Part shown: one piece after another, positions 1 through 64,000 of the stretch
Layout: each line of letters starts with the position of its first letter
How positions within the stretch are numbered: the stretch's first letter is position 1
Virus record (IMG/VR): IMGVR_UViG_3300047384_000085
Span: 1-64,000 of that record
Source: a virus
Strand: one strand, 5' to 3'
Length of the DNA stretch: 64,000 nt
The notes under the pieces: generated by a model
What the model was told of the DNA's origin: nothing
The model's input: the letters and a program-made list of their open reading frames with translations, nothing else
Databases searched by the model: none
Translations under genes and position numbers: made by a program

Positions 1-345
1 GTTGTTCAACCTGTTCGTGAACACTTCGGCCCGACCGTAATCAACTCTGGTTACCGTGGCCCTGAGTTAAACAAGGCGGTCGGTGGATCATCTAAGAGTC
101 AACACTGTAAGGGCGAGGCAGTCGATATCGAAGTGCCAGGCGTACCCAATGCAGAAGTCGCAGAGTGGATTCGTGAGAATCTAAGTTTCGACCAACTGAT
201 TCTTGAGTTCTATACTGTAGGTATTCCTGACAGTGGTTGGGTACATGTGTCCTACGTAGATCCTGATTCGAACCGTAAGTCTGTGTTAACCGCCCTTAAA
301 GAGAATGGTAAGACCGCATATAAAGTTGGTCTTATAACGGAATAG
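1..345 (+). CDS. M15-family peptidase endolysin (5' end outside window)
   Basis: Reading frame 1 is open from the first base, so the N-terminus lies upstream of the window. The visible 114 residues show the M15 (VanY/L-alanyl-D-glutamate peptidase) signature: a segment SQHCKGEAVDIE that fits S-x-H-x(3)-G-x-A-x-D, holding the first two zinc ligands, and a distal GWVHVSY segment that supplies the last histidine. Phage proteins of this type, such as the T5 endolysin, cut the peptide bridge of peptidoglycan and lyse the host late in infection. The membrane protein starting at 2042 could be a partner, but no holin is proven here. The fold call is secure; endolysin rather than virion-borne enzyme is inference. 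Confidence 0.85.
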   Translation, partial: VVQPVREHFGPTVINSGYRGPELNKAVGGSSKSQHCKGEAVDIEVPGVPNAEVAEWIRENLSFDQLILEFYTVGIPDSGWVHVSYVDPDSNRKSVLTALKENGKTAYKVGLITE

Positions 346-347
346 TC

Positions 348-509
348 ATGGCAAAGTATACACGTCACGATCCGCAAAACAAAAAGCGAAACAAACATAA
401 GCAAATCTCAAAACAAGGTAAACTTCATAGAGTGAAGGCCGTTGAGAGTGACCAAAGAGCATATAATGAGCAAGAATATAATATTTCAGTATCTAACGTT
501 AGCAGATGA
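348..509 (+). CDS. Small basic protein of unknown function
   Basis: A 53-residue frame begins two bases after the endolysin stop. The product is highly basic in its first 30 residues (many Lys, Arg and His, with Gln and Asn) and has no hydrophobic segment, which suggests a nucleic-acid or ribosome contact, but no family is recognised. It overlaps the start of the next gene by 44 bases, longer than the usual 4-base overlaps here, so its last 15 codons may be fortuitous. It is supported mainly by its tight spacing to the upstream gene and its unbroken basic composition. Confidence 0.5.
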   Translation: MAKYTRHDPQNKKRNKHKQISKQGKLHRVKAVESDQRAYNEQEYNISVSNVSR

Positions 510-1356
510 TGTTGATAGAATAAGAGGCGGGATACATGATAAAACTAGAACACAGTTATTAAAAGAAAGTTCTGAGATATCACGTAAGTCTTTTGAGATA
601 TATGCTAAAGAAATAGGTTGTGAATATATGTTCTCTGATGAGAAAGTATTCACACATGATGAAAAACATTATACTGCTGACATGTATGAATGTCTTCGGG
701 TTATCTATGACCCTTATTTTGATCAGTTTGACAATGTGTTGTTCGCAGATGCGGACATTGTTGCGAACACGAAAGAAAATATTTTTGATCTTGTCCACGA
801 TGAAGCGGAAATATATGGTGTGCTGGAGAGCGACATCAAAGTTGAAGACAAATATGGTGGGTATAATTCTTGGGATGGTGACCACGAAACATTTAACAAT
901 TACGTAAGTAAATTTAATTTTCATAATGTTCCTTTGGTTCCTGTCATCCCAGAAGCGGGTATAGGCAAATATGAATCAAGAATCACCATACTCAACACTG
1001 GAGTTTTAATTTGGACTAAGACTGCTAGGTTGAGGGCTAGAAAACTTTTCGATAATTGGAAGGACTGGGTTTTTCCTGAAAGGTTAGGTAATCCTAATTA
1101 TCCAAGAGTCCACAATTCTATCGAAAACGATCAACCTTTCATCTCTGGTCAACTTATGAAACATGGTTTCGAAATCGGAACACTGAATCAAGAATGGAAC
1201 GACACTCCACCTCATTACAAAGATCCTAACAAGTGGATCGAAGGTAACGGCGACCGTCCCTGTTACTTCTTACACTATACTGGCGGACACCACAAATATA
1301 CTATGATCGAACAATACCATAAAAATGAGTTTCCTATATTTCGAAAAGGTTGGTAA
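466..1356 (+). CDS. Putative GT-A fold glycosyltransferase with DxD motif
   Basis: The start is taken at ATG 466, six bases after AAAGAG, rather than an upstream in-frame TTG. The 296-residue product opens with a beta-strand-like N-terminus (MSKNIIFQYL). It carries a metal-binding DxD in the segment NVLFADADIV near residue 100, typical of GT-A nucleotide-sugar-dependent transferases of the GT8-like type. A later segment TGVLIWTK resembles the acceptor-side strand seen in such enzymes. It would transfer a sugar from a UDP- or similar donor in the cytoplasm; neither donor nor acceptor can be read from sequence. It is the first of a large set of transferases in this window and uses AT-rich codons. 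Confidence 0.7.
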   Translation: MSKNIIFQYLTLADDVDRIRGGIHDKTRTQLLKESSEISRKSFEIYAKEIGCEYMFSDEKVFTHDEKHYTADMYECLRVIYDPYFDQFDNVLFADADIVANTKENIFDLVHDEAEIYGVLESDIKVEDKYGGYNSWDGDHETFNNYVSKFNFHNVPLVPVIPEAGIGKYESRITILNTGVLIWTKTARLRARKLFDNWKDWVFPERLGNPNYPRVHNSIENDQPFISGQLMKHGFEIGTLNQEWNDTPPHYKDPNKWIEGNGDRPCYFLHYTGGHHKYTMIEQYHKNEFPIFRKGW

Positions 1357-1362
1357 AAAGAC

Positions 1363-1391
1363 TTGACAAATCTTGCCCAATAGCATATAAT
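1363..1391 (+). promoter_or_regulatory. Sigma70-type promoter (TTGACA-17-TATAAT)
   Basis: TTGACA at 1363 and TATAAT at 1386 are separated by 17 bases, a perfect match to the bacterial housekeeping consensus. A leader with AAGGAG follows, just before the HAD gene. The spacer is nearly identical to that of the promoter at 17822. It fits an early promoter read by unmodified host RNA polymerase. Confidence 0.85.
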
Positions 1392-1415
1392 ACATATGTT
1401 AACTAAGGAGAACAA

Positions 1416-1997
1416 ATGAGAAATGACCACGAAAGAATAATCTTGACCGATGTAGACGGTGTCCTTTTGAACTGGGGTTATGCCTTTAAAGTTTGGATGG
1501 AACAAAAGGGTTACGATGTAAAAGATCCTGATGTCTACAACGTTGATAAAATATTTGATATGGAACGAGCCGAAAGTAAGAAGATGGTTCGTCACTTTAA
1601 CGAAAGCGCTTCGATCGGTTTCCTACCACCGTTGCGTGATGCGATACACTACGTTCGCAAACTGCATGAAGAACATGGTTACGTGTTTCATGCGATCACT
1701 AGTCTAAGTCTTGACCCCCATGCCGCCAAGTTGAGAGAACAAAACCTTGCGAAGTTGTTCGGTGAGACTGCGTTTGAGAAAGTTGTTTGTCTTGACACTG
1801 GTGCTGACAAGGACGAGGCGTTAGAACCTTACCGTGACAGTAACTTCGTCTGGATTGAAGACAAGGTTGAGAACGCAGAAGTCGGTGATAAATTAGGTCT
1901 GGACAGTATACTGATTGAACATGCCTATAACATGGACAACAAAGACTTCCCTCTAATGAAAAACTGGAAAGATGTTTACGAATATCTAGAGAGTTAA
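1416..1997 (+). CDS. HAD-superfamily hydrolase, 5'-nucleotidase-like
   Basis: The 193-residue protein has HAD motif I early (LTDVDGVLLNW, nucleophile Asp and acid/base Asp), a motif II Thr/Ser in HAITSL near residue 93, and a distal acidic motif IV in VWIEDK. The tryptophan after motif I and the short cap recall phage and bacterial 5'(3')-deoxyribonucleotidases, which dephosphorylate dNMPs, though a sugar phosphate substrate is possible given the glycan genes around it. It is preceded by its own consensus sigma70 promoter and a good AAGGAG ribosome site, so it is probably expressed early. Confidence 0.75.
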   Translation: MRNDHERIILTDVDGVLLNWGYAFKVWMEQKGYDVKDPDVYNVDKIFDMERAESKKMVRHFNESASIGFLPPLRDAIHYVRKLHEEHGYVFHAITSLSLDPHAAKLREQNLAKLFGETAFEKVVCLDTGADKDEALEPYRDSNFVWIEDKVENAEVGDKLGLDSILIEHAYNMDNKDFPLMKNWKDVYEYLES

Positions 1998-2004
1998 TCT
2001 TCTA

Positions 2005-2011
2005 CTAAATA
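2005..2011 (+). promoter_or_regulatory. Possible variant late promoter (CTAAATA)
   Basis: CTAAATA lies in the 44-base gap before the membrane protein gene at 2042 and differs by one base from the TATAAATA core's last seven bases. The same variant recurs at 54971 and, on the other strand, at 28426. A short inverted repeat (ACCTAT/ATAGGT) follows it. Late use is inference. Confidence 0.35.
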
Positions 2012-2041
2012 CCTATTATTATTAACACATAGGTAATTAAA

Positions 2042-2368
2042 ATGTCAGAAGAAAAGAAAGAAACGTTATTCCATCCTGCCGATTCAAACGGTGACGGTAA
2101 AGTAAGTGACGAAGAAGAACGACTGTATCTAGAGTTTAAACGCAAAGAACTCGAAGATGCAGACGCTATGCGTGATGCACAACGCAACATGACGTGGTTC
2201 GCTCTCGGTGGTCTGTTACTTTATCCGTTTGCCGTTGTTATCGCATCTCTGATCGGTCTAGATCAAGCACAAGAAACATTAGGCGATATGGCACCAACAT
2301 ACTTTGTTGCTGTGGCAGGTATCGTTGCTGCATTCTTTGGTACACAGAACTTCGGCAAGAAAAAATAA
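2042..2368 (+). CDS. EF-hand-like membrane protein, holin candidate
   Basis: The 108-residue product has a perfect EF-hand-like calcium loop near its N-terminus (DSNGDGKVSDEE), then a charged helix and two predicted membrane segments (about residues 50-72 and 83-101, the second FVAVAGIVAAFF). It ends with a short basic tail. A two-helix membrane protein close to a peptidase endolysin could be a holin or holin regulator. Calcium loops are not typical of holins, and a virion or membrane-remodelling role is equally possible. The loop and the helices are visible; the lysis role is inference. Confidence 0.6.
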   Translation: MSEEKKETLFHPADSNGDGKVSDEEERLYLEFKRKELEDADAMRDAQRNMTWFALGGLLLYPFAVVIASLIGLDQAQETLGDMAPTYFVAVAGIVAAFFGTQNFGKKK

Positions 2369-3358
2369 ATGGAAGGCAATTTCTTCGTTTTAAAATGGCG
2401 TGGTACGATTGGCATGGGAGATGCGATGATGGCACTTAACTGTGCTCATCATCACGCTTGGCACAAAGGATGTGTCGTCAATCTTATAATGCATTGGGAT
2501 CATGATGAAAATTATTATCATCATTTTGAAGACGAAGAAACTATCATAGATAGAATGCAGTACATACATAAATTTTATCTACATAAAAATCAAGTTAGAA
2601 TATCTCATGTATACAATCATCGGGGTGAATTTTATTATGATGAAGATGAACTCGCTTCACTAGCAAAAAACCGATATGAGTTCGAGGATCACTATTACCA
2701 TAACACCAAGGGTGCAGCTCCACCGAATCTCTGGTGTTTTAACAGAGGTCATGTCGATCCGTACAAATATATCAAGATGAAATTGATTAAACAAAAGTAT
2801 ATTTCTAATAAGATTGTAGTGTGGAGATCATTAGAGAACGCTGAACCACCTAGACGTTGGAAAAGAAAGTTGACAAATGATGACTGGGATGTTATAATAG
2901 GTAAACTCCGCCGAAGGGGATTACATGTAGTTGAGTTGACTTATAGAACACCCATAAGAGAAGCAATGTTTCATCTACAGACATGTAGAATGGCTTTAAG
3001 TTACGATGGTATGTGGCACTACGTTGCTCGAAACCTTTGTATTCCTAACACTGTAGTATCGGATGAACCGATATCTAATTATCATACACCAAGACAATAT
3101 ACGATACTTGCTCATCATGATAAGAAGAACGAGAGAAGTATTTGGAAATGGGTTCACAGAATACCTGAGTTTTTAGGTGAAGCTAAGAGAAGGTCAATTG
3201 ATCACCAAAAAGACCTGAAGAAATTTTATAGATACAAAAATCTTCAAGACTTTGCAGACGAATTTAAATCATACAAGGAAGGCCCTACACTTTTAAAAAG
3301 ATCTAGAGAAAGGGCAACCTTTAAAAAACTAGGGAAACCTATGAGAGAAATAAAATGA
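2369..3358 (+). CDS. Putative GT-B (GT9-like) glycosyltransferase
   Basis: A 329-residue protein that starts directly after the preceding stop. The N-terminal GTIGMGDAMMALN segment resembles the GxGDxxM loop of heptosyltransferase-type (GT9) proteins. Near residue 215 the segment MALSYDGMWHYVARNLCIP resembles the donor-site motif of that family (S/D-x-G-x-x-H-x-A). The C-terminal 60 residues are strongly basic. It would add a sugar to a lipid- or protein-bound glycan. The match is by motif only, so the family is tentative. It overlaps the radical-SAM gene by ATGA, which suggests translational coupling. Confidence 0.5.
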   Translation: MEGNFFVLKWRGTIGMGDAMMALNCAHHHAWHKGCVVNLIMHWDHDENYYHHFEDEETIIDRMQYIHKFYLHKNQVRISHVYNHRGEFYYDEDELASLAKNRYEFEDHYYHNTKGAAPPNLWCFNRGHVDPYKYIKMKLIKQKYISNKIVVWRSLENAEPPRRWKRKLTNDDWDVIIGKLRRRGLHVVELTYRTPIREAMFHLQTCRMALSYDGMWHYVARNLCIPNTVVSDEPISNYHTPRQYTILAHHDKKNERSIWKWVHRIPEFLGEAKRRSIDHQKDLKKFYRYKNLQDFADEFKSYKEGPTLLKRSRERATFKKLGKPMREIK

Positions 3359-4317
3359 AAATCGATAGAGCGGTAATCGAAATCAATGGAGGGTGTAACT
3401 ACTCTTGTACGATGTGTCCACAGGACGTGCGTACTGGTGGTAGAGACAAACGTTTCCTACGCAAGATGAACTTGTTAGAGTTTGAAGACAATGTTCGTGA
3501 TTGCGCTCAACATGGATTACGTGTTGTCAACCTAGAAGGATCTGGTGAACCCACACTGAATCGCAATCTACCTGAGTACATCAAGATCGTTAAGAAGTAT
3601 GGCGCCAAGTGTTTCATGTTCTCTAACGGTTTCCGTATGGAAGGCGACTTCATGAAGAAGTGTGTCGATGCTGGACTGGACTTCTATCGTTTCTCTTTCA
3701 TTGGTTATAACAAGGAGAAGTATAACGAATGGATGCATAATACAGTAGGCGGTAACTTTGATCTGATCACCAAGAACATACGTGAGATGCAAGAGTACGT
3801 AGAAGAGACTGGTTCTGATTGTGTTGTTGCGACCTACCATCTAATTACCGACAATGACAATGTAGATAATGAACTTGAGTCGTATGTTAAGTTGGTAGAT
3901 GATCTGGGGGTGAAGACCGAGATCTGGAAGATGCACAACTGGTCTGGTGTCTATGACCCAAAACAGAATACACGTAAAGGTGAGACCAAGACATGTGGTC
4001 GTCCGTTCTCACCTGACGTTGTGATTCGGGCAGGCGGACTTGATGGTAAGACTGGTGCGGTTGCACCTTGTTGTCAAGTACTGGGACAAGACGAAGAGGC
4101 AGTACTAGGTCATACGTCCGAGAATACTATCAAAGAGATCTGGGATGGGCCTGAGTACACAGAGTTACGTGATCAACATACCACAGGAGACTATCCTGAT
4201 TATTGTAAGACATGTGATTTTTTGCTTGACGATCCTGAAGTTTTAGTGTATACTAATCATGAACGAGACTTAATGAAAATGCACGGAACAGAGTTCGATC
4301 TAGATGACTACAGATAA
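3355..4317 (+). CDS. Radical SAM protein with SPASM-like C-terminus
   Basis: The 320-residue protein has the radical SAM cluster motif C-x3-C-x2-C at residues 14-21 (GCNYSCTMC), a GEP-type motif (EGSGEPTLNR), and a C-terminal group of cysteines (TCGRP, APCCQ, YCKTCDF) that fits a SPASM auxiliary cluster. Such enzymes cleave S-adenosylmethionine to a radical that modifies peptides, sugars or other substrates. Placed among glycosyltransferases, it may modify a sugar or a peptide acceptor, but the substrate is unknown. It is coupled by ATGA to the preceding gene. A radical-SAM maturase inside a phage glycan cluster is unusual. Confidence 0.85.
   Translation: MKIDRAVIEINGGCNYSCTMCPQDVRTGGRDKRFLRKMNLLEFEDNVRDCAQHGLRVVNLEGSGEPTLNRNLPEYIKIVKKYGAKCFMFSNGFRMEGDFMKKCVDAGLDFYRFSFIGYNKEKYNEWMHNTVGGNFDLITKNIREMQEYVEETGSDCVVATYHLITDNDNVDNELESYVKLVDDLGVKTEIWKMHNWSGVYDPKQNTRKGETKTCGRPFSPDVVIRAGGLDGKTGAVAPCCQVLGQDEEAVLGHTSENTIKEIWDGPEYTELRDQHTTGDYPDYCKTCDFLLDDPEVLVYTNHERDLMKMHGTEFDLDDYR
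4226..4254 (+). promoter_or_regulatory. Sigma70-like promoter inside radical SAM gene
   Basis: TTGACG at 4226 and TATACT at 4249 have a 17-base spacer and lie within the last 100 bases of the radical SAM gene, about 50 bases upstream of the next start codon. It fits an internal promoter for the downstream transferase genes. Confidence 0.55.
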
Positions 4318-6040
4318 ACCAAAAGTAATTATTATACGTAATAAAGGAAGTCGTCTTTCCGAATCTCTTGCATTGAAAACAGCTAAAAGTTGGAATGACA
4401 GAGGTTATAAGACAGAACTCTTTGATGCTATAACACCTGACGATTTCGAAAAATACAGTTACCTAGATTTTGGTGATGGTATTCTAGCACATCCAACCAG
4501 CATAAGAAATCCCGAACACCCTTGGGGCCCGATGAGTACAGAATACACTAAAGGGACTGTCGGACTTAGACATATGAGTGGCGGAGAGAAAGCGGTTTAT
4601 TATTCACATCTAGAAGTTTTGAAATTAGTTGTAAAAAGAGACGAACCTCATTTCGTAGTAGAACATGACGGAATCCTTGAAGGTGATCCCGAATCTATAA
4701 AGTATGAAGACTACTTGTACGTTCAACTGAGTAATATGATATTGAGAGCTGGTTATTGGCATCCATTAATGGCTAAAGAGGTTCTTGATTTTATTGACGA
4801 TAAAGGATTGTGTATCAATCACCCATTACCTAAAGAGTGGTACACAAGAAACGATATCAAAGCATCTTCTCTATTGAACACTGACGGTTTTATTACGATG
4901 GTGTTATCATACCTTGCTAGATCAGATTTAACCCCAGACAGAAAATTATTAAGTAATATGAAACTTTGTAGTCCATGCATGGAAAACTTTTTAAATAAAA
5001 GACCGCACAGAAGAAACTTACTTAAAAACTTCACATCTTATGAGATGCTTGTTGGAGCTCATAATCTGCCTGGCATTATAGAACATAGAAACTATAAACC
5101 GATAACGAAGAGAACTGCCGTTATGGTTAGTGGCGCATATCATAGTTATCTTGATATTGATGATTTAAAACAAAGTGTGTGGTCAATTCTAACTATGTAC
5201 AAAGGTTGTGATATTTTCTGGCAGACTTGGGACACACCTGAACAAAGAAAGATTTTCAATAATCTTAGAAGAAACATGCCTATAAACGTTATCTTTGTCC
5301 CAGAACCAGAACCCTGTAAGTATGATCCCTACGGACTTTTGCTCGAAAGATTCCCAGACAGAAAAAGGTCAGACTGGATTCGTCTGGGTTTAAAGGGAAT
5401 ATCTGCTAAAATAATGAGATATAAAGATGGTCGTAGTAGAAAAGATCCACCTTTAACTGCTCTGAATCAACAGTTATCTTTTGATACTCAATGGAAAAAT
5501 GTACCTAAAGGTTATGATTTTTACGTTAGGACTAGATGGGATGTACACGCTAAAGGTGTCGCTGATTATCATGTTTTTCAAGAACTCTTGGAGTTGGCAG
5601 AAGATCGTGTGATTGGCATAGGACTCCAAGCGGGTAAGAAAGATCATTTCCAACTCCGTAACTGGAAGAACGATAAACGTGAACACGCAGAGTATAGAGC
5701 GATAAGAGACCTCAGAAAATCTGTTAAAGAACACTTAGAAAAGGGTATTTACTGTCTGTTAGACTCACCAGAATGTGACGAGGTGGGTATAGGAAAGGGA
5801 CAGAGATGGGAAAGTTTCTTAAATGATTTCGCAATAATCTTTAAAGAAAGTGACCTAGAAGGTGTCGATATTGAAAAACTAAATAATAAGTGCAAGTTGA
5901 TGCCAGTAGAGTATGGTTGGCATCAAATATTTTGTACAAAACGAAGTCACTACAATATTGATGGTGTTTTTGCTTTACGAAAGAACATTGATTTTAGACA
6001 TTCAACTTTTAAGAGACTAAAAAAGAATAAATTATTATGA
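4304..6040 (+). CDS. Two-domain putative glycosyltransferase
   Basis: This 578-residue protein looks like two transferase modules in one chain. The first ~245 residues resemble family GT25 (LPS biosynthesis transferases): a YYSHLEVLKL segment followed by FVVEHDGIL, the usual place of the acidic donor motif. Residues from about 268 (KRTAVMVSGAYHSYLDIDDL) form a second module with DIFWQTWD and a GYDFYVRTRWD motif. The stand-alone protein at 9489 has matching DVFTSTW and YDMCVRMRFD motifs. It overlaps the previous gene by 14 bases and the next by ATGA. The acceptor is unknown. Confidence 0.6.
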   Translation: MTTDKPKVIIIRNKGSRLSESLALKTAKSWNDRGYKTELFDAITPDDFEKYSYLDFGDGILAHPTSIRNPEHPWGPMSTEYTKGTVGLRHMSGGEKAVYYSHLEVLKLVVKRDEPHFVVEHDGILEGDPESIKYEDYLYVQLSNMILRAGYWHPLMAKEVLDFIDDKGLCINHPLPKEWYTRNDIKASSLLNTDGFITMVLSYLARSDLTPDRKLLSNMKLCSPCMENFLNKRPHRRNLLKNFTSYEMLVGAHNLPGIIEHRNYKPITKRTAVMVSGAYHSYLDIDDLKQSVWSILTMYKGCDIFWQTWDTPEQRKIFNNLRRNMPINVIFVPEPEPCKYDPYGLLLERFPDRKRSDWIRLGLKGISAKIMRYKDGRSRKDPPLTALNQQLSFDTQWKNVPKGYDFYVRTRWDVHAKGVADYHVFQELLELAEDRVIGIGLQAGKKDHFQLRNWKNDKREHAEYRAIRDLRKSVKEHLEKGIYCLLDSPECDEVGIGKGQRWESFLNDFAIIFKESDLEGVDIEKLNNKCKLMPVEYGWHQIFCTKRSHYNIDGVFALRKNIDFRHSTFKRLKKNKLL

Positions 6041-6828
6041 AAACTTTAGTATATCAAGTGTCGGTTGGGAAACCGTCTGAACTATATAAACATTGTATAG
6101 ACAGCGTCAAGAAGTATTGTTGGAGACATGGTTTCGACCACCATGTGCAGACTCAACCTATACTCAGAATAAAACCTGATCCGTTTACCAGTAATCGTTC
6201 TACCGAGAGTTGGCAGAAACACGGTGGGTTCCTACCTATCTACGAAAAAGAAAATGCCTTCGATATGATGAAAGGGTACGATCGTCTATTGATTGTTGAT
6301 GCGGACATATACATTCGTGAAGATGCACCGAACATTCTAGAAGACTTTGGTGATGACTGTGCGTTTGGAGCTGTCACTGAACGTGAGATGGATATCACCC
6401 CCAAATATGCCCAGAAGATTAGAAACTATAGTGCAATGCAATACAGCAATCTGCATTCTCAGAAACTAGACTTCAAACCAAATCAACTAGGGTTTGAATA
6501 CTTCAACATGGGTATGATGGTCATCAACGTTGAAAAGTTTACTCCTTTCCTAAAGGGCGATGACGCCAAATCCTTTATAAATCGTTTAGAGTTCAAAGAT
6601 TTTGTTGACGGCATAGGTGCGTGGAAATGGAGTACCGACCAAACACTATTGAACTTCTTCCTGAAAAAATATAAAGTTCCCACTAAAAATCTTAATGCCA
6701 AATGGAATGGATTGTTTAGTGCAGTTAACAATATTAAGAATTGTCACTTCGTACACTTTTTCCTGAAAGACTTACTTCCCAACAAAGGTGAGGATGTTGA
6801 GTCTCTGATGAAACAGATTGACAAATGA
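6037..6828 (+). CDS. Putative GT-A glycosyltransferase (DAD motif)
   Basis: The 263-residue protein has a GT-A layout: an N-terminal strand (MKTLVYQVSVG), a central RLLIVDADIYI segment with the DxD metal-binding motif near residue 90, then FNMGMMVINVEKF and a WSTDQTLLNFF segment typical of GT8-like enzymes. It starts by ATGA overlap with the two-domain transferase and so is probably co-translated with it. The last codons contain the -35 box of the next promoter. Sugar donor and acceptor cannot be told. Confidence 0.7.
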   Translation: MKTLVYQVSVGKPSELYKHCIDSVKKYCWRHGFDHHVQTQPILRIKPDPFTSNRSTESWQKHGGFLPIYEKENAFDMMKGYDRLLIVDADIYIREDAPNILEDFGDDCAFGAVTEREMDITPKYAQKIRNYSAMQYSNLHSQKLDFKPNQLGFEYFNMGMMVINVEKFTPFLKGDDAKSFINRLEFKDFVDGIGAWKWSTDQTLLNFFLKKYKVPTKNLNAKWNGLFSAVNNIKNCHFVHFFLKDLLPNKGEDVESLMKQIDK

Positions 6829-6846
6829 CAGTTAATGTGTTATAAT
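6818..6846 (+). promoter_or_regulatory. Sigma70-type promoter (TTGACA-17-TATAAT)
   Basis: TTGACA at 6818 overlaps the end of the upstream gene, with TATAAT at 6841 after 17 bases. The TGTGTTATAATAC stretch also occurs before gp32 at about 22348. A GAGAGG ribosome site and ATG 6873 follow. Confidence 0.85.
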
Positions 6847-6872
6847 ACACATCAGTATGAGAGGAATATATT

Positions 6873-7463
6873 ATGAACGGTTTTAGAAAATTACAAGAAA
6901 GACTCAAAGAAGAAGGTTGGTACGTAGGGTGGAATCACTACTGTTGCCAAACATGTGCGTGGATGGATGTCCCTGATTACTTTGATCCGCAGTACGACAA
7001 AGACGGATACTTAATCCGTGAAGATAAAGACGGTAATCCGATTGAATACAAAGACGTTGATCTCGCCAAGGTACTGTTCAATCATTCACAGGATTGTCAG
7101 TACGATATAGACGAAGAGTTTATGCAGTCTGGGTTACTTGAAGAAGGAGAAGATGATTTCTTCGAAGAGTTAGAAGAAGCGCAGTGGGCAGAAGAGGACG
7201 GTCAAGAGGGTGCTATGTTAGAAGTCGCCAAGAAGTATGGTGTGGAATCAATTCTAGAGAATCAACCTGAAGGATTACTTAGAGATGGTTCGTTTGTTTG
7301 TTATCCACCAGAGATGCAAGACGAATCGACTTTCTGTTTTAACGGCGACAAAGAAGGCGTAAAGAATTTAAAGGCGATCATTCCTATTATTGAAGAATGT
7401 GGGTGTGGAATACATTGGAACGGTAAGGGCGACTCACGTCCTACAATTAGTTGGGATCTATAG
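6873..7463 (+). CDS. Acidic conserved hypothetical protein with CCxxC
   Basis: The 196-residue protein has a CCQTC motif near residue 26 and two further cysteines in ECGCGIHW near the C-terminus, suggesting a bound metal. The middle is very acidic (a run of Glu/Asp around residues 85-115). It may belong to a DUF recalled from bacteria (DUF6891-like), but that is from memory and not certain. It has its own consensus sigma70 promoter and is probably an early protein. One possibility is a DNA-mimic or inhibitor role, suggested only by acidity. Its stop overlaps the GTG start of the next gene. Confidence 0.6.
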   Translation: MNGFRKLQERLKEEGWYVGWNHYCCQTCAWMDVPDYFDPQYDKDGYLIREDKDGNPIEYKDVDLAKVLFNHSQDCQYDIDEEFMQSGLLEEGEDDFFEELEEAQWAEEDGQEGAMLEVAKKYGVESILENQPEGLLRDGSFVCYPPEMQDESTFCFNGDKEGVKNLKAIIPIIEECGCGIHWNGKGDSRPTISWDL

Positions 7464-8812
7464 TGATAAAGTTAGTCCTTTTTGATTTAGACGGTGTTTT
7501 AATTGATGCGAAGAATATACACTTCGTTGCGTTGAATGAGGCATTAGGCCCTGAGTACGCAATCACGGAAGAAGAACACCTAGCGACATATGACGGTCTA
7601 AAGACTCTACAGAAGTTGGAGATGTTGACCAAAAGAAAAGGACTAGACCCCACACTTCACTCCGAGATTAGTGAGAAGAAACAAGAGATAACAAGAGACT
7701 TATTATCAAATCAAGAACCCATAGAACATATTTGTGATTTGTTCCAAGAACTAGAGGATCAAGGTTATAAGATTGGTGTGTGTTCTAACTCTATTAGACG
7801 AACAGTTGTTACGTCACTTGCACAAGCTAAACTCATAAAACATTGTTCGGTGATTCTTTCTAATGAGGACGTAAAGAATAGTAAACCACATCCTGAGATC
7901 TACTGGAAAGCGATGTCAATGATGGGGGTGTTACCTGAAGAGACAATAATTGTAGAAGACAGTCCGCCTGGATTGTTGTCCGCACAGAGATCACGGGCAA
8001 ACTACATTCGTGTAGATAACCCATATAAAACAACTATAGATAATATCATTCCAAAAATCGAAGGTAAACCTATTATGAAAAAGTGGAAGAACGAGAAACT
8101 CAATGTTCTTATTCCTATGGCAGGCGCTGGAAGTAGATTCGCAGAAGCGGGTTACACCTTCCCCAAACCGTTGATCGATGTCAATGGTAAACCGATGATT
8201 CAAACTGTTGTAGAGAATCTTGGTTTTGATGCGAACTATATTTTTGTTGTACAGAAAGAACATCGTGAACAATATAACCTCGACACCATGTTGAATCTAA
8301 TTGCGCCTGACTGTAAGATTGTTGAGGTCGATAGTATAACTGAAGGAGCTGCATGTACCGCACTTCTTGCGAAAGAGTATATCGACAATGATAATCCGTT
8401 GTTCTTCGCAAACTCTGATCAGTATGTTGAGTGGGATGTCATGGAGTTCATGTATGCGATGAATGAGAAAGATGCTGACGGTGGTATCGTCACCTTTGAG
8501 GCGACACACCCAAAATGGTCTTTTGCTAAGATAGATGAGTCTGGTTGTGTTACTGAAGTGGCAGAGAAGAATCCTATCAGTAACCTTGCAACTGTTGGTT
8601 ATTACTACTGGAAGAACGGTAAGGATTTTGTTCACTACGCAGAACAGATGATCGAAAGAGATGTCCGAGTAAATAATGAGTTCTATGTTTGCCCAGTATT
8701 CAACCAAGCGATAGAGGGTGAGAAAAGAATTTACACTCACAATGCATCTAAGATGTGGGGTCTCGGTACACCCGAAGATCTAACATACTTCCTAGAGAAC
8801 TTTAAAGGATAG
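7463..8812 (+). CDS. HAD phosphatase - sugar nucleotidyltransferase fusion
   Basis: Two enzymes are joined in 449 residues. The N-terminal ~200 residues are a beta-phosphoglucomutase-type HAD: LFDLDGVLID (motif I), GVCSNSIR (II), KPHPEIYW (III) and VEDSPPGL (IV). From about residue 210 comes a nucleotidyltransferase: IPMAGAGSRFAEAGYTFPKP carries the G-x-G-x-R-F and the KP of the pyrophosphorylase signature, and FFANSDQYVEW holds the catalytic Asp. The pair could dephosphorylate or isomerise a sugar phosphate and activate a sugar-1-phosphate to an NDP-sugar, feeding the transferases around it. GTG 7463, sharing a base with the previous stop, is preferred over an upstream TTG because it begins the usual HAD strand. 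Confidence 0.8.
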   Translation: MIKLVLFDLDGVLIDAKNIHFVALNEALGPEYAITEEEHLATYDGLKTLQKLEMLTKRKGLDPTLHSEISEKKQEITRDLLSNQEPIEHICDLFQELEDQGYKIGVCSNSIRRTVVTSLAQAKLIKHCSVILSNEDVKNSKPHPEIYWKAMSMMGVLPEETIIVEDSPPGLLSAQRSRANYIRVDNPYKTTIDNIIPKIEGKPIMKKWKNEKLNVLIPMAGAGSRFAEAGYTFPKPLIDVNGKPMIQTVVENLGFDANYIFVVQKEHREQYNLDTMLNLIAPDCKIVEVDSITEGAACTALLAKEYIDNDNPLFFANSDQYVEWDVMEFMYAMNEKDADGGIVTFEATHPKWSFAKIDESGCVTEVAEKNPISNLATVGYYYWKNGKDFVHYAEQMIERDVRVNNEFYVCPVFNQAIEGEKRIYTHNASKMWGLGTPEDLTYFLENFKG

Positions 8813-8814
8813 AT

Positions 8815-9486
8815 ATGATGAAGATCGGATACGAGTCTGGAATCGGTGCATGGTACGATAAATTAGAATTTGAAGAAGCATGTGGTAGGGGTTCTCATCC
8901 CAATATTAATAGAAGTTACTGTCAACACTTACTAAAAACATTGAGAAATAATGATGTGAGATCATTTGTCGATTATGGTTGCGGTAATCATGAAACATAT
9001 AATGGTAATATCGACTGGTCTGAGACTGGAATTGAGTACGTAGGATATGATGCCCACGTTGGCGCTGTTGATACACTTCGCACGAAGTATCCCAAACTTA
9101 GATTCGAATATGCCAAGTTGAACACCGTTCCAAATGAAGATGTTGATGCACTAGTCATCAAGGACGTTTTGATTCACTGGTTTGACAAAGATATTAAATG
9201 GTTCTTTGAAAATGTGTTTGATCATTTCGAAAATGTTTTCTATATGCATTCTACGACTAATCAAGGTTACGAAACTCGTGTTCCTAAGAGAGAAGCCTAT
9301 ATGGTTGACGATCCAACAAAAAGATTTGGTACTAGAGGGGAATTGCCCGAAGGTGCCAAATACTGGGACAATGGTTGTTTTGGGTATAAATGCGTTCCGT
9401 CCGAACTACTGCCTATGGATAAAGTTGTTTCTAAAATAAACATAAGAGGTGACAGCATGAAAACATTTATACATTTTAGGAAATAA
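8815..9486 (+). CDS. Class I SAM-dependent methyltransferase-like protein
   Basis: The 223-residue protein has a Rossmann-type motif I (FVDYGCGNHE, residues about 51-60), a following acidic strand end (YVGYDAH), and DALVIKDVLIHW in the place of motif IV, as in class I methyltransferases. ATG 8815 lies after an AAGGAT ribosome site; an adjacent ATG at 8818 is the alternative. In this setting it may methylate a sugar or a nucleotide-sugar, but protein or small-molecule methylation is also possible. The gene sits between the nucleotidyltransferase fusion and another glycan protein with only two bases between stops and starts. Confidence 0.65.
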   Translation: MMKIGYESGIGAWYDKLEFEEACGRGSHPNINRSYCQHLLKTLRNNDVRSFVDYGCGNHETYNGNIDWSETGIEYVGYDAHVGAVDTLRTKYPKLRFEYAKLNTVPNEDVDALVIKDVLIHWFDKDIKWFFENVFDHFENVFYMHSTTNQGYETRVPKREAYMVDDPTKRFGTRGELPEGAKYWDNGCFGYKCVPSELLPMDKVVSKINIRGDSMKTFIHFRK

Positions 9487-9488
9487 TT

Positions 9489-10241
9489 GTGAAGATTGCA
9501 ATATTAGTAAACGGTCAAATTAGAGGTAAATGGAAAAGAAACATATCCAGAATGCAAGGGAGGTTCCCTGATGCTGATGTATTCACTTCTACTTGGTCAG
9601 GCAAAGGCAATGATAAGATTGTGGACTTTGTACATGATCAACCATCTATAGATTATCATCCAACTTTAGATACTGAACCTGTACCTAAATGGAAGTCCAT
9701 ACAATATAAAAAGAACATGCAACTTGGAACAGATCCACTTTTAAGAAAACAAGCTCAGTATAGAACAATGCAGATTTTGGGGTATGATAGACTTTTAAAT
9801 GAAATTAGTGACGAGTACGACATGTGTGTTCGCATGAGATTCGACACTTATATCTCGTTAGACCCATCGATCGACTGGACAAGTTTGATAAAGAGATCGT
9901 ATGATGAGAATGTTGCTATTGGGTTTGGTTGTAGAGACTCTCGTTGGACACATGGTGTCAATAAGTTACAAGAACTGCCCAGATTTTACCCACCGATTGA
10001 TAAATCAGTTAAGGGAGATGGTATATCAAACACAAATGATTGGGCATACTATATTATGGATCCACTAATAATTCATCCAAGAAAATTATGGGATTCTAAA
10101 AGAGTTTGGGATTTGCATAAAAACAAACAGTTGAGGAACGCTGAGAATGGTTGGTATCAAATACTTAGTGAACCATACGAAGATAGTCATGTGTGTTATT
10201 ACGGTGGCGCACATATTGAAAGATACGTAAGAGGAATTTAA
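9489..10241 (+). CDS. Putative glycosyltransferase-like protein
   Basis: The 250-residue protein starts at GTG two bases after the previous stop. Its N-terminal MKIAILVNGQIRGKWKRNI strand, DVFTSTWSG and YDMCVRMRFD motifs match in order those of the C-terminal half of the protein at 4304. They resemble segments of capsule-type transferases in which R-x-R-x-D binds the donor. A late SNTNDWAYYI segment may be the acceptor side. No donor or acceptor can be named. It may be a free copy of the second module of the 4304 protein. Confidence 0.5.
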   Translation: MKIAILVNGQIRGKWKRNISRMQGRFPDADVFTSTWSGKGNDKIVDFVHDQPSIDYHPTLDTEPVPKWKSIQYKKNMQLGTDPLLRKQAQYRTMQILGYDRLLNEISDEYDMCVRMRFDTYISLDPSIDWTSLIKRSYDENVAIGFGCRDSRWTHGVNKLQELPRFYPPIDKSVKGDGISNTNDWAYYIMDPLIIHPRKLWDSKRVWDLHKNKQLRNAENGWYQILSEPYEDSHVCYYGGAHIERYVRGI

Positions 10242-10242
10242 A

Positions 10243-10950
10243 ATGAAAATAGGTAAATCAGCAGAGATGGCGCAACTTGCGTATCTTGACAGTAAAGAAG
10301 CAAAGAAGGGATTTAAGAAACTCGGATTCACATCACACAAACTCGTTGACATAGATGGCGCACAGGTTCATCTGGTACGCAACAAGGAGAGTATGGCAGT
10401 CTGTTTCCGTGGTACTGAACCATCAGAGATATCGGATGTACTGGCAGACTTGAAGGCATGGCCATCACGAAGTGAGACTGACGGTTGGGTACACTCTGGA
10501 TTTAAAACAGAACTTGACAAAGTATGGGAAGATGTGTTACAATACGTCAACAAGTACAGTGAGTTAGATCTGTATATCTGTGGACATTCGTTAGGTGCTG
10601 CAATGGCAACAATCTGCGCTTCACGATTACCACAGACAAAACATCTGTATACATTCGGTAGTCCACGTGTGGGTACGTGTTCTTTTGTTAAGAACCTGAA
10701 AGTACCACATACGAGATGCGTAAATAATAACGACATCGTGACTAGTGTTCCGTTGGTACTGATGGGTTATAAACATCATGGAGAACTTGTGTATATCAAC
10801 TACTACGGCAACATTCGTAAGATGACATACTGGCAAAGATTCAAGGATGGTTGGAGAGGACGTGGTAAAGCGTTCGCTAAAGGTATGCCGTTTGACGGCG
10901 CATATGATCATAGTATGGTTTACTATGTTCGATACACAAACAAGGTTTAG
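10243..10950 (+). CDS. Class 3 lipase (alpha/beta hydrolase)
   Basis: All lipase-3 landmarks are present in 235 residues: VCFRGTE (oxyanion side) near residue 54, the nucleophile elbow GHSLGAA with Ser116, YTFGSPRVG, NNNDIVTSVP carrying the probable catalytic Asp near 154, and GAYDHSMVYY with the catalytic His near 224. Members hydrolyse ester bonds of acylglycerols or phospholipids. No signal peptide is visible, so it acts in the cytoplasm or is released at lysis, when it could attack host membranes. Deacylation of lipid-linked glycans is another possibility given the neighbours. It sits in the + strand run between a glycan protein and the co-chaperonin. Confidence 0.9.
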   Translation: MKIGKSAEMAQLAYLDSKEAKKGFKKLGFTSHKLVDIDGAQVHLVRNKESMAVCFRGTEPSEISDVLADLKAWPSRSETDGWVHSGFKTELDKVWEDVLQYVNKYSELDLYICGHSLGAAMATICASRLPQTKHLYTFGSPRVGTCSFVKNLKVPHTRCVNNNDIVTSVPLVLMGYKHHGELVYINYYGNIRKMTYWQRFKDGWRGRGKAFAKGMPFDGAYDHSMVYYVRYTNKV

Positions 10951-10956
10951 GATATT

Positions 10957-11220
10957 ATGAGAGTATTAGGTAATAATGTATTAGTGAGTGAACACAAAGC
11001 AGACGAGACTACCTCTGGTGGTATTATCTTGTCTGGTGATATTGCGACAGGAACCAAACCAGCAATAGTTATCGCAACAGGTGATGGTGAGGAAGTCATT
11101 GCAGCTGCGTTGGCACCAAAGGATAAGATCTATCTAGACTGGTCGAAGGCAATGGCGGTCGAGTTAGACGGTCTAAAGTGTGCGGTTGTTGATGTGGAAC
11201 ACGTAAAGTTGATTGCATAA
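10957..11220 (+). CDS. GroES/Cpn10-like co-chaperonin (gp31 analogue)
   Basis: The 87-residue protein begins MRVLGNNVLVSEHK and continues with ADETTSGGIILSG, the mobile loop that binds GroEL in Cpn10 proteins. The C-terminal DVEHVKLIA corresponds to the final strand of GroES. It is about ten residues shorter than GroES. T4 needs its own co-chaperonin, gp31, to fold capsid protein gp23 in host GroEL, and this protein may do the same. It is closer to true Cpn10 than to gp31 by eye, as in other marine phages. It shares a base with the next gene, so the two are probably co-translated. Confidence 0.85.
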   Translation: MRVLGNNVLVSEHKADETTSGGIILSGDIATGTKPAIVIATGDGEEVIAAALAPKDKIYLDWSKAMAVELDGLKCAVVDVEHVKLIA

Positions 11221-11930
11221 TGAAAGCAAGAGTCATCTACGTCAAAGGTCACGAACTTTCTGAAGCGTGTATGCGGAAGACTGTGGACTCGTTAGTCAAG
11301 TACGAATGGGACTACGAAGTCGTGGAGGGGGTGACCCCTGATACTTTAGATGAAGATGAGTTCCCTTGGAAAGATCTTGTTAATGGTAGACTGGCGAGTA
11401 TGAAGGATCATAAGAACCCAGAAGAGAAGAGAAAGTACCGAACCAAAAAATCTTGTTTATTTAATAATCTCAAGTTCGCACAGGATGTTATAGAGAAAAA
11501 TGAATCTATGATTTTCTTAGAACACGATGTCGTGGTTACATCGCCTCCACCAAAAGACGATGGAGTTGAGTATTTTTGTTTTCTAAACATAGATGGGGCA
11601 TTTAAAAAACCGAATGTTCTAGCCAATTATCCACACTTAGTTGATTGGTATAAAGGTCATAGTCATCGGTTAGGAGTTCAAGATTTTCCTTCAAACTATC
11701 CATTACGATACAATAAAGAGAATGATTGGAAGGGTCAAAGTATCACGCCTGGATTAAGTGGTTATATACTGACAGTTGAGGGTGCTAAGATGTTATTAGA
11801 CAAAGTTGAAAAATATGGAATAGAACAGGGAGACTTTACCTTCAATAATCGTGTGATACCAATGCAATACATATATCCAAGTCCGATGAAATTTCAAAAG
11901 GTAAATCCTAATTTAAGTCACAGGTTATAA
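11220..11930 (+). CDS. Putative GT25-like glycosyltransferase (first of three)
   Basis: The 236-residue protein shows a family GT25-type pattern: an N-terminal strand (MKARVIYVKGHE), VEGVTPDTLDEDEF, then SMIFLEHDVVV with an E-x-D donor motif near residue 101, and a TPGLSGYILTVEGAKMLL segment that recurs in related transferases. It is the first of three adjacent genes of this type, likely arisen by duplication and divergence. GT25 enzymes add galactose or glucose to LPS or, in eukaryotes, to hydroxylysine of collagen. Its start overlaps the co-chaperonin stop by one base. Confidence 0.65.
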   Translation: MKARVIYVKGHELSEACMRKTVDSLVKYEWDYEVVEGVTPDTLDEDEFPWKDLVNGRLASMKDHKNPEEKRKYRTKKSCLFNNLKFAQDVIEKNESMIFLEHDVVVTSPPPKDDGVEYFCFLNIDGAFKKPNVLANYPHLVDWYKGHSHRLGVQDFPSNYPLRYNKENDWKGQSITPGLSGYILTVEGAKMLLDKVEKYGIEQGDFTFNNRVIPMQYIYPSPMKFQKVNPNLSHRL

Positions 11931-11931
11931 A

Positions 11932-12645
11932 ATGGCAGACTCATATATTATTAATGTTGAAGGTCAACAACAAGAAGCAGTTAAAAAACTGAAGAAGAGT
12001 ATCAAAGACACTGAAAGTGAATTGAAACCTGAGATACTCCGTGCATCTACACCAGAGACGATGGAACAAGATCTGAAGGATATGATCTGTTTCAACTATA
12101 AAGACTTTAGGTGGAACTGGCCTGTTACCCCTGACGAAGAGGGCCTAGATCTTCAGACAGGAATCTATAAACATGTATATGGCGCAAAGAATCAACTCAA
12201 GGTTATTGCTTGTGCAGTCTCGCACATGAGAGCGTGGGAACAGATTATCATGAACGATCAGGCCGCAGTTATCTTTGAGAGTGATGCGTTACTCACACGT
12301 AAGTTTACTGGTATGCGTAAGGGTTTAAGTTGTGTCGGTTTGTGCGATCCTCGTGGCGCAACACGGAGAGCGCAAGCATTTCATGAGGAAGTTTCTAAGA
12401 GTAATTCTGTGAAGTTCGCCCCTTATGTAAATGACCCTACAGGCCCAAATTATGCACAGGGTTTGGCAGGAGGTTCTGCGTATTGGGTAGAACCCCATAT
12501 GGCAAAAGAGTTCTTAAACAAGATCAAGGAAGTCGGTATGTGGCCTAATGATGCGTTCTTGTGTAGTGCAAACTTTTTGTCTCTTCGTGTTGTATATCCT
12601 TACTATACCAAAGTGCAAGGTGTTGAGTCGAGTACCCAAGGATGA
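11932..12645 (+). CDS. Putative GT25-like glycosyltransferase (second of three)
   Basis: The 237-residue protein has an N-terminal strand (SYIINVEGQ), then ACAVSHMRAWEQII with the conserved S-H-x-x-x-W of GT25 transferases near residue 103, followed by AVIFESDALL, the acidic donor motif. GLAGGSAYWVEPHMAKEFL is the equivalent of the GxxAY segment of the family. It overlaps the next gene by ATGA. Residues 20-35 are Lys/Glu-rich and unlike the other two copies. Confidence 0.7.
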   Translation: MADSYIINVEGQQQEAVKKLKKSIKDTESELKPEILRASTPETMEQDLKDMICFNYKDFRWNWPVTPDEEGLDLQTGIYKHVYGAKNQLKVIACAVSHMRAWEQIIMNDQAAVIFESDALLTRKFTGMRKGLSCVGLCDPRGATRRAQAFHEEVSKSNSVKFAPYVNDPTGPNYAQGLAGGSAYWVEPHMAKEFLNKIKEVGMWPNDAFLCSANFLSLRVVYPYYTKVQGVESSTQG

Positions 12646-13295
12646 TGAAATCTTTTGTAATCACAATCATGGACAATCCACAATCCGTTAAAGTTGCGGA
12701 GAGGTGTATTGAGTCTGGTAAAAAGGTTGGTCATGTCGTAGAGAAGTATCACGCTGTCACTCCGAGATCCGAAGGGTTTATGGATATGGTAGAGAGTGCT
12801 GAACTAAACATTGATCAGTTCTCGTCAAAGTGGTCTAGACCAGAGAATGCATTGGCGTGTTTCCTATCACATATGTCTCTATGGAAATATTCCATATTAA
12901 ACAAATGTGACGTGATGATTCTAGAGCATGATGCGGTATTCACTAACAGTGTTCCCTATATACCGTTCGACAAGTGTGTCACCGTTGGTAAACCTAGTTA
13001 TGGTAAATTCAATACACCACAAACTTGGGGTGTTCAACCTCTAATACAAAAGAGGTACTTCGGTGGCGCACATGCCTATATCGTAAATCCGACTGGTGCT
13101 AAGAAACTATTAGACAATGTGTCAGATCACAGTTGTCCGACCGATGTATACTTACACACAGACACCTTCCCTTGGTTACAGGAGTTCTATCCTTGGCCTG
13201 TGAGTGTAGACGATTCGTTCAGTACCATTCAAGAAGAAGCTGGTTGTATCGCAAAACATAATTATAAGAAAGGTATAGAGTTGATCAAAGCATGA
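12642..13295 (+). CDS. Putative GT25-like glycosyltransferase (third of three)
   Basis: The 217-residue protein contains the clearest GT25 pattern of the trio: CFLSHMSLWKYSI, then DVMILEHDAVF with an E-x-D motif near residue 103, and GGAHAYIVNPTGAKKLL. GT25 enzymes of bacteria act in lipooligosaccharide synthesis. Start at the first of two adjacent ATGs, which overlaps the preceding stop; the next gene again begins by ATGA overlap. The chain of overlaps makes co-translation of the three transferases and the following GT-A protein likely. Confidence 0.75.
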   Translation: MMKSFVITIMDNPQSVKVAERCIESGKKVGHVVEKYHAVTPRSEGFMDMVESAELNIDQFSSKWSRPENALACFLSHMSLWKYSILNKCDVMILEHDAVFTNSVPYIPFDKCVTVGKPSYGKFNTPQTWGVQPLIQKRYFGGAHAYIVNPTGAKKLLDNVSDHSCPTDVYLHTDTFPWLQEFYPWPVSVDDSFSTIQEEAGCIAKHNYKKGIELIKA

Positions 13296-13981
13296 AGATT
13301 GCATTTATTACAGTATGTACCGATGACTACCCTATGGAGTATGCACGTAAGATTATCAAACGATTCACAGAATTGACAGAGTTTGATGTTAATGCATATT
13401 GTATTACGGATCGTCCAGATGAGATCTCTGATATCGCCACACCAGTAGAACCACCTTTCAAGAAAAAAGGTTGGTGGAACAAGATGAAAGTATACGATTC
13501 TTTCTACGAAGAAGACTTTGCGTTATACCTAGATATTGATACTGTATTAATAAAGAACTTTGATAAAGACATAGAACGTGCAGTTAAGTCGTTAGATAAA
13601 TACAAGAACGCTGTCGTGTCAGATGCTATACTTTGGAAGAATAATAAGTATAGTTCATCTATGATGGTTCTAAAGAAGGGTAACATGCAAGATGTCTGGG
13701 ATGTTTTCGAACGAGACTCTTGGAGATTATTTGATTACGATGGGGGCGATCAAGTTTGGACAGGTCGTTTGTTAAAAGATAGTAAAATATTCTACATGGA
13801 CGAAAAGAATAAGAATATAAAATTAAACTTAAAGTTTCATCTCGGTGAGAAGATATTTGGTCAATGGAAATTTCCTACATACTTACCATCGTCATGCAAG
13901 ATAGTAGATTGTGGTGGAAGACCCAAACCGCATGATTTGGAACACTTAAATTACATAAAGGAAAATTGGCATAATGTATGA
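13292..13981 (+). CDS. Putative GT-A glycosyltransferase (DIDT motif)
   Basis: The 229-residue protein has a GT-A pattern: MKIAFITVCTDDY at the N-terminus, KGWWNKMKVYDSF, then FALYLDIDTVLIKNF with a DxD motif near residue 85, and a late YDGGDQVW segment. These are typical of GT8-like enzymes that use UDP-sugars with a metal ion. It overlaps the nuclease gene by eight bases. Donor and acceptor are unknown; it is the last clear transferase of the left-hand island. Confidence 0.65.
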   Translation: MKIAFITVCTDDYPMEYARKIIKRFTELTEFDVNAYCITDRPDEISDIATPVEPPFKKKGWWNKMKVYDSFYEEDFALYLDIDTVLIKNFDKDIERAVKSLDKYKNAVVSDAILWKNNKYSSSMMVLKKGNMQDVWDVFERDSWRLFDYDGGDQVWTGRLLKDSKIFYMDEKNKNIKLNLKFHLGEKIFGQWKFPTYLPSSCKIVDCGGRPKPHDLEHLNYIKENWHNV

Positions 13982-14339
13982 ATATAAAGCAACGGTTGAT
14001 CGCTGGGTGGATGGTGACACTGTGGATGTTAACATTGATCTTGGTTTTGATGTTGTCCTTACTAAACAACGTGTTCGGTTATATGGGGTCAATACTCCAG
14101 AATCTCGTACCAGAGACCTTGAAGAAAAGGCGAGAGGACTCGCAGCGAAAGCGTACGTCAACGAGATGGCGCCCGCTGGATCGGTGATTACTCTTGTAAC
14201 CAAAACATATGATGCGAAAGGTAAGTATGGTCGTATCCTTGGTGAGATCGTGGTAGACAAAGAACACGGTGTATATAATGTAAACCAGATGTTGATCAAC
14301 GAAGGTCACGCTGTAGAGTACTTTGGTGGTAAACGATAA
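13974..14339 (+). CDS. Staphylococcal nuclease-like endonuclease
   Basis: The 121-residue protein is a compact SNase domain: VDRWVDGDTVDVNIDLG (calcium-binding Asp residues), VRLYGVNTPES with the first catalytic Arg, and KYGRILGEI with the second. Members are calcium-dependent phosphodiesterases for DNA and RNA. There is no signal peptide, so it may act inside the cell, for instance in degrading host nucleic acid or trimming phage DNA. It overlaps the upstream transferase by eight bases and the next small gene by one base, placing it firmly in the operon. Confidence 0.85.
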   Translation: MYEYKATVDRWVDGDTVDVNIDLGFDVVLTKQRVRLYGVNTPESRTRDLEEKARGLAAKAYVNEMAPAGSVITLVTKTYDAKGKYGRILGEIVVDKEHGVYNVNQMLINEGHAVEYFGGKR

Positions 14340-14455
14340 TGGAACCTTTAACTATTTGGAATGAATTATCTTACTTTGACGGCTTGCTTTTTTCGGTCTG
14401 GATTGGTATAATGTACTATGGTAAAAACTTGATTGATGATTGGTTTGGAAAATAA
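14339..14455 (+). CDS. Small membrane-associated protein (38 aa)
   Basis: A 38-codon frame starts on the last base of the nuclease stop codon and ends immediately before the next ATG, filling the gap exactly. The product is rich in Trp, Tyr, Phe and Ile with one hydrophobic stretch (LLFSVWIGIMYYG) that could insert in a membrane. The function is unknown. The perfect tiling with both neighbours is the main support. A candidate promoter lies inside it. Confidence 0.55.
   Translation: MEPLTIWNELSYFDGLLFSVWIGIMYYGKNLIDDWFGK
14384..14412 (+). promoter_or_regulatory. Candidate extended -10 promoter
   Basis: TGGTATAAT (extended -10, TATAAT at 14407) has a weak TTGCTT -35 at 14384, 17 bases away, within the small gene and about 45 bases before the next start codon. 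The -35 match is poor. Confidence 0.4.
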
Positions 14456-15070
14456 ATGAGAGTAAATGTTTTAGGTAATGGTGACCATAACTTTCTGTTT
14501 AAGAGAGGGACTGAAGGCAAGTTACTAATTTGTAACATGCCACCATTTGCGATACCACCTAATGAAGTATATGCTTCGTGTATGGTGGACTTCAAGATGA
14601 TGGCTGCACTGACTGAAGGTCAGTTTAGACTTGATCAATATGATTGGGTTCTAGGTACTCGTCCTCGTAAGTGGATGGAGATGCAACCGAACTTCTACCT
14701 AAAATACTCGCAGAACATTCGGGGATTCTGGCAAAGAGTTCCTGAGTATGCGGGCAATGCAACGAACTTCAGTTGTGGTCACATGGCAGTTGATTATGCT
14801 TGTGGTAAGATGAAAGCGACTGAAGTTCACATCTATGGTTTCGATTCTATCTTTGATCTAAATCTTAGAAGTGTGACCGACTTAATTCTTGAGAGTGATC
14901 GATCTAAGAACAACTCGTTCAGAATCGCAAACAACTGGAGACCAATATGGCCTGAGTTGTTCAAAGAATATTCTAATGTTAAGTTCTATCTGTATCATGG
15001 TCATGATAATGCAAAGATACCGTTACCAGAAAACGTTGAAGTTATTGTTAAAACAAAAAAGGATATGTGA
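14456..15070 (+). CDS. Possible sialyltransferase/DUF115-like protein
   Basis: The 204-residue protein starts MRVNVLGNGDHNFLF, a Rossmann-like nucleotide-binding beginning. Near residue 120 it has SCGHMAVDYACGKMKATEV followed by HIYGFDSIFD. The pattern G-N-G, then G-x-x-A-x-x-A-x-x-x-G and Y-G-F-D, recalls bacterial GT42 sialyltransferases and DUF115 motility accessory factors that handle nonulosonic acids. The resemblance is by eye and weak, so other nucleotide-sugar enzymes are possible. Its stop codon is followed within two bases by the GTG of the next gene. Confidence 0.35.
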   Translation: MRVNVLGNGDHNFLFKRGTEGKLLICNMPPFAIPPNEVYASCMVDFKMMAALTEGQFRLDQYDWVLGTRPRKWMEMQPNFYLKYSQNIRGFWQRVPEYAGNATNFSCGHMAVDYACGKMKATEVHIYGFDSIFDLNLRSVTDLILESDRSKNNSFRIANNWRPIWPELFKEYSNVKFYLYHGHDNAKIPLPENVEVIVKTKKDM

Positions 15071-15071
15071 A

Positions 15072-15215
15072 GTGAAAGATCTTTGGAATAAAGTACAAGA
15101 AAATATTATTGAGTTTATCAGATACACCGCAGACGATTTCGTTGCAGTTTGGGAGTTTAGACCAAACGTAATTATTTTATTAGTACTCTTTGCCTTGGGA
15201 TGTTTTTTTGTATAA
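15072..15215 (+). CDS. Small single-span membrane protein (47 aa)
   Basis: A GTG start one base after the previous stop opens a 47-codon frame. The first 28 residues form an amphipathic, charged segment and the last 17 (NVIILLVLFALGCFFV) a single transmembrane helix. The stop codon lies inside the late promoter of the next gene. The function is unknown; tail-anchored topology with the N-terminus in the cytoplasm is likely. Confidence 0.6.
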   Translation: MKDLWNKVQENIIEFIRYTADDFVAVWEFRPNVIILLVLFALGCFFV

Positions 15216-15218
15216 ATA
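15211..15218 (+). promoter_or_regulatory. T4-type late promoter (TATAAATA), close to start codon
   Basis: A perfect TATAAATA ends six bases before ATG 15225. T4 late transcripts start about six or seven bases after this box, so the message would begin at or beside the start codon and lack a normal ribosome site. Confidence 0.8.
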
Positions 15219-15224
15219 ACTTAT

Positions 15225-16103
15225 ATGAAAACATTTAGCCAGCACCTAACAGAAGAACAAGAACTCCAACAGTATAGTGAGATTCTATTAGAGAAACTCA
15301 TTACGTTCGGAGGTAAAGCATACCCTAAATTTGGTAACGTTGTTATCATGGCGGGGGGTGCTGGTTCTGGTAAAGGATTCGTCCTATCCAACCTAGTTGG
15401 ACTAGAAGGTAAAGTCTTAGACGTTGATGAACTCAAGACTGCCGCCGCAAAGTCACCGTTGATTCGTAAGAGAGTCAAGGCGGAGACTGGAATGGATATC
15501 GAAGCAATCGCATCTGATCTAAAGAATCCAGAGAACGTTGGCAAGTTACACGACATCATTGCGAACGTTCTACAACTGGACACTCGTCAGAAGAAAGTCT
15601 TGATGCGTGGTATCCTTGGTGCTGCTCCTGATCGTAAACCTAATCTTGTTTTCGATACAACTCTGAAAGATCTACAGAAGTTGGGTAACCTATCTCGTAT
15701 GTTGACTAACGTGGGTTACGAGAAAAGAAATATCCATATCGTATGGGTAGTGAACGACATCGAAGTTGCAAAGACACAGAACCTTACTCGTAGTCGTACC
15801 GTTCCCGCTGAGATTCTTGTTAACACACACCGTGGTGCATCACAGACTATGGCGGACATCGTTAACATGGGTAAGACATTGAAAACTTATATGGATGGGG
15901 ATATCGTATTCGCATTCAACAAGGTCGGTGTCGATGCTGATCTTAAAGTATCTGGTGGGGGTGGTTCATTCCTAAAAGATGCGAAATACTTCTACGCAAA
16001 AAGAGCAGGTAAACCACCTACTCCAGTTGCGAGTCTTGATAAGGATATCAAAGCGAAGATATCTAAGTATGTTCCTAAAGCAGTTACTTGGTCTGGTCGT
16101 TAG
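15225..16103 (+). CDS. Zeta-toxin-like P-loop kinase with capsid-targeting peptide
   Basis: The 292-residue protein has a P-loop at about residues 43-51 (MAGGAGSGKG), an acidic motif DVDELK near 68, a second Asp in VFDTTLKDL near 155, and an arginine-rich lid TRSRTVPAEILVNTH near 200. These are features of zeta-toxin-like kinases, some of which phosphorylate UDP-N-acetylglucosamine and block wall synthesis. Its first residues, MKTFSQHLTEE, closely resemble the T4 capsid-targeting sequence MKTYQEFIAE of Alt and the internal proteins, including an L-x-E site for the gp21 protease. It is driven by a late promoter. Packaging into the head and injection with DNA is inference. Confidence 0.7.
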   Translation: MKTFSQHLTEEQELQQYSEILLEKLITFGGKAYPKFGNVVIMAGGAGSGKGFVLSNLVGLEGKVLDVDELKTAAAKSPLIRKRVKAETGMDIEAIASDLKNPENVGKLHDIIANVLQLDTRQKKVLMRGILGAAPDRKPNLVFDTTLKDLQKLGNLSRMLTNVGYEKRNIHIVWVVNDIEVAKTQNLTRSRTVPAEILVNTHRGASQTMADIVNMGKTLKTYMDGDIVFAFNKVGVDADLKVSGGGGSFLKDAKYFYAKRAGKPPTPVASLDKDIKAKISKYVPKAVTWSGR

Positions 16104-16958
16104 TTATTTGTAGACACTAATGTGTCTGTTCAAGAATTTTTCTTCTGCTTTTAAATTAATCCCACCCGATTCTGATTTAAGATCCATCGCTTGCATTATA
16201 TCACCAACTGAAGATGACTCATTCGCACCTAAGAATCTACCAGATTTATCACCGTTCCAAAGGTCAACATATTCGCAATTATCCGTCACGTAATCACTAA
16301 ATGTATTTTTCACCTGATCTAAGGTGAAATCTTTGTCGTCTTTTGAAGGAACATGTAAAAATACAACAGCATCGTATCTAGGATATTCTTCTTTAACTGA
16401 ACGCCAAACCTTATTGCCATGTTCATATTGAGTATTAACATCAAGAGATTCTATATTAAATCTTTTATAAATTTCATGTATTGTTCCTGAATACCTAAGT
16501 TGGGAAGGTCTTGCTACGGTTGTTTCTGTATCGAAGTCCCAAGTACGAAGAATTGTTGGTATAAAATGTATAACCTTATCTAAATCGGGATAATTTTTAT
16601 CAACAATTTTTTCTGGAGGATAACCATCGATAAATATTTGGGGGTCTATATCTTCACGAGGACGGCCGTCAAGATACCATTTTCTTTCATTGATATCCAT
16701 ATGCGAAATAAATAAAATATTACTATATTTACGAGACATTAGAAAATTGCAGTACATAGGACAGAGATATAGTATCTCGTCCAATAAATTACAATCTTGA
16801 GACTCGTCTTTGAATGTTACATCATGTCCCATATTGGCACTTTGACGAATTATTCGGCCATTAAGTAATTTATAGGTGTGTTCTAATGCGCTTTCAATCA
16901 TAGACTCACTTCTGAATGAAGTTGTCATAGATCTTGTTATTATCTTTTCAATCCGCAT
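16104..16958 (-). CDS. Hypothetical protein of unknown function
   Basis: A 284-residue, AT-rich minus-strand gene that ends exactly where the convergent kinase gene stops. No membrane segment is visible. A cysteine pair lies in LYLCPMYC near residue 66 and HMDINERKWYLDGRP near 85; the strand-like YDAVVFLHVPSKDD near 195 could belong to an alpha/beta fold. I do not recognise a family. It lies three bases behind the small coiled-coil gene and is probably transcribed with it from late promoters. Confidence 0.6.
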   Translation of the reverse strand: MRIEKIITRSMTTSFRSESMIESALEHTYKLLNGRIIRQSANMGHDVTFKDESQDCNLLDEILYLCPMYCNFLMSRKYSNILFISHMDINERKWYLDGRPREDIDPQIFIDGYPPEKIVDKNYPDLDKVIHFIPTILRTWDFDTETTVARPSQLRYSGTIHEIYKRFNIESLDVNTQYEHGNKVWRSVKEEYPRYDAVVFLHVPSKDDKDFTLDQVKNTFSDYVTDNCEYVDLWNGDKSGRFLGANESSSVGDIMQAMDLKSESGGINLKAEEKFLNRHISVYK

Positions 16959-16961
16959 GGA

Positions 16962-17225
16962 TTACCCTTTGTAGATACCTTGGATATGTGTTTCAAATTG
17001 TTCAATCTTATCTGTGCGATTGGGCCACAGAATGTATTCTTTCTCTGGGTTTGCTTTGAGATTATTCAACAATGGTTGAATCGCATTGTACAACTTGTCT
17101 AGTTTTGCTTGGGTTTCTTCTACGGACGATGATGCAGACGTGACTGTTGCTTGCGCCTGTTGCACAACCTCCAGTTCGTTCTCATCTACTAGGGTAAACC
17201 CAAAATCGAATAGTTCGTTACTCAT
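16962..17225 (-). CDS. Conserved small coiled-coil protein of T4-like phages
   Basis: The 87-residue product begins with a hydrophobic FDFGFTLVDENEL segment, continues with a Gln/Ala/Ser/Glu-rich coiled coil (about residues 20-50), and ends with a conserved-looking YILWPNRTDKIEQFE stretch. I recall similar short proteins in marine T4-like phages, where they are of unknown function. Two minus-strand late promoters precede it, so it is probably a late, structural or assembly protein. The start codon lies only five bases from the nearer late promoter. Confidence 0.7.
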   Translation of the reverse strand: MSNELFDFGFTLVDENELEVVQQAQATVTSASSSVEETQAKLDKLYNAIQPLLNNLKANPEKEYILWPNRTDKIEQFETHIQGIYKG

Positions 17226-17230
17226 AGTGT

Positions 17231-17238
17231 TATTTATA
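17231..17238 (-). promoter_or_regulatory. T4-type late promoter, 5 bases from start codon
   Basis: Minus-strand TATAAATA ends five bases before the ATG at 17225. Transcription from it would start at about the first base of the start codon, giving a leaderless message. Confidence 0.75.
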
Positions 17239-17260
17239 CCTTTTATCTAATTTATCTCTT

Positions 17261-17268
17261 TATTTATA
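17261..17268 (-). promoter_or_regulatory. Second, distal T4-type late promoter
   Basis: A second minus-strand TATAAATA lies 30 bases upstream of the first. It would give the same gene a message with a leader of roughly 30 bases. It also lies just left of the opposite-facing sigma70 promoter at 17281. Confidence 0.65.
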
Positions 17269-17280
17269 TGAAAATAAGTG

Positions 17281-17309
17281 TTGACAAAAGATGTTTCGTA
17301 GTGTATAAT
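17281..17309 (+). promoter_or_regulatory. Sigma70-type promoter (TTGACA-17-TATAAT)
   Basis: Perfect -35 and -10 boxes with 17-base spacing head the + strand run of small genes. Back to back with minus-strand late promoters, it forms an early/late divergent control region. Confidence 0.85.
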
Positions 17310-17340
17310 ACTTGTATTGATAATGAGAAGAGAGAAGATT

Positions 17341-17640
17341 ATGACTAGATTTGATAAAGAGAAGTTCAGTTGGGACGGTATGTACCTGATGTATCAAGGT
17401 GCGTTCGAAGGTTCACGTACTATGGAGCAAGTGTCTCCGAACTGTCACCCATCTTGGCACGGTATGCCAGAACGCACGTTCATCGCACGATTCAAGTATG
17501 GTTCAAAACCTTGGAAGTCGTGGGTTAACTTCCTAGTCAAGAATGCGACTATCGAACAGTACAAAGAACTGAGTGAAAAAGATACTCCAGTTGGTGCAAT
17601 GGAAACCCTTGGTTTCAAACCACGTAAGAAGAGATCATAA
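17341..17640 (+). CDS. Conserved small protein, unknown function
   Basis: Start at ATG 17341 after a strong GAGAAGAGAGAAG ribosome site. The upstream in-frame TTG lies too close to the transcription start. The 99-residue product is Trp- and Lys-rich (SWDGMYLMYQG, CHPSWHGMPERTFIARFKYG, PWKSWVNFLVKN) and ends in a basic tail. No domain is recognised, but the composition suggests a small nucleic-acid or protein binder. It is first in an early-type operon and overlaps the next gene by one base. Confidence 0.65.
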   Translation: MTRFDKEKFSWDGMYLMYQGAFEGSRTMEQVSPNCHPSWHGMPERTFIARFKYGSKPWKSWVNFLVKNATIEQYKELSEKDTPVGAMETLGFKPRKKRS

Positions 17641-17825
17641 TGGAATACTTACAAGAGGTCACCGATTGGGGTGACCATAACATTCCCAATCACACATACA
17701 TTGTTAACTCAGCTGGACAACTGGCGGGTTACATCAAACGGAACACTACGGAAGAGATCATGTTCAAGAAACCTAAGAAGCAATGGTCAAAGTCACGTAG
17801 AAAGTTTATTAAAATAAACGCTTGA
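17640..17825 (+). CDS. Small conserved hypothetical protein
   Basis: The 61-residue product starts on the last base of the previous stop. It combines an acidic N-terminal half (EVTDWGDHNIPNHTYIV) with a very basic C-terminal half (KKPKKQWSKSRRKF). The function is unknown. Its last codons hold the -35 box of the next promoter. Confidence 0.6.
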   Translation: MEYLQEVTDWGDHNIPNHTYIVNSAGQLAGYIKRNTTEEIMFKKPKKQWSKSRRKFIKINA

Positions 17826-17850
17826 CAATTGTTGCCCAATGGCATATAAT
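17822..17850 (+). promoter_or_regulatory. Sigma70-type promoter with recurrent spacer
   Basis: TTGACA at 17822 and TATAAT at 17845 have 17 bases between them. The spacer includes TTGCCCAATGGCA, almost the same as TTGCCCAATAGCA in the promoter at 1363. Confidence 0.85.
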
Positions 17851-17883
17851 AGTTACTTAATTGATGATAGAGAGAGATTTGAT

Positions 17884-18297
17884 ATGGCAAGACTTCGTTT
17901 AGTAATCGAGACCCAGTGTCGTGAAAACTATGGCGCCCATGATTGGGACGGACAGGGTGAATGTCCACAACGTTGGAAGAACAAAGGTGGTAGCACCTAC
18001 GTTCTTGACTTCGATCACTCGCAAGATGATGCGAAGGATCTTGTCGAGGCCCTTCGTCCTCTGATTGAGGATAGGAACGAGTCTTATCAAGAGTTTCTTC
18101 TTGACTGGTCTGTCTTAGACCGTGACGAGACTCCGTGGGAGTCGTGGGAGTCTCCGTACTTCATCACTCGTAACTTCTATGGCAACTTTGTTGCTGAGAG
18201 GGAGTTACCCCTCAGAGAGGGTAGTAAGGAGTCGTTCGTCATGATGCCGAAAGGCGATCGTTCAGAATACCACGTATCACATAAGGAGGTTGCGTAA
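17884..18297 (+). CDS. Conserved hypothetical protein, acidic
   Basis: Start at ATG 17884 after GAGAGAG. An in-frame ATG at 17839 is excluded because it lies within the promoter, before any transcript could begin. The 137-residue product has a notable N-terminus (LVIETQCRENYGAHDWDGQG, with Cys, Trp and Asp), a second Cys in ECPQRWK, and many Trp, Asp and Glu residues. I recall similar proteins in marine phages but no function. It ends next to a very strong AAGGAGG site that serves the next gene. Confidence 0.65.
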   Translation: MARLRLVIETQCRENYGAHDWDGQGECPQRWKNKGGSTYVLDFDHSQDDAKDLVEALRPLIEDRNESYQEFLLDWSVLDRDETPWESWESPYFITRNFYGNFVAERELPLREGSKESFVMMPKGDRSEYHVSHKEVA

Positions 18298-18446
18298 TGG
18301 TAGAGTTTATAGTTGTTTTTATTGCTTGTTGGTTATGTTTCTTTGGAGTTATGGGTTCCATAGCTGCGATTCACGAAGCTAAAGAAAGACGTAAGAATCA
18401 CGAAGCGGGTACTCACGATTACTATGGTAATAAGTTAGATGAATAA
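18297..18446 (+). CDS. Small single-span membrane protein (49 aa)
   Basis: ATG 18297 overlaps the preceding stop (TAATG) and follows AAGGAGG at 18283-18289, the strongest ribosome site in the window, so high expression is likely. The N-terminal 24 residues (VEFIVVFIACWLCFFGVMG) are a transmembrane helix or uncleaved signal; the rest is charged (EAKERRKNHEAG). The function is unknown. Small early membrane proteins of T4-like phages often act on host functions, which is only a suggestion here. Confidence 0.65.
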   Translation: MVEFIVVFIACWLCFFGVMGSIAAIHEAKERRKNHEAGTHDYYGNKLDE

Positions 18447-18600
18447 GGCTAACATAGTGTTGAGAGATGGTGATAACAATATTCTCGGTTGGTATGTGTC
18501 ATTACGACAGGCACTCGCTGAGATGGAACGTTTGACATCTTCGGGTGAACATGATATAATTATGGTTGAGTCTAATGAAAAACAAAACACAGTATCGTAA
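18439..18600 (+). CDS. Small hypothetical protein (53 aa)
   Basis: The frame overlaps the previous gene by eight bases. The 53-residue product (start MNKANIVLRDGDNNILGWY) has a compact alternating pattern with an amphipathic helix (SLRQALAEMERL) and a strand (HDIIMVES). No family is recognised. A consensus promoter lies inside the gene. Confidence 0.5.
   Translation: MNKANIVLRDGDNNILGWYVSLRQALAEMERLTSSGEHDIIMVESNEKQNTVS
18532..18560 (+). promoter_or_regulatory. Sigma70-type promoter inside a small gene
   Basis: TTGACA at 18532, 17 bases, TATAAT at 18555. It lies within the 53-codon gene and would serve the small basic genes that follow. Its predicted transcript starts close to the ATG at 18575, so translation from that codon would depend on the upstream message. 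Confidence 0.6.
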
Positions 18601-18733
18601 GAACCCTGTTAAAAAAAATATGGATAAGTACCACAAACCTGATACTCACACGGACAAGAAGAAAGAGTCCAAGAAGACTGGAGAATATCTAGATGATTCA
18701 CGGCAGTATGAGACACTACCCGAACGGGCGTAA
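18575..18733 (+). CDS. Small very basic protein (52 aa)
   Basis: A 52-codon frame overlapping both neighbours. The product is strongly basic in its first 35 residues (for example KNPVKKNMDKYH and KKKESKK), then turns acidic. A nucleic-acid contact is suggested by composition only. The 26-base overlap with the gene before and 41-base overlap with the one after make it less certain than other small genes. Confidence 0.4.
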   Translation: MKNKTQYRKNPVKKNMDKYHKPDTHTDKKKESKKTGEYLDDSRQYETLPERA

Positions 18734-18986
18734 GAAGTCGTATAACGCATGGGGCAAGTCTAAGACCCATAGGTCTGAGTTCAAACCGTACACACCTGAG
18801 GCATCATTCAGGCGAGACACACGAGACTATCCGAGTGTCTCTGATGTTGTACAAAGTAAATCTAATGAAACACTTTCTAGAGAAGAAAGAATCGATATAT
18901 CTTCTGGTTATACTATCGCCCCTGCATATAACAAAGGTGCGTATCAAGTAATCAGTAGAAATAATGTTGAAGATATTGGCAAATAA
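18693..18986 (+). CDS. Conserved hypothetical protein of T4-like phages
   Basis: The 97-residue product opens with a basic segment (MRHYPNGRKKSYNAWGKSK) that I recall from small proteins of marine T4-like phages. The middle is polar (FRRDTRDYPSVSDVV) and the end is a compact GAYQVISRNNVEDIGK. ATG 18693, behind GGAGA, is used; ATG 18708 lacks a ribosome site. The function is unknown. Confidence 0.6.
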   Translation: MIHGSMRHYPNGRKKSYNAWGKSKTHRSEFKPYTPEASFRRDTRDYPSVSDVVQSKSNETLSREERIDISSGYTIAPAYNKGAYQVISRNNVEDIGK

Positions 18987-18989
18987 CGC

Positions 18990-19018
18990 TTGACATATCT
19001 TGGTGGTTAGTATATAAT
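18990..19018 (+). promoter_or_regulatory. Sigma70-type promoter (TTGACA-17-TATAAT)
   Basis: Perfect boxes and spacing directly after the preceding stop codon. The leader carries GAGGA before ATG 19044. It heads the run from the SprT-like gene to the oxygenase at 20005. Confidence 0.85.
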
Positions 19019-19043
19019 ACTAGCCAGTTAATGAGGAATGTAC

Positions 19044-19457
19044 ATGTATTTTATTTCAGGTCGTCACGCAAAGAAACAAATCGTTGATCAGTATGTTCGT
19101 AATCTTATGGAGTCACTGAAGATCCATAGATTCACTTCACGATTTGTTGACATTAAGTTCAAGTCTGTTCTTGATGATGAGGCAGACGGACTTTGTATTG
19201 GTGATGACACTGAAGTGTTTGTAAGTATCGGAACCAAAGATAAAAGTTTTATGAGACAGATGCAGGCACTTGCACATGAGATGGTTCATGCTCGACAGTT
19301 CCTACGTGGAGAGTTGACGTGTGAAGGTGGTTTCGCATGGAAAGGTAACAACGCATCTGAGTTTAAATATAAAGATCAACCGTGGGAGATAGAGGCGTAT
19401 AAACTAGAACGTGATCTATTCCTCGATTGTTTCCCATTTGATGAATTGGAGATTTAG
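19044..19457 (+). CDS. SprT-like zinc metalloprotein (HExxH)
   Basis: ATG 19044 is chosen over 19038 because GAGGA is six bases before it. The 137-residue protein has the zinc-binding helix ALAHEMVHARQFLRGEL (H-E-x-x-H) near residue 77 and a downstream WEIEAYKLERD that supplies an acidic third ligand, as in SprT/SprT-like peptidases. No signal peptide is seen, so it acts in the cytoplasm, perhaps on host or DNA-bound proteins. It comes first after a sigma70 promoter, which suggests early expression and a role in take-over. Confidence 0.75.
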   Translation: MYFISGRHAKKQIVDQYVRNLMESLKIHRFTSRFVDIKFKSVLDDEADGLCIGDDTEVFVSIGTKDKSFMRQMQALAHEMVHARQFLRGELTCEGGFAWKGNNASEFKYKDQPWEIEAYKLERDLFLDCFPFDELEI

Positions 19458-19458
19458 A

Positions 19459-19671
19459 ATGGCGATAAATAAAGTCCAACGTTATGCAATGATTAAAGCA
19501 GCTGCAGAGAAAATACAGAATGCAAAGTTGCATGAGAAGAAAGTTGATAGATTGGTGGCCTCTGTCGAGAAGTTTGACGACATGTCAGAAATACACTGGA
19601 GTGATGCAGAAGACTATGCGAAGGCACACTTTGGTGACGTACTTGAAAAAACTCGCATAGGGGAAATGTAA
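19459..19671 (+). CDS. Small helical hypothetical protein
   Basis: ATG 19459, one base after the previous stop, follows GGAG. An upstream in-frame ATG inside the SprT-like gene is less likely. The 70-residue product is mostly helical and charged (YAMIKAAAEKIQNAKLHEKK, then SDAEDYAKAHFGDV). The function is unknown. Confidence 0.55.
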   Translation: MAINKVQRYAMIKAAAEKIQNAKLHEKKVDRLVASVEKFDDMSEIHWSDAEDYAKAHFGDVLEKTRIGEM

Positions 19672-19673
19672 AA

Positions 19674-20039
19674 ATGGCAAAAGTAGTAAAAGCGACAAAG
19701 GGTGATAGTAAAGGCGAACCTATCATTGAAAACGAACAGACTCAATCTGGAGAGGGAATACTTCATCGACATATGTCGCAAAAATTACCAAAACTAAAAC
19801 CAGAAGTTGCTGAGGCGGTAACAGTTGAAGTACTGCGTGGTCTATATGTAGAACATGTCAAGTTCTATGTGAAAAATAAAGACGTGAGTACTGCTGATAA
19901 TTTACTAACTAAAGAAGAAGCTAAACAACATGAAGAAATTCTAAAATCTTTAGAGGGCGCTATCGCTTATTTAGATCAAACTGATCAATGGTTGAAGGAT
20001 TTACATGCAGGAAAATTTAGCGAACCAACTAACGACTGA
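19674..20039 (+). CDS. Hypothetical helical protein
   Basis: The 121-residue product has a basic N-terminus, a polar stretch, then several helices (AVTVEVLRGLYVEHVKFYV and EEILKSLEGAIAYLDQTDQW). No motif is recognised. It overlaps the following oxygenase gene by 35 bases and starts two bases after the previous stop. Confidence 0.55.
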   Translation: MAKVVKATKGDSKGEPIIENEQTQSGEGILHRHMSQKLPKLKPEVAEAVTVEVLRGLYVEHVKFYVKNKDVSTADNLLTKEEAKQHEEILKSLEGAIAYLDQTDQWLKDLHAGKFSEPTND

Positions 20040-20700
20040 AGGTTACGTTGTTTTAAAAAACTTTATTCCAAAGGATATCATCGATATCACTTTAGATAAC
20101 TGGAAATGTTTTGAAAAGAACTCGGATTTGTTTAGGGGTTTTAAATATATTGGTTTTACAGAACGTAGTCTTGGATACGGAAATACGCCAGTAAAATCTT
20201 TGTATAAGAGTGTTGGTAACTACTGTTTCCCGCCCTCTATTTCTATGCATAAGTATTTAAAAAAACGACTGAAGGAAGTCTTAGATTTAGAATTAGAAGA
20301 GACGTATTCCTTTGCAAGAAAATATAAGAGAGATGCTTGGCTAGAATCTCACATAGATAGACCTGACTGTGAGATTAGTGTAACGATGTGTTTGGATTAC
20401 AAATCTGACAACGGAAACCCTTGGAAATTCTGGTTAGGTAAAAAGGGGTCTGAATACAACTTAAAAAAGACTCAGATGAAAACCTTGCAAGAACGTGAAC
20501 AAATTGGGTTTAAATCGCTTGACTTAGGTATAGGAGATGTGTTATTATATCTAGGTGTAGAAGTTCCTCACTGGAGAGACTGTTTTCAAGGGGAATATTC
20601 CTATCATATGTTTTTACATTTCTACGATGTCAATTCTGGCAGAACTAGAGAAGGATATGATGGGCGAAAAAATAGTTACGACATGATTAAAAGTAAATAA
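20005..20700 (+). CDS. 2OG-Fe(II) dioxygenase-like protein
   Basis: The 231-residue protein has the iron triad pattern of 2-oxoglutarate oxygenases: H-x-D in WLESHIDRPDCEISVTM near residue 115, and a distal His in YLGVEVPHWRD near 190. YSYHMFLHFYD follows as the last core strand; the 2OG-binding basic residue is not clear. The fold resembles the group of phage and marine oxygenases near prolyl hydroxylases, which hydroxylate proteins or small molecules. ATG 20005, behind AAGGA, lies within the previous gene. The target could be a protein side chain or a sugar. Confidence 0.7.
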   Translation: MQENLANQLTTEGYVVLKNFIPKDIIDITLDNWKCFEKNSDLFRGFKYIGFTERSLGYGNTPVKSLYKSVGNYCFPPSISMHKYLKKRLKEVLDLELEETYSFARKYKRDAWLESHIDRPDCEISVTMCLDYKSDNGNPWKFWLGKKGSEYNLKKTQMKTLQEREQIGFKSLDLGIGDVLLYLGVEVPHWRDCFQGEYSYHMFLHFYDVNSGRTREGYDGRKNSYDMIKSK

Positions 20701-20714
20701 ACTGGAGATATATA

Positions 20715-20987
20715 ATGGTAGTAGAATATAGTAAAGATGAAGTGGTCGAAATGCTTCAAGATGGTATGGTTGATCTATCGTTCACCAAAGTAAAAGATGG
20801 TGGTGTACGTGAGATGAAAGCAACTCTTGATTTCGATTTAATTCCCGAAGAGAACGTTCCTAAGAGCGGTAAGAGTGTTGATCAGTCTGTGGGTGGTAAT
20901 GAGACTGTTCGAGTATTCGACTTAGTGATCAAAGAATGGCGATCATTCCGTATGGACTCTCTTTTAACTTTTATGCCAATCGAGTAA
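20715..20987 (+). CDS. Small conserved protein (DUF2693-like)
   Basis: The 90-residue protein shows VREMKATLDFDLIPEENVP and, at its end, VRVFDLVIKEWRSFRMDSL, which I recall from short T4-like phage proteins of the DUF2693 type with a beta-rich fold. The function is not established. A GGAGAT ribosome site precedes it and the following gene starts four bases after its stop. Confidence 0.6.
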   Translation: MVVEYSKDEVVEMLQDGMVDLSFTKVKDGGVREMKATLDFDLIPEENVPKSGKSVDQSVGGNETVRVFDLVIKEWRSFRMDSLLTFMPIE

Positions 20988-20991
20988 AGAT

Positions 20992-21558
20992 ATGAAAAAG
21001 AAACGCAAACCAATGACCGAAGAACAGCGACTTGCAGCTGCGGAGCGTTTGCGAATCGCTCGTGAGAAAAGAGGACATGATGGATCTGCATCTGTTCATC
21101 CAGATTTGTTGGAGATGGACGATGACAGTCCTATCCATTGGAAGAAGGTTCGGGAGTGGGTAAAAGAACTCACCTCCGAAGTTAGTTCCAAGAAACGAAA
21201 TCGTTTATCGAAGGATAAGGACGAACGTCATGAATATCAGATCCTTGATGTCTATTTGAAAAACTTGAAGTCATACCTGTCTAGTGGGATATATCAAGAC
21301 AGTCGTTATGGACGTAATCGTGAGGGTAAAATGAAAACTATTTGTTTAACTATGGCATACTATCCAGACGGCACACCAAAACGATCTATCGGTACGTACT
21401 ACCCAGATATAGCACAGGTGTGGACTCAAGAACTGAGGAATGAATGGTATGGTAACAACGAACCAAGAAGAACCTACAAAAGAGAACTTCCTGAACAAGA
21501 AGAAGTTTTCGAAGATGGTGGAGACGGCAGTACGGACGAATGGAATGTCCTACCTTGA
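20992..21558 (+). CDS. Conserved hypothetical basic protein
   Basis: The 188-residue protein has a strongly charged helical start (EEQRLAAAERLRIAREKRGH), a central Trp/Lys-rich helix (HWKKVREWVKELTSEVSSKK), a conserved-looking strand region (KTICLTMAYYPDGTPKRSIG), and an acidic C-terminus. I recall homologues in marine T4-like phages without known role. Its place beside gp33 and gp32 suggests DNA metabolism or transcription. Its last ~110 bases are read in another frame by gp33. Confidence 0.6.
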   Translation: MKKKRKPMTEEQRLAAAERLRIAREKRGHDGSASVHPDLLEMDDDSPIHWKKVREWVKELTSEVSSKKRNRLSKDKDERHEYQILDVYLKNLKSYLSSGIYQDSRYGRNREGKMKTICLTMAYYPDGTPKRSIGTYYPDIAQVWTQELRNEWYGNNEPRRTYKRELPEQEEVFEDGGDGSTDEWNVLP

Positions 21559-21700
21559 TGCAATCGTTTGGTTGTGTGAACAAAACAATATAGAGATCGA
21601 AGATATCAAAAAATATCTCTCGCCTTCTATTACCGAGAATCTTGAGAAGGAAGCGATGGATCTTAACTTTTTGCCTAAGGTAAATACTTTGGATGTATAA
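21449..21700 (+). CDS. 33: gp33-like late transcription co-activator
   Basis: The C-terminal half matches T4 gp33 in order: KMVETAVRTNGMSYLDAI (T4 KMVEEFGMSYLEAT), then a helix CEQNNIEIEDIKKYLSP, IT-E-N-LEKEA, and the final NTLDV corresponding to T4 NTLDFLL. gp33 bridges the sliding clamp and RNA polymerase and, with sigma gp55 (not in this window), activates TATAAATA late promoters. The start is uncertain: ATG 21449 lies nine bases after GAGGA, 21440 is too close, and 21515 would give a short form. It overlaps the preceding gene by about 110 bases, a large overlap for this genome. Confidence 0.75.
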   Translation: MVTTNQEEPTKENFLNKKKFSKMVETAVRTNGMSYLDAIVWLCEQNNIEIEDIKKYLSPSITENLEKEAMDLNFLPKVNTLDV

Positions 21701-21702
21701 TT

Positions 21703-22314
21703 ATGGCTGGTGATGAGAGTTTAAAAAAACACATAGCTTATCGGCAGTCTGTCGATAAGATTTACAGATCGACTAAGTTGCTTGACGAAGAAACTGTAAC
21801 CGAAATGTGTGATGATTTCTTATCAGATTCTTTCTCCAAAAGACAGAGCGCCGTAGTTATTAACCAAGGAACCAAAGACGTAGAAGGTATATATCATGAT
21901 TGGAGAACAAGTAAAACTTTCCAAGGTGTATCCACAGTTTTCTATTCTGATTTCTGTGAACAACTAGAAGATTGGGTCGGTGACGGAACCAAGGTCAATC
22001 AATTAGATATACTACTCTATGAGAGAGGTGACAAGTTTGATATTCACCAAGATACATTATTAGATGAACCACAACAACGAATATGGTCTACAACAACTGT
22101 GCTTCATTTATCGGATGATTATGTTGGTCATGGATTAGTAATATATGATTCGAATGGCGAAGATGATCCAAAAGGTAATCCTGAAATACAAAAATTCGTT
22201 CCAAGACAACATGTTGGAGATACAATCATCTTCAAGAGTGATCAATGGCATGAAGTCAAACCGATCGAACAAGGCACTCGCATAGTTGCGGTTGCATGGT
22301 TGGGTTACAAATAA
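21703..22314 (+). CDS. Prolyl-4-hydroxylase-like 2OG-Fe(II) oxygenase
   Basis: The 203-residue protein has a clear P4H core: LLYERGDKFDIHQDT with the H-x-D iron ligands near residue 115, a TTTVLHLSDDYVGHGLVIY strand pair, then VGDTIIFKSDQWHEVKPI with the distal His near 184, and TRIVAVAW with the 2OG-binding Arg. Such enzymes hydroxylate proline or other residues, and phage versions are common in marine T4-like genomes. The substrate is unknown. It lies between gp33 and the promoters of gp32. Confidence 0.85.
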   Translation: MAGDESLKKHIAYRQSVDKIYRSTKLLDEETVTEMCDDFLSDSFSKRQSAVVINQGTKDVEGIYHDWRTSKTFQGVSTVFYSDFCEQLEDWVGDGTKVNQLDILLYERGDKFDIHQDTLLDEPQQRIWSTTTVLHLSDDYVGHGLVIYDSNGEDDPKGNPEIQKFVPRQHVGDTIIFKSDQWHEVKPIEQGTRIVAVAWLGYK

Positions 22315-22315
22315 T

Positions 22316-22323
22316 TATAAATA
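22316..22323 (+). promoter_or_regulatory. T4-type late promoter before gp32
   Basis: A perfect TATAAATA straddling the end of the oxygenase spacer, five bases before the -35 box of the sigma70 promoter, so gp32 can be transcribed in both periods. Confidence 0.7.
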
Positions 22324-22327
22324 ATGC

Positions 22328-22357
22328 TTGACACATGAATACTATATGTGTTATAAT
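22328..22357 (+). promoter_or_regulatory. Sigma70-type promoter before gp32
   Basis: TTGACA at 22328 and TATAAT at 22352 with 18 bases between. The -10 context TGTGTTATAATAC repeats that at 6834. A 60-base leader follows. Confidence 0.8.
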
Positions 22358-22421
22358 ACTGTCTACATTATGAGCAACATTTGGATAAACTGTAAATACT
22401 CTGTAAATATAAGGAAACAAT

Positions 22422-23348
22422 ATGTCTTTTTCAAATCTAAAGTCGGGTAGAACCGATATCTCTAAACTGGTTTCAGCTGCACAAGAAGTATCTGGTGGCG
22501 GACAAAAAACCAAAAACAAATACGATGACGAACGCAAATGGAAACCAACTGTCGATGACGCTGGTAACGGTTATGCTGTCATTCGTTTTCTTCCAGCAAT
22601 GGAAGGACAGGAACTACCTTGGGAACGCTACTGGGATCATGGGTTTAAAGGCCCAACTGGTCAATGGTACATCGAGAAGTCTCTGACATCTATCGGACAG
22701 AAAGATCCAGTCGGTGAGTTGAACTCACGTCTGTGGAACTCTGGTAATGAAGATGATAAAGAAACTGCTCGTAAACAAAAGCGTAGACTCCATTACGTAT
22801 CAAACATTCTTGTAGTGTCTGATCCTTCTAACCCATCGAACGAGGGTAAAGTATTCTTGTACGAGTATGGTAAGAAGATCTTTGATAAGTTGATGGACGT
22901 TATGCAACCACAATTCCCTGGCGAAGAACCAGTAAACCCATTCGACTTTTGGACTGGTGCAGATTTCCAGTTGAAGATTCGCAATGTGGCGGGATATCGT
23001 AACTATGACAAATCTGAGTTTAAACCACAGTCTGCATTGTTTGAGTCTGATGAAGTTAAACTAGAGGCGACTTACAATCAACTACATGATCTTGCTGAGT
23101 TTGTAGATCCAAAGAGTTACAAGTCTTATGACGAATTAAACTCTCGACTACAACTTGTGTTAGGACATTCGGTTGGTGAAGGTTCTACTATGAAGAATGA
23201 AGCGTTAACGCAATCTGCGGAAGCTGCTCCAGTATCTTCTAGTCCTGAACCTGAGATCGTGGCGGCACCATCGCCTGCGATTGAGTCTGCATCTTCGGAT
23301 GAAGACGACACACTATCTTACTTTGCCAAGATGGCACAGTCTGACTAG
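22422..23348 (+). CDS. 32: gp32-like single-stranded DNA-binding protein
   Basis: The 308-residue protein follows T4 gp32: a basic N-terminal self-association region, the core with RFLPAMEGQELPWERYWDHG and YVSNILVVSDPSNPSNEGKV followed by FLYEYGKKIFDKLMDVM, and an acidic, Ser/Glu/Asp-rich C-terminal tail ending YFAKMAQSD. gp32 coats single-stranded DNA in replication, recombination and repair. The whole protein has no cysteine: where T4 has its zinc ligands (Cys in the loop after HGF), there is KSLTSIGQKDPVGE, so the zinc site is absent. It is a single-gene unit with early and late promoters and a strong terminator. In T4, gp32 represses its own translation; such a site is not evident here. 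Confidence 0.95.
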   Translation: MSFSNLKSGRTDISKLVSAAQEVSGGGQKTKNKYDDERKWKPTVDDAGNGYAVIRFLPAMEGQELPWERYWDHGFKGPTGQWYIEKSLTSIGQKDPVGELNSRLWNSGNEDDKETARKQKRRLHYVSNILVVSDPSNPSNEGKVFLYEYGKKIFDKLMDVMQPQFPGEEPVNPFDFWTGADFQLKIRNVAGYRNYDKSEFKPQSALFESDEVKLEATYNQLHDLAEFVDPKSYKSYDELNSRLQLVLGHSVGEGSTMKNEALTQSAEAAPVSSSPEPEIVAAPSPAIESASSDEDDTLSYFAKMAQSD

Positions 23349-23370
23349 TGAATAACTAAAAGAGGTGGTA

Positions 23371-23398
23371 AAGGGGGAACTTCGGTTCCCCTTTTTTT
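23371..23398 (+). terminator. Rho-independent terminator after gp32
   Basis: A GC-rich stem (GGGGAAC with GTTCCCC) closes a TTCG tetraloop and is followed by seven T. It lies 22 bases after the gp32 stop and ends at the convergent tape-measure gene. On the other strand the T run is only three bases, so it should act mainly on + transcripts. Confidence 0.92.
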
Positions 23399-25634
23399 AT
23401 ACTCCGTATGCCTGATCTAGAGGATCTACTGCCGGCATGTTTTGGTTCATAATAATTCCTTGAGAAGAGTTATTATTTACTACGTTGGTAGATGGTGCGA
23501 CAATCATTGATGCTTTTTGCGCTTCTGCTAACTGTTGTCGTTTTAAGTCAGCTTGTTTCATCTGTTCTTCAGAAAGTCTTGACCCAGTTCTTTCGGGTAA
23601 CTTAACTTCCAATTTGTTCTCAAGAGGTTTTCCGTCAATGCTTTCTCTTTTGTTATAGGTTTCAACTAACTCAGTGTTTAATGTTCCGATCAATTCTCTT
23701 AGACTAGACTCATCTTGATCGATATCATTTCTCATCCATTGTAACTTTTCTAACTGTTTGTCACTAAGATCGGCCATGGTTTTGAGATTACCGTCTTGGT
23801 CTCTATTGACATCAACGTTAGTGAATTGTCGTTTTCCGTCTACATAAGTATCACCATAACTAGAGGGCATTAACATTTCGTTGACTGTATAGTCGTACTC
23901 AGATTCAGTTAACTTCTTAGACTCGAAATCTTTAAGGTTTTGAAGATTTCTTAATACCTTTTCTTCTTTTTCACGGATCGCCTGATCATCTGAGAAAAAG
24001 GCTTCTAACTTAGATCGGTCACCCGATTCCTTAGCTTCTTCTGACAATCTCATCATCTCGTCCATTCTTTCTTGCATTACAGGATCAGAAAATTCAAATA
24101 ATGGTTCTTCTCCCTGTTCCTCCGAACCGCCTCGTCTATTATTACGTTCCTGTTTTTTAGAATATTTTTCTTCTTTGGGAGGAACAGCAACTCCTCCCCA
24201 CTCGTAGACGGAGTCTGGAATGATTGCAGCTGCAAGACTATTTGGGTCAGGCAACAGACTCATGAAAAATTCTTTTATCTTTTGTTTTATGTTACTTAAA
24301 CCGTCAAACAAAGGTTTCATAAATGATTTCGTATCTTTAAATTTATTGACAATACCCTTTCCCATGTTCGAGAAGAATGCACCTATTCCCCTTCCAATAT
24401 CACCGAAAAATTTACTAACAATTTTCGCACCATCTATGATTTTGGCATCTGCTTTTCTAAATTTATCGGCAAACCAATCACCGAGACCAAATATACCATC
24501 GGTAAATGCATCAATAATGTTGTCAAAGAGTTTTTTGAAACTGAAGTTGTCCAACATTTTTTCAAATTGTGTAAATCCTAGTTTACCAGCGATCCAACTG
24601 ACACCACTCTTTAATAGATCTAAAGGAACCATTACTAGATTACCAATAACCTTCTTGACGCCGCCCATAAGACCGCCAAGAATACCAGCAACAAATCCTT
24701 TGTCTTTATACTTTTGAAACCCATCAAAGAATCCTGTGACACCGTCATAGATAGACATAAGGATGGCTATGGGAAAGGCAATTTTTGAACCGATAGTCTT
24801 GAACACTCCAAACATTTTACCAAAAGTACTACCGAGAAATTTGAAGATTTTTCCTATCTTGCTTGCACCCTGACCTATAGATTTGACTCTGTTACCTATA
24901 CCACTAAACGATTTACCGATACTTGAGAAAACTTCGCCAATAGGTTTGAAAACTCTCTTAAAACCATTGATACCTCTTTGTACCTTTAATCCTACTTTGG
25001 AAATAGATAGTTTTTTTAATGATTCTCCTAGATTGAAGAAGAACTTGTTAATACCAGTAAGTCCTTTTTGTGTACTTACAAACGCCCCAGTTATCGCCGA
25101 ATTCATTGTTTTTAATCCTTTGAATCCGGCTGTAAGAGACCTTCCCATGTTCACGAAGAAAGCGGGAATGTTTTTGATGGTTTTAATGAAAGATCCAATA
25201 GCCTTTCCAATAGACTTTAGTATTGGTTTAAACCGTTCTGGCAACAAAAGTCTTGCTATCTTGCCGCCTAAAAATGCAATCGCCTTCACGAATCCAGAAA
25301 CAATACCAACAGCAAGACCAGTCACCGCACCAGCGATACCCATTAAGATTTGACTGATACCGAATAACGCACCGCCAGAATAATCCTCACCTTTAATAGG
25401 TGCCTGACGATTATCACTAGACTTACCTGTCGGTTTTTCTGTCTTATCTTGAGATCTTTGACGATCAAGTGCCATACCATCTAGCATACTTTCAAGTGCA
25501 TCTGCGGTACGCTTCTGGTCTGTTATTAGAGTTTCGTCACGTTTCTCTTGTCGTTTTTCGACATCTATCTGACGTTTAAGATTCTCTTTATTTGACTTTT
25601 GTAATAGTTGGTCAAAGTTTTTTTGGTTTGCCAT
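23397..25634 (-). CDS. Tape-measure-like tail protein (gp29 position)
   Basis: The 745-residue protein has a charged coiled-coil start (LLQKSNKENLKRQIDVEKRQ), a polar linker, then from about residue 90 a long hydrophobic, glycine-rich section with membrane-like helices (ILMGIAGAVTGLAVGIVSG) and many short helical repeats of the GKxxxxI type, and a charged C-terminal third. This is the usual look of tail tape-measure proteins. It lies directly behind gp26/gp51, as tape-measure genes lie behind the G/GT chaperones in lambda. In T4 the equivalent is gp29. At about 1.5 angstrom per residue it would fit a tail near 110 nm. It is convergent with gp32. Confidence 0.7.
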   Translation of the reverse strand: MANQKNFDQLLQKSNKENLKRQIDVEKRQEKRDETLITDQKRTADALESMLDGMALDRQRSQDKTEKPTGKSSDNRQAPIKGEDYSGGALFGISQILMGIAGAVTGLAVGIVSGFVKAIAFLGGKIARLLLPERFKPILKSIGKAIGSFIKTIKNIPAFFVNMGRSLTAGFKGLKTMNSAITGAFVSTQKGLTGINKFFFNLGESLKKLSISKVGLKVQRGINGFKRVFKPIGEVFSSIGKSFSGIGNRVKSIGQGASKIGKIFKFLGSTFGKMFGVFKTIGSKIAFPIAILMSIYDGVTGFFDGFQKYKDKGFVAGILGGLMGGVKKVIGNLVMVPLDLLKSGVSWIAGKLGFTQFEKMLDNFSFKKLFDNIIDAFTDGIFGLGDWFADKFRKADAKIIDGAKIVSKFFGDIGRGIGAFFSNMGKGIVNKFKDTKSFMKPLFDGLSNIKQKIKEFFMSLLPDPNSLAAAIIPDSVYEWGGVAVPPKEEKYSKKQERNNRRGGSEEQGEEPLFEFSDPVMQERMDEMMRLSEEAKESGDRSKLEAFFSDDQAIREKEEKVLRNLQNLKDFESKKLTESEYDYTVNEMLMPSSYGDTYVDGKRQFTNVDVNRDQDGNLKTMADLSDKQLEKLQWMRNDIDQDESSLRELIGTLNTELVETYNKRESIDGKPLENKLEVKLPERTGSRLSEEQMKQADLKRQQLAEAQKASMIVAPSTNVVNNNSSQGIIMNQNMPAVDPLDQAYGV

Positions 25635-25640
25635 TACTGG

Positions 25641-25835
25641 TTATCCGTTTTGTTGGTTTTGTCTTTCTATTTTTTCGTTCTCTTCCTTGATGTGTTCCAA
25701 TAACATACTAACATATATCTCCCTCTCCCATGGCATCATCATGTCCAGTTCACTTAAACTATAATGATGATGTTGCATCATTGCAAAATTCGTCTTGTAA
25801 TGGTTTACAAGAGTCTCATGAGAAAGGTTTAGGAT
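25641..25835 (-). CDS. 51: gp51-like extension, read by -1 frameshift from gp26
   Basis: A 64-codon open frame with no good start codon at its head overlaps the end of gp26 and runs to six bases before the tape-measure ATG. It reads SLSELDMMMPWEREIYVSML and then LEHIKEENEKIERQ, the pattern I recall for gp51 hub-assembly proteins of marine T4-like phages. Entry is provided by T TTT TTA at 25841-25835 in the gp26 frame: a -1 slip gives a gp26-gp51 fusion of about 301 residues. The alternative is an independent start at one of the internal ATGs near codon 19, but no ribosome site precedes them. By analogy with lambda gpGT it would chaperone the tape measure. Confidence 0.7.
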   Translation of the reverse strand: MLNLSHETLVNHYKTNFAMMQHHHYSLSELDMMMPWEREIYVSMLLEHIKEENEKIERQNQQNG

Positions 25836-26545
25836 AAAAAATCTGATATCCCTTTCATTTCACGTTCATTCTCAGTTTCACATTTTAAACACTTGAATTT
25901 CGCTGTGTGTTTCATTGATGGAAGGTCACCGATATACTTGGTCACTCTTTCAAACTGTTCACTAGTCATCGAATCGATGAAGTCTAGTAATTCTTTCTTG
26001 GATACATCCTTTGCATCTGTGCGTTCTTCTTCAAGTCCGTCTTTTACTATGATGGAGTCTATACTTGATGCCACCATTTCAAGACCTAACTTCATCTGAT
26101 CACCCTGTAAGTCAGAATCCATAATTGCCTTGTAAGGCGGATATTTCATCTCTACTGTAATCTGGTCAGTCAGATCAATAACTGTTTCTCTTTCCCCAAT
26201 TTCAACATTAATCTGTGATAGGTCAACAACATACTCATGTTGCGTACCACATTCCTTACACTTCAACAATACTGTCGATTTCTCACCAGCTGATTTGGAA
26301 CGTATCTGTGTAAACATATACTCGACATCAAATGTTGCCAAGTCATGTACATTAATGTTTTCTTGAACACATGCTTCGATAGTAGAGACAATTGCTTTTA
26401 ATGTTTGGTTCTGGTTACCAGACTCAAACGCCATCATCAATACCTTCTCTTCCTTTACAAGATACGGTCGGAAACTGACTCGTTGTCCTGTAGAAGGAAC
26501 CGATAATTCATATATCGGTGCTGTGTTTAACTTTGGTAATGCCAT
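25829..26545 (-). CDS. 26: gp26-like baseplate hub / tape-measure chaperone
   Basis: The 238-residue protein resembles T4 gp26: an N-terminal beta segment (RVSFRPYLVKEEKVLMMAFE), a central CxxC in LKCKECGTQHEYVVDL near residue 125, EMKYPPYKAIMD, and a second CxxC in KFKCLKCETENE near the end, so a zinc ribbon formed by the two pairs is likely. In T4 gp26 acts in hub assembly. Its last codons contain the slippery site for the gp51 frame. It lies 35 bases behind the gp54-like gene in the minus-strand operon. Confidence 0.75.
   Translation of the reverse strand: MALPKLNTAPIYELSVPSTGQRVSFRPYLVKEEKVLMMAFESGNQNQTLKAIVSTIEACVQENINVHDLATFDVEYMFTQIRSKSAGEKSTVLLKCKECGTQHEYVVDLSQINVEIGERETVIDLTDQITVEMKYPPYKAIMDSDLQGDQMKLGLEMVASSIDSIIVKDGLEEERTDAKDVSKKELLDFIDSMTSEQFERVTKYIGDLPSMKHTAKFKCLKCETENEREMKGISDFLS
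25835..25855 (-). promoter_or_regulatory. Programmed -1 frameshift site
   Basis: Minus strand: AAAGGGA (25855-25849), seven bases, then T TTT TTA (25841-25835) in the gp26 reading frame, with the gp26 stop one codon later. The heptamer fits X XXY YYZ exactly, and the Shine-Dalgarno-like AGGG placed upstream resembles the stimulator of E. coli dnaX. A 7-bp hairpin (25794-25811) lies 23 bases downstream, probably too far to act. Confidence 0.7.
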
Positions 26546-26579
26546 TTCATTTCTCCTAATAATTTAGAAATAGTTTAAA

Positions 26580-27284
26580 TCAAAATATACTTAGACCACC
26601 GCTAAGTATGTTATCAAACAGACTCTTCGCATCTGCGGATTCTGCTTCCCAATCTTTGAACTTGAAAGATATTGTAATTTCCATAGTTGCATCGGTTTGG
26701 TCGTCACCCAACTGTATGTCACTCATTGTAGTTGGAATTGCATCGATCAGTCTACACTTGTGTGACCAATCATCTTTAGTACCTATATCCATATCAATCT
26801 CACCTTGGGACAGTTTAAATGGCCCAATGTCTGGCAAACGATTACGGATAGTCGGGTTTATTTTATTCAAGAAAGGTATGTCTCGTTGAAACAACGGAAT
26901 TGTCGCACCCTTCTTCATTGTCTCTATTTTTATATCTCGTGCATAGTCTTTGTAATATCCAACCGAACCTTTATTGAACATGACTTTTTGCCAGTCCATA
27001 AAGTAATTCTTTATGAGGTGCGAAGATGTTACATGAAAAGTCATAGTTACTTCTGATACACTCATTTGGTTTACGATGTCATACTTATACATTCCAACCT
27101 GTTTTTCAAGTGTACCCAACTGACGGCCAGGCATCAACACTGCCTTACACAAAAGATTTAAATCTTTGGTCTCATACCCCTTTATCGGAGGTAATGTTAC
27201 ACGGAAAAGGTTCGGTCTCTGGAAATTTTCATTCTTTCCTATAAGACCTTTCAGTTCTTCGATGTCGCCTATTCTGTTACCCAT
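26580..27284 (-). CDS. 54: gp54-like baseplate tail-tube initiator
   Basis: The 234-residue protein has features of the tail-tube fold family (gp19/gp48/gp54): NLFRVTLPPIKGYETKDLNL followed by LCKAVLMPGRQLGTLEK near residues 45-60, a YDIVNQMSVSEVTMTFHVT strand region, and a C-terminal MEITISFKFKDWE strand. In T4, gp54 and gp48 cap the hub and start tube polymerisation. The choice of gp54 over tube protein gp19 rests on its position with gp26, gp51 and the tape measure. It overlaps the preceding gene by eight bases. Confidence 0.65.
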   Translation of the reverse strand: MGNRIGDIEELKGLIGKNENFQRPNLFRVTLPPIKGYETKDLNLLCKAVLMPGRQLGTLEKQVGMYKYDIVNQMSVSEVTMTFHVTSSHLIKNYFMDWQKVMFNKGSVGYYKDYARDIKIETMKKGATIPLFQRDIPFLNKINPTIRNRLPDIGPFKLSQGEIDMDIGTKDDWSHKCRLIDAIPTTMSDIQLGDDQTDATMEITISFKFKDWEAESADAKSLFDNILSGGLSIF

Positions 27285-27882
27285 CTATCTTTTGCCTTGA
27301 ATCGTAGAATACTTTCTGAGAGTTTGCCTTACGGAACTGTGCAGTCGGTAAGAATGTTGCAATCTCCCACTCTGGTGTTTGAACCTCCGCTAACCGACTT
27401 TTAACATGTGCGGTCAGATAGTGTTTCAAACACGGTTTATAGTACCGCATCTTTGCGGTCTTCTTTAACATCTTATACGTCAACGCCATCCTTGCGGACT
27501 TTGTCATCTTCGCACCGAGTACATCCATCAATGCATCCAGAAACTTCGCACGAAGAATCGGAGGCAAGTAATGTAAGTTTAGACCGTAGAACCCACCTTC
27601 TGCTGGGCCAACAATAATGACCAACGGAAACGCATCGTAGTATGGTAATGTCTTCTTATGTTTTGGATCATAGAAAAACATCTGCATAGTACCGATTAAT
27701 CCTGAGTCGTCAGCCTTTGCTGCAGCACGTCTCTTCAACGGATCTTCGTTCATTAACTGTTCACGATTAATTGAACGTAAGTTAGACGATTTCTTTCTAA
27801 ACCATTCACGACTTTCTTTGGTACGAGGTGTTACGCCCGCACGGAATGCCTGTAGTTCTAACCTGTTGAATAAATTACTCAT
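27277..27882 (-). CDS. Conserved virion assembly protein next to gp4
   Basis: The 201-residue basic protein carries TPRTKESREWFRKKSSNLRS, MQMFFYDPKHKKTLPYYDAF and a segment reading VGPAEGGFYGLNLHYLPP, a set I recall from marine T4-like phages beside gp4. In T4 the neighbours of gene 4 include the DNA end protector gp2, but I cannot claim that identity. Its richness in Lys/Arg fits contact with DNA or a head-tail joint. A late promoter lies five bases before its start codon, in addition to read-through from gp4. Confidence 0.6.
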   Translation of the reverse strand: MSNLFNRLELQAFRAGVTPRTKESREWFRKKSSNLRSINREQLMNEDPLKRRAAAKADDSGLIGTMQMFFYDPKHKKTLPYYDAFPLVIIVGPAEGGFYGLNLHYLPPILRAKFLDALMDVLGAKMTKSARMALTYKMLKKTAKMRYYKPCLKHYLTAHVKSRLAEVQTPEWEIATFLPTAQFRKANSQKVFYDSRQKIDG

Positions 27883-27887
27883 ACGTC

Positions 27888-27895
27888 TATTTATA
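27888..27895 (-). promoter_or_regulatory. T4-type late promoter, 5 bases from start codon
   Basis: Minus-strand TATAAATA lies in the gap between gp4 and the next gene and ends five bases before its ATG at 27882, again predicting a leaderless transcript. Confidence 0.75.
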
Positions 27896-27896
27896 C

Positions 27897-28385
27897 TTAT
27901 TTTTTACGTTTTTTAAAAGGTTTTAAAGGTTTTAATGGTTTTGTTGACTTAGGCATGATACCCATCGCAGTTAACTCTTTCTCAGTCCAAATCTCAAACA
28001 ACCACCCCCGATCTTTAGCATATTCAGATGCAGCTTTCCATTTATTCTGATTCTTGACATAGGTGAACGATTCTGTTAACATACGTTTAGTACGTCTACC
28101 TTTCATCTTGGGTAGTTGGGTTTCTTTGAAAGGTTTTACTTCTATCAACTTGGTCGTGCCATTCTTGTACACAATAACGAAATCCATGAAGTAACGGTGA
28201 TATTTCCGATCTACTTCATATAGATAAGGTATGACGATCTCTTCAGATCCCCACTCGACAATGTTAGAGTCATTATCACAGTGGCGCATAACATGTCTTT
28301 CCCATAGTGATCGATACACTATGTTGGTCACGTCCCCCAGATACTTCTCTGGATTTTTTGGTTTATATTTTCCCGAATATGCCAT
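27897..28385 (-). CDS. 4: gp4-like head completion protein
   Basis: The 162-residue protein begins MAYSGKYKPKNPEKYLGD and continues VYRSLWERHVMRHCD, matching T4 gp4 (MGYSGKWKT..., CRSLWERKFCKYCD). YFMDFVIVYKNGTTKLIEVKP has the D...E-x-K arrangement of PD-(D/E)xK nucleases. The C-terminus is a basic Lys/Pro tail. T4 gp4 (formerly 50/65) completes heads before tail joining, and the nuclease-like core may trim packaged DNA. It heads the minus-strand operon, with a variant late promoter about 40 bases upstream. Confidence 0.9.
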   Translation of the reverse strand: MAYSGKYKPKNPEKYLGDVTNIVYRSLWERHVMRHCDNDSNIVEWGSEEIVIPYLYEVDRKYHRYFMDFVIVYKNGTTKLIEVKPFKETQLPKMKGRRTKRMLTESFTYVKNQNKWKAASEYAKDRGWLFEIWTEKELTAMGIMPKSTKPLKPLKPFKKRKK

Positions 28386-28393
28386 AGAATCCT

Positions 28394-28401
28394 TATAAAT
28401 A
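28394..28401 (+). promoter_or_regulatory. T4-type late promoter for baseplate operon
   Basis: TATAAATA on the + strand, 40 bases before the gp48-like ATG at 28442. It should drive the long + strand structural operon. Confidence 0.8.
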
Positions 28402-28425
28402 GAATTAGTAGTTTTTAATAACCCT

Positions 28426-28433
28426 ATTTAGTG
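28426..28433 (-). promoter_or_regulatory. Variant late promoter (ACTAAATA) for gp4 operon
   Basis: ACTAAATA on the minus strand lies 40 bases before the gp4 ATG. Its predicted transcript crosses the opposite late promoter at 28394, so the two messages overlap at their 5' ends. Confidence 0.45.
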
Positions 28434-28441
28434 GAAAAGTT

Positions 28442-29467
28442 ATGCCAGCAAAAAACCTGTATCAATACCCCCTTCACGATGAAGGTGACTATAAAGGTAG
28501 AATTAGATTTACTCTTTTCGCTGAGTCCTATCTCAATACTGGACTTTCGGATGTTTTGAATGAGAAAAAGTCTAATATAAAAGATCTCAATGAGAAACGT
28601 GAATCCTTACTTAAACAATCATCAGACGAAGAAGAATCGGGTGTGGTTAAAGATACCACCAGATCTATTCTAGATAGAACTGAACTAGAATTACAAGAAT
28701 TGACCGCAGATTTAAAGGCGTTCGATGGGAACACTAACAATGTAGAAGTGGGTTCGAAACCCAGACAACTTATTGATACTGAAGTGTTGTTATATCTTCC
28801 ACAGGGTTTACAGTTTAGGGATAATGTAACGTATGAGAATGTTGATGTAGGTGCGACAGGAGCTGCGGTATCTCAAGGTGCATCCATACTAGGTTCTATG
28901 GCAGATGGTGTAGGGTCATTTGTACAGGGAATGGCAGGCGGTGCCTCGGACGGTCTCGCAAAACTAGCGACTGTAAAGATGGCAGCAGCTGCAGGCAAGT
29001 TTAGTGATGAGGTTACGGCAGGTCTTAAACTACAAACTGGTGTTACTACCAATCCTAATTCACGTTCGTTGTTTAAACAAGTTAACATGCGTGAGTTCCA
29101 GTTCAACTTCAAGATGATTGCTCGATCTAAAAAAGAGGCTGATCAGATCAAAAAGATTGTTAAATTTTTCAGGTCAGAATTATATCCAGAAGACATTGAA
29201 GTGACAATTGGTGGTCAAGAATTATCTATTGGTTATCAGTTTCCAAACAAATTTAATATCGAATTTGAATACGAAGATAAGATGATTGCACATAAAGTGA
29301 AACCTTGTTTCTTACGTTCAGTCGATACCACATACAACGCAAGTCAGATGGCATTCCACGATGACGGCGAGTTCTTAGAAGTAGACATGAACCTTAACTT
29401 TACTGAAACCGTGACACTGTCCAAGAAAGATGTTCTTGAAACAGATGCGGATGGAGTTGGATTCTAA
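28442..29467 (+). CDS. 48: gp48-like baseplate tail-tube cap
   Basis: The 341-residue protein resembles T4 gp48 (364 aa). After a charged helix near residues 38-75, an Ala/Gly-rich hydrophobic middle (about 135-195) leads to LFKQVNMREFQFNFKMIARS. A C-terminal tube-like domain ends MNLNFTETVTLSKKDVLE, parallel to the T4 ending with its TLEITMREIITL strand. gp48 sits on the hub and is the platform for the first tube ring. It is the first gene of the + baseplate operon and ends overlapping gp53 by one base. Confidence 0.7.
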   Translation: MPAKNLYQYPLHDEGDYKGRIRFTLFAESYLNTGLSDVLNEKKSNIKDLNEKRESLLKQSSDEEESGVVKDTTRSILDRTELELQELTADLKAFDGNTNNVEVGSKPRQLIDTEVLLYLPQGLQFRDNVTYENVDVGATGAAVSQGASILGSMADGVGSFVQGMAGGASDGLAKLATVKMAAAAGKFSDEVTAGLKLQTGVTTNPNSRSLFKQVNMREFQFNFKMIARSKKEADQIKKIVKFFRSELYPEDIEVTIGGQELSIGYQFPNKFNIEFEYEDKMIAHKVKPCFLRSVDTTYNASQMAFHDDGEFLEVDMNLNFTETVTLSKKDVLETDADGVGF

Positions 29468-30564
29468 TGAGTACAAATTTCTTTCAAAACTTTGAGAAAA
29501 TATATTACCAGTTTGGTGATGAGAGCAGTTTTTCTCTAATGCAAAACCTGACTCAATATGTAGATCTTATTGATCATTTGAAATCTCAAACAGCATTCTA
29601 TGAAGATTACACAATTAAGTCGGGAGATAGACCAGACACGTTATCGTTACAGTTATATGGTGATCCAAAGTATTACTGGACATTCTTTTTGTTGAATGAT
29701 GACTTACGTGAATCTGGTTGGCCCTTAAAGAACGAAGAAGTTTTAAAAAGAACGAAAGAGTTTTATCCTCACCGTGTACTTACGATCAACAGTGATATTA
29801 GTTCGGCAGAAGGTGGGTATGACTTTAGAGTAGGTCGAAGAATTGAAGGCAATGACTCTGGTACACACGGTATAATCATCAAACGTAATCTAGATCTAGG
29901 TCAATTGATAGTAGATGTGAAAACTGATGCTAAATTACTTGACCCTCCAAGGGAGTTCATACTAGATGTGAATAGTAACGGTGTGGCAGAAATTCAGTTA
30001 ACCAATGAACAAGAAATTTTTGCTACTCCAGATCTCTGGAAATTAACTAAACAGGACTTGAGTGAAACCGACTCCGAACCACTCTTGGTTGCTGGACACA
30101 ATATAGAACTTACGGAGTTAAACACTAAAGCAAAGATAACAAGTATACCTTTCCAACCCGATGACAATGTTCGTACTTTTGAATATAAACTAGTTCCTGT
30201 CATAAACTTAATTAATCCAGTCGAAGGTAGATTCCTCCCAGGCGAAGTTCTGAGAATGTTCGACCCAACGACAGGATTAGAAGTTCAAAAAAGAATTGCC
30301 CTAGATGATGACGGAGACGATAGTACATTAGACTATCAATCAGAAACCGCTCAGTATCTTGCCGTTCATCATTATGAGAACTCTGATGGAGAATTTGTAG
30401 ACATTGATCCGTATAATTCAACTCTTCCATCAGGATTGACCGCAGTTACCAATCTAGAAAGGGTTCAGAAAAAGAATGATGATTTAAAACAAATTAAAAT
30501 TTTAAAACCAGATATGATACAGACAATAGTTAAAGACTTTTATAGTCTAATGAATCAAAGATGA
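29467..30564 (+). CDS. 53: gp53-like baseplate wedge protein, enlarged
   Basis: The N-terminal 110 residues fit gp53: YTIKSGDRPDTLSLQLYGDP and YYWTFFLLNDDLRESGWPL, the LysM-like part of T4 gp53 (ELANAIYGNPQLYWVLLMCN). The C-terminus LKQIKILKPDMIQTIVKDFY matches T4 LRQIKIIAKSDINSFMNDLI. T4 gp53 has 196 residues and this one 365, so an insert of roughly 170 residues lies between the two conserved parts. gp53 joins wedges around the hub. It overlaps both neighbours by one to four bases. Confidence 0.85.
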   Translation: MSTNFFQNFEKIYYQFGDESSFSLMQNLTQYVDLIDHLKSQTAFYEDYTIKSGDRPDTLSLQLYGDPKYYWTFFLLNDDLRESGWPLKNEEVLKRTKEFYPHRVLTINSDISSAEGGYDFRVGRRIEGNDSGTHGIIIKRNLDLGQLIVDVKTDAKLLDPPREFILDVNSNGVAEIQLTNEQEIFATPDLWKLTKQDLSETDSEPLLVAGHNIELTELNTKAKITSIPFQPDDNVRTFEYKLVPVINLINPVEGRFLPGEVLRMFDPTTGLEVQKRIALDDDGDDSTLDYQSETAQYLAVHHYENSDGEFVDIDPYNSTLPSGLTAVTNLERVQKKNDDLKQIKILKPDMIQTIVKDFYSLMNQR

Positions 30565-31901
30565 GTGTACAGAACGACAATCAATCGCAATACAAAATCA
30601 CTCAGGCGTACATAACGTCTGAGTCTTTAGGTGGTGATGTCGATCCTTCCGCCAGAGTAAACATAAACAGTAGTATTGTTGAATTGGTATTTTTTGAGAG
30701 TCTAGAAAAAGCATATATTTCTGGTCAGATTGCAGTATCGGACGATCAAGGTTTCGTTGATGCTATTGGATTTTCTGGAACAGAAAGATTGTTTATCGAA
30801 ATGGCAACTGAAGACCCTTCTTTACAACCAGTAATGTCTAGATCATTTATTATGACTAGTATCGATCAATCAATTAAATCAAACGATGCTGGGCAAGCCA
30901 GTATATATGTATTTACTATTATCGATGAACATGCATTTTTGAGTAAGACTAAAAAGGTTAGTAGGTCGTTGACCGATTCTCTTGAAAATGAGATAATGAA
31001 GTTATGTATTCAGGACATGAAAAAGAAGATTGATGTTTCTTATCTTTACCCTTCTATTCAAAACAACGTTAAAGTACTCATACCTTATCTGCATCCACTT
31101 GAGGCATGTGAGTGGTTAAGAGATCGTGCGACTACAGTAAATGGTTGTCCATTGTTCTTGTATGCTTCTATCCACGACACCAATTTAAGATTGGGTAGTC
31201 TGGATAAGATGTTGGAACAAAAACCTTGGAACGAGAAACTTCCATATTTGTATTCGCCATCAAACGTAAGGAGGACAGAAGACAAGTCTCCGTTGCATCG
31301 TACAATGCAAGTACAAACTATGCGATCTAGTAAAATGCAGAATACAATGAAACAACTTATGTCGGGTGGTATTGGTGCTATCTATAATAACACAAATTTA
31401 GGAACAGGTCAAGTTACTTCTCAACGTTTTGATGTCACTAAAGTTATTAAAAAGTTAGTGAATAATGAAATTATACCTAACAACAAAACTCAAAATGTTT
31501 ATCCCGAAGAATTTAAAATCGATGATAAGTCTTTACATAATCAAGAAGCAAAAATATTTCATCAGATCACGTCTACTGGCACATATGGGACATGGAAGAG
31601 TTATCATGATGAGTTAAAGCCAGGAACATTTACTGTGAAGGTTGGTAACTACGCTATTCGTAATATGTTATATAAAAATATGTTTGAGGTTACTGTGCCT
31701 GGAGCAGGGTTTATTGTTTCGAAAGCAAGTGTTGGTGATATTGTAACAATCAATACCTTATCAGACGATGGTGACAACACAACAAGGGCGACATTTGATC
31801 AATTACGATCAGGTGACTTTTTGATTTATAATGTCAGACACACATTCAAGAATACTCGACATGATGTTGTCATGTCCGTATGTAAGTTGGTGAGGGGATA
31901 A
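30561..31901 (+). CDS. 27: gp27-like baseplate hub protein
   Basis: The 446-residue protein has the features of gp27/gpD-type hub proteins: a beta-rich first part (SIVELVFFESLEKAYISGQI), a central LHPLEACEWLRDRATTVNGC and PLFLYASIHD, and a late beta domain (GDFLIYNVRHTFKNTRHDVV). T4 gp27 (391 aa) forms a trimeric torus at the hub that carries gp5 below and the tube above. The position directly before the gp5-like genes supports this. ATGA overlap with gp53. Confidence 0.75.
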   Translation: MSVQNDNQSQYKITQAYITSESLGGDVDPSARVNINSSIVELVFFESLEKAYISGQIAVSDDQGFVDAIGFSGTERLFIEMATEDPSLQPVMSRSFIMTSIDQSIKSNDAGQASIYVFTIIDEHAFLSKTKKVSRSLTDSLENEIMKLCIQDMKKKIDVSYLYPSIQNNVKVLIPYLHPLEACEWLRDRATTVNGCPLFLYASIHDTNLRLGSLDKMLEQKPWNEKLPYLYSPSNVRRTEDKSPLHRTMQVQTMRSSKMQNTMKQLMSGGIGAIYNNTNLGTGQVTSQRFDVTKVIKKLVNNEIIPNNKTQNVYPEEFKIDDKSLHNQEAKIFHQITSTGTYGTWKSYHDELKPGTFTVKVGNYAIRNMLYKNMFEVTVPGAGFIVSKASVGDIVTINTLSDDGDNTTRATFDQLRSGDFLIYNVRHTFKNTRHDVVMSVCKLVRG

Positions 31902-32788
31902 TGAAGGCAATTCAAACAGAATACTACGGTGATAATACTCGTTGGTTTGTGGCAGATGTCATTGACCACACACCCCCATACGGATATGAAGGTCGTGTCA
32001 AGATTCGTATCCACGGTATACACAATCCATCGACAAGAGAAATACCTCAGAACGATCTACCTTGGGCCCAAGTGGTATTACCCACAACCGAAGGTGGTGT
32101 GTCTGGTCTAGGTAGAACACCCAGACTCACTTCAGGTGCAACCGTATTTGGATTCTTCATGGACGGAATCGCATCTCAGGTTCCTTTGGTTGTAGGGTCA
32201 ATACCTAAGACAGAATATCCTACTCGTGTACAGAGACAAGTAGAGTTTAGTACTATCCAAGAAAGGATTGATCAAGAAGAAGTTTTTTATGAACAAGAGA
32301 TACAAGTTATCGATTCAGCTAAGGTTGAAGATACTGAGTATGATTTTGTATACGGAGACACTGTCGAATCACGTAAACTAGAAGCAATAAAATATTTTAT
32401 GAATGCTGGTTACAACCTAAATCAATCAATAGGTATGGTCGCTTGTCTGTTAAATGTGTCTAATTTAAATAAAACTGGAATAGAAGAACAAACAGAACAG
32501 AATCCTCTGGGTATTGCTGGTTGGAAAAATGAACGAAAACTTCTATTGAAACGATTCTCGAATGACTGGAGAAAGTTCAGTTCTCAGTTGGTGTTTATTA
32601 AGTACGAACTAAATAGTACTCAAGCAGCTGCGAACATACGACTAAAAAGAACCGACACTCTAGAGAAAGATTCACCAAACAGTTGTCAGAGAATTTTTGG
32701 AAAATATTATCTTGGTTTTAAAAAGGATGATCAATTCCAAAGTGTTGATAAACTTGTTGTCGGTCTTCAAACTTTGGTAGGCGAATAA
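31901..32788 (+). CDS. gp5-like spike: OB fold plus lysozyme-like domain
   Basis: The first ~105 residues correspond to the OB domain of T4 gp5: NTRWFVADVIDHTPPYGYEG, RVKIRIHGIHNP, DLPWAQVVLPTTEGGVSGLG and FFMDGIASQVPLVVGS. From about residue 155 a region resembles phage tail lysozymes (LEAIKYFMNAGYNLNQSIGM, later NPLGIAGWKNERKLLLKRF). Where those enzymes have a catalytic Glu (A-E-S-x-F-N-P) this protein has LLNVSNLNKTG, so it is probably inactive. There is no beta-helix, unlike T4 gp5; that part is encoded by the gene at 34711. Confidence 0.75.
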   Translation: MKAIQTEYYGDNTRWFVADVIDHTPPYGYEGRVKIRIHGIHNPSTREIPQNDLPWAQVVLPTTEGGVSGLGRTPRLTSGATVFGFFMDGIASQVPLVVGSIPKTEYPTRVQRQVEFSTIQERIDQEEVFYEQEIQVIDSAKVEDTEYDFVYGDTVESRKLEAIKYFMNAGYNLNQSIGMVACLLNVSNLNKTGIEEQTEQNPLGIAGWKNERKLLLKRFSNDWRKFSSQLVFIKYELNSTQAAANIRLKRTDTLEKDSPNSCQRIFGKYYLGFKKDDQFQSVDKLVVGLQTLVGE

Positions 32789-34714
32789 ATGGCGTTAAGT
32801 AAAGAACAGTTAAACGATAGGTTGAACCATAACCAAAAAGGTCAAAGTTTTGGTACAGATGTATTGTCCAATGCTATCGACCTAAAGGAAAAGAACTTCG
32901 CAAAGAACGCAACTCTTCTTGGTGATGGGCCTGGCAGTATACATGCTGGTATCGAATCACTGGAAAGTAAAGTAGATAATGCAGGGAGTACATCTACTGG
33001 TGATGCGATGTGTTCCTTCGGTGACGAGGTTACTGGTATCTCTGGTGTACCCGACCCAACAAAGATAGAAGTTGATTTATCCGTTCCAGTATTTACCGTT
33101 TCTTCTAATACACCTAGTTCCGATTCTGCTGTAGAGACAACAATAACAGCAGGCGCAACAGAGAATCAACCTGTATCATCGGTAGTACAACAACTTACAG
33201 GACTAGGCGCACCTACGGCAAAACTAGAAACACAGACTCTAGGCGGTTCCTCATTAGATGCGATTGATGCGACTGCAAGTGATGCGACTGGTAAATCAAA
33301 TGTATTGAAAGATAAGATTCAAGGTGTGGCGGCGGAAACCAAGGCCGCATCTGGTACTGGTGGTGGCGCATCTGGTGGACTAGGTGCTGTCACAGGTGCG
33401 TTGAAGAAAGCGGGAGATATGATATCAGAAGTCGCAAAAGAAGTTTCGTCTATTCCTTCTTTAAATCCTAATGCGCCTGATCTCAGTAATGTGAAAAACT
33501 CTGTAGGATCAATACCAGATCCATCTAGTGTGGGTAATCTAAATTCCGTTTCTGTATCGATAGGAACGATTGATGACGAGATTTCTAACAAGATAAACCC
33601 TTCGGCCGACAAGTTAAATGAGTCGCAGAAAGAACAGGATGGATTTTTTAATCGTAACCCAGTCAAAACTGGTCTAGGTCTACTACAAGATCTTGTTGAA
33701 GACATAACTAAAAACGTTACATCTAAAATTAAAACATTTACCAGTAATGCAAAACTACCTAATACCGCAGTTTCCGATATTGCCACCAATGCCTTGAATA
33801 CTCAAAGTGAGGAAGATAGAGACAAGGCAACTCAAGACATCATTAGAAGAGATACGACATTTAGTCCAGAAATGAAAGCAGTTGTCGATAACGTACCTGA
33901 AGGATTTTCCAATTCGGATTTCGTGGCAGATCTAAAAGTGAAAGCTGAAGCAGCGAACATCCCAGATGAGGAAATACAATTAGTGCAGGGTCGGGTCTTT
34001 CAGGTTCAAGATGAATTGCAACTGTTGGATAGTACTATCTCTGGTAGTTTGATAAAAAGTTCAGACGACTTTGTAGTTGAAGAATATGATCTAAGTGAGA
34101 CACTAACTAAATTTGATGGTCAACAAACTGCGTTTGATACATTCACTTATGTTGATTCCAAAGAAGAACTAGGCGCAGAGTTTAGAAAAATACAAAGAGT
34201 TATAACACAGTTGATTGTCCACGCATCGGATACATACACAAACCAAAACATTGGTTCCGAAGAATTACATATATCCCACAATCAATCAGGCGTTGATGGA
34301 CTACAGTATCATTATGTTATCAGAAGAGATGGTCGTTTACAGAGAGGACGACCATTAGATACCGTAGGTGAGTCTAGTAAACTTAGAGGACATAATATCC
34401 AGTCTATAGATATCTGCATTGTGGGCGGACTAAACTGTTCTACTGGTTGTGAGAATCCAGATCAGTATCGTTCGTCACAATCATTTACTCGTGAACAGAT
34501 GACCACACTAGAATCGTTATGTGAAGCGTTCTACCGAAGATATCATGGTGGACAAGTGTTTGGACACAACGAAATCGAACCACAAGTTACTGACCCATAC
34601 TTCGATGTTTCCCAGTATGTTGAAACGATGTTCCGTAAGAAATCTGTTTATGTAGATCTATTTAAAGACCAATCGTTAACACCAAATGAATTGATAACGA
34701 AGAAACCACAATGA
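32789..34714 (+). CDS. Baseplate protein with C-terminal amidase_2 domain
   Basis: In this 641-residue protein the first ~440 residues are Ser/Thr/Ala/Gly-rich, of low complexity and probably extended or fibrous. The last ~165 form an N-acetylmuramoyl-L-alanine amidase of the T7-lysozyme type: QLIVHASDTYT with the first zinc His near residue 478, LQYHYVIRRDGRLQRGRP with the catalytic-site Tyr, VFGHNEIEP with the second His, and TDPYFDV with the third ligand. It starts right after the OB/lysozyme-like gene and overlaps the needle gene by ATGA. It probably takes over wall cutting during DNA entry. Confidence 0.85.
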   Translation: MALSKEQLNDRLNHNQKGQSFGTDVLSNAIDLKEKNFAKNATLLGDGPGSIHAGIESLESKVDNAGSTSTGDAMCSFGDEVTGISGVPDPTKIEVDLSVPVFTVSSNTPSSDSAVETTITAGATENQPVSSVVQQLTGLGAPTAKLETQTLGGSSLDAIDATASDATGKSNVLKDKIQGVAAETKAASGTGGGASGGLGAVTGALKKAGDMISEVAKEVSSIPSLNPNAPDLSNVKNSVGSIPDPSSVGNLNSVSVSIGTIDDEISNKINPSADKLNESQKEQDGFFNRNPVKTGLGLLQDLVEDITKNVTSKIKTFTSNAKLPNTAVSDIATNALNTQSEEDRDKATQDIIRRDTTFSPEMKAVVDNVPEGFSNSDFVADLKVKAEAANIPDEEIQLVQGRVFQVQDELQLLDSTISGSLIKSSDDFVVEEYDLSETLTKFDGQQTAFDTFTYVDSKEELGAEFRKIQRVITQLIVHASDTYTNQNIGSEELHISHNQSGVDGLQYHYVIRRDGRLQRGRPLDTVGESSKLRGHNIQSIDICIVGGLNCSTGCENPDQYRSSQSFTREQMTTLESLCEAFYRRYHGGQVFGHNEIEPQVTDPYFDVSQYVETMFRKKSVYVDLFKDQSLTPNELITKKPQ

Positions 34715-36150
34715 CAATACAAAACGATAAAGACAAACTAGGACAAAATCCTGCTAGAGACAAAACTCTTGGCGTCCCATTAGACGGTTTCCAAGATCCT
34801 ACAGGTGAGTTTCCCAAGATAAACTACCACTACTCAAACTCTATAAACTATGCGGCTCGTGGTTTTGAAGTAAACGAATTATATCTTGGGGGTGGTGATT
34901 TCAATGTATCACTCAACCTAGAAGATCAACAACCTTCACAGTATCCATTCAATCAGGTTCAAGAGACTGCATCTGGTCATGTGATCGAATACGATGACAC
35001 CCCAGGCGGAGAACGTATTCTTATCAAACACCGTAAAGGTGGTGGTATTGAAATGCGTGCCGATGGTTCTATCATTATATCATCCCCGAACAATAAAGTC
35101 GAGGTGACTGGTGGAGACAATACGGTCATCGTAGAAGGTGATGCAGAGATGGTCTATAAAGGTAATCTGAACCAGACGGTTACAGGTGACTGGAATATGG
35201 ACGTGGGTGGTAACCACAATCTTAACATACATGGACACAATAAGCAAACAGTATTGTTGAACAAAAGAACCGAAGTATGTGGCAACACAGAACATATCAC
35301 TAAACAGTCTGCCTCATACAAGACTGTAGAGAACAAGACAGAACTCGTGTTGGGTAATAACACCGAGTGGACTAAAGGATATTCTAAGGAACATGTTGAG
35401 GGAGAACTCAATGTGTTTACTGACAATCGTTTAATCATGACTGCAAAGGACGAGTACATTCAGACCGCACCAGTAATGGCAATCACAGGTGCAGAGTTAT
35501 CGGTCATGGGTATGAAAGGTGTGATCGGGGGTGAACAGGTAGAGATAACATCACCTGTTTACATGGGGCCAAAAGGTGCGGTTCCATTTGCATCTGGTGC
35601 CGCCTTCTATGGATCATTCCACGGACAGGCAACAGAGGCGATTAGATCATACAATTCAAATGTTGCAAAACACGCTGAAGTATCGGATACGACTAATGGT
35701 CAGTCATATGGTGAAGCGCTTACTTCAGGCGGTAAACATGGTAAGAAAAACAAAGCAGCTGTCGAAACACAAGAGACTCCAACACCGAAGAAACCAGTCC
35801 CACTTGCAGATGCTATCGGTGCAATGATGACTATGGGTGACTTCTCTGTACGTACCGTGACTGTAGATGCTGAAGATGTATTGAAGAACAAGATACTTCT
35901 ACGTGATGACTTCGAAGGTCTCTTTGAGAAGATACCTACAACACAAGAGATTCGATCTACTATTCGTGATACTGCTAACCGTTCTTTGATTGGAAACAAG
36001 ATGGTCGGTGAAGGTAGACTAAATGCACAATACGACAATTCGAGTCCTCCGAAGATTGGTAGAACTGCATCTGCAAAACAGTCTTTACGATTTGGTCGTA
36101 TACCTATCGGCAATTCTATTGGTAGCAGAGGTAAGAGGTTCAAAGGATGA
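34711..36150 (+). CDS. gp5 C-terminal beta-helix spike needle
   Basis: The 479-residue protein matches the C-terminal part of T4 gp5: GHVIEYDDTPGGERILIKHR (T4 GHIQEFDDTPGQERYRLVHP), then short regular repeats such as VTGGDNTVIVEGDAEMVYKG and NLNQTVTGDWNMDVGG that build the three-stranded beta-helix needle. A domain of about 150 residues follows (from GKKNKAAVETQ) with no T4 counterpart. The needle pierces the outer membrane at contraction. Here it is a separate polypeptide, whereas T4 makes it by proteolytic cleavage of gp5. Confidence 0.85.
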   Translation: MTIQNDKDKLGQNPARDKTLGVPLDGFQDPTGEFPKINYHYSNSINYAARGFEVNELYLGGGDFNVSLNLEDQQPSQYPFNQVQETASGHVIEYDDTPGGERILIKHRKGGGIEMRADGSIIISSPNNKVEVTGGDNTVIVEGDAEMVYKGNLNQTVTGDWNMDVGGNHNLNIHGHNKQTVLLNKRTEVCGNTEHITKQSASYKTVENKTELVLGNNTEWTKGYSKEHVEGELNVFTDNRLIMTAKDEYIQTAPVMAITGAELSVMGMKGVIGGEQVEITSPVYMGPKGAVPFASGAAFYGSFHGQATEAIRSYNSNVAKHAEVSDTTNGQSYGEALTSGGKHGKKNKAAVETQETPTPKKPVPLADAIGAMMTMGDFSVRTVTVDAEDVLKNKILLRDDFEGLFEKIPTTQEIRSTIRDTANRSLIGNKMVGEGRLNAQYDNSSPPKIGRTASAKQSLRFGRIPIGNSIGSRGKRFKG

Positions 36151-36743
36151 TTATATTACCAGATCCAATTTACAATCCAAACTTTCTTGATGGTGATAGT
36201 ATTTCGTCAAGAACCAAGTTAGCGCCAGGCGTAACCATTGCGAAATACCTTGGTGCGTATGGAGACAAGACACCGTTCTCTCATATCGGTACGGCAGAAG
36301 AAAGGAAACAGATTGCACGTAACCTTTATCTACATGCAGAGATGTACAGAACGATCAACGGTAATACCGAGTTGTTCAATGATGTACGGTTGATCGTGAG
36401 TGAAGGAATATACAAAGGTGGCCCTCTAGAAACAGTTGGAGGAGACAACATCAAGAAACAAAATGGTCGTGTTGTAGTATATCAAGTTATTGATAGAGAA
36501 GGCAAGATAGACCACGCCTCAACTTATGATATAGCGAAATACTGGAAAGATTATTGTTTTTATGACAAGTTATGTTTAGACTATGACATCTATAATCCAG
36601 ATGGTTCGTTAACCTCACAGATTGTAGTTGAAATAGCAGATGTTCCAGAATCGTTTGACGTTAATTTTAAGTTACAAATTGCAACAAATTATAACGGAAA
36701 ACTTCTTTCTGGTGGCGAATTAACTGAAGTAAAGTTAGACTAA
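36147..36743 (+). CDS. Hypothetical protein between spike and wedge genes
   Basis: The 198-residue protein begins MIILPDPIYNPNFLDGDSIS and has a mixed alpha/beta appearance (IARNLYLHAEMYRTINGNTE, GRVVVYQVIDREGKI, SLTSQIVVEIADVPESFDV). I do not recognise a family; it is not a PAAR tip protein, since the HPAAR-type pattern is absent. The ATGA overlap with the needle gene suggests a role in spike or hub assembly. It ends just before the late promoter of gp25. Confidence 0.6.
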   Translation: MIILPDPIYNPNFLDGDSISSRTKLAPGVTIAKYLGAYGDKTPFSHIGTAEERKQIARNLYLHAEMYRTINGNTELFNDVRLIVSEGIYKGGPLETVGGDNIKKQNGRVVVYQVIDREGKIDHASTYDIAKYWKDYCFYDKLCLDYDIYNPDGSLTSQIVVEIADVPESFDVNFKLQIATNYNGKLLSGGELTEVKLD

Positions 36744-36747
36744 CACG

Positions 36748-36755
36748 TATAAATA
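36748..36755 (+). promoter_or_regulatory. T4-type late promoter before gp25
   Basis: TATAAATA with an expected leader of about 22 bases containing AAGAGA before ATG 36783. Confidence 0.85.
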
Positions 36756-36782
36756 GATACAAGGTTATTTTAAGAGACTATT

Positions 36783-37241
36783 ATGGCAACATTAAAAGCA
36801 TTATCGATAGAGGACGCTAACCTATCGAATCTTGTTACGTTGAAAACTACCCAGAACAAAGAATATTCTGATCTGGATATTTCTCTTGCGTTGACAACAT
36901 CGACAAAAGATGTTTTTAAAAAGACTAACGTAGAAGCGGTTAAGTTTGCGGTGAAGAATCTCTTGTTAACAAATCAAGGCGAAAAACCATTCAATCCATA
37001 TTTTGGCGGAAACCTTTATGATTTCTTATTTGAATTGGCTGACGAACATACAGAAAGAAGTATGATTCGTGAGATTAAAAATGTTATAGAAGTTTACGAA
37101 CCACGTGTTGATATTTCTACCTTAGATGTACGTATTAACATGGCACCAGATCAGAACTCAGCAGAATTAACGATTGTCTTTAAGATAATCAATACTGGAG
37201 AGTTAGCAGAATTCACTACCGTATTAAGTAGGTTAAGATAA
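36783..37241 (+). CDS. 25: gp25-like baseplate wedge protein
   Basis: The 152-residue protein is of the gp25/GpW-lysozyme-like family shared by contractile tails: AVKFAVKNLLLTNQGEKPFN with the conserved L-L-x-T-x-x-G-E-x-P, GGNLYDFLFELADEH, and a C-terminal ELTIVFKIINTGE. In T4, gp25 nucleates sheath assembly at the wedge. It is followed directly by gp6. Length is slightly above T4 gp25 (132 aa). Confidence 0.95.
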   Translation: MATLKALSIEDANLSNLVTLKTTQNKEYSDLDISLALTTSTKDVFKKTNVEAVKFAVKNLLLTNQGEKPFNPYFGGNLYDFLFELADEHTERSMIREIKNVIEVYEPRVDISTLDVRINMAPDQNSAELTIVFKIINTGELAEFTTVLSRLR

Positions 37242-39071
37242 ATGGCGACAACGATTAAATCAACAGCGTTAGACTTTCAGGCAATTAAGAACAACCTGAA
37301 GGAATACCTTCAACAAGAAAAGGAATTTAAAGACTTTAACTTTGAAGCTTCGGGTCTTTCAAATGTTCTTGATGTGTTGGCATACAATACACACATGAAT
37401 GCATTGACCGCTAACTTTGCCTTGAACGAAGCGTTTCTAGGAACCGCACAGTTGCGTAGTTCTTTAGTATCTCTTGCGGAGGGTATTGGTTATATCCCAG
37501 ACAGTAAGAATGCATCTCTTGCTATGATTAAAATGTCGTTGAATTTATCTGCCGTTTCGAACCCAAGTCCTAGAATTGCACTCGCAGCTGGATACAAATT
37601 TGCGACATCTGTTGATGGTGTTGATTATACATTTCAAACAACACAAACTATTTCGGCATCAAATGATGGTTTTGGTTTTTACGAATTTAAACAGGATAAT
37701 GGATCTAACATTATTCCTATTAAGGAAGGTATTGCAAAAACTAAAACCTTTATCTCTGGTGATAACACAGAAAACATTACATATATTATCCCAGATAAAA
37801 ACCTAGATCTTTCTACAGCGGTAGTTAAAGTATTCCCAAGTACTACTGCTATTAATTTCACAGCATATAGTAACATTCTAGACACTACTGTAATAAATGA
37901 GAATAGTACAATATACATTCTCAAAGAAATGCCTAATGGTCATTTCGAATTAACTTTTGGTAACGGTACTACTCTAGGAAAGACTCCTCAGCCAGGGAAT
38001 AAGGTTGTTGTTGAATACTTATCTGTTGCTGGTTCGGATGCAAACTTTGCTGAAGTGTTTGAACCAGTTAGTGCTGTTGCAAATGTTGCACCCAACATCG
38101 ATCAAGTTCCAACAGTTACTACAGAATCAAGAAGTTCTGGCGGAGCAGACAAAGAAACTGCGGAATCGATTCGTAAGAACGCACCTTTCCAATATGCATC
38201 TCAGAATCGAATGGTAACTCACGCAGACTACTCTTCTTTAGTGTTACGTAACTTCTCTTCTTTGATAAAGGATATCAAGACATGGGGCGGAGAAGACAAC
38301 ATTGTAAAAGAATACGGTTGTGTGTACATGTCGGTCTTATTTAATTCCGAAATACCACAGGCGACCATAGATTCGACTAAGATATCTATACTGGATTTAG
38401 CAGAACAATTGTCCATTGCTTCTTTTTCATTAAAATTCTCTGATCCAGTCAAGACATTTATCGAACTAGATACTAACTTTCAGTTTAACGAGAGGTTGAC
38501 TTCATTGACGTTAAACACGATTACATCTGATGTTCGGGAAGTTATCCGTACATACTTCACGAATAATACAGGAAAGTTCGGATTGTCATTCAGAAGATCC
38601 AACTTATTAACTTTGATAGATGATGTTTCTTCTGCCGTTTTATCTTCACGTACTGCTGTTAAGATGCAACAGAGAATCACGCCTATACTTGGCGGTAAGT
38701 ATGACTACAAATTAAAATTCCCAGTTGATATTGCTGCTCAAGATGATGATGAATACATTGTTTCGTCAAGTAACTTTACACTAAATGGTGTTAGTTGTAA
38801 GATAAGAAACAAATTAAGTAGTAACACGTTACAAGTAATCAACCTACAGGACAACCGAGTATTGGTAGATGATGTGGGTTACTATAATACAGACGGTAAT
38901 TTGCATTTGGTTGGATTTCAGGCAGATAGTCTGATATCAGGACAAACACAAATTAAAATTTCAGTTGTCGCTGCGAATCAATCTTCGATCACTCCTGTTC
39001 GGAATGATGTTTTGGAATTTGACGAAGCCGCTTCTCAGATAACTGGCGTACTAACTACAGCGACTAACTAA
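37242..39071 (+). CDS. 6: gp6-like baseplate wedge protein
   Basis: The 609-residue protein follows the gpJ/gp6 pattern: FQAIKNNLKEYLQQEKEFKD, GLSNVLDVLAYNTHMNALTA with NFALNEAFLGTA, and later ESIRKNAPFQYASQNRMVTH with ADYSSLVLRNF. gp6 forms the inner ring that links wedges and drives the dome-to-star change of the baseplate. T4 gp6 has 660 residues. It starts one base after the gp25 stop and overlaps the next gene by one base. Confidence 0.95.
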   Translation: MATTIKSTALDFQAIKNNLKEYLQQEKEFKDFNFEASGLSNVLDVLAYNTHMNALTANFALNEAFLGTAQLRSSLVSLAEGIGYIPDSKNASLAMIKMSLNLSAVSNPSPRIALAAGYKFATSVDGVDYTFQTTQTISASNDGFGFYEFKQDNGSNIIPIKEGIAKTKTFISGDNTENITYIIPDKNLDLSTAVVKVFPSTTAINFTAYSNILDTTVINENSTIYILKEMPNGHFELTFGNGTTLGKTPQPGNKVVVEYLSVAGSDANFAEVFEPVSAVANVAPNIDQVPTVTTESRSSGGADKETAESIRKNAPFQYASQNRMVTHADYSSLVLRNFSSLIKDIKTWGGEDNIVKEYGCVYMSVLFNSEIPQATIDSTKISILDLAEQLSIASFSLKFSDPVKTFIELDTNFQFNERLTSLTLNTITSDVREVIRTYFTNNTGKFGLSFRRSNLLTLIDDVSSAVLSSRTAVKMQQRITPILGGKYDYKLKFPVDIAAQDDDEYIVSSSNFTLNGVSCKIRNKLSSNTLQVINLQDNRVLVDDVGYYNTDGNLHLVGFQADSLISGQTQIKISVVAANQSSITPVRNDVLEFDEAASQITGVLTTATN

Positions 39072-40171
39072 TGAATGTAAATGGACATCACGACAAGACG
39101 TTACATGACTTAGGTCGAAGAGAGTTAAACCTTCGTCACTATAAGGTCGAGGAAGTCTTACCCGATCATATTGTTGCTAGTTATCCGAAGTTAGTATCAC
39201 TGTTGGAAACGTACTTTCAGTTTGAAGACCAAAGTTCGTCACCAACTGATCTTTTGAATGAACTGTTTACGTTAAGAGATATCACACAGACAGACATAGA
39301 TCTGTTGTCTTTTCTTGAAGACGAGTTACTGTTAGGTCAGTCTTACTTCGAAGGATTCCAAGATAAGAGAGAGGCGGCAAAGTACTCTAATACTCTTTAT
39401 AAGTCTAAGGGTACTAAGTATTCGATACAACAGTTTTTTCGTACTTTCTTTGGTATAGACCCAGATGTGGTTTATACTAAGAACAACGTATTTAAACTTA
39501 ATGAGTCTGAAGTAGGCCCATCGTCTCAGAGATATATTACGGACGATAAGTTATATCAAACATATGCAATTCAGGTGAAGAGTGAATTATCCATATCTAA
39601 ATGGAGAGAAATCTATAAACTATTCGTACATCCTGCTGGCATGTACTTGGGTTCTCAGGTACAATTACAGGGCGTAGTTGACATCGACTTCGAAATACAA
39701 CCACCTCCTGGCTTGTTAGATATTCCACCACAAGAAGTGGAATGTATTGCAGATATGCCTCAGTTCGCATTCTCTGCTCACACTGCATTGTTCGATGTCC
39801 CAATGGATCATTTAGGCGGAGACGAAATGGAATTTAGAGCAACTATGGGTAACGCTAACACTGCACCAAATGCTGGTAATGATGTGGGCGATTACGCAGA
39901 TAAAACCATCGATGAGATACATGGACTACAAAGTAACATACTAGAACTACTAGAACCGAACTCACCGACATTCGATGAACATGATGATGACAGTGGTTCG
40001 TCAATGGGTCTATCAAGTCTAGAGACAATAGATCAGGATCAGTGGACTTGGCAGAATCGTATCCGATCTGATGCGAACAATACATACATGCAGAATCACC
40101 CTAAAGGGCCGTCAATAGGCGACTCAGATGGTGAACTAACATTAGAAGAAATTATGAATAGTCTAGATTAA
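39071..40171 (+). CDS. Virion structural protein, probably baseplate wedge
   Basis: The 366-residue protein has an N-terminal domain LPDHIVASYPKLVSLLETYF with AAKYSNTLYKSKGTKYSIQQ and FFRTFFG that I recall from structural proteins of marine T4-like phages. The C-terminal third is acidic and polar with GDSDGELTLEEIMNSLD at the end. In T4 the gene after 6 is 7, but this protein is a third of its size and not clearly related. The one-base overlap with gp6 supports a wedge role. Confidence 0.65.
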   Translation: MNVNGHHDKTLHDLGRRELNLRHYKVEEVLPDHIVASYPKLVSLLETYFQFEDQSSSPTDLLNELFTLRDITQTDIDLLSFLEDELLLGQSYFEGFQDKREAAKYSNTLYKSKGTKYSIQQFFRTFFGIDPDVVYTKNNVFKLNESEVGPSSQRYITDDKLYQTYAIQVKSELSISKWREIYKLFVHPAGMYLGSQVQLQGVVDIDFEIQPPPGLLDIPPQEVECIADMPQFAFSAHTALFDVPMDHLGGDEMEFRATMGNANTAPNAGNDVGDYADKTIDEIHGLQSNILELLEPNSPTFDEHDDDSGSSMGLSSLETIDQDQWTWQNRIRSDANNTYMQNHPKGPSIGDSDGELTLEEIMNSLD

Positions 40172-40187
40172 ACGCTAGGTTAAAACG

Positions 40188-40195
40188 TATAAATA
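40188..40195 (+). promoter_or_regulatory. T4-type late promoter
   Basis: TATAAATA in the 54-base gap before the fibre-like gene at 40226. The leader has TAGGTAAAGG. Confidence 0.85.
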
Positions 40196-40225
40196 GAATC
40201 ATAGAACTTTTAGGTAAAGGTCAAA

Positions 40226-41242
40226 ATGACAAAACAAGTATTAAATAGAGGCACAATTGCAAACGATGGTACAGGAGATACTCTCCGTACTGCTGGTTTG
40301 AAGATCAATGCCAACTTCGATGAGTTATATCAATTTCTTGGTGGGAAGACTGACGGAACACTTTCCACACAGATAGGAATAGAAAATGATGCGGTTGTTT
40401 TTGAAGGAACTTCATCTGATGATTTTGAAGTTAGATTGAAGGCTGCGAACGCAACGGCGGATCGTATTCTTACTCTTCCAAATGCGGATGGTGAATTTGT
40501 ACTTACGGTTGCGACCCAGACATTGACCAATAAGACAATTACCAACCCGACCGTTTCCGATCTAGTAATTACTGACGGTGGTTCTAACCACGAATATTCT
40601 CTAATTGCGTCTGACATAGCTGCGGATAGAAACATAAACTTGCCGGCATTATTAGATAGTGATGAACTTACGTTTAATGACCACACACAGACATTAACAA
40701 ATAAAACTTTAACCTCTCCAACAATTTCTTCACCGAGAGTTAAAGAGGCTATTAGAGATTCTAGTAGTAACGAATTAATTGATTTCTCACCCACAACTAG
40801 TGCAGTCAATCATATACAGGTTGTCAACAACGTTGATGGTTTAAACCCTAGAATCTCTGCGGTGGGTGATAATACCAATATCAACTTAGAGTTATATGGT
40901 AAAGGTACTGGTTCGGTTGCGGTAGAATCTAAACTGACATTAAAAACAGAAGGTATCACCACTAGTGGCGTTACTGTTAGTCTTAATGCACCAATATCAT
41001 ATTTCAATAAAGCTTCAGGTACTAACACTGCCACTTTACCGAATGGTGTAGAAGATGGTGAAGTCAAATATTTAATAAACATAAACCAAACTGGTAGTTA
41101 TACAATTGCTATTACTGGTAACCCATCTGGTGTACAGTCAGTAGTATTACCTCCGAACAAGTCGGTTCAACTGATTTGGGCATCTGTGGGCGGAACACAA
41201 AATTGGTACGTAATTTCAAATAACGGCGCAACGATTTCATAG
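40226..41242 (+). CDS. Fibre- or whisker-like tail protein
   Basis: The 338-residue protein begins with VLNRGTIANDGTGDTLRTAG and LKINANFDELY, an attachment module common at the N-terminus of marine phage tail proteins. It has two copies of the fibre motif TQTLTNKT (about residues 91-95 and 153-157), and ends with a small beta domain (GSYTIAITGNPSGVQSVVLP then NKSVQLIW). These suit a trimeric fibre or short spike attached to the baseplate. The exact T4 counterpart is not clear. Confidence 0.65.
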   Translation: MTKQVLNRGTIANDGTGDTLRTAGLKINANFDELYQFLGGKTDGTLSTQIGIENDAVVFEGTSSDDFEVRLKAANATADRILTLPNADGEFVLTVATQTLTNKTITNPTVSDLVITDGGSNHEYSLIASDIAADRNINLPALLDSDELTFNDHTQTLTNKTLTSPTISSPRVKEAIRDSSSNELIDFSPTTSAVNHIQVVNNVDGLNPRISAVGDNTNINLELYGKGTGSVAVESKLTLKTEGITTSGVTVSLNAPISYFNKASGTNTATLPNGVEDGEVKYLININQTGSYTIAITGNPSGVQSVVLPPNKSVQLIWASVGGTQNWYVISNNGATIS

Positions 41243-41251
41243 GAAAAGTAA

Positions 41252-42706
41252 ATGAGTGCTATAGTAACAGACAAAATTAAAAAACAATTTCTTGAAGACA
41301 TGTTCAAGGATTTCGATTCGGCTGGTGTAAGGTATTATGCTGGTATTGCTCGTTCAGAACAATGGGATGATCAAGACAATGTTGCGACTCCGCAACCACG
41401 TAAAAGAGATGAACGTGATGCACGAATGAACATGCAATCTGTTAAAAATATTACTGACAGATCTTTCGTTGTTCCTCGTAGTAACTGGTCTTCTGGTACA
41501 CAGTACTCGCCCTATGACGATAATCACATTGGTTATCCGTTACAACCTTACTATGTAATGAATAGTAACCAAGAAATATACGTTTGTTTACAACAAGGTA
41601 GAGATGCAAACGGAACTCCAGTAAACTCTACAACTCAACCTACTGGTAACACTACAGGAGTACCGTTCACTACTGCGGACGGATATGTTTGGAAATTCTT
41701 ATATTCTATCGGTGCGTTACTTGCATCTAAATTTTTGTCTTCTTCATACATACCTGTACAATTAGTTGATTCTGACGAAGCTGCATCTGTTGATGCGACT
41801 GCGGAACAAGTGGAACAACGTGCGGTACAATTAGCGGCAACGCCTGGTGAGATAGTAGGCGTTCAAGTAGTTGGCGGTGGTAACAATTATACAGGTACAC
41901 CAACCGCAAAAATTGATGGTGATGGTACAGGCGCTGAGGTAGTTGCTATAGTTAGTGGTAACTCTGTAGTTAACTTGAGAGTTAAACAAGATTCAGACGG
42001 AAACCTTCAAGGAACTAACCCAAATGGTTGGTCAACTGGTTCATTCCGTGGTTCTGGTTACAAACGTGCTAGTATAAGTTTCACTGGTGGTGGCGGTACA
42101 GGTGCATCTGGACGAGTTATTTTAGGCCCAGAAAATGGTCTGGGTGCCGACCCAAGAGATGATTTAAAATCTGGCGCATGTATGTTTAACGCCAAGATTG
42201 ATGGTGCTGAAGGTGGAGACTTCTTACTAGGTGACAACACTTTCCGTCAAGTTTTACTTTTGCGTAATCCATTGGTTAGAGATTCTGCTAATAGATCAGA
42301 ACTGGATTTCTTTACGGATGCGACAGGAAGTACTTTGGACAGAGTTATCTTAACTTCGATAAATGGTTCGTTTGTGGAAGACCAGTTCATCACTGCTCAG
42401 AACGGAGATACTCCATTCTCAAAAGCATATATCGACACGGTTGACTCAGTTTCTGTTGATGGTTCACAAGCGAGATTATTGGTACACCAAAATGAAGGAA
42501 CAGGATTCACACCCTTTATCGGTCAAAGTGTCACATTAGATGTGGCAGATGGTAATGGTACTAACACAGGAAAGATCTTGCAAAACAATTACATTCGAGG
42601 TGAGGTAGATCCGCTTTCTGGAGAACTCCTATATATTGATAACAGAGCGGCAGTTGACCGTTCATCTGAACAAACCGAAGATTTAAAAATCGTAATACAA
42701 CTCTAG
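41252..42706 (+). CDS. 8: gp8-like baseplate wedge protein, with insert
   Basis: The 484-residue protein matches T4 gp8 at both ends: YYAGIARSEQWDDQDN (T4 ITFGRSEPWSS), SFVVPRSNW, DGYVWKFLYSIG (T4 DGYVWEYLFEIP), and C-terminal GELLYIDNRAAVDRSSEQTE (T4 GEMIYMENRPPIIMAMDQTE). T4 gp8 has 334 residues; the additional part includes a glycine-rich beta segment VVGGGNNYTGTPTAKIDGDG and a related SFTGGGGTGASGRVILGP between about 205 and 285. gp8 is an outer wedge component that binds gp7 and gp10. Confidence 0.9.
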   Translation: MSAIVTDKIKKQFLEDMFKDFDSAGVRYYAGIARSEQWDDQDNVATPQPRKRDERDARMNMQSVKNITDRSFVVPRSNWSSGTQYSPYDDNHIGYPLQPYYVMNSNQEIYVCLQQGRDANGTPVNSTTQPTGNTTGVPFTTADGYVWKFLYSIGALLASKFLSSSYIPVQLVDSDEAASVDATAEQVEQRAVQLAATPGEIVGVQVVGGGNNYTGTPTAKIDGDGTGAEVVAIVSGNSVVNLRVKQDSDGNLQGTNPNGWSTGSFRGSGYKRASISFTGGGGTGASGRVILGPENGLGADPRDDLKSGACMFNAKIDGAEGGDFLLGDNTFRQVLLLRNPLVRDSANRSELDFFTDATGSTLDRVILTSINGSFVEDQFITAQNGDTPFSKAYIDTVDSVSVDGSQARLLVHQNEGTGFTPFIGQSVTLDVADGNGTNTGKILQNNYIRGEVDPLSGELLYIDNRAAVDRSSEQTEDLKIVIQL

Positions 42707-42720
42707 GGTAATATAGAAAA

Positions 42721-45700
42721 ATGTCAACGACTTATACAGAAAACACCTTTGCTACCACCTATAAAGATGATTACGATAGAACTAAAAATTATCATAAGAT
42801 TCTATTCAATAGTGGTAAAGCGCTACAAGCAAGAGAGTTAACTCAGTTACAATCAGTAATACAAGAACAATTTTCTCAACTTGCTGGGAACTTATTCACT
42901 GAGGGTGCATCTATATCCCCAGGCTCCTTCCGAGTAGATAATGAATTAGAATTTATAAAAATAAGTTCTGCAACACCGTTTCCATCAGACCCAAGTGTAT
43001 TAGAAGGTCTAACTTTTGAGATCGGATCTACTGGAAGCAACAAAGAATTTCTGGTCGTCAATGCAATTGCTGCTGAAGGAGATGATCCAGATACACTAAT
43101 TGTTGAGTATACCAAAGATCAGGTAGGTGGAGAGACTGGTACTAGGGCTCAAGCCGGAGAATCTTTGATTGGTGCTTCTGCCGGAACCACGTACACATTT
43201 AGTGTCCAGTCTGAAAACACTTCTACTAATTCTGCTGTCGGTCTAGGTTCTGCTATATCTGTTGACGAAGGTCATTTCTTCATACAAGGTCACGTTGTTT
43301 ATTGTCCTCCACAAAAACTAATTTTCCGTAAATATGAAACTAATCAATCGAGTCGTTTCGGTTTTAAAGTTACGCAAGATATTGTAAATGTCGATGATGA
43401 CGTATCATTGTATGATAATCAGGGAGAGACTCCAAATCTAACATCGCCTGGTGCTGACAGATATCGTATCCAACTCACTCTTGCTGATGCGAGAGTAGTT
43501 TTAAATGAAGATGATTTCATTCCGATCGTTGAAGTTGTGGGTGGTCAAATTGTTTCTAAAACAACGACTAGTTCTGGATTTAAATCTATTAGAGATGAAA
43601 TGGCGATCAGAACGTATGAAGAATCTGGTGATTACGTTAAACGTTATTTCCGTGCTTCATTTGAACCCAATGATGACACAACTTTCAAGTTAAAAGTATC
43701 GCCTGGAACCGCATACGTTAGGGGTTATCGTATTAATAAAGATGCCTCTACGACTATCATTTCTGATAAACCGACCGATACTATTTCTAGGAATAACGAC
43801 ACCGTAACAGTTGACTATGCAAACTTTTTATTATATACTGACGGTAAGGGTAGTATGCCCGACTTCTCGACATGTGAAAAAATAGACATTCATGATGCTG
43901 CCAATGGTGGTGGTAACAAAATTGGTACATGTCGTGTTCGTGGTATAAACATTAGCGGTACTGTTGCTGGTACTAAAAAACTACATATTTTTGATCTACA
44001 GATAACGGACGAAACTAAGAGTATCCGTGATATTCAGTCTGTTGTGACTAATTCTGGAGCTCCGACTACCAACTACCTAAACATATATCGAACTAACAAC
44101 AGTACTAAACTTTATCAAAGTGAAAAGAAAGGTGTTATCTTCGATAGTCCCTTACCTAGACCCAAGACGTTTAGTGATCACGTATACACTGTAGCTAAAA
44201 AGAAAAGTTTTAGTCTTTCAGGAGCAACTACGCACTCATTCAGTAACAGTAGTTCTGACACCAGTCTATCTAACGGTAGTGCATGGATCGTTTCATCTGC
44301 GGATTCTGATGAGGTTTCTGATGCGGTTGTCACTTTCAGTGGAAATGATGCCGAGATTTCGGGTCTGGTTGACGGTGAAACTTACGACTTAATGTATTTC
44401 GAACAACTCAGTGCTCCAGTTAGAAAGAATAAAACACTGAAAACACATACCGCCACTTATAATATAGATTCTGACGGTGTAGGTCAAGAGTTAATTGAGT
44501 TAGGAAAAATCGACCTTTATAGAGTTAATTCTGTTAGAGAAGATAGCGCAAACGGTAGAAATGTACTAGGTGTGTTTGGTATTGATAATGGACAAAGAGA
44601 TACTCATTACGATGAAGCTAAACTACTCTTCAGGGGTGGTGGATTAAGGGATAGTTCTTCGGTTGTTCCGATCCACGTTTCTTTTGATTTCTTTGAACAC
44701 ACAGCAGGGGACTTCTTTGACGTTAGTTCATATAGTCTTCCTTATGTAGATATACCAGTACATAGAACTGCGAATAGTAGACTAGTAAATTTACGTGATG
44801 TGGTTGACTTACGTCCATCTATCAATCCATCTACTGGTGCGTTTAGTGTTTCTGACGTATTGGGTCTACCACAGTCAAACTCAGTCATAACCTGTGACGG
44901 TGAGTATTTTATGCCTCGTCTTGACAAATTAGTATTGTCAAAAGGTGGTGAGTTACGTTTGATTCAGGGTGTATCTTCAATGCAACCTAAGTATCCATCA
45001 ACTCCTGTAGACTGTATTGATCTCTACAAGATTCATATGAATGCGAACACAATGCATGTTAAAGATCTTGAGACTACTATTATTCCAAGACGTGGTTACA
45101 CGATGGAAGATATCAATAAGATCGAAAAACGAATCGATAAACTAGAGGAAGCAACAACGCTTTCCCTATTAGAGTCTAACGCAGCTAACGAAAGAATATT
45201 TGACGATACTGGTGAAGAAAGAATACACACAGGTTTCTTTGTAGATAACTTCAAGAATCAGAGATTCACTGATACTAAGAGTATTGAACACAGAGCGTCA
45301 ATGGATCCATCTAAGGGACTCATCAGACCATCATACAAATGTAAGTCGATTTTCTTAAAATATGACAGTGCCGAATCAACAGATACCGTTAAGAAAGGCG
45401 ATAACATCTATCTTAACCATACCGAGACTCCTTATTTGTCTCAAACTATGGCATCTAAGACTATCAATGTTAACCCATTCCACGTTGAGAAGACTCATGG
45501 TGATTTAGTATTATCACCGTCCAAAGATACTTGGAAGAATTTAGATCACCAAGCACCACTTGTGATTGATGCTGGTACAGAGTTTAATACTGATGCCGCT
45601 TTACTTTGGAACGACTGGGAAAACAGTTGGGGTGGTATAGCACCTAATGACCTACAAGTAGGTATGACTTCAGATCCTCTAGTACAACAAACATCTAAGA

Positions 45701-48700
45701 CTACACTAGAAGGTGAGAACACCTCATTTGTTGGTCAGAGAGTGACTACAGAACCAGGCGACTGGGTTAAGACTGGTTCTACGTCCAGTTCTCAGGTACT
45801 CCACACTGGTCAAGTGATCCTTGGTCAAGAGAAAAATGATGTAGTAGGTGCCTCGAAAGTTGTTACTAAGAGTAAAACTGTACCTTATGTACATAAAAGA
45901 ATTGCCAAACCTTGGTCGTTCCTGAAGACTGGTCATCACAACTGGGGGCCTAAAGTAGGTGATGAGTGGGTATTCACTGTTCCGAATGGTCATACGAAAC
46001 GAAACGGTAAATTCCATTTCGCTTCATGTGGTAGAAGTCGTCACCACGAACACTTTGATCTCTTCTATCAGAGAACATCGAATACTTCTGGTGAATCAGG
46101 TAATCCATACACAACCGCATCATGGATTCGAAACCCAGAACCACGTGTAGTTTATCTAAATGATGGTGATAAGTTCCTAATGAGAAGTGTCTCTAAGGGT
46201 AAAGCTCACTTAAATTGGTATAACCATTCTAAAGGTAAGAAGGGTAGGGCAAATGTCTACAATGGTTATGCTCCTAGAACGTCCACCGCACGTATCAAAG
46301 AATACTACACAGATGTTAGTACTGAACTAACAACTTACTCTAAAAATGTGGGTATTAAAGAAACAACCACTAACACGTCTCTTGCTAAAACAGATACGAT
46401 AACGACTGAGAATCAACACTTAACGACACAAGAGTACAACACTGCCACCGAAACAACTACTTCGGTTAACAGAATTACTGCTGAAAGTGTACTCACAGAA
46501 ATAGTTGATGAACGAGTGTTGCAGATAATCCATATCCCTTGGATGCGTTCTCGTAAGGTATCATTCAAGGCGACTGGACTAAGACCAAATACTCAGTACT
46601 TCCCATTCTTTAATGATACTGATGTGAGTCGTTTCTGTAAGACAAAGACTTTCTATAAGTCATCGACAATTGCAGATCCAAATTATGAAGATAGTGATAA
46701 TGCGAGAATGATTCCAGAAGTAGAACTACCTCCATCAACTCAACACTCCGAAGGTTTTGGTGACTTAATATCGAATAGCAATGGTGTTCTTGAGGGTGAG
46801 TTCGAGGTTCCTAATATAGTTGAACCTCCAATGCGATTCCCTACTGGAACAGCGATATTTGAATTATTTGATATTAGTGTTCCAGACAAGAAAAATGCAT
46901 TATCTTATGCTTCTCAGTTCTACACCGCTTCAGGTGTGATCGAGAGTCTGAGTGGTGAGTATACTATTACGAATACACGTGTATTAGAAGTTTCTGGTAA
47001 TGCAACCACTAAAGTAGATAATGATAGGTACACAACACATACAGTTAGTACAGATGAAGTTGTCACATTCGATACACAAACTGATGAAAAAACAGAGATT
47101 ACTAAATCTACGGTATATGGGCCAACAGAAACTAATTCTGTAACTATAGGTAACAGAACAGAACATGTCGGAACTAACGTAACATACGATTATGCTCAAG
47201 GTACTACTGGTTTAGCAGGACACGTTTATCAGAATAAAAAGTCTTCAATACCTAAATATGGTACTGGTGATGGTAAAGTTGTTGTTCAACCAAAAGGCGC
47301 TAAGTATAAGGACGAAGATCCGACTGCACAATCATTTGAGGTACTTGATCCAAATGGTATCTTCTTAACTCGTTTAAGATTGTTCTTTGAATCAAAACCT
47401 GGCACTAACGATGTTCAACATGGTGTTAGTATTGCGATTACCGAAGCACCTGCTGGTTTCCCTGATCGTACTCGAAGAGTTCCAGGCTCACTTGTTCATT
47501 TGGACGCTTCTGATGTTAAAACTATAAGTGGAAATATTAACATCGGTGACATGCTTGCACAAGGTACTGACTTTGTATTTGATGAACCCATCTTCTTAGA
47601 AGGCAATGGTGCTAACTATGCGATTATCATTAGATCTAAGTCTATGGAATATAAGATGTATATCTCCGAAGTACAGGACTTCTTATTAGGTTCTACGACT
47701 CAACGTATCCACAAACAACCGACTCTAGGTTCGTTATTTGTATCTCAGAACACAGATGTTTGGGAACCACGTGGTCAACAAGATCTTGCATATATGATGT
47801 ATCGTGCAGACTTTGAAAACAAAGGTAAAGTTGTTCTGAAGAACCGAAAGGTCAGACCAACAGTTCTTGTCGCAAATCCAATAATGACAGAAATTGAAGG
47901 AGACGTTACGACTGATTCTGATGGTAACCTGATTGCTGATAATACTAACATATTCGATGGGAACGGAAAGTCTTATGTGACGATATTCTGTGAAGGACAT
48001 GGTCTAAGAGCGGGAGACCGAACAAGAATATTTGGATTGAACGCTTCCGCATCTTACAATGGCATCCAAGGTGTTCAAATGAGTGGGTTACAAACCGTTG
48101 TGTCCGCAGATGCTACCAGTATCAAAATCTTAACTAACGGAACGGCAACATCGTCTGGAAGAACTGGAGGCGGTGAATTAAGATTGATGCAACACGTACC
48201 GTTTGAATTAATTAGACCAGATTTAGATGTTCTACAACCAGAAACAACTAACTACACGTTCTCTGCAAAAATGACACGTAATACACCATTAAGTGGTTTG
48301 GATATTAATGATCGATTTGCCATAGATGACAACTTCACTTTGATGCGAAATAAAACTAACGTAACTTTGGATAAAGATTACGCTGTATTTAACAGTTATG
48401 AAGAAGATACTGAAGGTTCTTTCGCAATAACGGATACTAATGATCGGAATAAATCCATGACCACTCATGTAGTCATGACTACGTCCGATACACGTGTAAG
48501 TCCAGTAATTGATATGGAATCGGCAGATCTTAAACTGACACATAATATTATCGACAATACCGATGAGAATATTGAAGATGAGTTTGAACTGTCTACATCT
48601 AGTGCTGACGAATATAGAGTCACAGGAGGATTAGACGAAGAAGAAGTGGCTGGAGGTACTGTTGCTTCCAAACACGTATGTATCCCTATCAGTCTAACGG

Positions 48701-49011
48701 AAACTTCTCGTGGTTTATCAGTTAAAATGAGTGTTAACAGACCACCAGACACAGGTATCGGTTTGTACTACAGAACTTGTCCGAAAGATGTGAACATAAA
48801 AGATATTTCTTGGGAATATGCTGAACCAGTAACTCAAATGCCATCAGATACAAATAAAAATACTTTCCGTGAGTATCAGTATTTGATAGGTGGTGAGACA
48901 GGTGAATTAGATCCATTTGATAGATTCCAATTGAAGATAACTTTTGGTAGTACATCATCTGCCAAGGTTCCAGTAGTTAAATCATTGAGGGCAATTGCAC
49001 TTGCAGACTGA
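42721..49011 (+). CDS. Giant baseplate/tail protein (DUF4815-like N-terminus)
   Basis: At 2096 residues this is the largest protein of the window. Its N-terminus (YDRTKNYHKILFNSGKALQA followed by RELTQLQSVIQEQFSQLAG) is of the type I recall as DUF4815, found in large structural proteins of marine T4-like phages. A coiled segment near residue 800 (EDINKIEKRIDKLEEATTLS) is followed by Thr/Ser-rich beta stretches, a KTKTF-type region, and a C-terminal beta domain. In T4 the following positions encode gp9-gp12; this protein may combine such functions as the outer wedge carrying fibres. Its 3' end overlaps the next small gene by 17 bases. Confidence 0.7.
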   Translation: MSTTYTENTFATTYKDDYDRTKNYHKILFNSGKALQARELTQLQSVIQEQFSQLAGNLFTEGASISPGSFRVDNELEFIKISSATPFPSDPSVLEGLTFEIGSTGSNKEFLVVNAIAAEGDDPDTLIVEYTKDQVGGETGTRAQAGESLIGASAGTTYTFSVQSENTSTNSAVGLGSAISVDEGHFFIQGHVVYCPPQKLIFRKYETNQSSRFGFKVTQDIVNVDDDVSLYDNQGETPNLTSPGADRYRIQLTLADARVVLNEDDFIPIVEVVGGQIVSKTTTSSGFKSIRDEMAIRTYEESGDYVKRYFRASFEPNDDTTFKLKVSPGTAYVRGYRINKDASTTIISDKPTDTISRNNDTVTVDYANFLLYTDGKGSMPDFSTCEKIDIHDAANGGGNKIGTCRVRGINISGTVAGTKKLHIFDLQITDETKSIRDIQSVVTNSGAPTTNYLNIYRTNNSTKLYQSEKKGVIFDSPLPRPKTFSDHVYTVAKKKSFSLSGATTHSFSNSSSDTSLSNGSAWIVSSADSDEVSDAVVTFSGNDAEISGLVDGETYDLMYFEQLSAPVRKNKTLKTHTATYNIDSDGVGQELIELGKIDLYRVNSVREDSANGRNVLGVFGIDNGQRDTHYDEAKLLFRGGGLRDSSSVVPIHVSFDFFEHTAGDFFDVSSYSLPYVDIPVHRTANSRLVNLRDVVDLRPSINPSTGAFSVSDVLGLPQSNSVITCDGEYFMPRLDKLVLSKGGELRLIQGVSSMQPKYPSTPVDCIDLYKIHMNANTMHVKDLETTIIPRRGYTMEDINKIEKRIDKLEEATTLSLLESNAANERIFDDTGEERIHTGFFVDNFKNQRFTDTKSIEHRASMDPSKGLIRPSYKCKSIFLKYDSAESTDTVKKGDNIYLNHTETPYLSQTMASKTINVNPFHVEKTHGDLVLSPSKDTWKNLDHQAPLVIDAGTEFNTDAALLWNDWENSWGGIAPNDLQVGMTSDPLVQQTSKTTLEGENTSFVGQRVTTEPGDWVKTGSTSSSQVLHTGQVILGQEKNDVVGASKVVTKSKTVPYVHKRIAKPWSFLKTGHHNWGPKVGDEWVFTVPNGHTKRNGKFHFASCGRSRHHEHFDLFYQRTSNTSGESGNPYTTASWIRNPEPRVVYLNDGDKFLMRSVSKGKAHLNWYNHSKGKKGRANVYNGYAPRTSTARIKEYYTDVSTELTTYSKNVGIKETTTNTSLAKTDTITTENQHLTTQEYNTATETTTSVNRITAESVLTEIVDERVLQIIHIPWMRSRKVSFKATGLRPNTQYFPFFNDTDVSRFCKTKTFYKSSTIADPNYEDSDNARMIPEVELPPSTQHSEGFGDLISNSNGVLEGEFEVPNIVEPPMRFPTGTAIFELFDISVPDKKNALSYASQFYTASGVIESLSGEYTITNTRVLEVSGNATTKVDNDRYTTHTVSTDEVVTFDTQTDEKTEITKSTVYGPTETNSVTIGNRTEHVGTNVTYDYAQGTTGLAGHVYQNKKSSIPKYGTGDGKVVVQPKGAKYKDEDPTAQSFEVLDPNGIFLTRLRLFFESKPGTNDVQHGVSIAITEAPAGFPDRTRRVPGSLVHLDASDVKTISGNINIGDMLAQGTDFVFDEPIFLEGNGANYAIIIRSKSMEYKMYISEVQDFLLGSTTQRIHKQPTLGSLFVSQNTDVWEPRGQQDLAYMMYRADFENKGKVVLKNRKVRPTVLVANPIMTEIEGDVTTDSDGNLIADNTNIFDGNGKSYVTIFCEGHGLRAGDRTRIFGLNASASYNGIQGVQMSGLQTVVSADATSIKILTNGTATSSGRTGGGELRLMQHVPFELIRPDLDVLQPETTNYTFSAKMTRNTPLSGLDINDRFAIDDNFTLMRNKTNVTLDKDYAVFNSYEEDTEGSFAITDTNDRNKSMTTHVVMTTSDTRVSPVIDMESADLKLTHNIIDNTDENIEDEFELSTSSADEYRVTGGLDEEEVAGGTVASKHVCIPISLTETSRGLSVKMSVNRPPDTGIGLYYRTCPKDVNIKDISWEYAEPVTQMPSDTNKNTFREYQYLIGGETGELDPFDRFQLKITFGSTSSAKVPVVKSLRAIALAD

Positions 49012-49234
49012 TAAATTAATACCAGTAGAGGGTCATGGGGATTTAGCCCGTGACCCAAATACTGGGGCTATAGTTAATATAAATAGTAAAAAGATACAAG
49101 AATCTCGTCAGAGAAGAAATATCAAAAGACAACGTTTACAAGAACAAGAAGAATTGAAAGCAAAAGTTGAAAACTTAGAGTACGATATCTCTGATATAAA
49201 AGACATGCTTTCGCAACTTATAGAGAAACTATAA
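48995..49234 (+). CDS. Small coiled-coil tail protein
   Basis: The 79-residue product reads GDLARDPNTGAIVNINSKKI, a short N-terminal module I recall in marine phages next to tail fibre genes, then a Lys/Arg/Gln-rich helix (QSRRNIK-type) and a leucine-zipper-like coiled coil ending in SQLIEKL. Start is TTG 48995, four bases after GAGG; TTG 49001 is the alternative, since no ATG is available upstream of the module. It shares one base with the next fibre gene. It may be a trimerisation or fibre-attachment factor. Confidence 0.65.
   Translation: MHLQTDKLIPVEGHGDLARDPNTGAIVNINSKKIQESRQRRNIKRQRLQEQEELKAKVENLEYDISDIKDMLSQLIEKL
49078..49085 (+). promoter_or_regulatory. T4-type late promoter inside small gene
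   Basis: TATAAATA within the coiled-coil gene, about 150 bases upstream of the repeat fibre start at 49234. Use as an internal promoter is inferred from the consensus match. Confidence 0.45.
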
Positions 49235-51897
49235 TGTCAAGTAGAAAACCGATAGTAGTACTACACGAATCTTTCAGAAAATTAGTTGAAAAGTTCAACG
49301 TCTTATCTAACAATGTGGGTGATCCAGTAGATCTGAACACTTACAATGATAGTGATCTTGTAACCGTTATCAACGAAATTGATGCTACGTTTGATGCACA
49401 TCGAGGGGAGATCCTATATCCTAACCCAGATGTGCCGTTCCGAACAGCTGCTCAATTACCTAACACACACTTAAAGATCAGTACTAATCAAAGTGGTGGT
49501 ACAGACATCGACATTGATGCGGGTCAAGATTTTCTTGTTGATGCGGTTCGTCATATCAATCTTACTAGTGTTAATTTTGACGGTGACTATTCGGGCAATT
49601 ATGTCTCTAAGGTTGACGGAACATCTCTAGATTCTGTTGGTGGGGCAATTACCGTAACAGGTAACTCTACCTACACTCTCACAACTGGTGGTAACTTTAC
49701 TCAGACCACTACTGGACATATTGATCTAAATGCATCTAACAATATTGTTCTAGATGCGTCTGGAGATATTACTCTTGATGCTGACGGTAACGACATTTAC
49801 TTTAAGAATGGTCAGGGTGGTGGAGATACCGTAACCCATAATCTTGCAGACAATGCTCATTATACCGTGACTACACCAAGTCATTACACTGTTGATGTGA
49901 ATGGCGACATAACCTTTGATGCTGAAGGTAACGACATTATCTTTAAGAATGGTGGTGGTAATGACCAAGTAACTCATAATCTTGGTGATAATGGTACATA
50001 TACAATAAGTACACCCGCCAACTTGAAACTTGATGCGGTAGGGGATATCGTCCTTGATGCAGATGGTAACGACCTAGTCTTCAGAAATGGCGATGGGGGT
50101 GATTCTTGTCGAATAAACCTTAATGACGATGCCACATTCGATATACATGTTCCTTCTGATTTCTTAGTAGATGCAGCCGGTGATATCACCCTAGATGCAG
50201 CTGGAAATAATATAACCTTAAAAGACGGTGGTACAACACGTCAAGAATATACTCTAGGTGCAACAACCACAATCGCAACAACTGGTAACCGAACCGAGAC
50301 TGTTACAGGTAATGTATCCGACAGTGCGGCTGGAACATACTCTATCGGTGCGACTGGAAACATGGACATCGATACACGAGGAACACTCGTAGTAAACACT
50401 GGTGGTAACAACGTACAATATACTACTGGACATATTGATCTCAATGCGACTCAGAATATCGTATTAGATGCGGACGGTGACATTTATCTGGATGCTGGTG
50501 ACAGTGACATATTCTTCCGTAGAGACGGTGTTTCCTTCGCAAAATGGCAGATGGGTATCCCTAACAATCCTAATGCGCTTCACTTAAAGTCTGAACAAGG
50601 TGACTTCATTGCGGCCGCAGTTGGAGATGTTATCCTAGACGCTGGTGATAGTGATATCTTATTCCAACGTAATGGTGTTGAGTTTGTAAAAACTCGAATG
50701 GGTGTTGCTGGCGCACCATCACGCACTCGAATTATATACGGTCAAGGTGGGGTTGAGTTTGAAGCGGCTGGCGACATCACACTAGATGCTGGTGGTGAAG
50801 ACATCAGACTAAAAGATGATGGCGTTGAGTTTGGTAAACTCCGTCATATGGGTTCTAACCAATTAGGTATCTACTCAAATCAAACACTTGCATTATCATT
50901 CGAAGATTCAGATGCAGTATTCAATAACGATGTAAACATTGAGAACGATCTTGATGTTGACAGACATTTGAACGTAGATGGTGATACCACATTAAATGGT
51001 CATGTTGATCTGGGTAATGCGGCTGCAGATGACATTTCTATAAACGGTAAAGTTGATACTAATATTTTACCAAAAACAAATAATGCAAACAACCTTGGAT
51101 CGTCCACTCTTCAATGGAGACACGCATGGTTTGACGGAACAGTATTTGCGGACAACCTAGATGGTGATAGTGGTACTATCGCAAACTTCAACATCAACAC
51201 CAACACGATAAGTAACAGCACTGCGGGATTAAAAGTTGACGTAGCGGGGGATATCATTTTTGATGCTGGTGGTGACGACATTAAATTTAAGATGGGTGAT
51301 TCTGATCGTATTGAATGGGATTTGGGTAATAATCAATCGTCAGTAACGAATAAAGTCCACAAAAAGAATCTTGTTTTTGATGTTGCTAAGAATATTTATC
51401 TTGATGCTACCGAAGGTAATGTACACTTCCGAGACTCTGATAATGATACAAGAGTCCAGTTCGATTACAATCATGCACGATCCGCTGGAACCGAGATGAA
51501 AGTCTTTGGTGGTAGTCTGACAATGGATGTTGCTGGTGACATTGTACTTGATGCAGACGGTGGTGATGTACTACTTAAAGACGGTGGAACTCAGTTCGGT
51601 AGATTCCAGAATACTTCGGGTAATCTGATAGTAAGATCAGGTGATACCACTGCAATGACATTCAGTGGTGCGAATGTCACAATGGCGGGTCAGATCACTC
51701 TACCTAGTTCAGACCTAGATACTACTGAGAAAACAGTTCACGGTGCGATTAACGAAGTAGACAGTGATCTGGGTGAGAGAACAAGTTTATCAAGTTTCTA
51801 TGATGGTCACAATCAAGACATTGTTACCGCACTAAATAGAGTTGCGGCAAGGGTAGTAGATATCTATGACGTTGACGGCACACTACTAAATAGTTAA
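49234..51897 (+). CDS. Repeat-built tail fibre
   Basis: The 887-residue protein has a helical head (RKLVEKFNVLSNNV), then many copies of a motif approximating A-G-D-I-x-L-D-A-x-G-x-D-I-x-F-K-x-G, for instance DASGDITLDADGNDIYFKNG, DAVGDIVLDADGNDLVFRNG, and DVAGDIVLDADGGDVLLKDG. They alternate with spacers of varied length. This is typical of a trimeric beta-helical shaft. Near the end it has NEVDSDLGERTSLSS, a common fibre segment. It probably projects from the baseplate. Homologous repeats at the DNA level could recombine. Confidence 0.75.
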   Translation: MSSRKPIVVLHESFRKLVEKFNVLSNNVGDPVDLNTYNDSDLVTVINEIDATFDAHRGEILYPNPDVPFRTAAQLPNTHLKISTNQSGGTDIDIDAGQDFLVDAVRHINLTSVNFDGDYSGNYVSKVDGTSLDSVGGAITVTGNSTYTLTTGGNFTQTTTGHIDLNASNNIVLDASGDITLDADGNDIYFKNGQGGGDTVTHNLADNAHYTVTTPSHYTVDVNGDITFDAEGNDIIFKNGGGNDQVTHNLGDNGTYTISTPANLKLDAVGDIVLDADGNDLVFRNGDGGDSCRINLNDDATFDIHVPSDFLVDAAGDITLDAAGNNITLKDGGTTRQEYTLGATTTIATTGNRTETVTGNVSDSAAGTYSIGATGNMDIDTRGTLVVNTGGNNVQYTTGHIDLNATQNIVLDADGDIYLDAGDSDIFFRRDGVSFAKWQMGIPNNPNALHLKSEQGDFIAAAVGDVILDAGDSDILFQRNGVEFVKTRMGVAGAPSRTRIIYGQGGVEFEAAGDITLDAGGEDIRLKDDGVEFGKLRHMGSNQLGIYSNQTLALSFEDSDAVFNNDVNIENDLDVDRHLNVDGDTTLNGHVDLGNAAADDISINGKVDTNILPKTNNANNLGSSTLQWRHAWFDGTVFADNLDGDSGTIANFNINTNTISNSTAGLKVDVAGDIIFDAGGDDIKFKMGDSDRIEWDLGNNQSSVTNKVHKKNLVFDVAKNIYLDATEGNVHFRDSDNDTRVQFDYNHARSAGTEMKVFGGSLTMDVAGDIVLDADGGDVLLKDGGTQFGRFQNTSGNLIVRSGDTTAMTFSGANVTMAGQITLPSSDLDTTEKTVHGAINEVDSDLGERTSLSSFYDGHNQDIVTALNRVAARVVDIYDVDGTLLNS

Positions 51898-51924
51898 TAT
51901 AAACCAATTCAAGGTTGCGACTGA

Positions 51925-54882
51925 ATGTCAACAGATTTAATTTTAAAGATTAAAAATGCAAATGGAGATTTGCAACGAGTTTCTTCGGATGAAGAAAAGT
52001 ATCTTGCATCTGTTGCTGGTGTTAGGTTATTGAACTATGAATTTGATGTGGAAACTGTTGGTAATTTAGTTAGAGGTCAGAATAATCTAGGTTACGATTT
52101 TCCGTCAGGTTCATATGCAGACTCAAAATACAATGAAGTTGTGGGTACTCATCCAGAGTCTCACATAACAGCTACTACCACTACAACTAACTTAGACACT
52201 CTTGCTAGTTCTGCTGTTCTGAATTCAACTAATAAACCGTATCTTAGAAACTGGATAACTACCACTGCGGATGTAAATCGACCTTTAGTTTACAAAACAA
52301 TAAATGGTAAACCTAGTCTTCAGGAGATAAAGGATTCGGACTTAAATACTCTTGCAGATAGACTAAATGGTCTTATTGCACAACATGAACTTACTGGAGT
52401 TTATCGACTAGATTCAGCAGGTTTTGATCCTAGTGAAACCAATTGGCGAAGACATGTCGTTGGAAAATTTGGTAGTTTGGACGATAGAAAAATTTTCGCC
52501 ACCGACAACAGGACAGATGGTACTAGTAAAAACTATCATATCTGGCAAAAAACAGGCAGTTTCGATATTGGTCAAACCGACTCGTGTGCAATTGTAGCTT
52601 TAGATAGAGTACTCAGTGGTAACGATGCCGGTGATTTAACTAACACTCCTCCTACTATTAAAACTCTCCCACTGAATCAGTTGGGTCACGTTCTCGGACA
52701 AAGATGTAAGTATCGCCGTGGAATTGAAGGTAATATCGGTACATATCAATTAAGAAGTGATCTTCAAGGCGCACCTGATGCGACAGGAACTTGGAAATCG
52801 GTAGGTAGTGCTTTAGATACTAGAAACACTAAGGAAGATCAATATCATATACACATTAGAGAGTCGGTATTTTCTAGCACATATGTAGGAACTTATACTG
52901 GTGAATATACTGGCGGATACAACAGAATGTATGCTGGTGATTACATTGGTGACTTCATATTAAGTTTTACAGGCGACTTTATAAAAACTTATGTTGGGAA
53001 CTACACTGCTGAGTACGTAGGTAACTACAATAGGGATGTTTCGACAAACTTCGGTGGTAATTATGTTGGTGACTATATTGATAACTATACTGGTAACTAT
53101 ACTGGTCAGTACGCTGGTGATTATTCGGGCAACTTCGTAAGAACCTTTACTGGAGATTATGTTAATGATATACCAAAGAATTTTACCGCTCACCGTTTAA
53201 CAGATTACACCAAAGAGTATACAGGTGCAACTTTCACCGCTAATTATACTGGTGACTATACTGGTAACTATGTTGGTAACTATGCATCCACCTCTGTTAA
53301 GACATATAGCGGAATAGACTATACTGGTAACTACGCATCGATATCATCAACAAAAGATTCTGTTTTTGAGTTTGCGAGTACAAGTGTTGCCAATTATACT
53401 AGCGTAACTAGTACACGAGCTCGTGTCGAACAATACATCGGTAATTATGAAAAGATTAGAACTGGTAACTTTACTGGTAATTATTCACGAAACTTTACTG
53501 GAACTTATACAGGAAACTATATTATAACCTATACTGGTAACTATACTGGTAACTATCACGGTAACTATACTGGTAACTACACATCAACATCGACATTGAC
53601 AGTTGCACAAACATTTACTGACAATCTGGTATTTACAGGTCTAACGACATTCAGTACACGAGTAAGTACAAGAAAAGCATATCCAACCACTAGTCAGAAT
53701 TGGACAAGAACACGAAGTGGTACACCCTTTAGTTATACTGGTAACTACCAAAGAATTTATGTAAGATATTATCCATCGGCTTGGTCAACTGCGCCGATTG
53801 GTGGTGCTACAGGTGTATCAGCACCGCAGTATTATGGTTCCAGAACTAGGAAAAGATATGGCACTGCTGTTGAAAAAACTAGAGATGGTACTCCAACTTA
53901 TGTAGGTAACTATCACGGTCGTGGCGTAAAACAATGGCTTGAATATGCGAACACATATATTGGTGGCGAGTATACGAAAGAAATTGACTATGTCGGTAAT
54001 TTCGATACTGACTATATTGGTAACTTTGCATCGGTTTCGGTTAATTATAAAACTCAGGGTGAGACGGTCGAAGGCTTGTTAGGTGGTTACTCAAACCCAG
54101 ACTCCTATGGATACAACAAATTGCGTAAGCGAAGTATTAGTGTTGACATCAACAAAGATTTCACAGGAAATTACACTTCCGTTACAAGAACTAATGACTT
54201 TACTGGTAACTTTAACAGTATCGTACAAAAACTTAGAGAGGCTACTTTCACAGGTGACTTCGTACAACCATTTACTGGTAACTATGTTGGTGACTACGCA
54301 TCGACTAGAACTATAAACTATACTGGTGACTTTGTTGGTGTATACGCTAGGCCGTTTGTTGGTAACTATACTGGTAACTACAACTCTACTGCGTTAGAAA
54401 CATACATAGGAACTTCAACAAGAGACACCGACTCTATTAAAAATTATACTGGTAATTTTGCTCGTACGTTTGTCGGTAACTTCCAGAGTACTCGAATAAC
54501 TGATTATATTAGTTCTGCTATATACGTTTCGACAAGAGAAAGATCGGTCAATTATGCTTCTACCAGTACATCTAATATATTAAAAGATTTCGTGGGTGAT
54601 TATACAGGTAACTTCATTAGTCAACATCTGTACACAAGTACCAGAAACTATTTACTTCATCGTTCGGTCAACTATATCAATGAAGAAGCTTCAGGTATAA
54701 ATTACACTAGTACAAGTACAAGAGAAAGATACGAAGAGTTTATCGGAACCTATACTGGTGACTATCAAAGAGGTTATACGCAACATCGAAATGTAGACTA
54801 TACTGGTGATTATCTGGGATCTACCATTAGACCAACTTTATCTACACATAGAACATATACTTTATATGTAAGATACAATTAA
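51925..54882 (+). CDS. Tail fibre with Y-T-G-N repeat shaft
   Basis: The 985-residue protein starts with a non-repetitive domain of about 315 residues (MSTDLILKIKNANGDLQRVS). From there to near its end it is dominated by short repeats of the form Y-x-G-N/D-Y/F, for example TGNYTGNYHGNYTGNYT, interspersed with ASTSxxNY and TRxR segments. Tyr, Thr, Gly, Asn and Ser make up most of it. It is followed by a palindromic leader and the next fibre. No receptor-binding tip or chaperone domain is obvious. An extended, tyrosine-rich fibre is the likely structure, but this is inference. Confidence 0.7.
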   Translation: MSTDLILKIKNANGDLQRVSSDEEKYLASVAGVRLLNYEFDVETVGNLVRGQNNLGYDFPSGSYADSKYNEVVGTHPESHITATTTTTNLDTLASSAVLNSTNKPYLRNWITTTADVNRPLVYKTINGKPSLQEIKDSDLNTLADRLNGLIAQHELTGVYRLDSAGFDPSETNWRRHVVGKFGSLDDRKIFATDNRTDGTSKNYHIWQKTGSFDIGQTDSCAIVALDRVLSGNDAGDLTNTPPTIKTLPLNQLGHVLGQRCKYRRGIEGNIGTYQLRSDLQGAPDATGTWKSVGSALDTRNTKEDQYHIHIRESVFSSTYVGTYTGEYTGGYNRMYAGDYIGDFILSFTGDFIKTYVGNYTAEYVGNYNRDVSTNFGGNYVGDYIDNYTGNYTGQYAGDYSGNFVRTFTGDYVNDIPKNFTAHRLTDYTKEYTGATFTANYTGDYTGNYVGNYASTSVKTYSGIDYTGNYASISSTKDSVFEFASTSVANYTSVTSTRARVEQYIGNYEKIRTGNFTGNYSRNFTGTYTGNYIITYTGNYTGNYHGNYTGNYTSTSTLTVAQTFTDNLVFTGLTTFSTRVSTRKAYPTTSQNWTRTRSGTPFSYTGNYQRIYVRYYPSAWSTAPIGGATGVSAPQYYGSRTRKRYGTAVEKTRDGTPTYVGNYHGRGVKQWLEYANTYIGGEYTKEIDYVGNFDTDYIGNFASVSVNYKTQGETVEGLLGGYSNPDSYGYNKLRKRSISVDINKDFTGNYTSVTRTNDFTGNFNSIVQKLREATFTGDFVQPFTGNYVGDYASTRTINYTGDFVGVYARPFVGNYTGNYNSTALETYIGTSTRDTDSIKNYTGNFARTFVGNFQSTRITDYISSAIYVSTRERSVNYASTSTSNILKDFVGDYTGNFISQHLYTSTRNYLLHRSVNYINEEASGINYTSTSTRERYEEFIGTYTGDYQRGYTQHRNVDYTGDYLGSTIRPTLSTHRTYTLYVRYN
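52880..54815 (+). repeat. Degenerate 12-base coding repeat (Y-T-G-N)
   Basis: The unit TATACTGGTAAC and variants recur throughout. A nearly perfect run lies at about 53529-53580 and others near 53087-53115 and 53245-53285. Repeats of this type permit slippage or recombination that changes fibre length in steps of four codons. Confidence 0.8.
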
Positions 54883-54892
54883 TTCTATTCAT

Positions 54893-54900
54893 TATAAATA
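54893..54900 (+). promoter_or_regulatory. T4-type late promoter
   Basis: TATAAATA eleven bases after the stop codon of the Y-T-G-N fibre and about 100 bases before the next start. Confidence 0.8.
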
Positions 54901-54917
54901 GATAACAAAGTAAAAGT

Positions 54918-54958
54918 TTTTATCTAACAACAACCTTGTATATACAAGGTAGATAAAA
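54918..54958 (+). other. Perfect palindrome within a larger hairpin
   Basis: ACCTTGTATATACAAGGT (54933-54950) is an 18-base perfect palindrome. It is flanked by TTTTATCT and AGATAAAA, which pair with each other across it, leaving a 7-base bulge on one side. It lies in the leader between two candidate late promoters. There is no T run directly after it, so it is not an ordinary terminator; mRNA processing, protection or protein binding are possible. Confidence 0.7.
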
Positions 54959-54970
54959 TTTAAATAAACT

Positions 54971-54977
54971 CTAAATA
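54971..54977 (+). promoter_or_regulatory. Possible variant late promoter (CTAAATA)
   Basis: CTAAATA with a leader of about 20 bases to ATG 55002, containing GGGG as a weak ribosome site. Same variant as at 2005. Confidence 0.35.
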
Positions 54978-55001
54978 GAGATTGAACCGACAGGGGTACA
55001 T

Positions 55002-56471
55002 ATGTCATCCACCATTAAAATCAAACGGAGCAATACGTCTGGTAATGCTCCTGACACCAATAACATTGTAGAAGGCGAACTCGCCCTCAATACCGCAGAT
55101 GGTATCCTATACTCTCGTGGCGGTAATGATATATTTGAAGTAGGCGCAAACTTAACTACTCCATTTACTGTCAACCCATCTACCGCAGCAGACACTATTA
55201 CTCTTGGATCGACTACTCAAGAAGGCACTATCACTCTTGGTAGAAGTACCTCAACCAACTTAATTAACATTGGTAATGCTCAGACAGCAAGTGGTGCAAC
55301 ACAAACGATTAATATCGGTGGTAACAGCGCCAGTGGCGGTGACACTGTATTGAATTTAGCCGCAAATTCAAATACTGCCGCAGATACAGCAGTGACTATT
55401 GGTTGCTCTAATGGAACTGGTACTCACAGTGTTGCGATTCGTGGTGCTAGTACATTTACGAATGGTGCGGTTGCCTTTGATGGTAACAACTTTTCTGTAA
55501 ATCCAGCAGGAACCACTAACACCATCACTATGGGTAAAACAACTGGCACAGGTTTAATTACAATCGGTCGAAGTACCGCTAATCAAGATATATCTATTGG
55601 TTCAGCTACAGGTGGTTCAGGTGCATCCCAAACCACCTCGATTGGGTGCAACATGGGTTCAGGCGGGACAAAGACCGTCAATATCGGTTCTTTAGGTAGT
55701 AGTGCTGGCGCCAGATATATAAATATCGGTACAAACGCAAGCACTAATGGTTTAAGCGCTACGACTACGATTGGTAGTTTACATACAGCTGCAGTGAGCA
55801 ATAATTATCTCTATGGTATTACGAGGATTAAAAAGACCAATGGACAACCTTTAATTGTAGAGAGTACGTCATCTACTACTAATACTACTTTACAAGGTAT
55901 TCAATTATACAATACTACTAGTGCTTCAGCCTTTAAAATCGGCAATTACTTGTCGTTGGCTCAAGTTCAAAGTTATTATGGTTCTGGTTCTGGCGCATCG
56001 ATACAATTTTTATATGGTCAGAGCGGAGAAAAACATCGGTTAGATGCAAGTGGTAAATTTGGGATAGGTGTCTCGTCCCCACTTGAAGCACTTCACGTTA
56101 ATGGTAATATCATTGCTACAGGTAATGTGACTGCATATTACTCTGACGAAAGACTGAAAGACTTTAAGGGAGCAATTCCAGATGCTCTAGATAAAGTTAA
56201 TAAACTCACAGGATATTACTATAAACCAAACGCATTAGCGCATTCTTTGGGTGTGGATAATACCGAACTAGAGGTCGGTGTATCTGCTCAAGAGGTTGAG
56301 GAAGTATTACCTGAGATTGTAACTAAATCTGCGGTAGGTCAAGACGAGTTCGGAGAAGATTATAAAAGTGTTTCTTATGACAAACTAACACCCCTGTTGA
56401 TAGAAGCAGTAAAGGAGTTGACCCAAAAGGTTGCGTATCTAGAATCTAAAATTAGTGAGAAAGGCGAATAA
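55002..56471 (+). CDS. Tail fibre with C-terminal S74 self-cleaving chaperone
   Basis: The 489-residue protein begins with an attachment module (STIKIKRSNTSGNAPDTNNI), followed by a Thr/Gly/Ile-rich shaft of repeats such as TITLGRSTSTNLINIGNAQT. The last ~100 residues are an intramolecular chaperone of the peptidase S74 family: YYSDERLKDFKGAIP with the catalytic Ser-Asp, VSAQEVEEVLPEIV, and YDKLTPLLIEAVKELTQKV. These domains trimerise the fibre and then cut themselves off. The N-terminal module is shared with the protein at 60955. Confidence 0.9.
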   Translation: MSSTIKIKRSNTSGNAPDTNNIVEGELALNTADGILYSRGGNDIFEVGANLTTPFTVNPSTAADTITLGSTTQEGTITLGRSTSTNLINIGNAQTASGATQTINIGGNSASGGDTVLNLAANSNTAADTAVTIGCSNGTGTHSVAIRGASTFTNGAVAFDGNNFSVNPAGTTNTITMGKTTGTGLITIGRSTANQDISIGSATGGSGASQTTSIGCNMGSGGTKTVNIGSLGSSAGARYINIGTNASTNGLSATTTIGSLHTAAVSNNYLYGITRIKKTNGQPLIVESTSSTTNTTLQGIQLYNTTSASAFKIGNYLSLAQVQSYYGSGSGASIQFLYGQSGEKHRLDASGKFGIGVSSPLEALHVNGNIIATGNVTAYYSDERLKDFKGAIPDALDKVNKLTGYYYKPNALAHSLGVDNTELEVGVSAQEVEEVLPEIVTKSAVGQDEFGEDYKSVSYDKLTPLLIEAVKELTQKVAYLESKISEKGE

Positions 56472-56473
56472 TT

Positions 56474-56914
56474 ATGGCAGTAGTTTGGAATATAGTAAAG
56501 GTTGAATCGAATATCTCTGATGGTGCTATCAAAATGGTACATTGGGAAGCTTCAGATTATGAGACGGAACAAGTTGGCGACAAACAGGTAATTCACCGTG
56601 GTAGACGTTATGGCAGTGTTCATATTGATGCAGATCCTTCTTCGGAAAACTACATTGCATGGGCGGATGTCACTAAAGATATTGTAATCGGTTGGGTTAA
56701 ATCTTCGCTCGGAGAGGAAGAAGTTTCAAATACCGAATCGCAAATTGCAGGAGATATTGCTTTATCTAAAACACCTGTCGAACATAACATTAATCCTTGG
56801 GATGTAGTCCCTGAAGTAGACACCAGTGAAGAAGTCGTCAACGATGAGACGCCCGATGAGGAAGAAAATAATGTCGATTCTGATTCGACAGCACACATCA
56901 ATGAAGGTGAATAG
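56474..56914 (+). CDS. Conserved tail-region protein, unknown function
   Basis: The 146-residue protein contains WNIVKVESNISDGAIKMVHW, VHIDADPSSENYIAWADVTK and a segment reading SQIAGDIALSKTPVEHNINPW, which I recall as a conserved small protein of marine phages located near fibre genes. The C-terminal 35 residues are very acidic and probably disordered. It may be a fibre-assembly or attachment protein. It starts two bases after the S74 fibre gene. Confidence 0.6.
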   Translation: MAVVWNIVKVESNISDGAIKMVHWEASDYETEQVGDKQVIHRGRRYGSVHIDADPSSENYIAWADVTKDIVIGWVKSSLGEEEVSNTESQIAGDIALSKTPVEHNINPWDVVPEVDTSEEVVNDETPDEEENNVDSDSTAHINEGE

Positions 56915-56916
56915 TA

Positions 56917-58179
56917 ATGTCAGCATCTATAATGACGGTTAGAGGTCGTTTACAGGAAGCCGACGAATTTATCTTAGAAAGTGACATAAGATACCAAAAC
57001 GATACGAGTGGGTCTACTGGAACTGGTGTTGGTTTGGTAGTGTATAGTGGTCAAACAATTACTGCTTATGTTAAGACTGTTGGCGTGCCAGGAACTTCCA
57101 CATATCCTCTTATAAACTGTACGGTAGATTCTTTAACTACCTCAACACAGAAATCTACTGGTCATCACTTTAGCATCTTAAAACTTAGTTTCGGTTCGTC
57201 TAGTACTGGTACTTTTCAGTGTTACCTTAGTACATCAGCTAATAAAATTCTTCAGATTAGTGGTTCATACTCCACAGGAACTTCGACCGATGCTGTTCAA
57301 CCAATGACACTCGGAAATGAGTCTGGGTCAAAATTTTACAACAACGTTGGGAATCGTCTTGATGATACTAATGGTGAAACGATAAGACTGAATGACACGG
57401 ACGTGAGAGCAATAGCAGAAGAGACCACAAATTTGTCCACCATCGATTTTGACGACTTTTATGGTAAAGAACGTAACTTGGGCGGAATACCTGTAACCTA
57501 CACTGGCACAAATTCATATACCGACACTGCTATTCCCAGTCATTCTGACCTTGGTGGTACTGGTTCCTCTTCAAGCACAATCACCAATAACCCTTTACTA
57601 TTTGTAAGAAGGGTAAAGTTGACGTATAGTGGTGCATCCGCATCAAAGTATTTGCACATTTCGGCTCAGAGAGCTAATCCTGCGATAGGTTCATATTTTC
57701 ATGGAGATGCTCAAATTTTCGGATATTCTATTAATGGTACGTTTCATGATATTGACACGTTTGGGTCAACTACCAGTACTAATAGTAGTTGGAGAACTAA
57801 GAGTGGCGTCAATCCCACAACTACTGATGCTGATGAATGGCATAATAGTACTGGTGCTGAGATCAATGTTTATCATAACAGAAGTGGTACTGACGGAAGG
57901 TTTACTATATTTCATAGTAATGCTTACAACGTTGGCAGAACTGCCAGTGGTGGCACTGGAAGAATACCTAATCCATTCCTCACTTCTCTAACTGGAGATA
58001 ATATAGGGTACGGATACTTTGAAACCAGTGGTGGGTCGATCGCCTCAATGAGTAGTGTTTACTATCATGCTCGATCACCGCTATTTTATTTAAACGATGG
58101 GGAGACCGTAGAAGTTTGGTATGGAGTGGACTGTGCTTCTTTAGATTTTATTAAGTTTGATATTATCGGTGTTAGTTAG
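56917..58179 (+). CDS. Tail adhesin-like protein
   Basis: The 420-residue protein is rich in Ser, Thr, Gly and Asn with a beta-strand pattern. A middle segment IRLNDTDVRAIAEETTNLST followed by IDFDDFYGKE is a hinge commonly seen in phage tail proteins of marine origin. The final ~230 residues look like a globular beta domain (KYLHISAQRANPAIGSYFHG, GETVEVWYGVDCASLDFIKF). It could be a receptor-binding tip protein. No catalytic motif is seen. Confidence 0.55.
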   Translation: MSASIMTVRGRLQEADEFILESDIRYQNDTSGSTGTGVGLVVYSGQTITAYVKTVGVPGTSTYPLINCTVDSLTTSTQKSTGHHFSILKLSFGSSSTGTFQCYLSTSANKILQISGSYSTGTSTDAVQPMTLGNESGSKFYNNVGNRLDDTNGETIRLNDTDVRAIAEETTNLSTIDFDDFYGKERNLGGIPVTYTGTNSYTDTAIPSHSDLGGTGSSSSTITNNPLLFVRRVKLTYSGASASKYLHISAQRANPAIGSYFHGDAQIFGYSINGTFHDIDTFGSTTSTNSSWRTKSGVNPTTTDADEWHNSTGAEINVYHNRSGTDGRFTIFHSNAYNVGRTASGGTGRIPNPFLTSLTGDNIGYGYFETSGGSIASMSSVYYHARSPLFYLNDGETVEVWYGVDCASLDFIKFDIIGVS

Positions 58180-58227
58180 GTACAATATATATAATAAACA
58201 TCATCATTAAACAATTAGGAGATTGAG

Positions 58228-58710
58228 ATGAGTAGTAGAAAATGGTTAGATAATGCTTTTTGGGAAGCACCAGAAACCAAAGATGACGTGACTTGCATTC
58301 TGCAAATCATTGACGACAATGACAGAAAAGTCGAACAAGTAATGAGACTTAAAAAGTTCACTAAATCTGGAAATGAAAATACAGATTTCGCAGAACTTAT
58401 TGAAGTTCTTGGTGAAGACCTAATCACCAAAAATACTGAACAACGTCTAAAACGCAAAGCTGCTGAGAAAGAAGAGAAACGAGTTCGTGATATCGAACAC
58501 GAGAAAGCACGTGCCTTAGAAAAACTTTTCGGATATAAAATGGAAGCATTCGAAGTTGAAGAAATTAAGAAATGTAAAAACCGAAAACTAAAGGCAAAAC
58601 TTAGACGAGCAAAAAGTAAAATTGAAGTCAATCTATATTCGATGATGATTCTTCAAGAACATATTGCTAATGAGGAGAAAGAGAATGCCGAAGAAGAAAC
58701 AGAAAAGTAA
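58228..58710 (+). CDS. Charged helical protein, possible tail-fibre chaperone
   Basis: The 160-residue protein is mainly charged helix (KRKAAEKEEKRVRDIEHEKA) with a Cys in the EEIKKCKNRKLKAKLRRAKS stretch, and is likely coiled-coil. AGGAGATTGAG precedes the ATG. Position after the adhesin genes suggests an assembly factor, as with small fibre chaperones in other T4-like phages, but nothing proves it. It overlaps the next transferase gene by 26 bases. Confidence 0.55.
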   Translation: MSSRKWLDNAFWEAPETKDDVTCILQIIDDNDRKVEQVMRLKKFTKSGNENTDFAELIEVLGEDLITKNTEQRLKRKAAEKEEKRVRDIEHEKARALEKLFGYKMEAFEVEEIKKCKNRKLKAKLRRAKSKIEVNLYSMMILQEHIANEEKENAEEETEK

Positions 58711-59449
58711 AGGATTTCTGGTTGTTGCTTCTCGCAAAAGATCTTTCTATGTTTACGCAACCAATCTAATAGATTCGATTAGAGATTACTATGAAGACGC
58801 TAATATAACCTTAGTGTGTGAAGAGTGGATGTTGGATGACACTGGAAGAGATTTAGCGGACAATATAATAATTTGTGATGATCATTACCGTGCCAAACTC
58901 TGGGGCATGGCTCAATCTCCTTATGACATCACGATGTATGTTGACGCTGACATGCAGTGCGAACACGAAGATGTCGTAAAGATCTGGGATGAAATGAAAG
59001 ACCACGATGTTGTTTTCTCTGCATTGACAAAAGAACGTGATTACATTTACGCTGAATATGAATTTGACACTCCAGATCAAGGAAAGATATCTTTTGATCT
59101 GTGTGGTGGTGTCTGTCTTTACGATATGACTAAACCTATTGTCCGTGAGTTCATGGAAGATTGGTGGGATCTCACCAGAAGGCAAATGGATCATAAATGG
59201 TGGCCCGAAGGTTACCCAAAAAGTCTTAAACAGTGGGATCAATTCTCTCTTTGGTGGTTGACGAACAAAGAAGAAAAATATAAAGATTTGAAGATTGGTA
59301 TATTTGATGATGATATGAGATGGAATTATTATAATGCTTGGAACTACGAAATTACTAAACCAGATAACCCTATTATTTTAAGACATTTTTCTTGTGGTGT
59401 TTTCAAAGATTTTCATTACTATACAGATATAGGAAGTAATGAGAGGTAA
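58685..59449 (+). CDS. Putative GT-A glycosyltransferase in fibre cluster
   Basis: ATG 58685, behind GAGGAGAAAGAG, is preferred to an upstream in-frame ATG. The 254-residue protein has a basic start, a strand (GFLVVASRKRSFYVYATNLI), AQSPYDITMYVDADMQCEHE with a D-x-D near residue 84, DLCGGVCLYDMTKPIV, and W-D-Q-F near 185, a GT8-like arrangement. Its place among fibre genes, far from the other transferases, suggests that its substrate may be a fibre or baseplate protein. Inference only. Confidence 0.65.
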   Translation: MPKKKQKSKGFLVVASRKRSFYVYATNLIDSIRDYYEDANITLVCEEWMLDDTGRDLADNIIICDDHYRAKLWGMAQSPYDITMYVDADMQCEHEDVVKIWDEMKDHDVVFSALTKERDYIYAEYEFDTPDQGKISFDLCGGVCLYDMTKPIVREFMEDWWDLTRRQMDHKWWPEGYPKSLKQWDQFSLWWLTNKEEKYKDLKIGIFDDDMRWNYYNAWNYEITKPDNPIILRHFSCGVFKDFHYYTDIGSNER

Positions 59450-59456
59450 TATTATT

Positions 59457-60173
59457 ATGGATTTTCAAAAAATGCGAAGCATACCAATAAAGAATAAAGA
59501 ACTTCTCTCTATCTTAGACAGTTTTGTTCGTGTTAGGACATATAACGAGGAAGCGTTCACGAAGTACATGCATTGTGCAGGCAATCAACATTCTGATGCT
59601 GATAAGGCGAAATTTGTTTCTGATGAATACCTTCACGAAATCATGAGTATGGGAGATGATCATGGTGGTTTCCCAGAGACTATGCACGGTTATGAAATGA
59701 GAATGTGTAACAGGGAACACCAATTCTTCAAGAGAACAATACCGAAAACTCCTGATGAGATTAGTTATAGATCGGAGGTAATGTCAAAATTACAAGACTC
59801 TCAAGAAGATATAATGACTTGGTTGGGTTGTAGAAATAATGCATTATCAGCAGTTTATCCACCAAGTGGGTTTATCTCTTGGCACAATAATGCAAATGCA
59901 GCTGCATGGAATTTAATTTTCACTTACAGCGAAACAGGTGATGGTTACTTCAAATATTGGGACACGGAAAAGAAAGAAATTGTTTACATGCATGATGAAC
60001 CAGGCTGGCAATGCAAAGCTGGATACTTTGGTCATTATGGAGAACCCGATAAACTTTTATATCACGCAGCCGCTTCTAAGTGTTGGAGACATACAGTTTC
60101 TTTTTGTTTTGATAGATCAGAAACAAGTGAATTTATTAGAGAAGAGATAATTGATGAAATTAGTTCAGAATAA
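59457..60173 (+). CDS. Possible 2OG-Fe(II) oxygenase-like protein
   Basis: ATG 59457 follows AGAGG at a normal distance; ATG 59439 overlaps the previous gene and is less likely. The 238-residue protein has YPPSGFISWHNNANAAAWNL near residue 130, FTYSETGDGYFKYWD, and CWRHTVSFCFDRS near 215. This recalls a marine phage family sometimes annotated as 2OG oxygenases, where a H-x-D and a late H bind iron. Here the first pair reads H-N-N, so the iron site is questionable. It may act with the transferase just upstream. Confidence 0.45.
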   Translation: MDFQKMRSIPIKNKELLSILDSFVRVRTYNEEAFTKYMHCAGNQHSDADKAKFVSDEYLHEIMSMGDDHGGFPETMHGYEMRMCNREHQFFKRTIPKTPDEISYRSEVMSKLQDSQEDIMTWLGCRNNALSAVYPPSGFISWHNNANAAAWNLIFTYSETGDGYFKYWDTEKKEIVYMHDEPGWQCKAGYFGHYGEPDKLLYHAAASKCWRHTVSFCFDRSETSEFIREEIIDEISSE

Positions 60174-60186
60174 AGGTTTTAATTCT

Positions 60187-60194
60187 TATAAATA
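60187..60194 (+). promoter_or_regulatory. T4-type late promoter
   Basis: TATAAATA in the 53-base gap before ATG 60227. Confidence 0.8.
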
Positions 60195-60226
60195 AAACAA
60201 AGAAAACTACTTTTTAGAATAGGGTT

Positions 60227-60583
60227 ATGGCAGATTACGAAGATTTTTCAATCGATCAAGGTGCAGATGTTGCAATAGAATTACATCTCAAGGATCCTGA
60301 TGGTTCAGTAAAAGACCTTACAGGTTTTTCAGTTATAGCTATGATGAAGAGAACATATAACTCAGGTGCAGAAGACACAATTGAGTTTGCATGTTCTATA
60401 GAAGAACCTGCTTCTGATGGTGTAGTCATTTTGGGTTTGACTAATCAACAAACAGACAGTCTAAATACTACTGGTAGGTACGTTTATGATGTTGAATTAC
60501 ACTTTATTGATGGAGAAGAAAATACTATTATCGAACGTATCTTAGAAGGTAAAATAAAAGTCAATCCATCGGTAACTAGGTAG
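60227..60583 (+). CDS. Conserved small structural protein
   Basis: The 118-residue beta-rich protein begins ADYEDFSIDQGADVAIELHL and continues LKDPDGSVKDLTGFSVIAMM, ending RYVYDVELHFIDGEENTIIE with a RILEG strand. I recall such proteins as widespread in marine T4-like phages close to neck and fibre genes, and they resemble baseplate adaptor domains. It follows a late promoter. The specific role is unknown. Confidence 0.65.
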   Translation: MADYEDFSIDQGADVAIELHLKDPDGSVKDLTGFSVIAMMKRTYNSGAEDTIEFACSIEEPASDGVVILGLTNQQTDSLNTTGRYVYDVELHFIDGEENTIIERILEGKIKVNPSVTR

Positions 60584-60589
60584 ATCGGT

Positions 60590-60955
60590 ATGACGTTAGA
60601 TGTAACATCGGGTCGAGGAAAAACCGTAACCGAAGTCAAGGTCAACGGAAAAACTAGAGTACACTCTTTAAAAGTCGGCCGACCAGTTAGAAACGTTCGG
60701 AGTTCTGCGCCTAATATTAACAATATAGAAGGGGTAAGTACCGCTTCGAAAGAAGATGGTAATATCTTAATTTATAATGCAACCTCTGATACATTCGAAG
60801 TATCCCCTCTTGCTACAGCTAATATTGACAATATTACAGGAGTGGATACAAGTACAAAACAAGACGGAAGTGTCTTGGTTTATAACGAAACTTCCGACAC
60901 ATTCGAAGCAACACAGAATTTAGATAAACAGTTCATTAACGGAGGAAACTTTTAG
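60590..60955 (+). CDS. Small tail protein with duplicated segment
   Basis: The 121-residue protein has a beta-rich start (RGKTVTEVKVNGKTRVHSL) and two copies of a 30-odd-residue unit: NIEGVSTASKEDGNILIYNA followed by TSDTFEV, and NITGVDTSTKQDGSVLVYNE followed by TSDTFEA. This unit occurs in fibre and collar proteins of marine phages. It is probably an attachment protein for the following fibre, with which it shares one base. Confidence 0.6.
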   Translation: MTLDVTSGRGKTVTEVKVNGKTRVHSLKVGRPVRNVRSSAPNINNIEGVSTASKEDGNILIYNATSDTFEVSPLATANIDNITGVDTSTKQDGSVLVYNETSDTFEATQNLDKQFINGGNF

Positions 60956-62355
60956 TGACAACTGAAATTAAAATCAAACGGTCAGGGTCATCAAATGCTC
61001 CAACAGCTTTAGGTAGTGGTGAACTGGCTTATAGTTGGAGTGGTGGTACAGGCGGTAAGTTATTTATCGGTTGGGGAAATGAAAATAATGACGGTGAAGC
61101 CGCAAACATTGACCCCATCGGTGGTAAATATTATACTGACTTACTAGGTTCAACTGCTGGCACTATTGCTGGTTCCAAAGCGGTTATTCTAGACGCTAAT
61201 TCAAAAGTGAATCAATGGATCGTTGATAACATTACTATTGACGGCAATACCATCAGCACAACAGATAATAACGGTAATCTTTTATTAAGTCCACATGGAT
61301 CTGGTGTAGTCTCTGTTGAAGGTTCTAAGATATCGAATGTTGTAACACCAACTGCTGACTCTGATGCGGCAACTAAAGGATATGTTGATACTCAACTCAG
61401 TGGAGTTTCGTCAACGATCACTTTAACCGATGATGCCTCTAACACTGATGCTTATACTACAGGTAACGCACTAACCTTTGCTGGTGGTACTGGTTTGACT
61501 TCTGTTGTTACTGATGATACAGTAACGTTCAACATGGACAACACTTCAGTATCATTTGGTGGTGTATCTGTTGCGTTAGGTGGGACTTCTGCTCAACCAG
61601 CATTTGACTTAACAAATGCGACTAGTTACCCAACTTCATCTCTGAGTGGTACGATCACCAATGCTCAACTTGCTGGTTCTATCGAAAACGGCAAACTCGC
61701 AAATAGTGCAGTAACAGTTGGTACTACCGCAATCTCACTTGGTGGTTCTTCTACTGCACTAGCTGGTTTAACCCAAGTTGATGTTGACAATATTCGAATC
61801 GATGGTAACACAATCAGTACAACTGACGCTGGTGAATCAACTCTTTTCTTGAATCCAGGCCCTGTTGGTGATTCGGGTGAAGTTGTTATCCTAGGTGATT
61901 TAACTGTTCAAGGTACTACAACAACAATAAATAGTACTGAAGTAACAATTAATGATCTTGTTCTTACCCTCGCTGACAGTGCAGATGATGGAACAGCAGC
62001 TAATGGTGCTGGTATCATTATTGGTTCATCTTCATTCAGTAGTCCACCATCTCTTACATATGATGGATCGAACGACAGATGGGTATTCAACAAAACCGTT
62101 GAAGCAACGATTCATGATCTATCTGAAACAATTGATGATCGTGTTAATACTTTATTTACAGATGGTCAAAGTATTGGTTCTGTTTACAATGACGCTGCAA
62201 ACACACTTACGGTTAATGTTGATATTGCGACTACAAGTGTGATAGGTGCGGCGAAGTTTGACGGTCTTGCTGAATCAGATGGTGGATCAACCAATCAGTT
62301 TACTCTTACCTCTGGCGGAGTTAGAGTTACCGCTCTTGACGGTGGAACATACTAA
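60955..62355 (+). CDS. Tail or neck fibre protein
   Basis: GTG 60955 lies nine bases after a GGAGG site. The 466-residue protein opens with TTEIKIKRSGSSNAPTALGS, the same module that begins the S74 fibre at 55002. It continues with Thr/Ser/Gly-rich beta repeats, among them NITIDGNTISTTDNNGNLLL and NIRIDGNTISTTDAGESTLF, and VQGTTTTINSTEVTINDLVL, a segment typical of long fibre proteins. There is no S74 domain. Its place before gp13 suggests a collar or neck fibre. Confidence 0.7.
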   Translation: MTTEIKIKRSGSSNAPTALGSGELAYSWSGGTGGKLFIGWGNENNDGEAANIDPIGGKYYTDLLGSTAGTIAGSKAVILDANSKVNQWIVDNITIDGNTISTTDNNGNLLLSPHGSGVVSVEGSKISNVVTPTADSDAATKGYVDTQLSGVSSTITLTDDASNTDAYTTGNALTFAGGTGLTSVVTDDTVTFNMDNTSVSFGGVSVALGGTSAQPAFDLTNATSYPTSSLSGTITNAQLAGSIENGKLANSAVTVGTTAISLGGSSTALAGLTQVDVDNIRIDGNTISTTDAGESTLFLNPGPVGDSGEVVILGDLTVQGTTTTINSTEVTINDLVLTLADSADDGTAANGAGIIIGSSSFSSPPSLTYDGSNDRWVFNKTVEATIHDLSETIDDRVNTLFTDGQSIGSVYNDAANTLTVNVDIATTSVIGAAKFDGLAESDGGSTNQFTLTSGGVRVTALDGGTY

Positions 62356-62374
62356 TTAATTTAAGAGAAAAGAT

Positions 62375-63151
62375 ATGGCAAGTCCTAACACTAGACAGGA
62401 ACTAATAGATTATTGCTTACGTAGTTTGGGTGCGCCTGTTCTTGAGATAAACGTAGATGACGAACAACTAGAGGATCGTGTAGACGAGGCAATTCAGTGG
62501 TTCCGTGAGAATCATCCTGACGGTTCACGTAGGCACTACATGTCTTTTGAAGTGACTTCAGAGATTATTGAACAAGGATATATCGATCTAGGAGATGCTT
62601 CCATTTCCACTGTTGTTCGTATGTTTCCGATCAACACTGTTTCACAAACAACAAATTTCTTTGATATCAAGTATCAGATGATGTTGAACGATGTCACCGA
62701 TTTAAACAACTATGCTGGTGACATTGCATACTACGAACAAATGCAACAACATCTATCATTACTTGATATGAAACTAAGCGGTACACCCGAAACTACATTT
62801 GACCGACAAGGTAATCGTCTACACTACTACTTGAGTTCAGAGAAACTCACGGCGGGAGATTACATTGTTATCGAAGTCTATGGTATCAGAACTCCATCTG
62901 AAGAATCAGAAGCTGCAGATGGTAGTGATTACAACTCGTTGTTCAATCACAAGTTTCTTAAAGAATATCTAACCGCAATTATCAAAAGGCAATGGGGAAC
63001 CAACCTATTAAAGTTTGATGGCATGACCTTGCCTGGGGGTGTTCAGATCAGTGGTCGTTCTATATTTGAGGACGCTAACAATGAACTTGAACAGATTCGT
63101 ACTAGGTTTAGGGAAGAAGAAGATGTAGGCCCTATCTTCTTCGCAGGGTAA
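62375..63151 (+). CDS. 13: gp13-like neck protein
   Basis: The 258-residue protein matches T4 gp13: TRQELIDYCLRSLGAPVLEI (T4 [20 protein letters not shown]), DRVDEAIQWFRENHPDG, YEQMQQHLSLLDMKLSGTPE, and C-terminal MTLPGGVQISGRSIFEDANN (T4 [20 protein letters not shown]). gp13 and gp14 complete the head neck before tail joining. AAGAGAAAAGAT precedes the ATG. Length is a little shorter than T4 gp13 (309 aa). Confidence 0.93.
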   Translation: MASPNTRQELIDYCLRSLGAPVLEINVDDEQLEDRVDEAIQWFRENHPDGSRRHYMSFEVTSEIIEQGYIDLGDASISTVVRMFPINTVSQTTNFFDIKYQMMLNDVTDLNNYAGDIAYYEQMQQHLSLLDMKLSGTPETTFDRQGNRLHYYLSSEKLTAGDYIVIEVYGIRTPSEESEAADGSDYNSLFNHKFLKEYLTAIIKRQWGTNLLKFDGMTLPGGVQISGRSIFEDANNELEQIRTRFREEEDVGPIFFAG

Positions 63152-63152
63152 T

Positions 63153-64000
63153 ATGGCAACAAATCCGTATATAAGCAAAAAAGTACGATCCGAACAAAGT
63201 CTTTACGAAGATCTCGTAATCGAGTCTCTGAAGTTCTATGGTGAGGACGTATATTACATTCCACGTGAGATCGTTAACAAAGACACCATCTTTGCTGACG
63301 ATGTTCCTTCACGTTTTTCAGATGCATATAAGATCGAGACTTACATCGAGAATACCGAAGGGTTTGATGGAGAGGGTGACCTATTCACTAAATTCGGTAT
63401 CGAGTTGCGTGATCAAGCAACATTCGTATTTGCACGTAGACGTTGGAAGAAACTAATTGGCGACAACCTAGCAGAGGTTGGGTTCCGTCCACGTGAAGGC
63501 GATATCATTTATCTACCTATGTCGAACTCTATGTTCGAAGTATTGAAGGTAGAGACCGAGACTCCGTTCTATCAACTAAGTCAACTACCGACATTCCGTT
63601 TACAGTGTGAGTTATTCGAATACAGTGACGAAGACTTCGATACTAACATTGCATCGATTGATGCGATTGAGTATGAAGGTGCATATCAGTACAAGGTTAC
63701 AATGGAACCTGCTGAACAAAACACACTTGCAATCAATCTAGGTGATCAACTAAACATTAACACCTTTAGTGGTGCGTTAAAATCAGCGGGTAGTATAGCA
63801 ATTAGTGGTCAAGGTTATGATTCTGCGCCTACGATAACGGTCGATCCTCCCAAAACGCTTTCTTTATTTGGCGAGAACTCTTTATCATCTGACCTTAATA
63901 GATCGTTTAATGATACGTTTTTATTCACTAACGACAACGGTTCGGTAGAATTATTTTTCTACCCTAACGACTTGCCCCCTACAGATAATCCATTACAAGC
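63153..64000 (+). CDS. 14: gp14-like neck protein (3' end outside window)
   Basis: The start is one base after the gp13 stop and the frame is open to the window edge (282 codons visible). SEQSLYEDLVIESLKFYGED, YYIPREIVNKDTIF, GEGDLFTKFGIELRDQATFV and FRPREGDIIYLPMSNSMFEV are the pattern I recall for gp14 of marine T4-like phages. An inserted beta unit near residue 212 (SGQGYDSAPTITVDPP) resembles the glycine-rich insert of gp8. gp14 binds gp13 in the neck. The visible part already exceeds T4 gp14 (256 aa). Confidence 0.88.
   Translation, partial: MATNPYISKKVRSEQSLYEDLVIESLKFYGEDVYYIPREIVNKDTIFADDVPSRFSDAYKIETYIENTEGFDGEGDLFTKFGIELRDQATFVFARRRWKKLIGDNLAEVGFRPREGDIIYLPMSNSMFEVLKVETETPFYQLSQLPTFRLQCELFEYSDEDFDTNIASIDAIEYEGAYQYKVTMEPAEQNTLAINLGDQLNINTFSGALKSAGSIAISGQGYDSAPTITVDPPKTLSLFGENSLSSDLNRSFNDTFLFTNDNGSVELFFYPNDLPPTDNPLQ

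Follow-up and report, generated by a model that had tools for sequence, protein, structure and literature searches.

T4-type late promoter boxes set against start codons in a T4-like phage and its relatives, with a predicted output of leaderless mRNAs

T4 late transcription is a textbook system, leaderless translation in phages is usually regarded as a curiosity, and both leaderless mRNAs and T4 late promoters are already known. The classical leaderless phage mRNAs, lambda cI among them, are messages of phage genes that begin at AUG, but they come from single genes under host sigma-70 promoters and do not represent a late-gene set. In its excerpted text PMC5312081 describes phage transcripts as often leaderless; as a concept, leaderless mRNA in phages is therefore not new. 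For T4, the late box is placed at -13 to -6 (PMC1524935, in excerpt), which makes the sixth base past the box +1, and the gene e late transcript starts upstream of its ribosome-binding site (PMC3014915, likewise in excerpt). The T4-like phage described here resembles this gp55/gp33/gp45-dependent system in carrying the same octamer before virion genes, in encoding a gp33 homologue and in having an A at the expected +1 when promoters are leadered, but its phage group differs in a subset of promoters that have no room for a leader.

Among cellular systems, the portions of the reports at hand give 375 leaderless mRNAs in Caulobacter, translated as efficiently as leadered ones (PMC4117421), and 171 leaderless transcripts in S. 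meliloti, all with AUG (PMC3616915). The sites considered here share with these alphaproteobacterial mRNAs a predicted AUG 5' end, the use of AUG only and the lack of a Shine–Dalgarno (SD) site; unlike them, they are predicted to be transcribed with a late sigma factor of the phage, stand before conserved virion genes and alternate, from phage to phage, with versions of these genes that have an SD. We infer the link to Alphaproteobacteria from the hosts of phages HTVC008M and RHph_I1_18. In phiKZ the late promoter is TATG, with the last base as +1 (PMC4666361, in excerpt), which is likewise a late phage promoter motif directly against the transcription start, but polymerase and motif are different and the excerpted text of that paper does not contain the word leaderless. 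Our literature search, with most subscription journals outside its scope, did not turn up any account of T4-type late transcripts that are leaderless.

The window analysed is a stretch of 64,000 nucleotides from a 64,666-base IMG/VR record of a T4-like phage. Megablast of positions 15000-39000 against annotated phages gave no match, and annotation was therefore drawn from C48C1 and HTVC008M. The gp2 protein of the window shares 67% identity with gp2 of phage C48C1 (Kyanoviridae) and 45% with gp2 of Sinorhizobium phages phiM7 and phiM12. A gp33-like late-transcription co-activator is encoded at 21476-21697 (+); it is 61% identical (E 6.4e-27) to a C48C1 protein that carries the annotation late promoter transcriptional regulator. 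The gene for gp55 is not on this 64.7-kb fragment and is present in 7 of 11 searched records, counting C48C1, the query's own record.

Twelve perfect copies of TATAAATA occur in the window, against a mean of 4.99 in dinucleotide shuffles, one of which in 100 reached 12. Eight of the copies have a gene start at most 45 nt downstream, at gaps of 5, 5, 6, 27, 30, 32, 35 and 40 nt, and the octamer stands before gp2, baseplate and uncharacterised genes. Leadered boxes on the plus strand precede the baseplate tail tube cap gene (box 28394-28401, gap 40, gene 28442-29467), a gp25-like baseplate wedge gene that is predicted to be leaderless in relatives (36748-36755, gap 27, gene 36783-37241) and ORFs at 40226-41242 (40188-40195, gap 30) and 60227-60583 (60187-60194, gap 32). 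A further copy at 22316-22323 (+) has no start at a usable distance and is followed directly by TTGACA ... TATAAT, overlapping a sigma-70-type promoter ahead of the single-strand DNA-binding protein gene (22422).

The three shortest gaps are those that the original prediction had singled out as perfect boxes 5-6 nt before an ATG, and this description is exact. On the plus strand, the box at 15211-15218 is separated by the spacer ACTTAT (6 nt) from the ATG at 15225 of a gene for a 292-aa protein with a P-loop/zeta-toxin-like kinase domain (15225-16103; phrog_5268; PF06414), predicted to be leaderless or to have a 1-nt leader. On the minus strand, a proximal box (17231-17238, spacer ACACT, 5 nt) precedes the ATG at 17225 of a gene for an 87-aa protein without a family (16962-17225), which heads a leftward pair with the next gene at 16104-16958; a distal box at 17261-17268 (-), 35 nt from the same ATG, would yield an mRNA with a leader. 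The third box (27888-27895, -, spacer GACGT, 5 nt) lies one base past the upstream stop codon and before the ATG at 27882 of the gene for gp2, the DNA end protector (27277-27882; 201 aa; phrog_429), predicted to be leaderless. The pattern TATAAATAN{3,8}ATG matches the contig at exactly these three places (15225, 17225, 27882), and boxes with one mismatch added no leaderless gene in the window. Read directly, box and spacer contain no SD at any of the three genes, as had been claimed. The start codons correspond to conserved N-termini of the proteins, which makes a true start further downstream, one of the outcomes that would have undone the proposal, unlikely.

The position of +1 can be assessed at leadered promoters of the same type. 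An A occupies the sixth base past the box in 87 of 117 thinned leadered sites, compared with 35 of 73 boxes without a gene (p 3e-4), and the fifth and seventh bases show no difference between leadered sites and gene-less boxes. At a 5-nt gap the sixth base is the A of the ATG. The predicted +1 is accordingly placed by sequence on the A of the ATG at both 5-nt genes, and on that A or the base before it at the 6-nt gene.

We consider it very probable that the three sites are gp55-dependent T4-type late promoters that make leaderless mRNAs, with ribosomes binding the 5'-terminal AUG. The host's RNA polymerase, together with gp55 and gp33 of the phage, would read the three boxes, and transcription would begin 5 (or 5-6) nt past the box, on the A of the start codon or the preceding base; an mRNA starting there would begin with AUG and have no SD site. 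Ribosomes, probably as 70S particles, would then bind the 5'-terminal AUG directly. We infer the start site of each gene, translation from the 5' AUG and 70S initiation in this scheme. Genes using the leaderless mode would be a minority in the phage group, with gp2, gp25 and the 87-aa gene among them; other late genes would retain a leader, about 15-35 nt long and usually containing an SD.

Among relatives the spacing is under selection, and over orthologues of these genes its distribution is bimodal. In six orthologue sets with 190 unique upstreams, the box lies at a gap of 5-6 nt in 89, 7-9 nt in 11, 10-15 nt in 2 and at least 16 nt in 67, with 21 lacking a box and none at 0-4 nt. The two main forms are a 5-6 nt gap, always with ATG and without SD in box or spacer, and a gap of at least 16 nt, where an SD is usual. 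The start codon is ATG in 89 of 89 unique upstreams of the first form, and GTG or TTG in 14 of 67 of the second (Fisher 3e-6). A script flagged an SD-like motif in 13 of the 89 upstreams at gap 5-6; those that were read are located at the box's first base or further upstream, outside the predicted transcript.

Among 78 gp2 loci listed, 67 combine gap 5 with ATG and 10 have the box 25-30 nt away with an SD-like site and GTG. In the remaining locus, L054, a new ORF is inserted between box and gene. This 131-aa ORF (4596-5003), HNH-like by eye, lies exactly between the late box and gp2, has its own ATG 5 nt past the box and overlaps the gp2 ATG with its stop (ATGA), as if the leaderless start had apparently been taken over from gp2. 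Across gp2 loci the spacer length is constant while its bases vary, and subgroups even have different genes upstream; a tree of 60 gp2 proteins requires at least two changes between the forms, with gaps of 5-9 pooled as leaderless. Both gp2 and gp25 were found in leaderless-type and leadered form in different phages. Gap 5 occurs in 19 of 27 unique upstreams in one gp25 set, and in a second set gaps of 5-6 and 7-9 nt account for 22 and 10 of 32. These 10 unique upstreams, together with 6 further loci at gap 8, are from pelagiphage-like contigs, and gaps of 7-9 nt predict a leader of about 2-4 nt, so that exact leaderlessness is not universal. The gp25 loci with such gaps are L443-L456, L458, L460, L462, L464-L467, L469, L470 and L472.

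The kinase-like gene has gap 6 in 10 of 80 orthologous loci (L084-L093), the others being leadered or boxless. For the 87-aa gene, 34 unique upstreams divide into 14 at gap 5, 12 at 16 nt or more and 8 without a box; a tandem pair occurs in 10 close relatives, and several relatives have the proximal box alone. Tandem boxes like those of the window (17225-17268, -) were noted at L185-L187, L190 and L192-L195. In some relatives of this gene the proximal box is shortened to TATAAATATG and an AGG stands 7 nt before the ATG, as if the box had been turned into an SD.

The strongest rival accepts the boxes as real late promoters but has translation proceed mainly from longer transcripts started upstream, by read-through or from the distal box at 17261, through SD-independent or coupled initiation. 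The distal box of the 17225 gene, 35 nt before it, could indeed yield a leadered RNA, which counts against leaderless expression there; the head-closure gene precedes gp2 by only 14 nt, and initiation without an SD exists in many bacteria. On longer transcripts, however, the 5-nt spacing would be unneeded, yet it is kept where the upstream gene differs. Several relatives of the 17225 gene dispense with the distal box, the gene in the window has no same-strand gene immediately upstream, and leadered orthologues usually have an SD. We therefore regard this account as improbable.

That TATAAATA-N5-ATG serves here as an RNA-level translation enhancer, either by binding protein S1 at an A/U-rich site or as a Kozak-like context, and not as a promoter, is a still weaker proposal and in our view very improbable. 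In its favour, the box is rich in A and U and its distance from the start is that of a ribosome-binding site, but the same octamer precedes leadered genes that have their own SD, and there the +1 signature appears at the sixth base. The gap-6 class and the class at 16 nt or more use one and the same box, and gp25 and the kinase-like gene change from one class to the other while the box stays as it is.

Promoter-driven leaderless expression also accounts better than coincidence for the spacing statistics, in which all plausible starts were scored in six whole or partial records (the window, three related contigs, C48C1 and HTVC008M). Downstream of 124 perfect boxes, 17 starts lie at gap 5 and 2 at gap 6, compared with a mean of 1.39 and a maximum of 4 at the other gaps from 0 to 45, in agreement with the earlier claim that the arrangement is not chance. 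The Poisson value for the gap-5 peak (2e-13) overstates the case, since related contigs share orthologues; by our reading the gap-5 starts comprise about ten distinct gene families. With the relaxed box ATAAATA, seven phages of the group gave 27 matches at gap 5 versus 3 at gap 9, and 13 other T4-like phages gave 17 versus 12 (Fisher 0.007 between groups); contig G008, with 7 at gap 5 and 6 at gap 9, was excluded from both sides, and its inclusion would weaken the contrast.

We also scanned the whole collection of viral contigs for TATAAATA-N5-ATGAGTA with an N9 control. Among the matches listed, 43 of 81 at gap 5 were gene starts, not above the 48 of 80 at gap 9, and these equal shares led us to reject a general excess of box-N5-ATG gene starts across all viruses. 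With gp2, gp25, the 87-aa protein and the kinase-like protein as references, 30 of 70 proteins at gap 5 belonged to the gp2, gp25 or 87-aa families among the matches listed, versus 2 of 55 at gap 9, so that the pattern belongs to certain T4-like genes and not to viruses at large. Some of the gp2 lineages and spacers among the listed gap-5 matches were new. Chance in an A+T-rich genome, to which the TATAAATA-N5-ATG occurrences in unrelated phages, the 17 versus 12 in other T4-like phages and the lack of a gene-start excess among the listed matches lend something, is hardly credible against the 27 versus 3 within the group, the family contrast in the listed matches and the orthologue conservation that already refuted it. 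The leaderless interpretation of the original prediction is thus supported at the sequence level.

Independent annotation points to the same starts. In HTVC008M, a cultivated phage of Candidatus Pelagibacter ubique, each of the nine ATAAATA-N5-ATG sites had been annotated independently as a CDS start (6280, 7562, 16007, 18916 (gp2), 19456, 31132 (baseplate wedge), 49760, 75559 and 142360), with a crude chance value of 8e-14, and the single such site in C48C1 is also an annotated start (104644). Other T4-like phages of Alphaproteobacteria give a mixed picture. In Rhizobium phage RHph_I1_18 three of five sites, all five counted within the 17 gap-5 matches of the 13 other T4-like phages, are annotated starts, one of them of a baseplate wedge protein; none of three is in Ochrobactrum phage OC, and phiM12 and Cr30 have no ATAAATA-N5-ATG site. 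T4 has two such sites, and at the one looked up (131167) no gene starts. In RHph_I1_18 a putative homing endonuclease gene (85354) starts 5 nt past an ATAAATA box.

Short spacing is also seen at sigma-70-type promoters (TTGACA, 16-18 nt, TATAAT-like). In the six records, 12 starts have such a promoter 5-8 nt before the ATG, and a control with reversed -35 gave none; leadered starts lie at about 22-37 nt, and 14 starts fall at 9-13 nt, a single contig supplying five of these, all at gap 13. The 12 are C48C1 30980, 33486, 34380 and 92739; G003 6669, 17629, 66260 and 148009; G001 36597 and 46887; and HTVC008M 76476 and 89878. The DNA polymerase (30980) and primase (34380) of C48C1 are in this group at annotated starts, and from promoter position its members are likely to be leaderless early or middle genes. 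In the window itself, no sigma-70 promoter lies close enough to a start for a leaderless transcript. Genes for ribosomal protein bS21 are found at HTVC008M 91237-91392, G003 26416-26571 and G004 25890-26045. A broader proposal, that leaderless initiation is a programmed second expression class served by sigma-70-type and gp55 promoters, through which a subset of proteins would be set or switched on apart from SD-led ones, perhaps aided by changed ribosomes, for example with phage bS21, is speculative and in our view unlikely. If the sigma-70 pattern holds, leaderlessness would characterise the phage group and extend beyond its late promoters.

Late promoter and leaderless start thus seem to be fused at conserved virion genes of marine phages, including a cultivated SAR11 phage. 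An earlier study did not find late promoters in pelagimyophages, according to its excerpted text (PMC7029224), and a possible reason is that some of them touch the gene. Pairs of leaderless and SD-led orthologues would represent natural experiments on how one mode of translation initiation replaces the other.

Follow-up and report, generated by a model that had tools for sequence, protein, structure and literature searches.

Gp26 and gp51 as a probable frameshifted tail assembly chaperone gene in an uncultivated marine T4-type virus

The junction between gp26 and the tape measure gene

In a 64,000-nt stretch of viral DNA (positions 1 to 64,000 of IMG/VR record IMGVR_UViG_3300047384_000085; hereafter the window), gp26 and a second reading frame that overlaps it in -1 lie immediately 5' of the tape measure gene. 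Are these two genes, or one gene that is read in two ways? The window is part of a 64.7-kb record from an uncultivated marine virus of the T4 type (Kyanoviridae-like). The nearest named phage found, C48C1, was 45% identical in gp26, and the clade of the window has no close isolate. The features that bear on the question, all on the minus strand, were as follows.

27897..28385, minus: gp4 head completion/head closure protein (phrog_218, E = 4.7e-57)
27277..27882, minus: gp2 DNA end protector (phrog_429, E = 1.4e-50)
26580..27284, minus: tail-tube/gp54-type protein, directly 5' of gp26 (phrog_45 tail tube, E = 1.1e-29)
25829..26545, minus: gp26, putative TAC-N, zero-frame product of 238 aa ending in MKGISDFLS and the stop (phrog_150, E = 8.8e-59)
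25849..25855, minus: AAAGGGA, Shine-Dalgarno (SD)-like, 7 nt 5' of the heptamer (from the sequence, and from GGR enrichment in relatives)
25835..25841, minus: slippery heptamer T TTT TTA in frame 0, context GA[T TTT TTA], in-frame and then TCC TAA
25829..25831, minus: gp26 stop TAA, one codon past the heptamer (from the sequence)
25822..25827, minus: CCTTTC (CCTYTC in relatives), nucleotide motif shortly past the slip (from conservation in relatives)
25641..25835, minus: gp51, putative TAC-C domain, -1 frame, 64 codons from the ATC after the slip to TAA (phrog_634)
23397..25634, minus: tail tape measure protein (TMP), 745 aa, ATG at 25634 (phrog_4200 tape measure, E = 5.1e-8; several further families of tape measure proteins also matched)

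The product of gp26 matched Pfam T4_baseplate (PF12322) with E = 1.1e-54 and 185.8 bits against a curated cut-off of 24.5, indicating that it is a member of the T4 gp26 family, and the -1-frame peptide matched phrog_634 ("baseplate hub assembly catalyst") with 98.5 bits (E = 5.8e-28). Two CxxC zinc-ribbon-like pairs in gp26 were both invariant in a 35-sequence alignment, and the gp51 C domain was predicted as helices. A Foldseek search of the PDB with the gp26 model (pLDDT 86.9) returned no significant match; the non-significant ones included the HK97 tail assembly chaperone gp13 (2ob9; E = 1.1, probability 0.66, 63 columns at 4.7 A) and 3fgx (E = 1.3, probability 0.82).

A sequence-only reading of this DNA had placed T TTT TTA one codon before the gp26 stop and had described a 64-codon gp51 frame that ends six bases before the tape-measure ATG. 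Both descriptions agreed with the coordinates. The heptamer (25841..25835) is followed by TCC TAA, the open stretch of the -1 frame spans 25859..25641, and its TAA (25643..25641) is separated from the TMP start by 6 bases. A -1 slip would give a gp26-gp51 fusion of 301 aa, and the earliest ATGs of the -1 frame are found at 25781 and 25778, 18 codons past the slip. In the larger ORFs of the window, T TTT TTN occurred in-frame twice in a total of 19,616 codons. When the last eight residues of gp26 were resampled with local codon usage, an in-frame TTTTTT arose with P = 0.17; the heptamer of this one sequence could therefore be due to chance, a single sequence proves nothing, and it is conservation in relatives that settles the matter. 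No second frameshift of the same kind was found among four other in-frame homopolymer heptamers checked in the window (ORFs 4304-6040, 14456-15070, 3355-4317, and 20005-20700), because in each the -1 frame runs into a stop immediately or in no more than four codons.

Two further observations concern the plus strand of the window. Matches to gp5-type hub/tail lysozyme were divided between ORFs 31901-32788 and 34711-36150, which are separated by an ORF with an amidase domain (32789-34714), and ORFs 20005-20700 and 21703-22314 were judged by eye to be 2-oxoglutarate/Fe(II) oxygenase-like.

Conservation of the heptamer and of the -1 frame

Three sets of relatives were compared, namely 79 IMG/VR relatives with a complete gp26 (near relatives), 31 near relatives with less than 90% nucleotide identity around the junction (the non-redundant set), and, for a wide comparison, 210 loci from IMG/VR and named phages, which formed 102 gp26 clusters at 80% amino acid identity. 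T TTT TTN was present in 79/79 near relatives, located one or two codons before the gp26 stop or abutting it, and gp51 lay in the -1 frame in all 77 in which it could be located (L029 and L033 were without gp51, and the contig of L033 ends there). In the wide comparison, the heptamer was found at the junction in 97 of the 102 clusters, over diverse T4-type groups, and the gp51 part was in the -1 frame in 101/101 clusters where it was visible, the remaining cluster being the truncated contig L033. The carriers included Kyanoviridae cyanophages, Pelagibacter phages, Schizotequatrovirus, Cinqassovirus, Nanhuvirus, Menderavirus, Innesvirus, Oliverocinquevirus, Pseudoalteromonas phage XG4, and Ochrobactrum phage OC, and the hosts of heptamer phages included Vibrio, Aeromonas (Ah1, Aeh1), Cronobacter, Stenotrophomonas, Rhizobium, Agrobacterium, Pseudoalteromonas, Ochrobactrum, and Pseudomonas (Milchi).

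Constraint was also seen at the level of codon choice. In the non-redundant set, the slippery Phe codon was TTT in 31/31 loci (17.3 expected from codon usage) and the codon before it ended in T in 31/31 (19.0 expected); in a scan of wobble-base columns, the top z scores fell on the slip columns and on the two codons just past the slip. We regard this comparative evidence as decisive in placing the heptamer beyond chance. In addition, in all 29 loci that could be tested, a long ORF of the tape-measure type started no more than 40 nt from the gp51 stop. Among eight downstream ORFs tested outside the window, five matched tape-measure families, either strongly, more than once, or as one match among others, and three gave no family match. 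An alignment of related phages had been proposed as a check in the sequence-only reading; in the relatives aligned here, the heptamer, the -1 frame, and the tape-measure-like synteny were kept while flanking codons varied.

Alternatively, the heptamer could be incidental and gp51 a small protein in its own right, whose translation starts at an internal ATG (25781 or 25778) or re-initiates past the gp26 stop. Databases usually call a short stand-alone gp51 from an internal start or leave it unannotated, and some distant groups have an ATG that overlaps the gp26 stop (TAATG/TGATG) and is annotated as the gp51 start. However, conservation of the -1-frame protein among relatives extended to its very first residues (LSHDxLVNHYKTNF; L, S, and H invariant), whereas the first ATG of this frame mostly stood at codon 19-20, and no start codon common to the relatives was found near the head of the frame in the window's clade. 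Differences between relatives in the -1 frame numbered 10633 at codon position 3 versus 5914 and 3151 at the other positions. Since the conserved residues precede any common ATG, the head stretch is read in -1, with the slip as its conserved entry. The claim that the gp51 frame has no usable start at its head was thus borne out, with conserved residues beginning 18 codons before the commonest first ATG. Furthermore, the 97 clusters that keep T TTT TTN include groups with a TAATG overlap, and T4 gp51 is one long chain over most of the fusion (see below). A separate gp51 is therefore very unlikely in our judgment, and many of the gp51 starts in database records are probably not used.

A fusion could also arise if RNA polymerase, not the ribosome, slipped on the T-run and produced mRNAs with one base more or less. 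The run comprises six to eight T, and transcriptional realignment on homopolymers is known (PMC5009743). The codon phase, in contrast, is fixed as X XXY YYZ, which tandem tRNA slippage requires, and a Gly GGR codon stands at an SD-like distance from the run. Moreover, the run is mostly six T followed by C (TTTTTTC in 66/97 clusters), and six T is short for polymerase slippage. We consider polymerase slippage very unlikely at this junction.

The best explanation, to which we assign a probability of roughly 0.93 from the comparisons above, is that gp26 and the sequence behind it constitute a single tail assembly chaperone (TAC) gene with two readings (TAC-N and TAC-NC). Most ribosomes would stop at the gp26 TAA and release the short form, TAC-N, of 238 aa. 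We infer that in a minority of ribosomes tRNA-Phe and tRNA-Leu move back by one base on U UUU UUA, perhaps aided by pairing of the upstream AAAGGGA with 16S rRNA. The slipped ribosomes would read 64 further codons to give the long form, TAC-NC, which corresponds to gp26-gp51 (301 aa). By analogy with lambda gpG/gpGT, both forms would coat the TMP encoded immediately downstream, and the C-terminal domain would recruit tail-tube subunits; the chaperone role, and a fixed ratio of gp26 to gp26-gp51, may be expected on the same analogy.

The clusters without T TTT TTN belonged to one Ackermannviridae-type group, comprising Ackermannviridae (Vi01, LIMEstone1), Pseudomonas phage Cygsa01, and Vibrio phage D506. 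The C domain was again in the -1 frame in these phages and no X XXY YYZ was present; the junction reads (A/C)TTTTC, one codon, and TAATG or TAATT, as seen in the gp26 stop regions of L097 (2807), L102 (2302), L103 (2305), and L104 (2221), with ATTTTC or CTTTTC. This group could use slippage on U UUC or stop-start re-initiation. As a separate observation, the junctions of L091, L093, and L095 carry the T TTT TTN heptamer together with a TAATG/TGATG stop-start overlap, and groups of this type could also make a stand-alone gp51 domain by re-initiation.

Elements flanking the slip site

The sequence-only reading had likened AAAGGGA, seven bases 5' of the heptamer, to the signal of dnaX. Its position was correct, while the likeness was partial. 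Like the dnaX site of E. coli, the present one has an X XXY YYZ heptamer and, upstream of it, a candidate SD-like purine element; in dnaX, however, the two are 10 nt apart and a hairpin follows the heptamer, whereas the spacing here is shorter (7 nt) and a conserved downstream hairpin was not found. In the non-redundant relatives, the Gly codon within the element was GGR in 23/31 loci versus 11.5 expected, and GGG in 10 versus 2.8 expected. The energy of the anti-SD duplex was better than the codon-resampled mean in 29/31 loci, by a margin of only about 1 kcal/mol. These data suggest that AAAGGGA probably helps the slip.

A second motif, CCTYTC, starts 7 nt past the heptamer. The leading C falls at the wobble position of a codon whose residue varies (N/C/S/A/T); C stood there in 29/31 loci, compared with 9.2 expected, and the Leu codon of the motif was CTY in 28/31, compared with 11.2 expected, indicating that conservation of this motif in the window's clade is real at the nucleotide level. 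AAAGGG and CCTTTC could form six pairs in the window, and the pairing register differed between loci. Shuffling gave P = 0.0045 for the Watson-Crick count and 0.09 for stem length, values in which relatedness is not controlled, and covariation was weak. One doubtful idea, which we regard as unlikely, is that two sequences together tune slippage in the window's clade, namely the upstream SD-like RRGG and a complementary downstream CCUYUC that resembles the 16S anti-SD. Pairing would then mask the purines in free mRNA, and they would become accessible only while a ribosome is translating the site. To our knowledge, no such bipartite element has been described for other phage frameshifts.

RNAalifold, applied to the 31 non-redundant loci over four ranges, detected no conserved downstream stem, hairpin, or pseudoknot. 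A window hairpin at 25812..25793 (minus strand; eight pairs), which starts some 22 nt beyond the heptamer in a stretch with z = -3.15, had been considered as a conserved stimulator and was dropped, as it was not recovered as a conserved structure in the relatives.

Relation to T4 and to known frameshifted chaperones

Homology to T4 was assessed with a profile of the fusion (296 positions; Z = 278) and 1000 shuffled gp51 sequences. T4 gp26 matched the profile with E = 2.2e-16 (Z = 278) and aligned to within 2 residues of its C-terminus, i.e., as the short form. T4 gp51 matched with E = 3.2e-12 (Z = 278) over positions 76-278 of 296, a range that takes in the C domain. Its score against the fusion profile was 40.0 bits, compared with 6.6 bits for the best of the 1000 shuffles, and no shuffled sequence exceeded 8.3 bits with any profile. 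When the C-domain profile was used alone, gp51 was the only match (E = 1e-6). Thus, T4 gp26 resembles the short form and T4 gp51 most of the fusion, indicating that T4 encodes the two forms as separate genes; that the long product equals the short product plus a C-terminal domain is supported by T4 gp51, a homologue coded as one chain. In T4, unlike in the window, genes 26 and 51 are separate and divergently oriented, and the terminal FF of gp26 is coded TTC TTT, which leaves no slippery site. Phage 44RR2.8t has the same two-gene arrangement as T4. Duplication may have replaced the frameshift in the T4 lineage, although the direction of this change is itself a matter of inference.

Cyanophage gp51 has been described as about 20% of the T4 length, and gp51 of cyanophages and marine vibriophage as being without the first ~200 residues (Sullivan et al. 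2010, PMC3037559). Judged by sequence, the "truncated" cyanophage gp51 is the frameshifted tail of the fusion, and the first ~200 residues would be missing because gp26 supplies them via the frameshift. T4 gp26 and gp51 are both classed as hub assembly chaperones; T4 gp51 is essential and absent from virions (PMC3004832). A protein that is essential yet absent from the virion fits the chaperone reading.

Similar layouts are found in other tailed phages. In lambda, both gpG and gpGT bind the tape measure protein, and the T domain binds the tail tube protein (PMC5009743). The window is like lambda in having a short protein with a frameshift extension right before the tape measure gene and a C domain in the -1 frame; it is unlike lambda in its heptamer and in its larger N part with two CxxC pairs, so that the two are likened by layout and not by homology. 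The lambda heptamer is G GGA AAG, and that of the myophage P2 (gpE/gpE+E') is T TTT TTG. Like the virus of the window, P2 has a contractile tail and, ahead of its tape measure gene, a T-run heptamer for a -1 slip, but it has no T4-type baseplate, and this likeness is again one of layout only. The sequence-only reading had described the locus as a lambda G/GT-like layout within a T4-type hub operon. The first part, the lambda-like frame relationship and TMP synteny, stood and appears well supported by the comparison; the second did not, since the gene set here is gp4, gp2, a tail-tube-like gene, gp26, and TMP, versus 51-27-28-29-48-54 in T4.

The gp26-gp51 frameshift of T4-type phages is already published and is not new in kind. 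The tail assembly chaperones of T4-like phages were identified by Vladimirov, Gautam and Davidson (Virology 2022, 566:9-15), according to the account given in PMC10885494, which also relates from it that frameshifting is absent in some T4-like phages, where a short gene and a long gene are found instead. The present locus agrees with that work in the gene pair (26/51) and in the short and long forms, and differs in that the IMG/VR record comes from an uncultivated virus whose clade has no close isolate. The 2022 study reportedly found the frameshift to be kept in several T4-like groups, with T4 using 26 and 51. Our literature searches found no other report of a gp26-gp51 frameshift beyond it. 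The CCTYTC motif past the slip and the group without the heptamer are possibly new.

Because the general point was published in 2022, the value of the present analysis lies in its extension and in the correction of annotations. The textbook T4 hub proteins gp26 and gp51 have long been catalogued as hub assembly chaperones with no assigned mode of action; in many T4-type viruses they would correspond to one frameshifted chaperone gene.

Follow-up and report, generated by a model that had tools for sequence, protein, structure and literature searches.

A 985-aa open reading frame (51925–54882, plus strand, as are all features below) in a 64,000-nt stretch of viral DNA (positions 1 to 64,000 of IMG/VR record IMGVR_UViG_3300047384_000085, hereafter the window) raises the question of what a phage protein built from tyrosine-rich tetrads might be, and whether neighbouring genes are dedicated to it. 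Our analysis points to a long repeat-shaft adhesion fibre, which would be made together with three linked genes and decorated by the phage's own enzymes, an answer that we favour with little more than even confidence.

The protein, for which homologues are known, comprises an N-terminal domain conserved among relatives (residues 1–315, 51925–52869), a shaft recognised by [YF]xG[ND] tetrad periodicity (52870–54840) and a C-terminal end, YTLYVR, conserved in an alignment of 16 sequences (54841–54879). Residues 316–985 (670 aa) contained 44 strict [YF]xG[NDTE][YF] matches, compared to a mean of 0.73 and a maximum of 4 in 2,000 composition shuffles of the same region. At lags 4, 8, 12 and 16, the autocorrelation of Y/F in the shaft was 3.3-, 3.0-, 2.8- and 2.6-fold that expected, falling to 0.1–0.5-fold at the lags in between; units with Y/F spaced by four had the composition [Y44/F22]-[T29/V15/I8]-[G47/R8]-[N30/D14/T9]. 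The repeat described in an earlier note on this DNA is therefore real, but its wording that more than 600 residues consist largely of Y-x-G-N/D-Y/F units went too far, since strict units covered 31% of the region and any Y/F-xxx-Y/F spacing 42%, and residues ~555–690 displayed far less regular Y/F spacing. This interruption of the shaft (residues 555–689 by Y/F spacing, 53587–53991) had no match in Pfam or PHROG.

At the nucleotide level, the repeat was mostly scrambled by synonymous codons. TRF identified 12-bp arrays at 53055–53106, 53241–53283 and 53461–53579, the last being the most regular (~9.9 copies), while exact head-to-tail 12-mers began at seven positions only (53082–53083 and 53529–53533), which locates the near-perfect run where the earlier note had placed it, around 53529–53580. 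Slippage of this repeat had also been proposed to change fibre length and tune host range. Among 33 pairs of YxG ORFs with at least 95% identity, seven (coming from three comparisons, namely one contig set against five others and a contig pair compared at two of its genes) had internal gaps, all multiples of 4 aa (24, 32 + 32 and 60 + 60), the 24-aa case corresponding to 72 bp lost between 36-bp units that are nearly identical; near-identical relatives can thus differ by whole repeat units, which lends the proposal partial support. However, 26 of the 33 pairs had no internal gap, short-read assembly can collapse repeats, and in a wider set of 77 pairs just 145 of 445 gap lengths were multiples of four. 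For the window gene slippage was not supported: it differs from its 84% identical relative L002 by one 8-residue indel placed in an irregular stretch. No observation ties length to host. Repeat number acting as a host-range or length switch consequently appears rather improbable.

AlphaFold2 prediction of the whole protein from 16 aligned sequences gave a mean pLDDT of 29.8 and a pTM of 0.21, and the resulting shaft model was unusable, speaking neither for nor against the stacked-tyrosine β-helix suggested in the earlier note. Values of this order (~30) would fit a flexible, disordered sticky polymer with Tyr and Arg stickers and Gly, Ser, Thr and Asn spacers, as would the composition of the family, which is rich in T (15%), Y (12.7%), R (12.5%) and G (11.4%) and almost lacks K (0.2%) and Cys (18 of 81,271). 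On the other hand, 72–97% of Y/F spacings were multiples of four in 15 proteins and periodicity persisted to lag 36, a strict register that stickers do not need, and low pLDDT is also expected when a shallow alignment is used to model a trimer as a single chain. A disordered polymer seems to us unlikely; the tetrads would instead form an extended, regular shaft, closed at its end by YTLYVR.

The 985-aa protein matched 0 Pfam and 0 PHROG families and no PDB sequence, and its N-terminal domain alone had 0 PHROG matches. PDB sequence searches with the window protein, with the related protein of phage C48C1 (OQ984149, Kyanoviridae) and with a 40-aa YTGN stretch gave no relevant match; the protein is unlike characterised fibres, as the earlier note had said of its composition with respect to known T4 fibres. 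Identity to the N-terminal domains of 34 IMG/VR relatives was 29–39%; T979, L980, Y981 and R983 were invariant across the 16 aligned sequences, and the YTLYVR end also closes the distant YxGQ protein of L133. Judged by these searches, YxG proteins constitute an undescribed family (no Pfam or PHROG match), whose members vary in length from ~370 to more than 3,700 aa but are conserved at both termini. No account of the family was apparent in the portions of the literature consulted on phage repeat or tetrapeptide fibres and fibre glycosylation, which does not prove its absence. As the window derives from a metagenomic contig and repeats are prone to misassembly, an assembly artefact or spurious reading frame had to be considered; the frame is, however, open in L002 and in the annotated genome C48C1, and complete ORFs were present in all 59 of the 59 contigs chosen for comparison. 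This explanation is already refuted for the YxG family and carries practically no weight.

The YxG gene is the third gene after that of a VrlC-like/DUF4815 baseplate protein (42721–49011; Pfam PF16075, matching VrlC of HTVC008M), the landmark at which the fibre region begins. At 48995–49234 lies the gene of a 79-aa protein, the equivalent of which in C48C1 carries the annotation virion structural protein, and a tail-fibre gene with an S74 endosialidase-chaperone domain (55002–56471; Pfam PF13884 and PHROG tail-fibre matches) adjoins downstream. This is where T4-like marine phages carry their tail fibres, and the gene's place within a tail-fibre cluster bears out the suggestion that the product is fibre-like. 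Pelagimyophage genes following VrlC are described, in the sections of the source consulted, as tail fibres of a host-recognition cluster (PMC7029224). We infer that the YxG product serves a T4-like marine myovirus as the shaft of a long adhesion fibre, either a tail fibre or a baseplate whisker, with residues 1–315 as a probable attachment domain that would anchor the fibre to the baseplate.

Our main new result is a cassette of four genes, in the order YxG fibre, ~155-aa helical protein, DxD glycosyltransferase-like protein and oxygenase-like protein. Its members in the window, beyond the fibre gene, are a 160-aa charged, probably helical protein identified by alignment (58228–58710), tentatively named a possible assembly factor and separated from the fibre gene by three genes; the transferase-like gene (58664–59449); and the oxygenase-like gene (59439–60173), the start of which overlaps the end of the transferase gene. 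Starting from YxG, the helical gene was present in 25 of 34 loci (the remaining nine end inside the YxG ORF) and the transferase in 24 (one more stops just before it, and the other nine are cut inside the YxG ORF), these counts not being independent events since many loci are near-duplicates of a few phages. In the opposite direction, a YxG ORF was located upstream of the transferase in 75 of 80 contigs, with less than 2.5 kb of upstream sequence in the five misses, and no YxG ORF was found downstream in the same scan (745,621 bp). For the oxygenase-like gene (80 contigs), YxG was upstream in 73/80, the transferase was present in 80/80 and the helical gene in 77/80; all contigs in which YxG was missed, from either start, had at most 3.2 kb of upstream sequence.

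The strict linkage of the four genes was also evident in an independent test, in which the repeat alone led to a YxGQ-type protein of 3,708 aa or more, which was then seen to have all three genes behind it (32, 50 and 41% identity). Every one of the three genes matched C48C1 and no other among 50,697 phage records, C48C1 being also the sole record with a YxG protein of the family, and the single match among 84,980 prokaryote genomes likewise carried a YxG repeat and all three genes. The transferase was ~72% identical between phages that are only ~35% identical in the YxG N-terminal domain.

Assignment of the transferase relies on alignments, sub-threshold Pfam matches and hhalign. D80-A-D82 (numbered from 58706), a DxD metal/nucleotide motif, was invariant in 15 of 15 aligned rows. 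Pfam curated cut-offs for Glyco_transf_8 and Glycos_transf_2 were not passed, and Glycos_transf_2 matched below cut-off in 11 of 13 transferase sequences (best E 0.0011). Against a GT8 set, hhalign aligned the family at DxD only (E 0.0026, probability 11.5%), with E values of 0.35 and 0.71 for unrelated controls run with an earlier alignment. We do not claim GT8 membership. As to a GT-A fold, the structural model was weak (pLDDT 54.7; best PDB Foldseek match E 0.061), with weak matches including glycogenin, LgtC and GtrB, and VIA-align gave middling, mixed rows with Z of at most 6.5, the absence of a family there being uninformative. In the oxygenase-like alignment, H149-x-N151, H209 and R217 were invariant, compared with the iron triad and distal Arg of 2OG-Fe(II) oxygenases; Asn takes the acid position of the classical iron site (H-x-N instead of H-x-D/E), and no Pfam oxygenase family was matched. 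Comparison to phage 2OG oxygenases by hhalign gave E 0.002–0.0045 at a probability of 8–14% (control E 0.33), and 2OG family membership is not claimed.

If these proteins are enzymes, their substrate could lie elsewhere, and linkage to a fibre cluster is no proof that the fibre is modified. One alternative holds that the shaft is unmodified and that its three downstream genes are co-inherited neighbours acting on the host envelope, for instance by glycosylating O-antigen against superinfection. Pelagimyophage clusters are rich in glycosyltransferases, read in the sections consulted as modifiers of host lipopolysaccharide (PMC7029224). The window itself holds a separate sugar-enzyme cluster (442–13292; GT8, GT25 and nucleotidyltransferase), a PF01501 search of the record matching only at 6232–6753 and 532–795, and three genes intervene between the fibre and 160-aa genes, which likewise counts for this alternative. 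GT25 genes, however, were patchy (6 of 11 records searched; absent from S-RIM2 and C48C1), whereas the transferase and oxygenase-like genes tracked the YxG fibre wherever sequence sufficed, and we regard an envelope role as somewhat unlikely.

Oxygenase and transferase pairs of the TET/JBP kind occur in phages. By analogy, the pair might modify phage DNA, its proximity to the fibre being incidental, and a TET-associated glycosyltransferase domain protein was among the weak structural matches of the transferase (BFVD rank 4, E 0.024). The oxygenase-like protein has, however, no Pfam oxygenase match, and the overlapping genes follow structural rather than replication genes in every sufficiently long YxG locus, which leaves DNA modification very unlikely.

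Under the favoured fibre reading, the helical helper, the GT-A-like glycosyltransferase and the oxygenase-like protein would be co-made with the fibre, and the latter two would most likely act on the repeat inside the cell, ahead of assembly, modifying side chains of Tyr, Thr or Asn/Asp and yielding a decorated, sticky or protected rod in the virion. The window's own genes for sugar enzymes (GT8, GT25 and nucleotidyltransferase) also count in favour of this reading. The earlier proposal of a glycosylation target thus gains indirect support from a gene pair tied to the fibre gene, but loses the argument from frequent N-x-T sequons, which we dropped: 19 N-x-S/T sequons were observed against 13.7 ± 3.1 in shuffles, a number reached in 35 of 500, and their enrichment is not established. 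A stronger version, that of a self-contained phage glycofibre cassette whose giant aromatic shaft is hydroxylated and glycosylated lengthwise on Tyr, Thr or Asn, as the viral equivalent of tetrapeptide-repeat glycofibrils from the environment, is put forward tentatively, as possible rather than probable. If the enzymes do act on the fibre, the modification kit would travel with the gene of the repeat fibre that it modifies, forming a compact genetic system for repeat-protein glycosylation and explaining a set of unassigned transferases of marine phages to which a role in modifying the host envelope would otherwise be ascribed. Even without modification, YxG proteins make up a class of very long, unannotated shaft proteins that is widespread in phages.

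Several known systems share parts of this arrangement. The C-terminal triple-stranded β-helix of T4 gp5 consists of interdigitated chains with the motif VxGxxxxx, according to the excerpt consulted (PMC4576200). Here too a phage fibre has short repeats of the hydrophobic-x-Gly kind, although the repeat is of eight residues with valine, compared to a period of four with Tyr/Phe first in YxG, and there is no sequence match. The S-RIM2 structural protein SWTG_00067 has hydrophobic-T-G-N/D tetrads ([VL]TG[ND]) and a similar position, two genes downstream of a 'virion structural protein' that itself follows a VrlC/DUF4815-matching gene; it differs in its aliphatic first position, the lack of a transferase/oxygenase cassette and an N-terminal domain without detectable homology, and was dropped as a YxG homologue on account of its tetrads and different N-terminal domain. 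A CryoSeek study of the TLP-4 glycofibril reportedly, by its title, concerns glycans that coat linear tetrapeptide repeats, and we take PDB 9ikm to be its structure. TLP-4 also has a strict tetrapeptide repeat (XTAS), but matched only the VTGN stretch of S-RIM2 and not the YxG protein; PDB matches of that stretch (e.g. an ARID-domain protein) serve as leads only, since they mostly reflect period and glycine content. The pelagimyophage host-recognition cluster, as far as the consulted sections describe it, resembles the window in belonging to T4-like marine phages with a variable fibre region after VrlC and many glycosyltransferases (PMC7029224), whereas neither the YxG protein nor its cassette was matched in HTVC008M and the other isolates of the phage collection. 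In C48C1, CDS0201, a 'hypothetical protein' of 3,347 aa, is more than three times longer, rich in RxRxS units and interrupted by globular domains, one of which weakly matches a tail-fibre PHROG (E 0.003), but shares a 39% identical N-terminal domain, YxG/YxR tetrads and the same C-terminal end with the window protein, and is followed by the same three genes (CDS0202–0204).

The YxG fibre gene (ORF 51925-54882, within a virus record of 64,666 bases) encodes a protein of 985 aa, in which residues 1-315 form a domain of ordinary composition. From approximately residue 316 onwards, Tyr or Phe occupies each fourth position, with Gly at +2 and Asn or Asp at +3. A total of 44 strict units were counted compared with a mean of 0.73 in shuffled sequences, and autocorrelation peaked at lags 4, 8, 12 and 16 and at no others. 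The tyrosine-rich repeat described in the earlier note was therefore confirmed, with a period of four, but "largely" overstated its extent: strict units account for 31% of the 670-residue repeat region, and any Y/F-xxx-Y/F for 42%. The underlying 12-base DNA repeat was degenerate, as had been proposed, with exact tandem 12-mers starting at seven positions only. The supposed frequency of N-x-T sequons was not established (19 N-x-S/T sequons, compared with 13.7 ± 3.1 in shuffles).

No matches to the protein were found in Pfam or PHROG. A single relative was present among 50,697 phage records, a 3,347-aa "hypothetical protein" of the annotated phage genome C48C1 (OQ984149, Kyanoviridae), beyond which the N-terminal domain produced only matches with E of 0.7 or worse. 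In IMG/VR, two relatives were recovered using the whole protein and 34 using the N-terminal domain. Complete ORFs (n = 76, in 59 contigs chosen for having a closed ORF) had stop-to-stop lengths of 368-2,506 aa; the longest proteins were those of C48C1 and of locus L133 (at least 3,708 aa). Spacings between Tyr/Phe residues were multiples of four in 72-97% of cases across 15 proteins, and all 16 proteins that were aligned share an unvarying C-terminal TLY.R, an ending also seen in L133's distant YxGQ protein. Family composition was T 15%, Y 12.7%, R 12.5%, G 11.4% and K 0.2%, with Cys nearly absent. Beyond position 330, the 76 IMG/VR ORFs displayed 12.5% R versus 0.2% K (~60 to 1), a skew missing from the window's own protein (39 R, 18 K). 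The C48C1 shaft carries several inserted globular domains (17431-18027 and 19231-21735 of its locus, L001), and its 199-aa inserted domain weakly matched a tail-fibre PHROG (E 0.003).

Length change by slippage, raised previously, was assessed in 77 ORF pairs, 33 of them at ≥95% identity. Internal gaps were seen in 7 of these 33, and the length of each in residues was divisible by four: L012 differed from five contigs by 24 aa, and L110 from L111 by 32 + 32 and 60 + 60 aa in its two genes. At the DNA level, the 24-aa gap is a loss of 72 bp between 36-bp units that are almost identical. Across all 77 pairs, only 145 of 445 gaps were multiples of four. Whole-unit gaps in near-identical pairs are consistent with slippage, but could possibly be due to assembly collapse.

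The YxG gene is linked to three other genes, identified by tblastn of the window's neighbour genes against YxG loci: a 160-aa gene (58228), a glycosyltransferase-like gene (58664, 261 aa, ~72% identity in most loci) and an oxygenase-like gene (59439, 244 aa, ~43% identity). Among 34 YxG loci, the 160-aa gene was present in 25 and the transferase-like gene in 24. These counts, like those that follow, indicate consistency rather than independent events, because near-duplicate contigs are numerous and there is overlap between the sets. The nine loci without the 160-aa gene were exactly those cut within the YxG ORF; in the tenth without the transferase-like gene, the sequence stops before that gene's position. 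A search with the transferase-like gene as query gave 249 relatives, of which 80 were kept: a YxG ORF lay upstream in 75/80 loci, 71 of them at a distance of 482-603 bp, and the other five had <2.5 kb of upstream sequence each; none of the 80 loci had one in the 745,621 bp of downstream sequence. Two or more tandem YxG ORFs occurred in 18/80. The 80 loci kept from at least 566 relatives of the oxygenase-like gene contained the transferase in 80, the 160-aa gene in 77 and a YxG ORF in 73, upstream sequence being ≤3.2 kb in the remaining seven. L003/L133, found by the repeat alone, also carried all three genes (32, 50 and 41% identity). Each of the three matched one phage record among the 50,697, C48C1, and in prokaryotes the transferase-like gene had a match in a single assembly, on a MAG contig that holds the complete set. 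This 142-kb contig (L132), filed in a Sphingobacteriales MAG, is probably a phage contig binned with the bacterium. Gene overlaps suggest that the cassette genes are co-translated.

Both enzymes are named by likeness only, since the matches of the 58664 protein are weak and the 59439 protein has H-x-N where 2OG oxygenases have H-x-D/E. In the former, D80-A-D82 was invariant in 15/15 aligned rows, down to 43% identity. Below the Pfam cut-off, Glycos_transf_2 was matched by 11/13 family members, a weak signal given that ExbD was matched by 12/13. Alignment by hhalign to E. coli WaaJ/WaaO and two phage GT8-like proteins covered the DxD stretch only (E 0.02; controls 0.35 and 0.71), and with a deeper alignment the same stretch gave E 0.0026 at a probability of 11.5%. 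The AlphaFold model was poor (pLDDT 54.7), and its weak structural matches repeatedly included glycosyltransferases; VIA-align gave a mixture of hits with Z of 6.5 at most, which favoured no family. For the 59439 protein, the alignment to 2OG oxygenases of phages spanned 53-54 columns, with E 0.002-0.0045 compared with 0.33 for the control.

T4-type baseplate genes lie 5' of the YxG gene, as do a 2,096-aa DUF4815 protein matching VrlC of pelagiphage HTVC008M and a 79-aa protein whose C48C1 counterpart is annotated as a virion structural protein; an S74 tail fibre gene lies downstream. In pelagimyophages, the genes that follow VrlC make up a host-recognition cluster, in which tail fibres occur alongside numerous glycosyltransferases (PMC7029224). 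The one baseplate-wedge gene compared (37242-39071) had its closest records in C48C1, Methylophilales phages and HTVC008M. An 887-aa fibre-like protein with D-G-D-I-x-L-D-A-like repeats and DUF5649/DUF2345 matches (49234-51897) precedes the YxG gene, as in relatives L006, L007, L034 and L035.

Elsewhere, a sugar-enzyme cluster (442-13292) includes GT8 (6037-6828) and GT25 genes (11932, 12642) above the Pfam cut-off, GT25 genes at or below it (4304, 11220), a nucleotidyltransferase with a HAD domain (7451), a radical SAM/SPASM gene (3355) and a lipase-like gene (10243). A clear 2OG-Fe(II) oxygenase (21703-22314; PF13640, E 2.7e-11) is separate from the cassette and unrelated in position, and a Zeta-toxin/AAA kinase-like gene was found at 15225-16103 (PF06414, E 1.4e-8).

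Taken together, the data best support an adhesion fibre that is linked to the baseplate and whose shaft of tetrads would be decorated by putative enzymes encoded beside it. The gene linkage was observed directly, and we infer substrate, chemistry, virion location and fold. Were the chain an extended strand, strict alternation would turn Tyr and Gly to one side and Thr and Asn/Asp to the other, and this polar side might be left free for modification. A gp5-type helix was rejected, its repeat being an octad rather than a tetrad. Similar tetrads, of the form [VL]TG[ND], occur in a structural protein that a cyanophage encodes at a comparable gene position; in design, the YxG unit also resembles the tetrapeptide glycofibril TLP-4. 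Phage adhesion fibres, among which we place the YxG protein, are a known kind, and the unusual part here is the enzyme cassette.

Follow-up and report, generated by a model that had tools for sequence, protein, structure and literature searches.

Joint hydroxylation and glycosylation of a protein is known from the Skp1 system of protists and from collagen (LH/COLGALT), in which a PHD-like hydroxylase and glycosyltransferases (GTs) act on one protein (PMC8724618). Known transferases of the glycogenin/Gat1 type, Gat1 being the Skp1 galactosyltransferase, act on proteins or on protein-bound glycan (PMC8724618). Among enzymes with the 2-oxoglutarate (2OG) oxygenase fold, AspH (motif HxG...H) works with two His ligands only (PMC8252765). 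Marine T4-like phages contain GT-rich host recognition clusters, with GT8 as the commonest GT family; in pelagimyophages and cyanophages these clusters, with their GT and fibre genes, are located between the baseplate genes and the neck genes, and the GT8 genes of the pelagimyophage cluster have been proposed to change host LPS and block superinfection (PMC7029224).

The window analysed here (64,000 nucleotides; positions 1 to 64,000 of the virus record IMGVR_UViG_3300047384_000085) likewise carries a transferase gene (GT) and an oxygenase-like gene (OXY) in a fibre cluster. The pair resembles the Skp1 and collagen systems in its combination of enzyme types; however, the order of steps is proven in those systems, whereas the phage genes are joined by linkage and folds only, and GT25 is probably not the relevant transferase here. 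The best explanation of the locus, a tentative one, is that GT and OXY form a cassette dedicated to modifying the adjacent giant tail fibre.

Gene order and linkage to one fibre type

The initial annotation had placed a transferase and an oxygenase-like gene at 58685-60173 within the fibre cluster. Both ORFs lie there (Table 1), and their conservation over many contigs rules out a chance origin. The GT ATG (58685) is inside the end of a conserved gene, ORF160, and the GT stop (59449) is past the OXY start (59439); thus, ORF160, GT and OXY are three overlapping genes. Downstream of the fibre-assembly protein are a structural/fibre protein and then a neck-type protein, so labelled by synteny with phage C48C1. 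In the clade of the window, the S74-chaperone fibre, DUF7936 and adhesin-like genes are an insertion that separates the repeat fibre from the cassette. ORF160 has no useful match in Pfam or PHROGs and is a possible adaptor or fibre chaperone.

Table 1. Features of the fibre-linked locus (window coordinates)
Feature	Position	Strand	Remarks
Giant repeat fibre	51925-54882	+	985 aa; proposed substrate
S74-chaperone fibre	55002-56471	+	Peptidase_S74, 1.3e-10
DUF7936 protein	56474-56914	+	DUF7936, 2.8e-19
Adhesin-like protein	56917-58179	+	420 aa
ORF160	58228-58710	+	160-aa conserved gene; N-terminal domain and charged helical C-terminal part
GT, GT8/glycogenin-like GT-A glycosyltransferase	58685-59449	+	ATG start; 254 aa; fold from model
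GT, DxD codons	58943-58951	+
GT, C-terminal His codon	59384-59386	+	motif RH[FY]S..K
OXY, DSBH (2OG-oxygenase fold) protein	59439-60173	+	244 aa; HxN...H...R
OXY, H149 codon	59883-59885	+
OXY, N151 codon	59889-59891	+
OXY, H209 codon	60063-60065	+
OXY, R217 codon	60087-60089	+
'L-shaped tail fibre assembly' protein	60227-60583	+	phrog_1084, phrog_3304

About 290 loci were fetched from contigs that partly overlap and are related; the first two locus sets contain 79 distinct OXY sequences, and identity to the window protein falls as low as 37%. GT and OXY overlap or stand back to back after ORF160 in nearly all of the approximately 290 loci. The order ORF160-GT-OXY-assembly protein is present in 157 of 165 loci, ORF160 precedes GT in 160 of the 164 loci with GT, and the gene for the fibre-assembly protein comes after the pair at 160 of the 165 loci. 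Where both genes are present (163 loci), they overlap or are at most 50 bases apart in all but 2. A homologous repeat fibre is encoded upstream in all 130 loci with enough flank; it directly adjoins ORF160 in 121 of these, and other genes intervene in 9, among which is the window arrangement.

The association also holds in the reverse direction. Of 80 loci fetched by ORF160, 77 contain GT and OXY and 3 have a contig end inside GT. The fibre N-terminus retrieved 79 loci, of which 55 contain all the genes and 2 are cut in GT; the contig ends before the cassette in 21 of the other 22, and the last (L249) stops at the flank limit, its contig being complete (L170). No fibre of the aromatic-repeat type demonstrably without the pair was found among loci long enough to judge. 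In a mirror-tree comparison (16 loci), the GT-OXY distance correlation was no better than that with neck or assembly genes (0.70-0.88), so the association may stem from descent within a single phage lineage and not from function.

In a set of 50,697 phage records, C48C1 (Kyanoviridae) alone had matches to the fibre, ORF160, GT and OXY; the assembly protein was found in 79 records otherwise lacking the cassette. C48C1 is the only isolate in which the fixed set of GT, HxN protein (Asn in place of the Asp of the HxD motif) and aromatic-repeat fibre was found, which sets this locus apart from the pelagimyophage and cyanophage clusters. The cassette carriers are widespread uncultured marine phages, and each of nine large relatives encodes a single GT along with two or three copies of OXY. 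Searches of cellular genomes gave two matches only, one to a Bdellovibrionales MAG contig and one to a phage contig that had been placed in a MAG bin. L324 is a near-intact relative of the window phage binned in a Sphingobacteriales MAG, which may be a hint of the host or a binning error. The Bdellovibrionales contig (L325:2315-4391) encodes, side by side, an HxN homolog, a protein resembling that of ORF160 and a DUF6445 protein, adjoined on the opposite strand by a secreted-looking protein with GGSAWHPPGSNSTFYSN repeats; it is possibly a related bacterial repeat-protein system.

Folds and active sites of the two proteins

Sequence libraries are nearly silent on the pair. PHROGs contained no match for the GT or OXY protein singly, and the family alignments hit scattered PHROG families only, one member matching a 2OG PHROG at 8.5e-4. 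Pfam and PHROGs gave nothing relevant for OXY, neither library holds an adequate model for GT or OXY, and single and profile sequence searches of the PDB returned nothing meaningful for either protein. Such libraries alone are therefore insufficient to confirm the two enzymes; the folds are confirmed by AlphaFold2 models.

The GT model (mean pLDDT 91; alignment of 46 homologs) has a GT8/glycogenin-type GT-A fold, which bears out the earlier description of the 58685 product as a GT-A protein. Its closest structure is glycogenin-1 (3t7n; Z 17.6, 190 residues, rmsd 3.6), followed by the Skp1 galactosyltransferase (6mw5; Z 15.5) and then LARGE1, LgtC and UGGT; the best 27 matches of the fold search are all glycogenins. 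Residues D79 and D81 of the DxD motif and the C-terminal H226 and K233 (P0001 numbering) are invariant in the 46 sequences. The His-to-Lys spacing is 7 in the phage proteins and 6 in glycogenin. The phage GT thus has the fold, DxD and C-terminal His in common with glycogenin and Gat1 (CAZy GT8), but it is phage-encoded, is 246 aa long (254 aa for the window ORF), is only 13-15% identical to them and has no Pfam GT8 match above cut-off. It is called GT8-like because PF01501 matched none of the 46 members; PF01755 also matched none at E 0.1, and the single Pfam match was to PF00535 (Glycos_transf_2), below cut-off. All GT25 matches in the window genome fall within a separate glycan island and do not include 58685; no GT25 structure is among the fold matches listed, an absence that excludes nothing. 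As judged from its model, the 58685 gene probably encodes a GT8-type (glycogenin-like) enzyme and not a GT25.

A role for the pair in altering the O-chain polysaccharide on the host surface, with a block to superinfection as one example, would agree with the clusters of marine T4-like phages, in which GT8 is the commonest GT family (PMC7029224), and with the match of the LPS galactosyltransferase LgtC to the GT model (Z 14.7). It is nevertheless improbable, since the GT model is matched best by glycogenins, which act on proteins, and since the pair is tied to one fibre type and ORF160 in every judgeable locus, while the glycan island (GT25, GT8) is variable.

The OXY model (mean pLDDT 94; alignment of 48 homologs) is closest to PHD2 (3oui; Z 11.2, 152 residues, rmsd 3.6). 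Other matches are the prolyl hydroxylase P4H of P. putida (Z 10.4), the Dictyostelium PHD (Z 10.1), the radical halogenases HalA and BesD (Z 9.3-9.7) and the collagen prolyl hydroxylase of PBCV-1 (5c5t; Z 9.4). Many 2OG oxygenases match at Z 9-11, which identifies the fold as the double-stranded beta-helix (DSBH). Individual Foldseek matches have modest TM-scores, and at least 100 2OG-oxygenase chains agree, with Z above the level of an unmatched model. H149, N151, H209 and R217 are invariant in the 48 sequences. In the model, H149 is at a strand end and is followed by N151, and H209 and R217 are on the last strands, as in the HxD...H...R arrangement of the superfamily; R217, which opens the next strand eight residues past H209, occupies the position of the distal Arg for the 2OG C5 carboxylate. 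The two His residues are 60 residues apart in OXY and 61 in PHD2.

OXY lacks the HxD/E...H facial triad: all full-length members examined, including paralogs, have HxN...H. The distinct full-length homologs have the motif WH[NTS]N; in the paralogs read, the Bdellovibrionales MAG copy among them, it is WH[NT]N. Thus, the substitution is a family trait and not a local mutation. Of the possible oxygenase originally proposed at 59439, the modelled fold stands and the canonical motif does not; with Asn at the ligand position in every full-length homolog, hydroxylase activity is not to be assumed. Literature searches found no HxN precedent in the 2OG superfamily and no report on the cassette.

OXY has the DSBH fold, both His positions and the distal Arg position in common with PHD2, the Dictyostelium PHD and the PBCV-1 enzyme, all protein-modifying relatives. 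It differs from PHD-type hydroxylases in the replacement of the iron-ligand Asp by Asn, in its low identity (about 10%) and in candidate repeats that are nearly Pro-free. AspH and the halogenases BesD and HalA are 2OG-fold enzymes active without a carboxylate ligand (PMC8252765), and the same position is carboxylate-free in OXY; they have Gly (or Ala) there, whereas the phage protein has Asn, a residue that would give a halide less space and may be a metal ligand itself.

The universal Asn, together with the location of OXY after the gene of a possible chaperone (ORF160) and before that of a fibre-assembly protein, would also suit a scheme in which GT alone glycosylates the fibre, while the DSBH protein, a pseudo-oxygenase, binds the repeat peptides as a fibre-assembly factor. 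This scheme is unlikely: AspH is functional with its two His ligands only (PMC8252765), and a pure scaffold would have no need of the iron/2OG-type His pair and Arg, whose strict retention argues against simple decay.

Most large relatives encode two further HxN paralogs without a GT (L337-L354; L008:18267-18920 and 40130-40804). One (paralog B) has a tail-tube or structural gene on one side and a UvsY-like gene on the other, and the other is beside a NifU-like gene in C48C1 and G002 (L350). Cyanophage Syn9 gp141, a canonical WHVD oxygenase encoded beside UvsY, aligned with the OXY family over the YPxGGFxxWH stretch only (E 5e-4, single comparison). Because of this common stretch and the UvsY neighbourhood of one paralog, the family may derive from a canonical HxD ancestor. 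A repair role has been proposed for gp141 (PMC2984593). Its resemblance in neighbourhood to paralog B, and the presence of AlkB structures among the Foldseek matches of OXY, could indicate that the family has its target in DNA or elsewhere outside the virion (AlkB-like repair, base modification), the GT neighbourhood being incidental. Such a target is highly improbable, because prolyl hydroxylases outrank AlkB in the structure matches and because the fibre-linked OXY is orthologous across the module and was never seen apart from GT and fibre.

The repeat fibre and its proposed modification

The window fibre consists of a conserved N-terminal region of about 300 aa followed by [YF]-[TV]-G-[ND] tetrapeptide repeats and ends in TYTLYVRYN. 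It contains 43 repeat units, against a mean of 0.37 in shuffled sequences, and its aromatics are enriched 3.3-fold at lag 4 and 3.0-fold at lag 8. Across phages the general unit is [YF]-x-[GR]-[ND]. In 130 fibre ORFs, Tyr and Phe share the first position at 57:43, the second is A, T, V or S, the third is G (70%) or R (20%) and the fourth is N (44%) or D (22%); at lag 4 the enrichment of aromatics is 2.2-4.2-fold.

The pair had been suggested to hydroxylate and then glycosylate fibre residues as on collagen. The repeat regions of the 130 ORFs contain 0.9% Pro and 0.4% Lys and are thus not a repetitive substrate rich in these residues, which makes collagen-type Hyp/Hyl chemistry on the fibre unlikely. 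Modification of Asn/Asp, Thr/Ser or Tyr is more plausible than that of Pro or Lys. Tyr as the sole acceptor, an idea taken from glycogenin, was downgraded because Phe freely replaces it.

The fibre of cyanophage P-TIM68 (L356:4074-6959), a phage without the cassette, was considered as a counter-example and dropped because its [VL]TGN repeats have no aromatics (zero aromatic-unit matches); it is seemingly an aliphatic counterpart of the aromatic repeats. The exchange of Phe for Tyr and the presence of V/L at the same position in the P-TIM68 fibre hint that the aromatic side chain packs inside, which would leave Thr/Ser and Asn/Asp exposed.

A wider pathway had also been envisaged, joining the oxygenases at 20005 and 21703 and GT25-like enzymes to the pair. 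These genes exist: 21703 matches PF13640 (E=2.7e-11), 20005-20700 has PHROG matches only, to families labelled ferrochelatase, and GT25-like genes lie in the island at 11220-13295 and 4304-6040. Both oxygenase ORFs carry HxD, and the 20005 family, with HxD...H, reads like a 2OG oxygenase despite its label. In profile comparison, the OXY family showed no relation to either. The fibre pair is present in all nine large relatives, GT25 in five, 21703 in three (one of these matches being weak, with E 6.5e-4 and an internal stop) and 20005 in none. As they are not conserved with the pair, there is no reason to place 20005, 21703 and GT25 in its pathway, and they may have other jobs. The glycan island (window 442-13295) also encodes a GT8 (6037), several GT25, a radical SAM/SPASM protein (3355), a HAD-nucleotidyltransferase fusion (7451) and a class 3 lipase (10243); at 15225-16103 is a zeta-toxin-like P-loop kinase (PF06414, 1.4e-8).

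A GT fold of protein-modifying type beside a 2OG fold, paired with one repeat fibre, makes modification of a virion protein plausible. Catalysis, substrate, sugar and step order are putative in the mechanism proposed for the cassette. The overlapping ORF160, GT and OXY would probably be co-translated late with the fibre. GT would transfer a sugar from a nucleotide-sugar donor (with Mn) to side-chain hydroxyls of the repeats, either Thr/Ser, Tyr or a hydroxyl made by its partner. OXY would most likely bind metal and 2-oxoglutarate through His-Asn-His and Arg (using Fe and 2OG, provided that the HxN site is functional) and would oxidise a repeat residue, with the Asn/Asp at repeat position 4 as a first guess and Tyr or Thr as alternatives. 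Hydroxylation first would be only one possible order. The specific scheme in which the HxN family oxidises Asn/Asp, Thr or Tyr along the fibre and the glycogenin-like GT then glycosylates the new or neighbouring hydroxyls is itself doubtful. Besides the mirror-tree result, several observations count against the cassette reading as a whole: Asn replaces the carboxylate ligand in OXY, the Tyr/Phe exchange means that the Tyr hydroxyl is not obviously needed, and two OXY paralogs per genome have no GT.

The pair is phage-specific and fibre-linked and includes an atypical HxN oxygenase-like family, and its function is one that we infer. With three paralogs in most near-complete members, the OXY family would offer a natural HxN metal site to a 2OG field that has mutants only. 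Should the cassette reading be wrong, OXY would be a clear pseudo-oxygenase with its remaining active site intact. If it is true, the locus would encode a system that hydroxylates and glycosylates a phage fibre, its metal site being one for which no description was found in the superfamily, and the aromatic repeat fibres would be a modified biomaterial. An abundant marine phage lineage would then use two enzymes to tailor its host-contact fibre chemically, and the reading of fibre specificity, of ageing and of evasion of co-evolving hosts from sequence would change accordingly.
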